From contig CP070739.1 in assembly GCA_020347705.1 (NCBI GenBank), positions 1,774,506-1,808,388 of the forward strand: DNA of 33,883 nucleotides, in the 5' to 3' direction. Numbering within the stretch: position 1 is the first letter of the stretch; every line of letters begins with the position of its first letter. This stretch comes from Methanomassiliicoccales archaeon (GTDB lineage: Archaea > Thermoplasmatota > Thermoplasmata > GCA-020350865). This document shows, one piece after another, positions 1 to 33,883 of the stretch. The notes beneath the pieces were generated by a model. It saw nothing but the letters and a program-made list of their open reading frames with translations. It searched no databases and was not told the origin of the DNA. The position numbers and the translations under genes were made by a program.

Positions 1-141
1 CCTATTAACTTAACATCTTACATCATATATTATTGTATCTTTATATTCATCTTACCCTAACACCATCCATATTAAGAAGTTAGGTTCATTATACATTCTT
101 TCATTCGGTTCCATTCGGTTTTACGGTTTTTTTAGAGTTTT

Positions 142-192
142 CAGGCCCCTACCGGGCATTTTATGGGTTAAATGCCGGGATAGCGTAGCCTG
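142..192. other. Imperfect inverted repeat (possible structured RNA or element remnant)
   Basis: A 51-base imperfect hairpin. The outer arm CAGGC (142-146) pairs with GCCTG (188-192), TAC (150-152) pairs with GTA (185-187), and the inner arm GGCATTT (155-161) pairs with AAATGCC (170-176) around an 8-base loop. It lies about 110 bases beyond the end of the DHH gene. It is not followed directly by a T tract on the minus strand, so it is not a classical terminator for that gene. Just before it on the plus strand is a 9-base direct repeat, CATTCGGTT, at 102-110 and 112-120. Nothing else supportable was seen in bases 1-302. Confidence 0.3.
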
Positions 193-302
193 CCCACTAC
201 CCAATTCATCTAATACATTTTTTTTAATAATTTCTTCCAGTATGTAATTTACAATTATTTTACTGGCATATAAATATTTTGGTTGGAAAATTAGAGGTGG
301 TT

Positions 303-1274
303 TTAATAGCCTGGCATATCCTTTACCGCATCCAGAGCTCTTTTCATACATATATTGAGCATTGCCTCCACGTCCCCAACGCCGTTAATACCTGCTGCTC
401 CATCGTGTCCCCCACCTTCGCACCCGTTCTCATTTGCGATATCTGTCATTAAATTTCCCAGGGTGAATCCGTTTTTAACAAGGGTTTGGGTGGCTCTCCC
501 ACTGATTCTGAACACATCATCTCTCTGTGAACCTACAAACGCGCAATCAGCACCCAAGGAAAGTATGGCACCACAAACGCTGGACTCAAAAGAGCCTACC
601 TGGGATAATGCTACAATAAAACCTCCCGTACTTTGATACCTCAACCTCTGCGCCCCTTTCAATCTTGATATCCTCCTGGAATAATCTGTCTCGTGCTCTT
701 CTGCGAAAATTGAGAGCACTTCATCCATGTCTACACCGCTTTCCTCCATAATTTGGGCGAAGGTTTTCAATGTGCCGGCATCAGCATGGGTGAATTTTCC
801 TGTATCCGTCAATATACCCGTGAGTAAGGCCAGTCCCACTGAGTGGGTGATCCTTTTTTTTCCTTGCTTTAAAATCTGGTATACGAGCTCTCCGCATGAT
901 GATTTTTTTTCATCAACAAAACTCAATTTCGTATTCCAATCATAATTATTTTGATGATGGTCAATTACGATGGGATTCGTTAGTTTTTCTTGATATCTGC
1001 CTAAACGCTCAGATGAGGCGCAGTCCACAACCACTATTTTGTCATAAATAGAAATTTCCGGCTCCTCGATTACCTCCAAACCCAATCTTCTCTGAAGCAG
1101 TTTACCGTTCTTGCTTAGACCTCCTACCGCCCCTATGCTCACGTTCGGGAAGACCAGGCTCAATGCCATGGCACAGCCCAAGGCATCTGGATCAGCATTT
1201 ACATGCAAGAGAACACACTTCGTGCCGCTCTCAAGCTCGTCGAGAATATCCTCTATCATGATACCTTGGTACAT
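303..1274 (-). CDS. DHH/DHHA1-family phosphoesterase (NrnA/RecJ-like)
   Basis: Predicted cytoplasmic metal-dependent phosphoesterase of the DHH superfamily, whose members degrade short oligonucleotides, pAp or cyclic dinucleotides. Over 323 residues the family motifs appear in order: HVNADPDALG (24-33), VVVDCAS (81-87), IDHHQ (104-108), TGILTDTGKF (152-161) and the DHHA1 signature GGGHDGAAG (287-295). All expected metal-binding Asp and His positions look intact, so it should be active. The size fits NrnA-like proteins and archaeal stand-alone DHH proteins; there is no CBS or transmembrane part. The start at 1274 or the in-frame ATG at 1259 are both possible; the latter has AAGGT just upstream. 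A TATA-like stretch at about 1308-1320 suggests its own promoter, although it lies downstream of the surface protein gene on the same strand. The substrate cannot be told from sequence alone. Confidence 0.88.
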   Translation of the reverse strand: MYQGIMIEDILDELESGTKCVLLHVNADPDALGCAMALSLVFPNVSIGAVGGLSKNGKLLQRRLGLEVIEEPEISIYDKIVVVDCASSERLGRYQEKLTNPIVIDHHQNNYDWNTKLSFVDEKKSSCGELVYQILKQGKKRITHSVGLALLTGILTDTGKFTHADAGTLKTFAQIMEESGVDMDEVLSIFAEEHETDYSRRISRLKGAQRLRYQSTGGFIVALSQVGSFESSVCGAILSLGADCAFVGSQRDDVFRISGRATQTLVKNGFTLGNLMTDIANENGCEGGGHDGAAGINGVGDVEAMLNICMKRALDAVKDMPGY

Positions 1275-1353
1275 ATCTCAAGCTATAAAAAATGTGTTGG
1301 TAATTTTCTATAAAATAAAAGAAATGGATTAAAACTGGAGGATCGATGTTCCT

Positions 1354-2739
1354 TTATAGTTTCTTCTTGCGTCTAGTCCTCTTCGAAATGACTGGTATCG
1401 AGGGGATGCATACTGCACCAATTATCAGTAAGGAGCCGAGCCCGCAGGGCCTACCGTCATCATCTTCATCGGGGGGAGTGGAAGAGGACGCTCCGAAATA
1501 GGCGGTGTAGGTTGGATCATGCTCTACGCGGTATCCGCGCCATCCTGGAAATGAAACGGCATACCACAATCTCGCAGTATGTGCATAGTTGAGCCACCAC
1601 TTATGCCTCAAATCCTTGGGACTGGAATACTGATCTTGAATATTCTCGCTCAACGCATATGATAACAGGCTGAAAAGTCCTGCCGAAAATCCGAGCTGCC
1701 AGCCCACGAGTATCAAATCCGCTGGTTTGGCCTGTAACAGGATATTATAGGCGTTCTTGTCCTCTGCAACCGTTGTGTGAGGTGAGGAACTTTCATTCAA
1801 AAGATCGTATGTGCCTCTGTAACCGATATCGAAGGCCCTGTCGTCCTTATCGCCTACTTTTATGCTTATGTTCTCTGCGGGGGCAGATATCCCAGTATTG
1901 ATCTCATGGCCAGTTTCTTGGGAGGTGATCTTGTACCAGGATGCGAATACTGAGACATAGTGCACGGCGGAAATTCCCCAGTTTTCGTTGAGAATGTCCC
2001 TTGGCTCCGCAGGGGCACCCCAGATTCGTATAACCTCCACCTGACCAATCGTATAGTATGTCTCAGCTTTCACTTCACCAGTTTCATCATCAATAGTGAC
2101 ATCATACATCACTGTAAGCTCGCTGAACCTTGCATGCAATACAGGTAAGGCAACAGAAACCCAAAAAGACCAAGGATCGTTACCGTCGACGATCTTGGCG
2201 AACAGGTTGGTATAGGTTATGCCGAATCGATAGTGGCCTTCTTCTAATTTTTCAACGTTGTGCACATTTATTTGAGGCGCATAGCTGCCGTTTTCATCAT
2301 CTAATCCGAATGGTATAATATAGTAAACATCCTCGTTGCCAGGGTCTTGAATATTGTTGCCGTTGGTATCGTTGTACGCCATGAGAAACGCGAATATCGC
2401 ACCAATGAACACCTCCCTACCCTTGGGGGTGTAGTAATGCATTCCAAACAATTGATAGGGCAATACACCTTTTTTACCTTCTTTTCCAATAACATTATTC
2501 AATGCAACAAGAAAGACCTGAACGTCCGAAGAATTTACATAAAATACCGAGAAGGTAGCGCTGCCATTTTCTGATTCATTGGTTACAGAGGCCGTCCAAT
2601 ATTCCTCATCGAACGAATGCCCTAGGATCCTCTTCTCGTCTCCCTCATTCCACTCATCAAAACCAGAGGCCGAGGAAGTGGGGACAAGAAGTAGTCCAAC
2701 AATCATTACACAAAAAAGTTTCAGAACCATGATTTTCAT
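1354..2739 (-). CDS. Secreted, C-terminally anchored surface protein of unknown function
   Basis: No family was recognised over the 461 residues. Residues 1-25 form a signal peptide (positively charged start, long hydrophobic core, small residues SSASG at the cleavage region). The extracytoplasmic part has many Asn-x-Ser/Thr sites and looks beta-rich. Near the end, after an acidic DEDDDG stretch, there is Cys-Gly-Leu-Gly, then a hydrophobic segment (about 430-449) and a basic RTRRKKKL tail. This gives a type I membrane topology or a CTERM-like sorting signal. The start is well supported by a GAGGTGA ribosome site four to five bases ahead of the ATG and a TATA-like box at about 2767-2780. It is divergent from the signalling cluster across 190 bases. 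A mid-protein stretch with repeated Trp and aromatic residues may bind a ligand, but this is only inference. Confidence 0.8.
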   Translation of the reverse strand: MKIMVLKLFCVMIVGLLLVPTSSASGFDEWNEGDEKRILGHSFDEEYWTASVTNESENGSATFSVFYVNSSDVQVFLVALNNVIGKEGKKGVLPYQLFGMHYYTPKGREVFIGAIFAFLMAYNDTNGNNIQDPGNEDVYYIIPFGLDDENGSYAPQINVHNVEKLEEGHYRFGITYTNLFAKIVDGNDPWSFWVSVALPVLHARFSELTVMYDVTIDDETGEVKAETYYTIGQVEVIRIWGAPAEPRDILNENWGISAVHYVSVFASWYKITSQETGHEINTGISAPAENISIKVGDKDDRAFDIGYRGTYDLLNESSSPHTTVAEDKNAYNILLQAKPADLILVGWQLGFSAGLFSLLSYALSENIQDQYSSPKDLRHKWWLNYAHTARLWYAVSFPGWRGYRVEHDPTYTAYFGASSSTPPDEDDDGRPCGLGSLLIIGAVCIPSIPVISKRTRRKKKL

Positions 2740-2766
2740 GTGTTCACCTCGGTATACAATACGATG

Positions 2767-2780
2767 GTTATATAAAAAGA
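2767..2780 (-). promoter_or_regulatory. TATA-like promoter of the surface protein gene
   Basis: On the minus strand the sequence reads CTTTTTATATAACC, about 28-41 bases ahead of the ATG at 2739. The spacing would give a short leader that just includes the GAGGTGA ribosome site. It shares the 190-base divergent region with the promoter of the plus-strand signalling cluster. Confidence 0.45.
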
Positions 2781-2874
2781 TATCTCACTTATGATTCCCC
2801 TTGATAATAAATTATTTTTAACCACTAAATAAATTATGGCTTTACCGTCCCATCATATCTGACCTTTAGAAATT

Positions 2875-2886
2875 AATTTATAATAG
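2875..2886 (+). promoter_or_regulatory. TATA-like promoter of the signalling cluster
   Basis: AATTTATAATAG lies about 45-55 bases ahead of the first start codon of the six-gene run, so transcription would start near 2907. It is the only good TATA-like element before the cluster, and the genes behind it are tightly packed, which suggests one main transcript. Confidence 0.4.
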
Positions 2887-2929
2887 GTAAACATTTCGTC
2901 CCGCAAGGAAAGGAATCCTGGACCTATTT

Positions 2930-3343
2930 ATGGACAGGAGCGTGAAGGGTATGGAAGATGCAGCAATAAGGAAAACCAAGAAGGAACGCCTGGATGAGGT
3001 GTTAAAGAGACTCATGAACGTCGGACAGCTGAAGGCCAGCGCCATCGTTAGTACGGAAGGACTGCTTATTACTTCCAGAACACCTCCGGAAATGAACGAA
3101 AGGATAATTGCCGCACTTTGCTCCACCGTTATGGCCAGCGCGGAAACGGCAAGCAGCCAGATGAGCATCGGAAAAGTGAGCGAGATCAGTGTGAGGACGG
3201 ATGAGGGAACCATATTTCTTTCACCTGCTGGCCAAAAGGCCCTTTTGGTGGGGCTCGCAGAGCCGGAGGCCCAGGCGGGATTGATATTGATGGAAATGGA
3301 GTCCAAAGCATCGCAAACCCAAGAGATATTGGAGGAGGATTGA
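2930..3343 (+). CDS. Roadblock/LC7-domain protein
   Basis: A 137-residue protein that is almost entirely one roadblock/LC7 domain (about 18-122). A leading basic helix is followed by the typical strand [14 protein letters not shown], a helix with [16 protein letters not shown], and paired strands ending in [17 protein letters not shown]. Roadblock proteins dimerise and bind small GTPases; in bacteria MglB acts this way on MglA. The gene next door, seven bases away, encodes a Ras-like GTPase, and this is the strongest clue to its job. The start is uncertain: the ATG at 2930 lacks a close ribosome site, while the ATG at 2951 follows GGAG and GAAGGG and would remove seven residues. No transmembrane segment is present, so it is cytoplasmic. 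It probably regulates or anchors the GTPase; no GAP activity can be read from the sequence. Confidence 0.85.
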
Positions 3344-3349
3344 GTCCCG

Positions 3350-3901
3350 TTGAAGAGCGCGGATGAAATGAACGATGATGAGGGCACGCTGAAGAAGATC
3401 AGCATGCTCGGTGATTTGGCCGTGGGAAAAACCAGTCTTGTAAATAGATATGTTTTCAACGTTTTTGGCGATGAGTACATAAGCACCATCGGGACAAAGG
3501 TCGTAAAAAAGAAATTGACTCATAATAATAGAAAAATCGTTCTCATGATTTGGGATATAGCCGGCGAGACCACATTCAACCATATAAGAAAAGCATATTT
3601 CAGAGGATCAGAAGCAGGCCTGGTGGTTGTGGATATCACCAGGAAAAAAACCCTTGATAATGTCTCGGATTGGATCTCTTCCTTTTTAGAGATCACTGGT
3701 GATTCACCGATATTGATCCTTGTTAATAAATCGGATTTAAAGGAAGACTACACCTTTACCATGGATTCTGCACACGAAATAGCTGAAAAATTCCAAACAA
3801 AGGCCTTATCCACAAGTGCCAAGACCGGGGAAAACGTGGAAGAGGCATTTCATATTCTTACCGAGCTGATATTTTCAAGATCCGAAAATCCAGATATATA
3901 A
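3350..3901 (+). CDS. Ras/Rab-like small GTPase
   Basis: A complete small GTPase of 183 residues. G1 is GDLAVGKT (21-28), the switch I Thr is T46 in STIG, G3 is WDIAGET (68-74), G4 is NKSD (126-129) and G5 is TSAK (155-158). These are Ras-superfamily motifs of eukaryote-like Rab/Ras type, not the MglA type. The position equal to the catalytic Gln61 of Ras is Glu73, so intrinsic hydrolysis may be slow or depend on a partner. There is no C-terminal Cys for lipid attachment, so it is cytoplasmic unless held by a partner. The start is taken as TTG at 3350, eleven bases after GGAGGAGG inside the end of the roadblock gene; an ATG at 3368 is the alternative. Its place between roadblock and V4R genes suggests it is the switch of this cluster. 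Confidence 0.88.
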   Translation: MKSADEMNDDEGTLKKISMLGDLAVGKTSLVNRYVFNVFGDEYISTIGTKVVKKKLTHNNRKIVLMIWDIAGETTFNHIRKAYFRGSEAGLVVVDITRKKTLDNVSDWISSFLEITGDSPILILVNKSDLKEDYTFTMDSAHEIAEKFQTKALSTSAKTGENVEEAFHILTELIFSRSENPDI

Positions 3902-3916
3902 TAGGTGGTGTTCGCA

Positions 3917-4402
3917 TTGGAAAAAGGAGCAATAGATGTAACAAAAACCCAAGTGGGATTCTTCGTTGTGCCCAACGAATTCATGAGGGGAATACGCAAT
4001 GAGCTGGAGTCCATGGTGGGCAAGGGCGCGGGAAATGAATTCCTGTTCAGATCAGGATTCAGATGCGGTGAGGCCGTTGTAAAAATGCTGGAGCTAAACA
4101 ATTATAAGATGCCGGATATCCTGGTCTCCTTGTGGTCACAGATCGGTTTTGGCAGATTGAAGGTCCTGGATATGAGCGTAGAGCATATTGAAGTCCAGTG
4201 CGAGGAATCCACCGAGGCCATGGCCATTGGCCCTGCGAAGGCCCCAGTCTGCGATTTCACGAGGGGTTGTCTAGCCGGGACGATTTCTGCAATCGTGGGT
4301 AAGGATTACTATGCCATTGAAAAACGTTGTGTATCCATGGGTGACCCCTACTGCGTCTTCTCCTTAAGTATGGACGAAAGATGGTCTCCGTATTGGAGGT
4401 AG
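3917..4402 (+). CDS. V4R-domain protein (4-vinyl reductase fold ligand sensor)
   Basis: About 161 residues from a TTG start at 3917, chosen because AGGTGGTG ends six bases upstream; a GTG at 3905 would add four residues but has no ribosome site. The C-terminal part is a clear V4R domain (about 75-150): CDFTRGCLAG (112-121) followed by an AIEKRC-x-SMGDPYCVF block with Cys138 and Cys146. V4R domains occur in bacteriochlorophyll enzymes and as the hydrophobic-ligand sensor of XylR/DmpR-type regulators. Many archaeal stand-alone versions have no known ligand. Cysteines at 50, 95, 112, 118, 138 and 146 could bind a metal or act in redox sensing. It sits three genes into the cluster, 14 bases after the GTPase, so it may feed a ligand signal into the GTPase. 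The ligand is not visible from sequence. Confidence 0.82.
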   Translation: MEKGAIDVTKTQVGFFVVPNEFMRGIRNELESMVGKGAGNEFLFRSGFRCGEAVVKMLELNNYKMPDILVSLWSQIGFGRLKVLDMSVEHIEVQCEESTEAMAIGPAKAPVCDFTRGCLAGTISAIVGKDYYAIEKRCVSMGDPYCVFSLSMDERWSPYWR

Positions 4403-4444
4403 AAATAGGATCGCCCAGGCCTGGTTTGGAGGGAATAGAATAAG

Positions 4445-5626
4445 ATGGCCACTAAAAACACCTTTATTCCAAGATTGGACAGCCTTTTAAATGGGGGCCT
4501 GCCCCAGGGAAAATCACTGGCCTTCTCTGCAGACCCAGGCGTACCTTCCGATATCTTCGGATATCAGGTGCTGGGAGAAAGATTGAAAAATAACGGTGAA
4601 AAGGGTTTCATTTACACGAACACACAACTTCCCAACTACATCGAGAGACAATCGTACGGTTATGGATGGAATATTAAAGAATATGTGGATTCTAAAAGGC
4701 TATTTTTTATTGATTCCGCTTCCATCAGATTGGGTCTTCCAGGTGCGGGAAAATACAATATATATAACGATTCTGAGATTCCAAACGTGATATCAAAGGC
4801 AATTGAGGAAATCCACGGCGGTATCGGAGTTATTGCGGATGTGGCCATGCTCTTAGAAACCCAAGGTTATGAGGATACATGGGAGATGATGAGGACCTGG
4901 AACCAAAGCGCAAAAGAAAACGAAGTGAACCTCATATATATATTCACGAAATGGGACTATGAGGACAATATAATCAAAACATTCAATAGTCTGGTTGATT
5001 GCGAGGTAAGGATACAACCCATGGCGGAGAGAGTGATATTCAAACAGGTATTCTCGGTTGTAAAATCCAATTGGACCGACCATTCAAACCTAAAAATATT
5101 CTTTGAAACCTTAAAGCCAGGCGGTGTTGCGGTGTTCATTCCGAAACTGTTGGTTACTGGCCCTTATAATGCAGGGAAAACCAGTTTTGTTAAGGCCGTA
5201 ACCACCGAGAGCGTTTCTGTGGACAGACAGGCTTATGAACGCTTTCCCACCACTGTGGGCCTGGATATCGGTCATTTGGAGCACAGAGGATTTTCTGCGG
5301 ATGTTTTCGGTACCCCTGGTCAGGAAAGGTTCGATTTATTACTTGAGGTCCTGGCAAGAGAGGCCATGGGTACGTTCATAATCATCGACTCTACAAAGCC
5401 CGAGACCTTCTTAAGGGCACAAAAGATGATTACGCTTTGTAAGGTGGAGGCCATTCCAAAGGTTATTGTAGCAAACAAGCAGGATTTGGATGATGCACTC
5501 TCACCTGCCGAGATTCGATTGAAAATGAACTTATCCGAAAGGATTCCGATAATACCCACCTCCGTTGCCAACAATGAGGGTGTTACAGAAGCGTTGGATA
5601 CGTTATTGAACATGATATACCGATGA
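4445..5626 (+). CDS. Fusion: inactive KaiC/RecA-like domain plus MglA/COG2229-type GTPase
   Basis: A 393-residue two-domain protein. Residues 1 to about 225 look like a KaiC/RecA fold: IPRLDSLLNGGLPQGKSLAF is the usual KaiC opening, but the P-loop position reads SADPGVPSD (28-36) with no GKT/S, and the Walker B strand (about 127-134) has only one Asp. This half should not hydrolyse ATP. Residues 232-393 form a GTPase: GPYNAGKTS (239-247), a switch I Thr in FPTTVG, FGTPGQER (288-295), ANKQD (353-357) and SVANNEG. The GTPGQ form is that of the COG2229/MglA-like GTPases rather than Ras. The gene overlaps the next one by four bases (ATGA), so translation is coupled. It may be a scaffold joining KaiC-like hexamers to a GTP switch; this is inference. 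Confidence 0.82.
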   Translation: MATKNTFIPRLDSLLNGGLPQGKSLAFSADPGVPSDIFGYQVLGERLKNNGEKGFIYTNTQLPNYIERQSYGYGWNIKEYVDSKRLFFIDSASIRLGLPGAGKYNIYNDSEIPNVISKAIEEIHGGIGVIADVAMLLETQGYEDTWEMMRTWNQSAKENEVNLIYIFTKWDYEDNIIKTFNSLVDCEVRIQPMAERVIFKQVFSVVKSNWTDHSNLKIFFETLKPGGVAVFIPKLLVTGPYNAGKTSFVKAVTTESVSVDRQAYERFPTTVGLDIGHLEHRGFSADVFGTPGQERFDLLLEVLAREAMGTFIIIDSTKPETFLRAQKMITLCKVEAIPKVIVANKQDLDDALSPAEIRLKMNLSERIPIIPTSVANNEGVTEALDTLLNMIYR

Positions 5627-6384
5627 TATCAAGTAAAGAGAGGGTGATGAATACGACCCCCAGAATTGAATCAGGATTAAACGGCCTGGATGCCCTACTG
5701 GGAGGCGGGCTTCCCGAAAACTCGGTAACGCTGGTGTACGGTCCGCCAAAGACAGGGAAATCCATTCTCTGTTACCACTTTCTTTTCCGCGGTTTGCTTA
5801 AGGATGAGCCGTGTCTTTTTGTGATGAGCGACTATACTTGGAATCAGCTCAGCGAGAGGATGATGACATTCAATTGGCCCATCGAGAAATATGCTAAAGA
5901 CGAAAAGATATATAGAATAGACACCGTTTCAAGGCTCGGTTCGAAAGTACCAAAGGAGACCCAGACACTCAAGATATCCCATACAGAGAATCCAACGGAC
6001 GTCATGCTCCATGTGAGCAGTGGAGCAAGATATCTTTACAAGAAATTCAATAGGTTCAGGGCCGTCTTGGATTCATCAACATCGTTCTTTTTATACAATC
6101 CGCATTCGTTGATCAACAGAGTGCTCAAATCCTATGTTCTGAGCATCAAGGAAGCGGGGGGAACAGGTCTTATCACCTACGCTGAAGGAAGTGTGGATTC
6201 ACAAACTGAGACCATGTTGAAGGCCAGTGTGGACAACCTCATCAAGCTCGATGGTGAAGAGATGCATATCGAGGCCGTAATCGGTGCCGGGAGAAAAAAA
6301 GCGAGCTATTCCATTGGAGAGAAAGGAATATTACTCAAGGAAATTTCTGATGAAAATTCGTTTATTGCTGTGGGCTTGGATTGA
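5623..6384 (+). CDS. KaiC/RecA-superfamily ATPase (single domain)
   Basis: A 253-residue single KaiC-like domain. The opening RIESGLNGLDALLGGGLP (14-31) is typical of KaiC-family proteins, Walker A is GPPKTGKS (40-47) and Walker B is RAVLDS (146-151). The position after strand 2, where active KaiC proteins have a Ser-x-Glu-Glu pattern, reads VMSDYT (68-73), so the usual catalytic Glu is missing or replaced by Asp70. It may bind ATP but turn it over slowly. The start at 5623 overlaps the previous stop; an ATG at 5647 just after GAGAGGG is an alternative and would remove eight residues. It has no fused output domain, so it probably acts through its cluster partners, perhaps by hetero-oligomer formation with the neighbouring KaiC-like proteins. 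Confidence 0.83.
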   Translation: MISSKERVMNTTPRIESGLNGLDALLGGGLPENSVTLVYGPPKTGKSILCYHFLFRGLLKDEPCLFVMSDYTWNQLSERMMTFNWPIEKYAKDEKIYRIDTVSRLGSKVPKETQTLKISHTENPTDVMLHVSSGARYLYKKFNRFRAVLDSSTSFFLYNPHSLINRVLKSYVLSIKEAGGTGLITYAEGSVDSQTETMLKASVDNLIKLDGEEMHIEAVIGAGRKKASYSIGEKGILLKEISDENSFIAVGLD

Positions 6385-6408
6385 AAGATTAAATACTCTA
6401 ACCACAAT

Positions 6409-7131
6409 ATGGGGATAGGTGTTAGATTGGTGCAAGATAAAATTCCCACACATATAGAGGGATTCGATGATCTTTTGGGGGGCGGCATACCCAAAGGCCA
6501 TATAGTCCTTCTGTCAGGATCGCCAGGAACCATGAAATCTTCGGTAGCGTACAATATCTTACATCAAAACGCCTTGGCAAATAAAATGAGAGGGGCATTC
6601 TTCTCCTTGGAGCAGAGCCGAGAGAACTTATTGAAACAAATGAATAGCCTGGGATTAATGCAAAAGGATGTGGAAGGGCAGCTCAATATCGTTGACATGT
6701 CCCTTATCCGGAAAAAATTGTCCGAGATCCGCTCGGAAGGAAGCATCCTTGACCTCTTCAAATTGTACGCCGACAATTTAAATGAACAAGAAGGATGCGA
6801 TTTATTGGTTGTGGATTCCCTTACCGTTTTGATGATAATCGCCCAGATCAAGGACAACAGGGATCAGATATTCCATCTGTTTGAATGGCTGCGAAGTATG
6901 AATGTCACGGTCTTTCTCGTTTCTGAATCTCCAAGAGAGCCAAACCAAGTGTTCGATGAAGAATTTTTAGCAGATGGTGTGATACACCTGGTAAAGGAGA
7001 GAGTAGGTACGGTTGATACACAGCTAAGAATCATCATCGAAAAGATGAGGGCCACAGACCATCACAGGGGTTTTTTCAACCTAGCATTCAAGGACGGACA
7101 TTTTAAGATCAGCCAAATTATTTCTGAATAA
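6409..7131 (+). CDS. KaiC/RecA-superfamily ATPase (single domain)
   Basis: A 240-residue KaiC-like ATPase that looks fully competent. The opening is HIEGFDDLLGGGIPKG, Walker A is GSPGTMKS (37-44), a form common among archaeal KaiC relatives, the catalytic Glu is E68 in FFSLEQS, and Walker B is DLLVVDS (131-137). The C-terminal block MRATDHHRGFF matches the KaiC region that lines the ATP site of the next subunit. It is the last gene of the run, 24 bases after the previous stop. The start is uncertain: a GTG at 6430 follows ATAGGTG by eight bases and may be the true start. A weak TATA-like ATTAAATAC at 6388-6396 could provide an extra internal promoter. It is probably the active partner to the degenerate KaiC-like domains upstream. 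Confidence 0.85.
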   Translation: MGIGVRLVQDKIPTHIEGFDDLLGGGIPKGHIVLLSGSPGTMKSSVAYNILHQNALANKMRGAFFSLEQSRENLLKQMNSLGLMQKDVEGQLNIVDMSLIRKKLSEIRSEGSILDLFKLYADNLNEQEGCDLLVVDSLTVLMIIAQIKDNRDQIFHLFEWLRSMNVTVFLVSESPREPNQVFDEEFLADGVIHLVKERVGTVDTQLRIIIEKMRATDHHRGFFNLAFKDGHFKISQIISE

Positions 7132-7140
7132 TCGAGATCC

Positions 7141-7156
7141 TATTTTTTAAAAAATA
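7141..7156. terminator. AT palindrome between convergent transcripts
   Basis: TATTTTTTAAAAAATA is a perfect 16-base palindrome just after the end of the plus-strand signalling cluster and facing the minus-strand propeller gene. Its T runs on either strand could end transcription from both sides, as archaeal termination relies on U tracts. There is no GC stem, so the call is weak. Confidence 0.3.
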
Positions 7157-7230
7157 CCATTTAAATGATATTCTTTAATCAACATAAGGGATGCGAATCA
7201 GGGTGGTAGCTGGTTTATTTATTACAGAGG

Positions 7231-10044
7231 CTACTCATCATCTGGAGGGGGTAGTTCTTCATCTTCAGGAGGAGGAAGTTCCTCATCACTAAAAGGAGAC
7301 GGTGATTCATCCTCCTCAGGTCGCGATATCTCATCCTCAGGAGATTCTTCGATCTCACGGGGGGGTTCTGTAGATGATTCAGAGGGTTTTATTTCTTCCT
7401 TTTTCTTTTTCTTACGCCACAGAAATAGCAGGATCAATATAACGAGTACGATGATGATAATAAGTATCAGACAAAGAGGTGAATCATCAAAGTCCAGTGG
7501 CCCGTCATCGTCGTCATCTGAATCACCGTCGACTACGATAGTAAATGTATGACTGTCTTCTCCACCCTTACCGTCGATTACTTGGATCGTAAACTCGTTG
7601 TCGCCGTAATCATCAGAAGAAGGAGTGCCGTATATCGTACCGTTGGCAGGGCCTATTTGCAACCAATCGGGTCCTGAGATCTTGCTCCAGGTGAGGGGAT
7701 CATTATCATCGTCTGTGGCTAGGAACTTAAAACTCAATGAAGAATTAACAGCGGCCGAATCGGGTGCTGAATCCTTGTTTGTGATGACTGGTGGATTATT
7801 CGTGGCCGAAGGGATATCGACCTCGATGGTGAAGGTATGGTTGTCTTTTCCGTCCTTTCCATCGCTTACCTCGATTTTAAAGGTGTTCGAGCCAATATCA
7901 GCTGAAGAAGGTGTTCCGTATATCGTGCCGTTGGCAGGGCCTATTTGCAGCCAATCGGGTCCTGAGATCTTGCTCCAGGTGAGGGGATCTTCATCTTCAT
8001 CCGTGGCTGTAAATGTGAAAACCAGTGCGATTCCCTCGAAGGCAGATTGGGGTGCCGAATCCTTGTTGGTGATTACAGGAGGATTGTTTGGAACCGATCC
8101 TGAGTAGGTGGTGAAATTCCAGTAACCATCAGGGGGATTCCCAAAAGAGCCGGTCTCCCAGCCATCGGTTAGGTTGACACGCCAGTAGAAGTGACCCGAA
8201 GGGCGGGTGTCGAAGGGATCAGATTCGTTTTCTGGTCCAAAGCCAGATGCGATGACATTCGAGAATGCGGAATCGGTGGCCACCTCCCAGCTGAAATTGA
8301 TTGAATCGCCTTCAGCATCGGCCCCTGGTGGGGTCCATTTTACGATCTGGGTGGCGGAAGCCAATATCAGGCTGTTGTCGGCAGGGGAAACCGGAGAAAG
8401 GGGTGTCAATACCTCGTTCATATGAAACTCCACTTCAGATTCTGGGCCCCATATCCCCGTGTCATTCATAACCGAGACCCTGAGAACATAAGTCGTGCCA
8501 TTTACCAGGGATGGACCTGTTTCCGGACATGGGGCCGTGTTGTATGTTACAGATACAGTTTCCCCTGATGCGATTGTATGCGTCCTATTGCATTCCCATA
8601 ATAAGGTAGAACCCCCGGCATCCCATACGCTGACATCATATTGCGCAAGAGGATCGTTGTTGGGATCATTGTACACGAAGCTGAAAGTGGGACGATCAGG
8701 TATGATATGCATGATTCCAGGGGTTGATTCCGAGAAACCTTCGACCTTGAGTGACTCCGCAGTGGGGAAGGGGTTGACGGACCCAATGTAAGCTGAGTAG
8801 ATATCGTAGTGGTCATTCCGGTAGTCTGCCCAGGCCACATGTACGTTGCTGGTCGCGCCTACACCGATGGTGGGTAGATCCTGGGCTTTACCCACTGGAT
8901 CATCGTTCACTCTTAAATTGGGATATATCCAGGAACCACCTTGGTCAATGGAGTATGTAAAGTAAATGTCATAATCACTGCCGCTGCGGATATCCTGCCA
9001 GGCTACGTAAATGGTGCCTGTTGGGCCTAAAACCAGGGAGGGATAGGTTTGATGAGAATTGGTGGGGTCGGTACTGATAGGGGCGATGGACTTGGTCCAG
9101 CTCCCGCCTCCGTCTGTGGACTTGGCAAAATAGATATCAGCGTTAGTAGCGTCGTTGCGGTAGTCCTCCCAGGCCAGGTAGACCTTACCGGTAGTTCCTG
9201 CGTCGATTGAAGGATTGTATTGATCTTGACCGCTTGCCTCGGTATTGATCTTTTTATTGGGGAGGCTCCACGACGTGCCGCCGTTGGTGGAGTTGGCGAA
9301 GTGGATGTCATAGTCTCCGTCTATATTGTCCTGCCAGGCCGCATATAAGGTCCCTGTGGAATCCACGGCGATATCAGGATTAATTTGCGTGGTTCCTAGC
9401 GCGTCTGAGTTAATCGGTGTATCGGATTCGATCCAGGTTATTCCTCCGTTGATAGATTTAGCGAAATATATGTCCCAGTTGCCCCACCTCTGGTCTGCCC
9501 AGATGGTGTAGAGATTCCCTGAGGAGTCCACGGTGAGAGAAGGATACTGTTGGCTCAAATTTGTATCGTCCGTGCTAATCTTAATATTCGGGTTCGTCCA
9601 GGAGTTACCACCATTCTCGGATTTGGCGAAGTAGATGTCCCAGTCCCCATTGCGATCGTCTTGCCACACGACATAGATATCACCATCAGCGTCTACAGCA
9701 AGTGAAGGTGCACTTTGGGTTTCATTGTTAATGTCGGTGCTGATCTTTACATCGGATGTCCAGGTCTCACCTCCGTCGAGGGATTTGGAAAAAAAGATAT
9801 CCATATCACCTCTACGGTTATCTTCCCAGGCTATGTAAACCGTACCAGTTGCATCAACGGCCATGGAAGGTGCGTTTTGAGTTGCGTCGGCCGTATCGTT
9901 GTTTACGATCTTGTTTTCGGAAAATGGTGCGTCGCCCTTAACCGTATACATGTAGTAAAAAATAGGGATTATAACGCTCACAAAGAGTAATATGAAGGAT
10001 ATGGCTAAAGCTAAGGCTTTTTTTGTGTCAACTTTAGGGAACAT
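7231..10044 (-). CDS. Asp-box beta-propeller surface protein with Ig-like domains and C-terminal anchor
   Basis: A 937-residue exported protein. Residues 11-32 form a signal peptide or N-terminal membrane segment. About 40-430 hold seven repeats of roughly 60 residues, each with a Trp-Asp strand (for example VYIAWEDNRRGD) and most with an Asp-box such as S-x-DGG-x-TW; this predicts a seven-bladed propeller like sialidases. A fibronectin-like region (about 440-650) and two He_PIG/cadherin-like Ig domains (about 665-840) follow. Then come a hydrophobic segment (about 857-876), a WRKKKKK stop-transfer and a long acidic Pro-rich tail. The sialidase Arg triad was not identified, so enzymatic activity should not be assumed. 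The start has AAGGTGAGGT directly upstream. It follows the giant gene by 68 bases on the same strand, which suggests shared function in the cell envelope. Confidence 0.83.
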   Translation of the reverse strand: MFPKVDTKKALALAISFILLFVSVIIPIFYYMYTVKGDAPFSENKIVNNDTADATQNAPSMAVDATGTVYIAWEDNRRGDMDIFFSKSLDGGETWTSDVKISTDINNETQSAPSLAVDADGDIYVVWQDDRNGDWDIYFAKSENGGNSWTNPNIKISTDDTNLSQQYPSLTVDSSGNLYTIWADQRWGNWDIYFAKSINGGITWIESDTPINSDALGTTQINPDIAVDSTGTLYAAWQDNIDGDYDIHFANSTNGGTSWSLPNKKINTEASGQDQYNPSIDAGTTGKVYLAWEDYRNDATNADIYFAKSTDGGGSWTKSIAPISTDPTNSHQTYPSLVLGPTGTIYVAWQDIRSGSDYDIYFTYSIDQGGSWIYPNLRVNDDPVGKAQDLPTIGVGATSNVHVAWADYRNDHYDIYSAYIGSVNPFPTAESLKVEGFSESTPGIMHIIPDRPTFSFVYNDPNNDPLAQYDVSVWDAGGSTLLWECNRTHTIASGETVSVTYNTAPCPETGPSLVNGTTYVLRVSVMNDTGIWGPESEVEFHMNEVLTPLSPVSPADNSLILASATQIVKWTPPGADAEGDSINFSWEVATDSAFSNVIASGFGPENESDPFDTRPSGHFYWRVNLTDGWETGSFGNPPDGYWNFTTYSGSVPNNPPVITNKDSAPQSAFEGIALVFTFTATDEDEDPLTWSKISGPDWLQIGPANGTIYGTPSSADIGSNTFKIEVSDGKDGKDNHTFTIEVDIPSATNNPPVITNKDSAPDSAAVNSSLSFKFLATDDDNDPLTWSKISGPDWLQIGPANGTIYGTPSSDDYGDNEFTIQVIDGKGGEDSHTFTIVVDGDSDDDDDGPLDFDDSPLCLILIIIIVLVILILLFLWRKKKKKEEIKPSESSTEPPREIEESPEDEISRPEEDESPSPFSDEELPPPEDEELPPPDDE
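7619..7991 (-). repeat. Near-identical duplicated Ig-like segment
   Basis: Two copies of an approximately 82-base stretch, at 7619-7700 and 7907-7988, differ at about four positions and are offset by exactly 288 bases (96 codons). They encode the same strand pair in the two neighbouring He_PIG-type domains, around GPDWLQIGPANGTIYGTPSS. The rest of the two domains has diverged more, so this block is either recently duplicated or kept alike by gene conversion. Confidence 0.8.
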
Positions 10045-10077
10045 GTTACCTCACCTTGGTAAATGTATTATCGCCAA

Positions 10078-10090
10078 GGGATTTAAACAT
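10078..10090 (-). promoter_or_regulatory. TATA-like element before the propeller gene
   Basis: On the minus strand a GTTTAAAT stretch lies about 40 bases ahead of the ATG at 10044. It could give the propeller gene its own transcript in the 68-base gap after the giant gene. Read-through from the giant gene is equally possible. Confidence 0.3.
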
Positions 10091-10112
10091 ATCCTCAGAT
10101 TGCTGTACTGTC

Positions 10113-13100
10113 CTAAGGCTCCCTATCGTCCTCGGGTGCTCCCATTGTATCCCTGTGAACACCAGGTAGATTGCCTGCTTGCGGGTCTCGGGGTGCTCCG
10201 TGCTGGTCTCCCCATTGTGGGTCCTTTTGGGTAACGAGGCCCAACTCACCATCAGGTTCGGTTAGGGACTGATCTGCGCCACATGCCTCACCCAAGGCCA
10301 GCAGGAATTTGACTGCGTGTGGGGATATTAACCTATTGACCTCAGGATAACCAAATGGACTGTACGGGACGATATAGCTGTTGAATTCTCCTGTCCAATC
10401 GAAAGCGCGGTCGCCGCCAGTATTGATAATCAGAACGTCCAGGCCGCCGCCGCCGAAGATGAAATCGCGGTCTGCAAATTCAGGTTCATCCGGCTGATTG
10501 TTGAGGCCGCCCTGGGAGTCATGATTGTCGTCTCCATTTAATACATCGTCGCCCATACCGCCGAACAGGCGGTCATTCATGGTGCCTCCTACAAGCCAGT
10601 CGTGACCCAAATCGCCGAAGAGCCTGTCCTTGCCGTCGTTGATCTTGCTTCCGTTTTCATCCACAGCCTCAAAGTTGAGCAGGAAACCGTCGATCTTGAC
10701 CAGTGGGAAGTCTGCATCGTAGGCCGCGAACTTTCTGGTCACAGGATCGTATGGTAGAGGAGTGAAATTGGTTACCGGATTGTCGTGATAGAACTCGGGT
10801 AATGCTTCTGCACCCGATATGGCGTCATTTCCTGCGCCGCCGTGCAACCAGTCATCGCCGAGACCGCCGTAAATGGTGTCGTTTCCGCCGTACTCGAAGG
10901 CATACAGATCCGCTTCCTTCTTGAGCCTGCCAGATATGTGAACCCAGGCACCAATGAATGGACCTGGCATTTTGATAAATTTCTCCTTGTTCGCATTGTT
11001 CAATCCGTAAAGCGTTTCTTTTTCACCGTTGCGGCTGGTGAATATCTTACCATCGTCTCCGAGAATACCGTCTTCACCATTGCAACCGTATAGCCTATCG
11101 TGCCCGGTTTGGCCGAATATATCGTCGTCCTGTGCATCACCGAAGATGACGTCATTGCCTGTCAATCCATGTATGACATCGTCACCTGCCTCTCCATGGA
11201 TAAGATCATCATCTCCAATGTCGCTGGCACCGCCACCGGCAGTGTAATCGAGCAGCTGAACAGCCCGGGGTACGATGGTTATATTGCCGTAGTTGTCGTA
11301 TGTGAACGCAAGGAACTGGCCGGTTCCCTGTCCATTGGTGCCGACAATACGGTAGATATTTCCGTTGTCGCCGATGATATAATCCGCATCTTTTGCATGC
11401 CCGTCATCGGATTCATCGCCTGGATCGTAGCGGGCAATGCGGGTTCCGGCCCCGCCGAAGATTGTATCAGAACCGTCTGGCCGCATGCTGGAATCGGTAA
11501 GACCGAACTGATCGGAGCTTCCACCGATGATATCGTCCTGACCGTAGCACCCGAACATCAGATCATCGCCACCATTGCCCTCCATGTAGTCATCCCCATC
11601 GTCCCCGGCCTCCACTGAAGGATCGGTAGCGTTGATGAACTCAGAAATCGATGCATCCCCTTGCATGAGGTCGTCGCCAAGTTGGCCGAACATAACGTCA
11701 TCATCAGGACCGCCGGCCATATAGTCATCACCGAATGTGCCCGAGGTTGGGCTGTCGCTGTGATCAAGCAGTGTGATATCCCGTCCTTTCGCCCCCCGTG
11801 GATCTTCCTGATGCGTTGGGTCGACATCAGCGTTTCCGTTGGCGTCGTACAATGTCTTCCCATTCAATGCTCTAAAGCGCGGGCTTACCGTATCTGTTCT
11901 TCGAAGTACGATTGAATTATCACCAGCCAGCACATCATCCCCCGAGCCTCCATCCATAATATCGTTGAGACCAGCTGGGGTATCGAGCTCATCGATACCG
12001 CCCACAACATTATGTCCTCCAATCAGGTCATCGTCATCTTCATCACCGAACATATTGTCATCGCCCTGTTGACCCAGGAGGATATCATCACCTGCGTTAC
12101 CATGGATCAGATCACCGTCACCGCCATCAGCAGCTGCGGTGAAGATCGAGATGAAGGTAAAGGTTGGAACAGGCAGAGAATTGAGGTCAAGTATCATTCC
12201 TGGCTTCCTTTCGACCCTTGCATGGTCGCCGAAGAGCAGGTCGTTGTCCTCATTGCCGTACATCGTATCATTGGCCGTGCCGCCAAAGGCGATATCGTTT
12301 CCTGAACCGCACAAGATCATATCGCTTCCACCGTCGTTAGGGGATGTTGCCTTGATCAAGTCCAAGGTGGATTTGTCAGGTTCTGAGCCATCAACTGGAT
12401 ATGCATAATCGAGCATGCCGTTATCCCCAAGGATGATATCGAGTCCTGCGTTGCCTTCTAAATGATCCCCGTACGCACCTCCGAGAATGATGTCATCGCC
12501 GTCGTTGCCTTCTATGGTGTCGCTGCCGCCGATAGCGGGAGCCGTTGTTTTTATGACCTGGATCACCGCGCCGGGCTGCGTGATATTGCCGTTGTCGCCA
12601 AGTATGATATCATGGCCGCCGTGACCCCAGATATCATCACCCTCTGCACCGCCGAGAATAATATCGTCATCTTCGTTGCCCTCGATGGTATCACTACCGC
12701 CATCACCTGGATCAGTTGATACTATGAGATCCAAACTACTTGCATCTCCATCATAAACGAAGTCGAGGAATCCATTGTCGCCGAGAATCACATCGTCAGA
12801 AGCGTTACCCCAAATATCATCACCTACGGCACCGCCAAGGATGTAATCGGCACCTTCATTACCATATATAGTATCACTGCCTCCGATGGTAGGATTCGTT
12901 GTCTCAATCCTCTCCACTATTTCACCAGGTTGCGTTATCCTTCCGCTATCTCCAAGTATCAAGTCATCACCTTCATGGCCCCATATAAAATCACCATAAG
13001 GACCGCCCAGGATAACATCATCGTCTTCGTTGCCTTCTATGGTGTCGATACCACCAATGGTTGCGTTGGTTGTCTCGATGAGGTCGAGCGTATTAGCATC

Positions 13101-16100
13101 GCTGTCCACGACGAAATCCAGCCTACCGTTATCACCGAGAATTACATCCTCGCCATTGTTGCCCCAGATGTCGTCACCTTCGGCCCCGCCAAGTATTTTA
13201 TCATCTCCGTCGTTGCCTTCGATTGTATCACTGCCACCCACGGTTGGGTCGGTTGTTTCGATCACCTCGATTACCTCATCTGGCATGGTGATTTTACCGT
13301 TATCCCCAAGTATGATATCTGCTCCATCGTTGCCCCAGATATCGTCGGCTGCCGTGCCGCCAAGGATTATGTCGTCGCCGTCATTGCCCTCGATAGTATC
13401 GGTGCTGCCATATGTTGGGAAGATGGTTTCGATCATGTCGATTACTCCACCCGGCATCGTGAGCTTGCCGTTGTCGCCGAGAATGATGTCATCGGCCTCG
13501 TTGCCTTCGATGGTATCGGCACCAGAGCCACCGAGAATGATATCCTCATCTTCGTCACCTCCGATGGTGTCGTCGCTGCCCAGGTTGGGCTTGGTGGTGT
13601 TGATCAAATCCAAAGTTGTTGGATCTCCGTCACCGCCGCTTGAGTTTGCCAAATTGTATCTCATGAGGCCTTCATCACCGATTATGATGTCATCTTCTGT
13701 ATTCCCGTCAAGGTTGTCACCTGCAACGCCGCCTATGATAACATCGTTCTCCTCGTTGCCTTGGATAGTGTCAACACCGCCATCGGCTGAATCCTTAGCC
13801 GTTGTTTCGATGCGGGCGATCAAACCGTTTTCGAAAACCAGCTCCCCTTGGTCGCCGAGCAAGATGTCTTCTCCTGGTGGACTACTGGAATTTCCGGTGA
13901 GGGTGTTGTCGCCGTAGATGGTGTCATCAGCCCCTCCACCCAACACCGTATCATTGCCCTCACCACCTGAGATCTCATCAGTACCGCCTGGTGCTGGCAA
14001 TATGTTATCCGTTGTTCTTATCAAATCCAATGTGGAGAGATCACCATCACCTGTATTGTAATTCAGCTCTCCGCTATCTCCGAGAATGATATCGTCTTCA
14101 AGGCCGCCTATTATCTCGTCATTACCGACGCCACCCAAGATGATGTCAGCGTTTTCACTGCCGTCGAGGAAGTCGTCGCCACCTGTCCCTAGGACCTTGT
14201 CGGTTGTATTGATAAAAGTGATGTTGGACAACTTTGCATTGGCATCAGGGACGAAGTCCACCAGACCGTTGTCACCGATTAAGACATCCTCTCCATCCAC
14301 TCCCGGCGCGTCAGAATCGCCATAGATATTATCACCTGCTGCGCCACCGATCGCGATGTCGTCACCTTCACCGCCATATATGTTATCCACACCACCGGCT
14401 CCAAGATCGGTGGATCTGAACAAGGTGATCAATGAACCTCCCATACTAGGCATCCAAGTAAAGTCGAACTCGCCGTTATCTCCTACCAATCTATCATCTC
14501 CATGGCCACCGTTCATGGTGTCACCGCCGGGGCCACCAAGCAGGATGTCGTCGCCCACATCTCCGTTCATGATATCGTTGCCCGTAACACCTGGCCGAAC
14601 AGTTTTGATGAGGTCATAGTTTATCGTTAGCTGGTGGGGCACCAAATAGACCTCGCCATCGTCGCCAAACAAAACGTCGTTGTCGGCCTCGCCCTTGACC
14701 TCGTCGTTGCCTTGATTGCCGAACATCCTGTCGTTGCCTGTGCCACCGAAGAGATGATCATGATCGGTGCCTCCGTATATGACGTCCGAGCCGCGTTTGC
14801 CCCAGATGTAATCATTACCAGAATCCCCAAAGAGCTCGTCGTTGCCGTCCTCTCCATAGATCTCGTCCGCACCGCTACCACCGGATATGTTATCACCACC
14901 GGCGGTTCCATATAATGGGAATATTGTGACCGGGTACCCTGTCCCATTTATCTCTAGCAAATACGTCGTTTTGTTGAATCTGAACGAAGAGTCACCCCAG
15001 ATCTTGTCCGCTCCCCCTCCACCATCGATATAATCAGGTCCACCGCCACCACTGATAAAATCGGCCCCGCCTTCACCATCAATGTTGTCAGCGTCACCGT
15101 CACCGGTGATATGATCAACTCCTGAGGCCTCATGTAAAATAACAGGGAGCCCAGGACCATTAGGCTCAGGCGCGAAGGCATAATTGGAACCTATGAACTT
15201 GATGGAAGAATCACCCCAAATATGATCCTTTCCACCACCACCGCGTATCACATCATCACCAGCACCGCCTGCTAGGAAGTCATCGCCCTCGCCTCCGTGG
15301 AGGATATCATCATCCGCGCTTCCACGAAGCTGATAAGGGCCGATAGGGGTCGAAGTGTCTTGTGCATCGCCGTTTAGTACATCATTTCCTAAACCGCCTT
15401 CGAGGCGATCCTCACCTCCACTGCCTATGAGATAATCATTGCCCTTTTCACCGAACAGCTCGTCATCACTCTGGCCACCGATCAGTACATCATCACCTAA
15501 ACCACCGTAAAGCGATGCTTCGCCTTTAACTCCTATGAGAACATCGTTACCTGATCCACCGCTTAGTTCCGCTGTGATCGAATCAGGGCCAGTATCCATT
15601 CCTGACAGGTCGATGACATCATTTCCCAGGCCACCATCACCTATGATCTTTGTGACTCCAGAATACTCTTGAGCGTCACCTCGCCCGACTCCCAGGCCTG
15701 GGGCCCATACGAGTACGGTATCACCTGATTTCCAATCCACATGGAATTCCTCATTACCATCCGTCGTGTCACCGTATAAACGGTCCTTGGCATAATCACC
15801 CATATTGAGGCGCAGTTCGCCGCTACCTTCGTTGATCGAGGCCAAGATAGGATCGCGGGGACACGAGTAACTGAACTCAAGCAACGGCGCTGATGGCCCG
15901 AAATACCAGTATTTCTCCCAAGTGAAGAACAGGAACTTGATCTTGACGAAAGCGAAAAGACGGGCTGTGATACTACCGCTCACATCGAATATGCATATCA
16001 ATCCAAGTGGGATTCCCAACTGCTTGAATCCGTTTTGAATGTTGCCGATGATTTCCTCTATTCGGACTTTACCATCACCGTCAGGATCGTTGAGGTTGAA

Positions 16101-19100
16101 TTCTACGGTGGCATAGATACCACCGCCGACGCCTACACTGGCAACCCAGAGATTCAACACGCACGCTCCTGTGAGGCTACCGTAAAGCGTAACCTCGGGA
16201 ATATCCACACCTGTTTCCCTATCGGTATCACCCACGTAGAAGCCCTTGAGAAGATCCAGCGGATGCTTGAAACCGCCTTTGGCGAATTCTTGAAGGCCGT
16301 AGGTGTCGTAACCAAAGGACAGGTCGATTTTGACTCCAAGTGTACCACTGATCTCAGCTCCCAGTCCATCCCAAATTGGGAAGAACTGGGTGTAGGTGAA
16401 CTCGAAAGTGAACTTCGGCATATCATAGACGATGATATCCGCGGGTCGGCCGAGCAGCAGACCAAATAACTGACCCGGATCGGTAAATATCGGGAAACTC
16501 CAGCCACCGCCTTCCTTTGTCATGGTCTTGGCAAAGGACTTGGTGGCCGGGGAAGAGCTGCTTCCAGACAGCGCATCGTCCAGCAGGCTATCAAAGTCGA
16601 AGTTCTTCAATGTATTGAGCAATTCACCGAAGTCCTCAGAACCGAGAATATCTCCAAGAGGTGTACTGGATGATGCGGACCGAATCTCATCGAGGGCCTT
16701 GGGATCCCGCAAATCGAGGGTTCCATCCCCACCCAGACTGAAGCTGCCGAAATGGATAACGATGTCTTCGGCATCGGTGGGAATGGAATTGATCAGTGTT
16801 ATGAGATCGGCCAGCGCGTAGATAAAGCCAGCATCCACAACACCGAACATTTCTGCTATATCTATCAACGTGATGTCCTTTCCAGCCAGATCCGAAATCA
16901 CAGGAATCGGGGAAGTAAGGATATCTATGAGATCCTGGAGCGGCTCGGTGACCCTCTTGATTTCCTTTAGAATCGGCGCCAAGAATTCGGAGAAGTACTT
17001 ACCGAGGTTGAGCCTGACATTGCTGAAATTGATCCACGGTATCCTATAATGGTTTTCCATGGGATTGGCACTGTCGTTATTAATGCTGTCTCCGAGCCCC
17101 CACCTCAGGTAGAACTCGGCCTGGATGCTTGGCCAGACATCTCCACCCACGACACCCAAGGTGAGATTGAGATCGAGGTCGGCCTCGGCGCCATAGGAGA
17201 AATTGAGGCTTATGGATGGTATCTCGGTAAGGGACAACCTCTCGTCGGTTCCGCCGCCCTTGACATCCACTGCGAAGAACGCTTCGAGGCTCTTGAGGTC
17301 GGGTTCGGCCATGGTCACATCTCTGTTCTCTACTTCGAGTTGCAGGAACAAGAGCTCTCCTGTGAGCTTTTCCATTAGAATCACACCGAGACTGATCTCG
17401 AACATATGCGTCATGTTTTCCCCGTCAATCTGGGGGGTTTTCTGAGAACCCCCTGGGTGATCGGTGAATTCATCCCATGGCGTGGTATCGAAATAGAATC
17501 CGTCGTCAAGGCTGAGTCCGAAGCAAAGCAGCATATTCCAGTTCAGTGCTAGGGTGATGCCCCCGTCCATATCCAGTCCAAGACCCGGCAGGCCGAAATC
17601 GAACTCTGGAATCGTGAAATTGAACCAACCTCCCAACCACAGATTGAACTGAAGTTCGTTGCCGTCGAATACGTATTGAACGTCCCTGTAATCCTTCGTT
17701 GCGTTGTTGTCCCAATCCGCATCGACTATCAGGACATTCAGCCCATCCGGTCCTAGGGCATTATAGATGGCTTTTTGAACGAACTCGATGGCCTTTTGAG
17801 GTGCGTTCTCGATGAAGTCGCGGAGTTTGGGAATAACACTGCCGCGGACATCCTCGATAAATTCGGCTGCCTCGGCAAGGTCATCGCCGATTAAAGGAAT
17901 GCTGATTCCCAAGAACTCACCGCTGAGCACGGTTTGAAGAATGGCCAATAGTAAATCAAGGCCTTCCACGGCCAAAAGCAGGCTATCTATAAGATTTAAA
18001 TCACCGAGGTCAGGGAGTTTGGTGAAATCCGGGTACTCTCTCACGGTTGCGTTCACTACTAAATCGAACGGATCGTTGGTGGTGCTGAGATCTATACCGA
18101 TGCTGATATTGAAATCCAGATTACCGATGAAGAATGAGGCCGTTGGGTAATAACAGGGTAAAATCGCACCGATCCCAGCCTCGAGACTGGCCCTGAGGGT
18201 CCAATTGTCGATATCAAATAATTTGATCTTATCGCCGTCTATACCAGGATTTGGATCATCGAAGGCGGTGAGTGTTAAGAACGCAGGATTCGTGTTGTTC
18301 GGATCTCCATCCTCATTGAAAACGGCATGACCACCCGTTACGAATAAGCCAAATGACCCTAGGGACGCCATGAAATTAACATTTGAAGCGTTTGCGTAAC
18401 CCTGGAGCCTAACGGCAGTATTGTCGTATATATATATGGTAAGGTTCGACAGATCAATTCCCATACCCAGTGTAACCTCAACCGAGAATTCGGCTTCAAG
18501 ACCTGCAGCTCCGCTGAGATTAACGATATCCTGAAGGCTGGAAGGTAAGTTTATATTCAACAGATTCAGTAGGTCGATTTGTACAGGTAAAGATGCGCTG
18601 TAGCTCTCGTCCCAAGTAATATTGAAGCGTAAAATTGTACTACCTTTTAATACGGAAAGGATAACACTATCTCCATCAGTTGGAAGTCCCAGAACCTCTT
18701 TAAGAAGAGTTGTGAGCTCCTGAACAATGGAGGCATTCTCACCTGACAGCTCCTCAATTGCCAATAAAAACGGCTCAATAAAGTTCAGTGTCTCGTTCAG
18801 TGTGACGCCCAGAATAGGTATGGGTTCATCATAGAAATCATACTTACTGAAGTTGGTAAGGAGATTGTAGATGCTTCGAAGCGCACTTAAAACCGAGCTG
18901 AAGTTCAAATCATCGAAACCGTCGACAATGGCCCCCATATCCAATCCCGTAACGTTCAGGGTTGACATATTCGTGAAATCCTCCAGAACGATAACAATCC
19001 TTGGATCACCCAACAACTCATTGGCCAGGCCTTCTACGGCGTCTGGCAATTGAAGAGAGATATTGCTTAAAGTGAGATTTCCGCTGCCGGAGATGTCGAG

Positions 19101-22100
19101 GTTGACCAAGGCCTTGAGCATGGATAAATTGGTGACAGCCTTGGCCAGATCGGGCAGATAGATGCGTCCGGTCTGTTGGCCTGTAGCAAAACCGAGCACA
19201 GTTGCGGCCGGGTTGGTTTCTGAATCAGGGATGACAAGCCGTAATTTCTGGCCGGCAGAGGTGGATAAAGTGAGCTTATTGCCTGAGTTTCCCACGGTGA
19301 CTTTACCATTTAGGGGAGTGCTGTCAATGGCGTTTTGTAAGTCCGTAACCAGATCGTTGATATTGGTGTTACTTTGGGTGGTTTGCCAATTGAGTGTCAC
19401 AGGCCAGGTATCATCGCCGTAGGTCATCTCAAATGTGGCGTTTTCTGGGCCAGGTAATGTGAAGTTGGATAGTTCCTTGGAGATGATCCCTCCAAGAGAT
19501 ACTGTGACTCCTCCGTGCACAGCGACATCATCACCATAGCCCTCGAGGCTTCCTTTGATGGTATTGATTTTTATACCGACGAAACCGAAGTGCGCTGAAA
19601 GCGCAGGTTCGTCGGTGGTGTTGACGATGAGATCCACTGCTCCGTACAAGCTGGCATCCCGGATGAATAAACGCCCCCTCGGCTCCCGAGTGGTAGCGGT
19701 AACACCGTCATCGAGACCAAGTTCATTTTGGGCTTGTAAATTCACGCCAATGACCTCGAACACCTCGATGCTTTTGTTGATGGCACATAACTTGATTCTG
19801 TTGCCCAAAAGTCCGGCGATCACCATAGCCGAGAGATTCACGGTGCCGCCACCCGAGGGCGTCACGCTTTCCAAAGCTGAATTGATATCATCCACCAAAT
19901 CTGTGATATTATTGTTCGAGTTGGTCAATGACGCCAGGACGGTGACTGTATAGATCTCAGACGTGCCGTTATCTACGGATAGATTTAATACCGCATTGCC
20001 GCTCAGATGTCCGTTAGCACGCGGGCCGAAGACTTCGGCCTCCGTCACCTCGAATCCCAGGTCACTGGAGGAAACATAAGTAATGTTGAGCCAGTCCTTC
20101 AATGCCGAGGGTACCGATAGTTTCAGATAGAACTTATCTGTTTCATTGGTAAGGCTAGCCACCACGACCCGATCAAGCTGTGTCCCATCGCTAAACTCCT
20201 CTCTTCCAAAGGCTTCGTTAATATCATCGACCAAATCCAGTGTGTTGTTATTGTCCTGGGTGGTCCCCATACCAGTAACCGATATGTAGGTTGTAATTGG
20301 GTCTGGAGTCAGCGTGATTTTATTCACGCCTGGACTGTAATGTTTGCCTGCTGTCACAAGGGAGGTGATGTTCACTTGGGAACCGTTTTCTGCTATGACA
20401 TTTTCGAAGGCTTTGTTGGTGTCATTAATCATATCAAAGATATTAACGTTATCCTGGGTGTCGGTTTCGGGAATCGTTACAATGTAATAATCCTCCCCAA
20501 GTGTCAACTTGAATGTGACGTCCGCGCCAGGTGCGGGATTTGTGAGGTTATTTTTGGCCGTCAAGGTACCGTTTGCGGCCTGGTTACAGACAAAACCAAG
20601 AAGCTTCCCATTGGCCGCGCGGACAGTGAAGGTCACAGGGTCATCGTCCACAGTTAAAGTCATTTTCACGTCGTGTTTTAGTCTTCCGTTGGAGACGATT
20701 TCTGAGGAGAGATTTGTGGAAGCTGTAATATTCAAGGTTCTGTCCCCGAGAATGGTGAGCTCAGCCGAAAGTTCGTTCTTTGGAACACCGAGTTCCTTGA
20801 TTGATATCTCGTTGGGATTGTCTACTCGCAGGAATTTCTCCTCCGTTTGGTTGCCCAGATATAGGACGAAGGAATCACCAAAATCACTGATCCGCCGTAA
20901 GTTGACGATATTGTCCCCTCCAACTGTGCTATTGATGGCCGCCTGTATATCCAAAAGCAGCTCCTCTATTGGATCCTCGGTATCATTGGCGTTGTCCGTA
21001 TCCTGATCCACGGTAATCGAATACCTCACCGCTCCTACGGTCAGATCAAAGCTTGCGGTTCCAGTAAGCACACCGTTTTGCGGAAGTGGCGATATTGTTC
21101 CAAGCTGTCCATCTGCGAAACCCAGCAACTCGAAGCCACCGGCCGACTCGTTTTCGTCCGCAGAGTTGTTCAGGATTTTTAAAAATGTCGTATTGGTCGT
21201 GAAGAAGCCGAGTCTGTTTCCAGTAAGCACCTCTACCTGAATTTCGGCTGAAATGTTCTCCTCAGCTGCCAGGGCCGTGCTGATGGATTCTTCGATGTCT
21301 TGAACGAGATCATTGATATTATTATTGTTACTGGTGTTGTCGGCCGTCACATTGACATCCACCGAGCCGATTCCTCCCAGGATGAGCCGGAAGTTGGCGT
21401 CTCGAGGAAGAGTTCCGTTGGAAGGAGTGAAAGTTGAGCCCGTGCTCGGATCGATTAGGGCCCTCAGCCCAAAATCGGCCTGCTCTGAGCTGACTCCAAT
21501 TTCTGTATCGAGGCTCTTGAAAGTCCCTAGATCGATGCCTACGGTGAAGCCGAAACCTATGCTGGGTTTCAGCGATACCTCAACATTTGTCTGGATGCTG
21601 CCCAAAGGACCCAAGTCCAAATCGAAATCGATGGGTACATCCAAGATATCTGGCAGGGTGAGATTGATTTCGATTCTGAACGTCAGTTCATGCGTATTCA
21701 GATCATAGTTTGGATTGATTTGTCCCAGATTCATATCGGCCAGTGCATTGTCCAATGCCACTGCCAACGTCTGGACGCTTGTAAACTGCGGTGTTGTGAC
21801 ACCGAGCTCGTCTGTCAAGGAAATATTTTGATCATCGAGCAATTTGCCTAAACCGCTTGCAAAACCCAGGACATCTGCCAGGGTCTTTCCGTCGGCAAAT
21901 GGTACGTCAACCGCGTTAAACAGCTGTGATGCGCCAAATGAGCCCAACCACCCTTTGAGCTGCCCCATAAGGCCCAGGAAACCATCGGATAGAATGTTGT
22001 TGAAGGGCAGCAGGTGCTCCTCGAAGGCGTCGCTTACATTGATGAGTGGTGCTGTCCTGGGATCATCCGATTCATCGGGGGCCATGAACTTATCGAAAGG

Positions 22101-24977
22101 GTCACCGTACAGATGGATACTCAATGATAGAGCATTCAAGCTGGAGTTAAAACCTATGGTAGCAATGTCTTTAACCTCCACAGGTAAAAACGAAAATAAA
22201 GAGCCTTTGGCCGATACCGTCACGAGATTCTCAGCAGAAGTGTCCTTCAGTTCTGTCAGGTTTATTAGATTCCCGGAACTGGGATCCTTGAACTTTGCTT
22301 TTACATCAACATCGAGGGAGAAATTACCTCCTATAACCTTGATCTCAAGGAAGCCCACCTGTATGTCAAAGTTGATATTGGACTCGTTGATGGTTGCATT
22401 GGCAATTAAGGTGGTGTCGCGCACGAAGAAAGAATCGTTGTTTGCCACGACCTTCGTGTCGTTGGCCACCCCGCCACCATCGTAATCCACGGCCGTGACA
22501 TCGAGGATCGTACCGAAAGTCAAGTCGAGAATGAATCCTGTTTGAAAATCTATAGGAGGCATGGTTTCTGGATCGTAATCCATACCCAGCAAATCGGCAT
22601 TGCGGCCGAGGTTGAAAGTGACGTCTCCTGTCGAGTTTGGCTGCTCGACTTTAAAGGTCAGATCGAACCGTAGTTGGTATTTGCTCCCACCCGCAGGGAC
22701 CACGGATTTGCTCACGCTTACGATGGAGACCGTCAAGTCCCCAACAGTAAACGGACCCAACCCAGATAAGAAAGAAACGAGCTGGCTGGCCGTTTGGTTG
22801 GGAGGTACCGTGAAATTGTTTAGGATTTCATTGACCAGGTGGATCTGGAAAAGATCCCCTAGAGTGATATCTTCAAACAGTTCACCGAGGCCGGGAGCAA
22901 ACGGATTTTCAGGATCGCTGATATCGAGAAGGCCTGGAATGGCCTCCAGAAACTTATCTGTGAGCTTATCTGTGGTGCTGATCTCCCCGAGCTTGGTGGC
23001 CAGTTCCCCCAGTCCATTGACGAGTATTTCCTTAATGAGTGCAGTTATAATGGGATCGCTCGTGTAATTGGCAACAGACATGTTCAAAAATATATCCTCA
23101 CCTAAGAGATGATCGTAGCTGTCCATAACAGAGGCCGAAAAAGGTATCCTGGTCTCGATGGTTCCGGTGCTGACCTCGAGCTCCCAATCGCCGCCGAGCT
23201 TGGCACTTCCTGTGGGATCATTTGAAGCTGCGATATCCGCACCTGTCAATTCGCTCAATTCCTCGACGAAGTCCACACCCTCTTTACCTTTTGCAACGTT
23301 ACAGCCATAGAGCAAGATGTCGGCTCCATCGATTAGGGTTCCCCGCCAATCCTCAATCTCCTCAGCATAGCCGTCGAGGTTGTCAGTGTTCAGTTCGGTA
23401 TCTCCCAGAGATAAACTGCCCATTGAACCGTGAGAGATGATATGAATTCCCGAAATATCATTATAATCTGCCAAGACCTCTGTTATTTGTTCTATTCCAT
23501 CGCTGTTCCTATCGAGTATCACCACCTCAACATTGGCACAATAGCCCATGGAAGTAGGATCATCTGGGGACAGTAGTCCATCCATGAGATCCATGTAGTC
23601 CTCTACAGAAGGATCGAAGATGACCAGCTGTGGTAAGTCTTGCTTGTTTACGTCATCGATGTTGAGGTTATCCTCAATAAGATTATCCGAGATGACACTA
23701 TCTGAGATCCAGATACCGGGAATTACATTGCCCACATCAACAGCACCGCAACCGATATAGTTACCAGTAACCTCATTGTTCAATGCCTCATCACCTGAGA
23801 TAAAGACTCCGAGCAGGAGATTATTGGAGATGATGTTTCCGGCCGCGGACTCTTTCCCTCCGATCCTGTTATCAGACGATTTATAGATGTTGACACCGAT
23901 GAAATTGCCCAAGGCCTCGTTTCCACTGACATCCGTGCCGATATAGTTGCCCTCGATCACATTATTTCCGTTTGTTTCTATTTGAATACCACAAAGGTCG
24001 AAGCCTTGAATCACCAGTCCGCGCACCACACTGCTTCCTCCCTGGATGTGCAGGCCGCCAGGATACAAACCTACATTTGATCCGTCCAATTCGATTCTGA
24101 GCCTTGCGTTATTGCCCTGAGCCAATGTGCTCTTTTGAGCACCTTGCTGGGTATAACCATCGATTATTACTGGATCGGTGATGATCGGCAGGGGAGAAGT
24201 GGGTGAAATAGACCACCAGCTATAGGGGTAATCGGAATCGATATCAGAAATCGAGGAGTCGGAAGAAGACGTTGTGGTTTTTCTGTTCCCTAAAGTCACT
24301 TGCCCTGTTACTCCATCATCCTTGTAGTAATAATGGCCGTTATCATCCCCTGGTATATCGAAATCGATTTTATCCAAACCGAAATCGGCATTGGCGTCTA
24401 TTATAGCCTGGCGAAGCGATCCTGCTCCGCTGTCGGCCGTGGTTGTGACTGTATAAACATCCGGTTTCTCGGCCACCCCGTAGGCGCTGAAATGCTCCAC
24501 TTCGAATGTTACACTTTTACTTCTCTCTGTGAAGGGAATGTCTGTTGTCTCCCAATCATCACATTTGAATAAATGGGGATCGAAAGTTGGCCCGTGGAGT
24601 ATTTTTAAGATGGCGCGGTTGCGAGGTAGGGTGACAAAGGCTCGATCCATTTCAATGGGGTCGATATAAACCACATATTCAACACAAAGGTCATTTTCAT
24701 CCGAGTCGATCTTCACTAGAAGGTCTTGGGGTGGTTCGGTTAAACCCTTGATCTCGATCCACGCTCCAAAGTCAGTCCAGATATCCATATCATACTTATC
24801 ATCATCCCTCTTTTCCAATGAATAGTCGCCGATTCGGTTCCCTTTGCGATCCTCCACGAACACCATATGGTATTCTGGTTCCTCATCGTTTGCCATCATG
24901 TTAACAACGATGGCAAAGTTCACTCCCACAAGCAGTCCTATTATTACTAGTGCACAGATTTTTCTGATCTTTTTCAT
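10113..24977 (-). CDS. Giant (4954-residue) RTX-repeat surface/secreted protein with beta-helix and DUF4347-like domain
   Basis: A single open frame of 14.9 kb. Residues 1-28 are a Sec-type signal peptide. A small beta domain ends in HFSAYGVAE (about 165). The sequence TVTTTADSGAGSLRQAI then opens a CSLREAI-type right-handed beta-helix (about 173-440). Residues about 449-620 resemble DUF4347, with ISHGS (His516) and LLYGCN (Cys559). Residues 620-3090 form a very long Asn-glycosylation-rich region. It includes at least six units with an NDLVxDIN-type helix (about 1200-1900) and an EF-hand loop DPDGDGKVRIEE near 2965. About 3100-4860 are RTX GGxGxD calcium repeats. The C-terminal block DWTGEFNSY plus GELGLV resembles the ends of bacterial giant RTX proteins. 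There is no C-terminal membrane segment. GGAGGGAGA precedes the ATG. It is probably an adhesin-like or surface-layer-associated protein of bacterial ancestry. Confidence 0.85.
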   Translation of the reverse strand: MKKIRKICALVIIGLLVGVNFAIVVNMMANDEEPEYHMVFVEDRKGNRIGDYSLEKRDDDKYDMDIWTDFGAWIEIKGLTEPPQDLLVKIDSDENDLCVEYVVYIDPIEMDRAFVTLPRNRAILKILHGPTFDPHLFKCDDWETTDIPFTERSKSVTFEVEHFSAYGVAEKPDVYTVTTTADSGAGSLRQAIIDANADFGLDKIDFDIPGDDNGHYYYKDDGVTGQVTLGNRKTTTSSSDSSISDIDSDYPYSWWSISPTSPLPIITDPVIIDGYTQQGAQKSTLAQGNNARLRIELDGSNVGLYPGGLHIQGGSSVVRGLVIQGFDLCGIQIETNGNNVIEGNYIGTDVSGNEALGNFIGVNIYKSSDNRIGGKESAAGNIISNNLLLGVFISGDEALNNEVTGNYIGCGAVDVGNVIPGIWISDSVISDNLIEDNLNIDDVNKQDLPQLVIFDPSVEDYMDLMDGLLSPDDPTSMGYCANVEVVILDRNSDGIEQITEVLADYNDISGIHIISHGSMGSLSLGDTELNTDNLDGYAEEIEDWRGTLIDGADILLYGCNVAKGKEGVDFVEELSELTGADIAASNDPTGSAKLGGDWELEVSTGTIETRIPFSASVMDSYDHLLGEDIFLNMSVANYTSDPIITALIKEILVNGLGELATKLGEISTTDKLTDKFLEAIPGLLDISDPENPFAPGLGELFEDITLGDLFQIHLVNEILNNFTVPPNQTASQLVSFLSGLGPFTVGDLTVSIVSVSKSVVPAGGSKYQLRFDLTFKVEQPNSTGDVTFNLGRNADLLGMDYDPETMPPIDFQTGFILDLTFGTILDVTAVDYDGGGVANDTKVVANNDSFFVRDTTLIANATINESNINFDIQVGFLEIKVIGGNFSLDVDVKAKFKDPSSGNLINLTELKDTSAENLVTVSAKGSLFSFLPVEVKDIATIGFNSSLNALSLSIHLYGDPFDKFMAPDESDDPRTAPLINVSDAFEEHLLPFNNILSDGFLGLMGQLKGWLGSFGASQLFNAVDVPFADGKTLADVLGFASGLGKLLDDQNISLTDELGVTTPQFTSVQTLAVALDNALADMNLGQINPNYDLNTHELTFRIEINLTLPDILDVPIDFDLDLGPLGSIQTNVEVSLKPSIGFGFTVGIDLGTFKSLDTEIGVSSEQADFGLRALIDPSTGSTFTPSNGTLPRDANFRLILGGIGSVDVNVTADNTSNNNNINDLVQDIEESISTALAAEENISAEIQVEVLTGNRLGFFTTNTTFLKILNNSADENESAGGFELLGFADGQLGTISPLPQNGVLTGTASFDLTVGAVRYSITVDQDTDNANDTEDPIEELLLDIQAAINSTVGGDNIVNLRRISDFGDSFVLYLGNQTEEKFLRVDNPNEISIKELGVPKNELSAELTILGDRTLNITASTNLSSEIVSNGRLKHDVKMTLTVDDDPVTFTVRAANGKLLGFVCNQAANGTLTAKNNLTNPAPGADVTFKLTLGEDYYIVTIPETDTQDNVNIFDMINDTNKAFENVIAENGSQVNITSLVTAGKHYSPGVNKITLTPDPITTYISVTGMGTTQDNNNTLDLVDDINEAFGREEFSDGTQLDRVVVASLTNETDKFYLKLSVPSALKDWLNITYVSSSDLGFEVTEAEVFGPRANGHLSGNAVLNLSVDNGTSEIYTVTVLASLTNSNNNITDLVDDINSALESVTPSGGGTVNLSAMVIAGLLGNRIKLCAINKSIEVFEVIGVNLQAQNELGLDDGVTATTREPRGRLFIRDASLYGAVDLIVNTTDEPALSAHFGFVGIKINTIKGSLEGYGDDVAVHGGVTVSLGGIISKELSNFTLPGPENATFEMTYGDDTWPVTLNWQTTQSNTNINDLVTDLQNAIDSTPLNGKVTVGNSGNKLTLSTSAGQKLRLVIPDSETNPAATVLGFATGQQTGRIYLPDLAKAVTNLSMLKALVNLDISGSGNLTLSNISLQLPDAVEGLANELLGDPRIVIVLEDFTNMSTLNVTGLDMGAIVDGFDDLNFSSVLSALRSIYNLLTNFSKYDFYDEPIPILGVTLNETLNFIEPFLLAIEELSGENASIVQELTTLLKEVLGLPTDGDSVILSVLKGSTILRFNITWDESYSASLPVQIDLLNLLNINLPSSLQDIVNLSGAAGLEAEFSVEVTLGMGIDLSNLTIYIYDNTAVRLQGYANASNVNFMASLGSFGLFVTGGHAVFNEDGDPNNTNPAFLTLTAFDDPNPGIDGDKIKLFDIDNWTLRASLEAGIGAILPCYYPTASFFIGNLDFNISIGIDLSTTNDPFDLVVNATVREYPDFTKLPDLGDLNLIDSLLLAVEGLDLLLAILQTVLSGEFLGISIPLIGDDLAEAAEFIEDVRGSVIPKLRDFIENAPQKAIEFVQKAIYNALGPDGLNVLIVDADWDNNATKDYRDVQYVFDGNELQFNLWLGGWFNFTIPEFDFGLPGLGLDMDGGITLALNWNMLLCFGLSLDDGFYFDTTPWDEFTDHPGGSQKTPQIDGENMTHMFEISLGVILMEKLTGELLFLQLEVENRDVTMAEPDLKSLEAFFAVDVKGGGTDERLSLTEIPSISLNFSYGAEADLDLNLTLGVVGGDVWPSIQAEFYLRWGLGDSINNDSANPMENHYRIPWINFSNVRLNLGKYFSEFLAPILKEIKRVTEPLQDLIDILTSPIPVISDLAGKDITLIDIAEMFGVVDAGFIYALADLITLINSIPTDAEDIVIHFGSFSLGGDGTLDLRDPKALDEIRSASSSTPLGDILGSEDFGELLNTLKNFDFDSLLDDALSGSSSSPATKSFAKTMTKEGGGWSFPIFTDPGQLFGLLLGRPADIIVYDMPKFTFEFTYTQFFPIWDGLGAEISGTLGVKIDLSFGYDTYGLQEFAKGGFKHPLDLLKGFYVGDTDRETGVDIPEVTLYGSLTGACVLNLWVASVGVGGGIYATVEFNLNDPDGDGKVRIEEIIGNIQNGFKQLGIPLGLICIFDVSGSITARLFAFVKIKFLFFTWEKYWYFGPSAPLLEFSYSCPRDPILASINEGSGELRLNMGDYAKDRLYGDTTDGNEEFHVDWKSGDTVLVWAPGLGVGRGDAQEYSGVTKIIGDGGLGNDVIDLSGMDTGPDSITAELSGGSGNDVLIGVKGEASLYGGLGDDVLIGGQSDDELFGEKGNDYLIGSGGEDRLEGGLGNDVLNGDAQDTSTPIGPYQLRGSADDDILHGGEGDDFLAGGAGDDVIRGGGGKDHIWGDSSIKFIGSNYAFAPEPNGPGLPVILHEASGVDHITGDGDADNIDGEGGADFISGGGGPDYIDGGGGADKIWGDSSFRFNKTTYLLEINGTGYPVTIFPLYGTAGGDNISGGSGADEIYGEDGNDELFGDSGNDYIWGKRGSDVIYGGTDHDHLFGGTGNDRMFGNQGNDEVKGEADNDVLFGDDGEVYLVPHQLTINYDLIKTVRPGVTGNDIMNGDVGDDILLGGPGGDTMNGGHGDDRLVGDNGEFDFTWMPSMGGSLITLFRSTDLGAGGVDNIYGGEGDDIAIGGAAGDNIYGDSDAPGVDGEDVLIGDNGLVDFVPDANAKLSNITFINTTDKVLGTGGDDFLDGSENADIILGGVGNDEIIGGLEDDIILGDSGELNYNTGDGDLSTLDLIRTTDNILPAPGGTDEISGGEGNDTVLGGGADDTIYGDNTLTGNSSSPPGEDILLGDQGELVFENGLIARIETTAKDSADGGVDTIQGNEENDVIIGGVAGDNLDGNTEDDIIIGDEGLMRYNLANSSGGDGDPTTLDLINTTKPNLGSDDTIGGDEDEDIILGGSGADTIEGNEADDIILGDNGKLTMPGGVIDMIETIFPTYGSTDTIEGNDGDDIILGGTAADDIWGNDGADIILGDNGKITMPDEVIEVIETTDPTVGGSDTIEGNDGDDKILGGAEGDDIWGNNGEDVILGDNGRLDFVVDSDANTLDLIETTNATIGGIDTIEGNEDDDVILGGPYGDFIWGHEGDDLILGDSGRITQPGEIVERIETTNPTIGGSDTIYGNEGADYILGGAVGDDIWGNASDDVILGDNGFLDFVYDGDASSLDLIVSTDPGDGGSDTIEGNEDDDIILGGAEGDDIWGHGGHDIILGDNGNITQPGAVIQVIKTTAPAIGGSDTIEGNDGDDIILGGAYGDHLEGNAGLDIILGDNGMLDYAYPVDGSEPDKSTLDLIKATSPNDGGSDMILCGSGNDIAFGGTANDTMYGNEDNDLLFGDHARVERKPGMILDLNSLPVPTFTFISIFTAAADGGDGDLIHGNAGDDILLGQQGDDNMFGDEDDDDLIGGHNVVGGIDELDTPAGLNDIMDGGSGDDVLAGDNSIVLRRTDTVSPRFRALNGKTLYDANGNADVDPTHQEDPRGAKGRDITLLDHSDSPTSGTFGDDYMAGGPDDDVMFGQLGDDLMQGDASISEFINATDPSVEAGDDGDDYMEGNGGDDLMFGCYGQDDIIGGSSDQFGLTDSSMRPDGSDTIFGGAGTRIARYDPGDESDDGHAKDADYIIGDNGNIYRIVGTNGQGTGQFLAFTYDNYGNITIVPRAVQLLDYTAGGGASDIGDDDLIHGEAGDDVIHGLTGNDVIFGDAQDDDIFGQTGHDRLYGCNGEDGILGDDGKIFTSRNGEKETLYGLNNANKEKFIKMPGPFIGAWVHISGRLKKEADLYAFEYGGNDTIYGGLGDDWLHGGAGNDAISGAEALPEFYHDNPVTNFTPLPYDPVTRKFAAYDADFPLVKIDGFLLNFEAVDENGSKINDGKDRLFGDLGHDWLVGGTMNDRLFGGMGDDVLNGDDNHDSQGGLNNQPDEPEFADRDFIFGGGGLDVLIINTGGDRAFDWTGEFNSYIVPYSPFGYPEVNRLISPHAVKFLLALGEACGADQSLTEPDGELGLVTQKDPQWGDQHGAPRDPQAGNLPGVHRDTMGAPEDDREP
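10400..15630 (-). repeat. RTX-type calcium-binding repeat region
   Basis: This stretch encodes about 1750 residues dense in nonapeptides of the GGxGxDxLx type, such as GGAGDDVIRGGGG, which fold into calcium-filled beta-rolls in known RTX proteins. Blocks of three to five nonapeptides alternate with non-repeat inserts. The part nearest residue 3100-3450 is the most regular. The end of the region is interrupted by longer inserts. Confidence 0.9.
12105..14660 (-). repeat. Long-period (about 57-62 residue) super-repeat inside the RTX region
   Basis: About fourteen units, each made of four RTX nonapeptides, an ILGDNG turn, a short insert and a return to GGSDTIEGN. In the central units the insert comes in two alternating forms. 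One is like ITQPGEIVERIETT and the other like LDFVVDSDANTLDLIETT. Neighbouring central units share long matching DNA stretches, which points to growth by unequal exchange. Confidence 0.75.
23100..23640 (-). other. DUF4347-like domain with His/Cys pair (inside the giant gene)
   Basis: Residues about 449-620 of the giant protein. Two hydrophobic strands end in IHIISHGS (His516) and ILLYGCNVA (Cys559), 43 residues apart, and a TGADIAASNDPTG stretch follows. The layout resembles DUF4347 domains of bacterial giant adhesins. It also recalls the His-Gly and Cys arrangement of clan CD peptidases (caspase, gingipain, CHAT). Peptidase function is inference only. Confidence 0.6.
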
Positions 24978-24983
24978 ATTCTT

Positions 24984-24992
24984 CTCCCTCCG
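24984..24992 (-). promoter_or_regulatory. Ribosome binding site of the giant gene
   Basis: On the minus strand GGAGGGAGA lies about six bases ahead of the ATG at 24977. It is an unusually good match to the archaeal anti-Shine-Dalgarno sequence and fixes the start at the signal peptide. Confidence 0.7.
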
Positions 24993-25022
24993 ATTTCGAT
25001 TTTTTGGTGGTTCTCCATATTG

Positions 25023-25062
25023 ACGGTTATGTATACGGTTATGTATCTTGCGACAGTAACCG
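25023..25062. promoter_or_regulatory. Tandem 12-base repeat with an inverted half-site upstream of the giant gene
   Basis: ACGGTTATGTAT occurs twice back to back (25023-25034 and 25035-25046), and the inverted core TAACCG follows at 25057-25062. The element sits 46-85 bases ahead of the giant gene. A TATA-like CCTAAATAATATTG lies at about 25071-25090 on the minus strand, so the repeats would lie downstream of the TATA box, where a bound regulator could block transcription. Confidence 0.35.
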
Positions 25063-25465
25063 CCAATGCCAATATTATTTAGGTAATATTGATACAGATA
25101 TTCTAGATATATTTATGAAATATTGTATTTATTTTACAAATTAGAAACGATTTATAAATATCTTCAAACGATAAATTAGATAAAATCCCCCATTGTAATT
25201 GGGAATATGTGGAATCCTTGGACTGTGTGGGATTTTCCATGGTCCCCCCTCTAGAGATAATCGACTCCCTCCAAAGCAGAAACTCCAGTACATCATGTTC
25301 ATACATGTACTTATGCTTTACGGAAATATCATTTTGAGATACCATGAAATCGATATCCAGCATATTTCAAAGCACCCATAACGACCCCGCGATAATAATA
25401 AAAACCATATAGCAAATTAAAAAACCCCATAGGATAATATCCCCTGGATTGGGTAAGGCATATTC

Positions 25466-28231
25466 ATGGTAATAGAGAAGGGATTTCAGTCTAAATTCGT
25501 CGGTAGAGAAGAAGCTCTAGATGAATTGAAAAACCGTCTTGATGAAAGCCTGGCAGGACGGGGACAGCTTGCTTTAATCAGCGGTGAAGCCGGAATAGGA
25601 AAAACTCGGCTGCTACATGAGTTAAAGAAATATGCCAGCTCAAACCAGGTGAGATGCTTAGAGGGAGGTTGTATCTATCATGATGTTTCTAACCCCTATC
25701 TGCCTTTTTTAACGGCCTTCTCTGAACTCACCACCCCTTCTTTTGTTGATGAGGCCAAAAAATATGTCATGATAGACGAGGCCTTCCTTATTAACAATGC
25801 AGGAAAGGTTGTTTCATATGCCTCGCGAATCGGGGCAAATATTTTGGATGAAGATATAGTCGGGGCCATGCTTTCAGCCGTTGAATCCTTTGTTAAAGAC
25901 GCTTTCGGTGACGGGGAAAGTGCGGTAAAAGGACTTGACACCTTGGTATATGGAACCATAAGAATATTTATCGAACATGGAAAACATGTATTTTTAGCCG
26001 TTGTTCTCTCTGGTGGGGAACCTGAAGGAATAAGAGAAGACCTTAAAAAACTCGTTAATAAGATCGAGGATAAATATCACGATGTTTTAAAGGACTGGGA
26101 TGGACAGATAGCCAAGGTGAGGGAAATCTCAGAAATCATTTCCGGCCTTACAACCGTTAAGTACCGGGTAAAACTTGCCATAAGGGACATAGATATCAAG
26201 GAGGAGAAGGATAGGGTGTTCGAGAGAGTTTTGCAGCTTATAATCGAAACGGCCGAAGATGAACCGTTATTATTGATTTTGGAGGACATTCATTGGGCAG
26301 ATACCTCATCCCTTCAACTCCTTCAATACGTGACCAGAAACACCCAAGAATCACGGGTGTTCATCTGCGGGACATATCGGCCTGAAGAACTGGATGATGT
26401 TGGTGATAAAAAAGTTCACCCCTTAAAAGAGGCGATACAGAGAATGAGTCGCCATAAAATGTTCGCTCCAATCGAGCTTACGAGGCTTCCTCCATCGGAA
26501 GTTTCTGATATGTTGACATCGATATTTGGCATGCCTGAATTCCCAAGCGGGTTCAAAGAACGAATTTTCAAAGAGACGGAAGGAAATCCTTTCTTTATCG
26601 AAGAAATGCTGCATTCATTCCAGGATGAGGGTGCAATCAGCTTCAAAGAGGGAGGATGGCATATAAGTGAGGTCTCTGGGATAGCAATTCCATCCACAAT
26701 AAAGGATTTAATAGCGCTTAGAATTGAAAGACTGGATGAGGGCTCTATGAATGCAATTAAGTATGCATCGGTGATCGGACAAGAGTTTGGTTATGAAGTT
26801 TTAAAATATTGTTTAGAAATAGATGAGGAGACCTTTGTGAACCTGTTAGACAAATTGATGGAGGCAAAATTAATATACGAAGCACCGGAAGACAGTGCGG
26901 GCGAGTATAATTACAGATTTGCCCATGGTAAAATTACGGAAGTCATATATGAGGGATTGAGTAGCGGCAAGAGACGGCTGATACATTCGAAAGTAGGAGA
27001 GGCAATAGAAGAATTAAATCAGCATAGAATAGAGGATGTTGTATATGATTTAGCATATCATTTCTTTAAATCCCGTAGGTTCGATAAGGCACGTTATTAT
27101 GCGAAAGAAGGAGGGGATAAAGCAATTGGTTCTTATGCAGCAGAGGATGCCATAGGATATTATGAATTGGCCCTTGAGTCTCTAAAGAGATCTCAGGATA
27201 GAGAGCCGCTATCAGAGTCTGATCTCACAGAAGAAATAGAAACGCTATCGAAACTAGGAGATGTATGCTATATAATAGGGGAATGGGATCGAGCTTTGGA
27301 GTATCAGAGACAATTGATTGAATTAAGCGGTAAAATTGGGGACAAAGCTAGGATGTTGGGAGGCTATTGTGCCATTGGCTATATCTATTTTAGTCGTGGT
27401 GAATGGAAACTTGCTTTAGAAAATCTCGAAAAAGGCTTAAGAATTGGTGAGGAAACCGAAGATGACCGCGGAATAGCGGATAGCCTGTATTTTCTCGGCG
27501 CATTGCATGAGAAGCGAGGGGATTTTAATGAAGCAATTATAAATTATGGAGAGTCCATGGGAAGAGCGGTTAATATGGGTGATAATTTATTGATTGGAAA
27601 TGCATATTTGGGTATTGGTAGGGTATATGGCCAACAAGGTCAATATGACGAATCAATTAAGCATATGCAGAAATCTATCGAGATTTTTAAAGAAAATGAA
27701 AACCTAAACGATTTGGCGAAAGCCTATATAAACCTAGGACAAGCGAATTTTTGTCGCGGAAGTTTGGAGGAGTCGATATTATATTATGATAAAGGACTAA
27801 AAATAGCAAAAAAAACGGGTAATATCAGATTAGAGGGGCATGGACTATCAAATCTTGGTGAATCATATACAAAAAAGTATGAACTAGAGAAGGCTATTTA
27901 CTGTTTGGATAAGGCGCTAGAGATCTTCAAAAAACTAGATGAGAAGTCTATGATATCTGATGTCTATACACATTTCGGATGCGTGTATAGACTCAAACAG
28001 GAATGGGATAGGTCCAAAGATTATTTCAAAAAAAGTTTAGAGATATCAAGAGAATTAAATATGCCATATTATGTGGGGTGCGGACTTTTAGAATTTGGAT
28101 TAATGCATAAGGCTAAAGGTGATCTAGAAAAAGCAAAAGAGCAATTGAGCGAAGCTATGGAAATTTTCAAATATTTAAACAATCAGGAAATGCTTAAAAA
28201 AATAGAGAAAGAGTTGGAAGCATTATTCTAA
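25466..28231 (+). CDS. AAA/STAND-type ATPase with C-terminal TPR repeats
   Basis: A 921-residue cytoplasmic regulator-like protein. An AAA_16-type NTPase domain begins at once: FVGREEALDEL, Walker A GEAGIGKT (40-47), Walker B ILEDIHWAD (271-279) and an arginine-bearing GTYRPEE (about 302-308). Between Walker A and B is an extra globular stretch (about 100-245). A winged-helix-like region (about 400-500) leads to TPR units filling about 540-921, at least eight of them. The plan is that of MalT/adenylate-cyclase-associated STAND proteins: ATPase switch, sensor superhelix, but with no DNA-binding or catalytic output domain. It should therefore act through protein contacts. AAGG lies seven bases before the ATG. 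Its base composition is more AT-rich than that of the giant gene. It converges on the 97-residue gene with only 16 bases between them. Confidence 0.83.
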   Translation: MVIEKGFQSKFVGREEALDELKNRLDESLAGRGQLALISGEAGIGKTRLLHELKKYASSNQVRCLEGGCIYHDVSNPYLPFLTAFSELTTPSFVDEAKKYVMIDEAFLINNAGKVVSYASRIGANILDEDIVGAMLSAVESFVKDAFGDGESAVKGLDTLVYGTIRIFIEHGKHVFLAVVLSGGEPEGIREDLKKLVNKIEDKYHDVLKDWDGQIAKVREISEIISGLTTVKYRVKLAIRDIDIKEEKDRVFERVLQLIIETAEDEPLLLILEDIHWADTSSLQLLQYVTRNTQESRVFICGTYRPEELDDVGDKKVHPLKEAIQRMSRHKMFAPIELTRLPPSEVSDMLTSIFGMPEFPSGFKERIFKETEGNPFFIEEMLHSFQDEGAISFKEGGWHISEVSGIAIPSTIKDLIALRIERLDEGSMNAIKYASVIGQEFGYEVLKYCLEIDEETFVNLLDKLMEAKLIYEAPEDSAGEYNYRFAHGKITEVIYEGLSSGKRRLIHSKVGEAIEELNQHRIEDVVYDLAYHFFKSRRFDKARYYAKEGGDKAIGSYAAEDAIGYYELALESLKRSQDREPLSESDLTEEIETLSKLGDVCYIIGEWDRALEYQRQLIELSGKIGDKARMLGGYCAIGYIYFSRGEWKLALENLEKGLRIGEETEDDRGIADSLYFLGALHEKRGDFNEAIINYGESMGRAVNMGDNLLIGNAYLGIGRVYGQQGQYDESIKHMQKSIEIFKENENLNDLAKAYINLGQANFCRGSLEESILYYDKGLKIAKKTGNIRLEGHGLSNLGESYTKKYELEKAIYCLDKALEIFKKLDEKSMISDVYTHFGCVYRLKQEWDRSKDYFKKSLEISRELNMPYYVGCGLLEFGLMHKAKGDLEKAKEQLSEAMEIFKYLNNQEMLKKIEKELEALF

Positions 28232-28247
28232 ATAATAAGCTTCTTTC

Positions 28248-28541
28248 TCAGAGAAACAGAACACCGCCCGCGGGCCAATCGTTATGAGAGACCTCAGTAT
28301 CCAATGTTACATCCATTTTCACCACAGTGGTTGGTGTTGTCGGTAAGGTATCTTTGTTTATCCTTACTAGACCTTGATTATAGTCGGATTTTTTTATTGT
28401 GTGCATTGTAGTTGATGTCTTCTTATTTATCAATGGTAAAGTCGCAGTGATATTCAGTCCTCCCATGGTTATCCAAACATCTGCTTCACCATCTCTCCCC
28501 CACGGTTGATGTGGTCTGATCGTAGCATCATATACTGTCAT
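28248..28541 (-). CDS. Small hypothetical protein (97 residues)
   Basis: No family was recognised. The start is set at 28541 because GGGAGGTGAG lies directly upstream with a four-base gap; longer in-frame starts at 28565 and 28571 would place this ribosome site inside the gene. The product begins MTVYDATIRPHQPWG, has no signal peptide, membrane segment or cysteine, and shows alternating polar/hydrophobic Thr-rich stretches such as VWITMGGLNITATLPL, suggesting a small beta-sandwich. It has its own TATA-like box at 28581-28595. It ends only 16 bases from the ATPase/TPR gene on the opposite strand, so it is independently expressed. The strong promoter and ribosome site suggest a real and perhaps abundant protein. 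Confidence 0.65.
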   Translation of the reverse strand: MTVYDATIRPHQPWGRDGEADVWITMGGLNITATLPLINKKTSTTMHTIKKSDYNQGLVRINKDTLPTTPTTVVKMDVTLDTEVSHNDWPAGGVLFL

Positions 28542-28580
28542 TTTACTCACCTCCCTTGGTTTCATAAACACATTTCTAAG

Positions 28581-28595
28581 ATTAAAATATATCGG
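28581..28595 (-). promoter_or_regulatory. TATA-like promoter of the 97-residue gene
   Basis: On the minus strand CCGATATATTTTAAT lies about 40-54 bases ahead of the ATG at 28541, giving a leader of about 20 bases that contains the GGGAGGTGAG ribosome site. Confidence 0.5.
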
Positions 28596-28642
28596 TTAAT
28601 TAGATGGATTAATAAGAATAACCTATTAATCGCATTAAACTC

Positions 28643-30229
28643 CTAATTTTGGATTATCTTTTTGGTGGATCCAGTGGCCGATAATAAGCCTTGCAGATTA
28701 TCGTGGTATTCATCTGGCTTTGATTTTAGCAACTTCAGTGCAGGTTTTTTTAAGAATTGGGCGAAATCTATTTCTGTTTTGGTATACTGCCATTTCTTGC
28801 TCGCACCCTGTTCCAAGGCCAGCAGAAATGAGTAAGCTACGGATTTGATCCTCGTATCCCCACCTTTATAACGTTCTATCGCTCTTAAGGCATCGATCTT
28901 CCCCTGTGTCATGTAAATCCGCGCGATGTTGTCTGCGAACTTCGCTATGGGTGGTAGGGTCCTATACTCTGGAAGTGCGGAGATTATATCCCTCTCTTTC
29001 GTGAGGATACTGGCCTCTTTTAGAATTTGCGATGGGGAGGTTTTAGAGGTATCGGCCGATTCAAAGAGTTTCTTTGCAGTCTCCTCGTCCCCTACAATGG
29101 CCTTTATCGCTTCCGTCCCGTACTCATCCCAAAACATGACTAATACCTTGTTTGGTGTGGCCTTTGAAACCACAACAGGTTTTTTTATCTTCTTCAATAT
29201 CACCTTTAACCCTTCCCTCTCTTCTTCCGTGGGATTTAGGGCATCGAGAAATGCATTCAAATTCTTCCCGTAACAATTGTTATCCATTATGTAGACCTTC
29301 TCTTCATGGGTTTTAAGGAATTCCTCGAAGTTCTCCTTATGCTTGTTTAAAAGCAGCTTGTCGGAAATTGTACCGTTGAGGTACGCCTTATATGTATCCT
29401 CTTCGACATCCATGTTTTTTTCAGTGGTGCAATCCTTGCAATCCACCTGGCATTTAATATCTGTTATGACATCCACTGAAAAATCTTTATCTGGTTTTGG
29501 TATCGCCATATTCTGATTGATCGAGGCCACGATATTGCTCTTCTTAGAAGCGCATTTACTGCAGACGGCGATGATATTATCCGCCGATTTCCAATGTATC
29601 TTGATATATGAATCGTCAGTGGCAGAGCCTTCTTTTACATCCTTTGGTGAGATATGCTCGCATGTGAAAATCCTTCCCTCCTTTTTTAGCTGATACTTCA
29701 ACTCGCTTATCATCTCTCTAACAAAATAATCTGGAGGGCTTATTTCTTTTCCCATGCACACAAGGCCCTTTTTTGTGGAATAGATATGTAGACCCTTTTT
29801 TGTGGCCATATCCAGCAGCGAAAGAAGTTTCCATTTGGGTTTGTCGAAGTGTTGCACACCTATCAGCTTTTCCTTTTTCACCTTCCCCCTCATTGCGAAG
29901 GCAATTTCTCCAAAAGGTGTGCGGAAGACGGCCAGGTATGGGGCTTTCTCGGAATGGGCCAGCAATAGCGTTGCGGCATATGCCCTGGCCAGCTGATCTC
30001 CGCTGCCTGCCAGTTTTGTCAACTTCTTTTCATCATCTGCGTAAGTCTGGACCCTTGAAATTTGCCTGCGAATCTTGTTAAATGCACATCTTCCTTCATG
30101 CTCACATTTTGGAATGATCAAATTTGGATTCTTTTTGATCTTCTTTGCCTTGAATATGAGCTCTTTCTCCTGAACTTTCGAGGCCGTTCTCGCGCCTGTC
30201 CTGATCTTCAGTCTCTTTTGTTTTTTCAT
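28643..30229 (-). CDS. Conserved-looking archaeal protein with zinc-ribbon-like cysteine clusters, function unknown
   Basis: A 528-residue soluble protein of no recognised family. The first 35 residues are strongly basic (about one Lys/Arg in three), which suggests nucleic-acid or ribosome contact. Cysteines fall in clusters: C42 and C48 (CEHEGRC), C190-x-H192 with C223-x2-C226 (TCEH and CSKC), and C260-x3-C264-x2-C267 (CQVDCKDC). They look like one or two zinc ribbons. A region with YIMDNNCYGKNLNAF (about 315-330) and a helical C-terminal half follow. There is no signal peptide or membrane segment. There is no ribosome site at the ATG; a TATA-like TTTTTAATA at 30256-30264 would start transcription about five bases ahead, so the message is probably leaderless. 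The nearest same-strand neighbour is the 97-residue gene, 101 bases downstream with its own promoter. Confidence 0.7.
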   Translation of the reverse strand: MKKQKRLKIRTGARTASKVQEKELIFKAKKIKKNPNLIIPKCEHEGRCAFNKIRRQISRVQTYADDEKKLTKLAGSGDQLARAYAATLLLAHSEKAPYLAVFRTPFGEIAFAMRGKVKKEKLIGVQHFDKPKWKLLSLLDMATKKGLHIYSTKKGLVCMGKEISPPDYFVREMISELKYQLKKEGRIFTCEHISPKDVKEGSATDDSYIKIHWKSADNIIAVCSKCASKKSNIVASINQNMAIPKPDKDFSVDVITDIKCQVDCKDCTTEKNMDVEEDTYKAYLNGTISDKLLLNKHKENFEEFLKTHEEKVYIMDNNCYGKNLNAFLDALNPTEEEREGLKVILKKIKKPVVVSKATPNKVLVMFWDEYGTEAIKAIVGDEETAKKLFESADTSKTSPSQILKEASILTKERDIISALPEYRTLPPIAKFADNIARIYMTQGKIDALRAIERYKGGDTRIKSVAYSFLLALEQGASKKWQYTKTEIDFAQFLKKPALKLLKSKPDEYHDNLQGLLSATGSTKKIIQN

Positions 30230-30255
30230 TGAACCGTCAAGTATATCGCCATGTT

Positions 30256-30264
30256 ATTAAAAAT
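30256..30264 (-). promoter_or_regulatory. TATA-like box for a leaderless transcript
   Basis: On the minus strand TTTTTAATA is centred about 31 bases ahead of the ATG at 30229, the spacing expected when transcription begins at or just before the start codon. The absence of any ribosome site there agrees with a leaderless message. Confidence 0.45.
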
Positions 30265-30356
30265 AACTTTTGATTTGATACTGTGCTTAAAATCTACATT
30301 GGTAAAAATTTGTCAAAAACGTGATTAAATGGTTATTCCTGGTTATTACCATAAAA

Positions 30357-30367
30357 CCTATAAATAC
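30357..30367 (+). promoter_or_regulatory. TATA-like promoter of the UbiA-family gene
   Basis: CCTATAAATAC is a near-ideal archaeal TATA box. It would start transcription near 30388, giving a leader of about 100 bases before the GTG at 30487. Two GGTTATT copies (30331-30337 and 30341-30347) lie just upstream of it. Confidence 0.5.
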
Positions 30368-30399
30368 AATGGATTTATGAAATTAATCACGGGTAGATT

Positions 30400-30474
30400 A
30401 TGAAAATAGTTAAATATATTAAATACTATCGCCAAAGCCAAGTTTGGAGAAAAAAACCAATGTACAGTGACTAG
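30400..30474 (+). CDS. Possible 24-codon leader or small protein
   Basis: An ATG at 30400 opens a 24-codon frame ending at TAG 30474, starting MKIVKYIKYYRQSQVW and rich in Lys, Arg and Tyr. It lies wholly inside the predicted leader of the UbiA-family gene, between its TATA box and its ribosome site. The product would be a short basic peptide. The ATG has no ribosome site, and such short frames arise by chance in AT-rich DNA, so this is a tentative call. Confidence 0.2.
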   Translation: MKIVKYIKYYRQSQVWRKKPMYSD

Positions 30475-30486
30475 GGGGAACAGGGC

Positions 30487-32190
30487 GTGACAGGTTTCAT
30501 GGACTACTTAAAGGCGTATTATCGGGTTTGTCGTTTGGAATACGCCCCAGGTGAGATACCAGCCATCTTCACGGTGCTATTTTTGGGCTCCGCCTCAGTT
30601 TCGAGATTTTTTGAGCCGCTTGTCATAGAGGCTCTTTTTGCATTTATGCTGCTTTACCTTTCAGGTTTTATTATAAATGCCATAGCGGATAAGGATATCG
30701 ATAAAAAGTATGACACATTCAAAACCAGCATACCAAAATCCGTGGATATCCTGGGTGAAAAAACCCTTTGGGCAATGATAATCACTCACGTTGGGGTAGC
30801 AATAGCATTGGCCTTTCATATCAGTTTTATGATGGGCAGCATCTGGCCTATTGCCCTGGTTTTAATAGGTGTCTTTTTTGGCCTTGGATATTCCATCAAG
30901 CCATTCCATTTTAAAGTAAGGGGTGTATGGCACGCAATAGCCCTGGGCTCCTCTGCTTTTTTCCTACCTTTCATATTTCTCATGTTCGTGGTTGCAGAGG
31001 GAATAACAATCCCGCTATTCATATTCATAATCGGCTTTTGTTTCATTCACTACGGCATGGAATTCGGCAACCAGGCCATCGACTATGTTGAAGACAAGGC
31101 ATCAGATGTAAAGACTCCCCCTGTAAGATGGGGTATGATTCCATCCATCCAGATCGCCTTGTTCTGCGTTGTTATAGGAATAGTCGTGGAGGCATCCAGT
31201 CTCTACTTTATCCTCCTATCCAGGGGAAGTTTCACTTTCATACATCCGATTCTAACCACCGAGGTCGTTTATGTGGGACTTTTAGCAATAATCGCGGCCG
31301 GATATTATATACCCACAAAAGGGCTCTGGAAGATGTTGATAACATTGAAAGAATCCGAAACCATAGAGAAAGGGATGCCAACCTTGAAGAAGATATGCAA
31401 TTATGCCAAATGGCAGACAAGCGGAATCTTGGGTGTAACCATTGTGAGTGCAATACTGTTTGTGGGGATGATATATGGACCTGTTTCCACCATATCTCAG
31501 GATGAAACACAAGGTTCGAACATATTTGAAAGCAATATAAAGATAGCTTCTCCTCCCGAGGTGGAGTTCTACGAGAACGACGGGATTTGCCGGGCCAACA
31601 TCTCGATTTCGGTGTTGAATGATGATACGCTCACAGTAAAAAGAACTCTCATGATCGAGGTGGAATCATGGGTTGCCAATTTTCCTTTGAAAGCGGAATG
31701 GACGCTGTTAACACAGGATCTGATGCCCAATCAATATTGGAATATAAGTACCCAGATATTGGCACATGATGAGGATGATACCACTATAAAGGTTTATATT
31801 AAACAGTATGATAGCTATTACAAAGATTTCGTGCGCGTGGGCGATCCATGGATTATTCCCAGTAAAAAAGACATGTACATATTCGACACAAATATCGAGT
31901 TGTTCGAGGATAGGATTCACGATAAAAAGGCCAATATAACGGTAACAGTGTTCAATCAAGGATTCACCAGGGCAATCGGAGATTTGGAGGTTGTGGTGGA
32001 CTGTTATACCTCGTATTGGATTTTTTCAGATGAGGAGAGCCAAAAGAATAATGTCACATTGCATGCAAATGAATACTGGACACCGAAATTAACGGTAAAC
32101 GTCAATGAACTCGATTTGGGCGAGCCGATATTCGTGATAAAACTTTTTTACATGAATAAGCTTGTGGACGATTGTACGTTATTTTGCTGA
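30487..32190 (+). CDS. UbiA-family membrane prenyltransferase-like protein with C-terminal extracytoplasmic domain
   Basis: A 567-residue protein. Residues 1 to about 330 hold eight to nine membrane segments and the two Asp motifs of UbiA prenyltransferases: N64-x3-D68-x-D70-x-D72-x3-D76 (NAIADKDIDKKYD) and D189-x3-D193-x3-D197 (DYVEDKASD). These bind the prenyl diphosphate through magnesium; in archaea the family makes ether lipids, quinones and other prenylated compounds. The first motif lacks the usual Asn-Asp pair but keeps enough acids to be active. About residues 335-567 form a soluble beta-rich part with two CARDB-like halves and Asn-glycosylation sites, an unusual addition for UbiA. 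The start is GTG 30487, eight bases after AGGGGG; ATG 30499 is the alternative. The substrate is unknown. Confidence 0.75.
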   Translation: MTGFMDYLKAYYRVCRLEYAPGEIPAIFTVLFLGSASVSRFFEPLVIEALFAFMLLYLSGFIINAIADKDIDKKYDTFKTSIPKSVDILGEKTLWAMIITHVGVAIALAFHISFMMGSIWPIALVLIGVFFGLGYSIKPFHFKVRGVWHAIALGSSAFFLPFIFLMFVVAEGITIPLFIFIIGFCFIHYGMEFGNQAIDYVEDKASDVKTPPVRWGMIPSIQIALFCVVIGIVVEASSLYFILLSRGSFTFIHPILTTEVVYVGLLAIIAAGYYIPTKGLWKMLITLKESETIEKGMPTLKKICNYAKWQTSGILGVTIVSAILFVGMIYGPVSTISQDETQGSNIFESNIKIASPPEVEFYENDGICRANISISVLNDDTLTVKRTLMIEVESWVANFPLKAEWTLLTQDLMPNQYWNISTQILAHDEDDTTIKVYIKQYDSYYKDFVRVGDPWIIPSKKDMYIFDTNIELFEDRIHDKKANITVTVFNQGFTRAIGDLEVVVDCYTSYWIFSDEESQKNNVTLHANEYWTPKLTVNVNELDLGEPIFVIKLFYMNKLVDDCTLFC

Positions 32191-32283
32191 TTCCAAATCT
32201 ATATTACTTTTCGTATTATATTCTGCTTGGTTCCATGAGTAATGGTAAACCCGAAAAAAAACATTAAGAAGAGATGAATTAAG

Positions 32284-32739
32284 ATGCAATTCGAACTTCT
32301 ACCGCTGGTGGATATGGACGGCATTCTTTCAGAGGATGAGAGAAAGCGGATAATCAAACGTCTACATTCAGCCCTCTCATGGATCGGCAGCATCATTCCC
32401 GAGGAGGAAGTCATTGATGGAAAGTACGTGAACCTAAAAGAAATAATAATGGATCTCATTTCAAAACCTGAGCTTACCAGGGAGGACCTGATGAAGGCGA
32501 AGGTTTTGGCAAAAAAAATCGCAGAGCGTGAACGTTATTTAGAGGAGGTAATAATCCACGGGGACATTACGGAAGAAAAAGCCCTAAGAGTTTTAGAAGA
32601 GGCAAGAGGCCTTCTAAGGGCAATAGAAGAGCTGAGGAATATTCAAGAAAGAGGAAAAGCAAAAGATGCAAAAAATTTGCTGTTGAGCAAAGTGGATGAC
32701 GAAAAAAGATGGCAGCGCTTCTTAAGCATGATAAAATAA
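32284..32739 (+). CDS. DUF5788-like archaeal protein
   Basis: A 151-residue, highly charged helical protein. The block from DMDGILSEDERKRIIKRLHS to a Ser-Trp-Ile-Gly and Ile-Pro-Glu-Glu pattern, then an ELTREDLMKAK helix and a GLLRAIEEL helix, matches my memory of DUF5788, a small archaea-restricted family of unknown function. It has no signal peptide, cysteines or recognised catalytic motif. GAGATGA ends six bases before the ATG. It follows the UbiA-family gene by 93 bases and precedes the hydrolase gene by 32, so it is probably the first gene of a short operon with the hydrolase and flavoprotein. A mostly alpha-helical coiled architecture suggests a role in protein contacts. The family call is from memory and not checked. 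Confidence 0.65.
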   Translation: MQFELLPLVDMDGILSEDERKRIIKRLHSALSWIGSIIPEEEVIDGKYVNLKEIIMDLISKPELTREDLMKAKVLAKKIAERERYLEEVIIHGDITEEKALRVLEEARGLLRAIEELRNIQERGKAKDAKNLLLSKVDDEKRWQRFLSMIK

Positions 32740-32771
32740 TAGCACCTAGGGATTTTGAAGGGAGAATGAAT

Positions 32772-33467
32772 ATGGCCGACGAACAAGCCAAATCCCAAAA
32801 AGAGGATTATTTAATCGAAGAGAACCTGCCCGAAAAAACCGAAGATTGGTTGAGTGATATCAGTATTTATGCAAAGAAGCATTCGAGATTCAAGTTCCTA
32901 CCCTCTGCATCTGCGTTAATTGTGATAGATATGCAGCGGTACTTTTTAAGCGAAGATTCCCATGCCTATATCCCCTCTTCAAAGGCCATCCTTTCCAATG
33001 TGAAGAATCTTATCGATGCTTATAGAAGATACAGCCTCCCCGTTATTTTCACAAGACATTCGCTGAAGGACAACGAGGAACCAGGAATTATGAAGCAGTG
33101 GTGGGGTGATGTGATTTGGGACCACAGTGAATTATCTGAAATCATCGCCTCCTTGAGTCCCCTGGCCTCCGAAGTTGTGATACGAAAAACGAGATACAGC
33201 GCATTTTACGGCACCCAGCTCGAGGACATTCTCATCCAGAATAAGATAAAGACCGTGGTTATAACCGGTGTGATGACCCATCTATGCTGCGAAACAACGG
33301 CAAGGGAGGCCTTCATGAAGGATTTTGAGGTGTATTTCGTTATAGATGCAACCGCTACCCAAAACGAAAACCTGCATCTCTCATCTTTGAGAACTCTCTC
33401 CAATGGCTTCTCAATTCCTGTAACCACAAAAAAGATACTTTCAGAACTTGAGGGGATGCAGCCTTGA
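32772..33467 (+). CDS. Isochorismatase-family cysteine hydrolase
   Basis: About 231 residues from the ATG at 32772, chosen because GAAGGGAG ends seven bases upstream; an open frame extends back to 32709 but overlaps the previous gene. The catalytic triad of the isochorismatase/nicotinamidase family is visible: Asp53 in ALIVIDMQRYF, Lys139 in VVIRKTRYSAF, and Cys172 in GVMTHLCCETTAREAF with the cis-peptide Val-Met ahead of it. The family hydrolyses amides or vinyl ethers (nicotinamide, N-carbamoyl compounds, isochorismate). The metal-binding Asp-x-His of nicotinamidases is not obvious here, so nicotinamidase is less likely. An N-terminal extension of about 45 charged residues precedes the core. 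The stop overlaps the TTG start of the next gene, so the two are translationally coupled. Confidence 0.82.
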   Translation: MADEQAKSQKEDYLIEENLPEKTEDWLSDISIYAKKHSRFKFLPSASALIVIDMQRYFLSEDSHAYIPSSKAILSNVKNLIDAYRRYSLPVIFTRHSLKDNEEPGIMKQWWGDVIWDHSELSEIIASLSPLASEVVIRKTRYSAFYGTQLEDILIQNKIKTVVITGVMTHLCCETTAREAFMKDFEVYFVIDATATQNENLHLSSLRTLSNGFSIPVTTKKILSELEGMQP

Positions 33468-33883
33468 ATTATGTTGCAGTAATTGGAGCTGGACCGGCTG
33501 GAGTTGCAGCGGGAATCTACCTGAAAAGAGCAGGTTTCGAACCTCTCGTATTCGAGAAAGAGGATATCGGAGGCCTGCTATTGAACGCCAACTTCGTGGA
33601 GAACTATCCTGGTTTTCCTGAGGGTATCAGTGGTGAAGACCTTGTAGGGCTTTTTAGAAAACAGCTTTCACTTTTTGGAATCGAGGTGAAAAAAAAAGAA
33701 GTGAAAAAAATATCAAAAGAAAAAGGTTTATTCAAGCTGATCACAGATGACGACGAAATCATCTCACAGGCCGTGATAATGGCCACTGGGACCACTCCGA
33801 AAAGCATCGATATCCAAGGGCAAACCCCTCTAATCGGGAGAAAGCTTTTTTATGAAATAAAGAATATTCCCCCGCCCAAAAAG
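33464..33883 (+). CDS. Thioredoxin-reductase-like FAD/NAD(P)-dependent oxidoreductase (5' part, runs off the window)
   Basis: The first 140 codons of a flavoprotein. The start is TTG 33464, eight bases after GAGGGG, and overlaps the previous stop as TTGA. The product opens NYVAVIGAGPAGVAAGIYLK, an FAD-binding Rossmann motif GxGxxG. It continues with IGGLLLNANFVENYPGFPEG, very close to the thioredoxin reductase pattern, and later VIMATGTTPK, the second FAD motif. The CxxC redox site and the NAD(P) domain lie beyond the window end, so thioredoxin reductase cannot be told from related reductases. Coupling to the hydrolase gene suggests a joint pathway, but none is evident. Confidence 0.85.
   Translation, partial: MNYVAVIGAGPAGVAAGIYLKRAGFEPLVFEKEDIGGLLLNANFVENYPGFPEGISGEDLVGLFRKQLSLFGIEVKKKEVKKISKEKGLFKLITDDDEIISQAVIMATGTTPKSIDIQGQTPLIGRKLFYEIKNIPPPKK

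Follow-up and report, generated by a model that had tools for sequence, protein, structure and literature searches.

Six neighbouring genes in a stretch of 33,883 nucleotides from a Methanomassiliicoccales archaeon (in the following, the window) encode proteins with roadblock, small GTPase, V4R and KaiC domains, which raises the question of whether they work together as one conserved signalling unit. The first-pass annotation had seen in them a candidate ligand-gated switch cluster of an undescribed kind. Nucleotide-switch signalling with a V4R protein of the ligand-sensor type is indeed well supported, but the conserved six-gene unit had to be given up. Among the relatives' loci compared, the complete six-gene order was found in no genome beyond that of the host, and a congener (G015) lacks the gene for the pseudo-KaiC/GTPase fusion described below. 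Instead, the cluster joins two molecular-switch modules that are conserved separately and independently of each other.

Layout of the six-gene cluster

All six open reading frames were confirmed at positions 2930-7131 on the plus strand, tightly packed and with Pfam matches well above the cut-off, so that the common direction and the domains named earlier stand. In gene order, they are separated by 6, 3, 42, -4 and 24 bases, the negative value being an ATGA overlap of genes 4 and 5 (5623-5626). The overlap and the upper limit of the gaps of 6-42 bases given previously were correct, but the lower limit was not, the smallest positive gap being 3 bases. In line with the earlier annotation, Pfam showed no kinase, receiver or DNA-binding domain in any of the six proteins. 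Both genes flanking the cluster lie on the opposite strand. A TATA-like element, TTTATAATA, at 2877-2885 of the plus strand, 45-53 bases upstream of the first ATG, is a candidate operon promoter, and a T run at 7143-7148 of the same strand, just downstream of the last stop codon, may mark the transcription end, both having been recognised by eye. Owing to these signals and to the orientation of the flanking genes, the six genes are likely to form one operon.

The host genome is a single contig of 3.2 Mb with matches to 5 roadblock, 28 Ras, 6 V4R and 21 KaiC proteins; for a genome of this size, 28 Ras-family matches are, in our judgement, an unusually large set. When these counts were placed at random, assuming about 3,000 genes, a roadblock gene had one or more KaiC genes together with a Ras and a V4R gene within five genes in 7 of 20,000 cases. 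Regulatory genes might simply have been gathered in one operon with no joint function between the modules, and the wealth of Ras and KaiC paralogs as well as the uniqueness of the six-gene order to the window would fit such a loose neighbourhood. Nevertheless, clustering by chance is rare, as the random placement indicates, and V4R is fused to DUF835, a domain listed as inactive KaiC (PMC5847659), in most of its GTPase-paired relatives, so that the same domain types are linked elsewhere. We consider a mere neighbourhood very improbable. On the minus strand, the window also holds an open reading frame for 4954 aa (10113-24977) with many GGxGxD-type (RTX-like) repeats.

The roadblock protein and the pseudo-KaiC/GTPase fusion

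The first module consists of a roadblock protein and of a KaiC domain without Walker A that is fused to an MglA-like GTPase; in most cases, a second KaiC-like protein belongs to it. In the window, the fusion (4445-5626; Pfam KaiC 6.9e-18, Arf 1.1e-12) comprises the KaiC-fold domain in residues 1-228 and the GTPase domain in residues 229 to 393 (approximate boundary), the latter with the motifs GPYNAGKT (P-loop), FGTPGQE (G3) and NKQD (G4). Its AF2 model reached a pLDDT of 81, with KaiC as the top Foldseek match (4.5e-16). Relatives of the fusion are about 22-40% identical, the closest being those of ANME-2, Alkanophagales and Altiarchaeota and the farther ones those of soil and sediment Thermoplasmata. 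In an alignment of 15 sequences, the GTPase half mostly keeps the P-loop, GTPGQ and NKxD, and Walker A is missing from the KaiC half in every case (15/15), which is why the earlier label "dead KaiC" was right.

The module is present in ANME-2 (L115), Altiarchaeota (L118) and SpSt-1185 (L119) and in the Thermoplasmata families f15, f16, f18, f23, f24 and f27, the occurrence of the fusion outside Thermoplasmata being known from one pattern scan. At the SpSt-1185 locus, the order roadblock-fusion-KAI1 is that of the window minus Ras-V4R. Alkanophagales (L116-L117) possess roadblock and fusion, and the scan gave no KAI1 or KAI2 match beside them; at L116, an open reading frame for 203 aa, whose kinship to KaiC was judged by eye only, lies between the two genes.

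The roadblock/LC7 protein of the window (2930-3343, 137 aa; Pfam Robl_LC7 5.5e-18) is of the MglB/CvnB/Asgard type, with profile matches to an Asgard-type roadblock (7f8m, 3e-24), cvnB5 (3leq, 2e-16) and MglB (6h5b, 1e-6). MglB proteins coupled to MglA groups 2-5 have a conserved Asp-Gly pair; at the position assumed to be equivalent, most relatives read DG and the window EG. Of 33 distinct fusion loci, 26 retain GTPGQ; all of these have a roadblock gene within 1.5 kb of the fusion and lack a Ras gene within 600 bases. The fusion of L119 reads GVPGQ and likewise adjoins a roadblock gene. At all six loci where the fusion's GTPase domain is without the Gln, the roadblock gene is missing and a Ras-like gene is found instead. 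Because of this opposition between 26/26 and 6/6 loci, the roadblock protein is most likely the partner of the fusion's GTPase and not, as had been proposed, the regulator of the Ras-like protein. Roadblocks linked to a fusion, as far as aligned, are 28-38% identical to that of the window, compared with 20% for a Ras-linked one of the same genome (L104).

It is the latter locus, where another Ras-like gene adjoins a roadblock gene, that leaves room for the roadblock to serve the Ras-like protein also. A corresponding scheme would make the roadblock a GAP or GEF of the Ras-like GTPase and V4R its input, with the KaiC proteins as a separate ATP-driven output, and would draw on this second neighbour pair and on the mere 6 bases between the roadblock and Ras genes in the window. 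The roadblock's company with the fusion in the lack of a Ras gene, found across lineages, argues against it, as do the V4R-Ras pairs elsewhere, next to which no roadblock match was seen, and the count of 0 among 121 Rup-type GTPases coupled to MglB (PMC4316618). We regard this scheme as unlikely.

A reservation about the 6/6 count is that the Gln-less loci all come from the families f15 and f18, so that the swap from roadblock to Ras may have been one event. Their Ras-like gene belongs to a separate clade. That Ras-like genes of different clades stand in fusion operons (the window; f15/f18, clade support 100/99) points to a functional link between the two GTPases. Roadblock might then regulate both of them within a three-way complex, alternately or as a heterodimer-like unit resembling Rag/Ragulator, with V4R and KaiC serving as scaffold. 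However, no conserved unit of roadblock, Ras and fusion was found outside the window, and we hold such a complex to be distinctly unlikely.

Returning to the fusion's GTPase as the probable roadblock partner, we note that MglA groups 2-5 are distinguished by GTPGQ in G3 in place of DxxGQ and by coupling to an MglB-type roadblock (PMC4316618), and it is on account of these marks that the domain is predicted to work like MglA. Judged by sequence alone, it is nearer to Rab/Arf structures, which gave the best matches when the domain was searched separately against the PDB; no MglA structure was obtained there at 1e-6.

Two KaiC-like proteins follow the fusion. KAI1 (5623-6384; Pfam KaiC 1.1e-28) carries the Walker A motif GPPKTGKS and, as judged by eye, MSDY instead of the catalytic Glu pair of KaiC, and the relatives inspected have lost the Ser/Thr of Walker A. 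A KAI1-like gene adjoins the fusion in L115, L118 and L119 and, where the flank is long enough, at most of the Thermoplasmata loci. In KAI2 (6409-7131; Pfam KaiC 1.1e-36), Walker A has the variant form GSPGTMKS, of which PGTMKS/T is kept in relatives, and SLEQ replaces the Glu pair, retaining one of the two catalytic Glu, the first, according to the alignment to KaiC. KAI2 is the likeliest candidate for a working ATPase. In soil Thermoplasmata, several copies of its subfamily lie next to the fusion.

Other combinations of these domains were encountered as well. In the host genome, a roadblock match lies directly upstream of a gene for a GvpD-like KaiC ATPase (L105, 3225-5109). An open frame of 523 aa, which hinted at a roadblock-KaiC fusion, is actually a roadblock stretch that lies in front of a separate GvpD-like gene. 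In L108 (2177-4836), the genes for a V4R-like protein and a KaiC ATPase cluster with that for a 269-aa protein without known family.

The Rab-like GTPase and the V4R protein

The second module pairs a Rab/Ras-like small GTPase (3350-3901, TTG start; Pfam Ras 8.9e-40) with a V4R protein of the ligand-sensor type (3905-4402, GTG start; Pfam V4R 2.2e-14). With GDLAVGKT in G1, WDIAGE in G3 and NKSD in G4, the GTPase shows the motifs of the Rup type, namely GxxxxGK[ST], an Asp in G3 and NKxD. Glu replaces the catalytic Gln in the window, and most V4R-linked relatives read WDILGQ. A Thorarchaeota Rab (7ezb, 1e-31) is its best solved relative; in the tree, it sits on a long branch without a settled position.

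A search with the window V4R against 300 genomes of the class Thermoplasmata revealed how closely the two genes are tied. Among the testable places, a Ras-family gene immediately precedes V4R in 31 of 34 close and 6 of 8 intermediate relatives, compared with 1 of 24 distant ones. The V4R-paired GTPases are drawn from 16 families of the class, and V4R-linked GTPases cluster on the tree, with 4 label changes versus 27.2 when labels were shuffled. A DUF835-like C-terminal domain, called by a local profile and confirmed as Pfam DUF835 in the 3 sampled, is found in 30 of 40 GTPase-paired V4R proteins and in 3 of 31 unpaired ones. The predicted partner of V4R is the Ras-like GTPase. In the literature searched, which did not reach to Makarova 2017, no paper links V4R to a small GTPase except in Asgard archaea.

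The AF2 model of the V4R protein (pLDDT 85.8) matched, in descending order by Foldseek, PoxR (1.3e-9), MopR (8e-9), MJ1460 (4e-7), human Bet3 (2.6e-5) and Thor TRAPPC3 (4e-5), and its TM score to human Bet3 is 0.61. Judging from this model, the protein has the V4R/Bet3 fold. A filing as TRAPPC3 was rejected, as PoxR and MopR rank first. Four residues, C116, E139, C142 and C150, do not vary among 22 sequences and correspond in the alignment to MopR positions 155, 178, 181 and 189, the zinc site of that protein; in V4R, they are a putative zinc site. Homology of V4R and Bet3, with a shared fold and inferred common ancestry, has been proposed before (PMC2253512).

A second pair of Rab-like GTPase and V4R genes is present in the host genome (L103, 3243-7961), behind the gene of a membrane protein of 1181 aa, whose outside domains are PKD/cadherin-like and whose cytosolic domain has no name in Pfam. 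A match to this cytosolic domain also lies upstream of a GTPase-V4R pair in a congener (L178), and an AAA_16-TPR protein in the window (25466-28231) contains the same unnamed domain (39% identity, 7e-22). Its interpretation as a roadblock is unsupported (hhalign 5.6%, with 4 sequences only).

A two-switch model and its relation to known systems

Starting from what was observed, that is, the genes, their motifs, the predicted folds and the conservation of both gene pairings, we give a probability of roughly 0.55 to a reading in which the operon encodes a ligand-sensing cytosolic signalling hub in which a KaiC-type scaffold carries two GTPase switches. In the first switch, the roadblock protein, expected to dimerise like MglB or CvnB, would act on the fusion's MglA-like GTPase, and the pseudo-KaiC domain would anchor this switch to KAI1 and KAI2. 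In the second one, the Rab-like GTPase would be controlled by, or report to, V4R, which may take up a small hydrophobic or aromatic ligand in a pocket supported by zinc. The state of the ligand would then set that of the Rab-like GTPase, which would in turn be passed to the KaiC/MglA-like unit. Physical binding, the ligand, zinc, the direction of control (GEF, GAP or effector), ring formation and the output are parts that we infer.

A more far-reaching suggestion, tentative and in our eyes rather doubtful, is that the V4R proteins of Thermoplasmata are ligand-gated regulators of Rab-type GTPases, a prokaryotic parallel or forerunner of TRAPP Bet3-Rab, and that the operon wires this switch into a KaiC-type scaffold with an MglA-like GTPase and a roadblock. 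How prokaryotic small GTPases match their regulators is mostly unknown, and gene order was of little help in the Asgard archaeon MK-D1 (PMC10933270). Here, gene order gives strong and repeated pairings, by which a Bet3-fold protein from outside the Asgard archaea becomes directly testable against the Rab-like GTPase that is likely to be its cognate partner. This bears on the origin of the TRAPP-Rab relation and on the role of archaeal KaiC-like proteins.

Compared with known systems, the MglA/MglB switch and the actinobacterial conservons (Cvn/AGPS) likewise have a GTPGQ GTPase beside a roadblock gene. In the operon, however, the GTPase is fused to a pseudo-KaiC, is accompanied by KaiC-like partners but no histidine kinase, and its domain alone is closest to Rab/Arf structures. 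With the XylR/PoxR/MopR phenol sensors, the V4R protein shares the fold and the aligned Cys/Glu/Cys/Cys set; it differs in having no AAA+ or DNA-binding domain, in its small GTPase neighbour and in the frequent fusion of its relatives to DUF835. The Rup family keeps the Asp in G3, as do the window GTPase and most of its relatives, but the operon-type GTPase has a consistent V4R neighbour, and PMC4316618 nowhere uses the word V4R. Rup GTPases are not MglB-coupled; a roadblock gene does adjoin in the window, though more probably as the partner of the fusion.

TRAPP (Bet3/TRAPPC3)-Rab and the Asgard roadblock/Rab/TRAPPC3 proteins share the V4R/Bet3 fold with the operon, whose GTPase is likewise Rab-like. 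Unlike in TRAPP, the six genes contain no longin domain according to Pfam, and V4R is nearer to PoxR/MopR than to TRAPPC3; in MK-D1, the roadblock, Rab and TRAPPC3 genes are generally not in operons (PMC10933270). As for archaeal KaiC-like hubs, inactive KaiC joined to signalling domains beside KaiC-like proteins is found there as here. KaiC-type ATPases and their inactive copies have already been proposed as archaeal signalling hubs (Makarova 2017, as cited in PMC5847659), so that, as far as this citation conveys it, the general idea is not new and the earlier claim of an undescribed system does not extend to it. With V4R, a roadblock and two GTPases, one MglA-like and one Rab-like, as partners, the operon nonetheless appears to be a variant of archaeal KaiC/GTPase signalling not met before.
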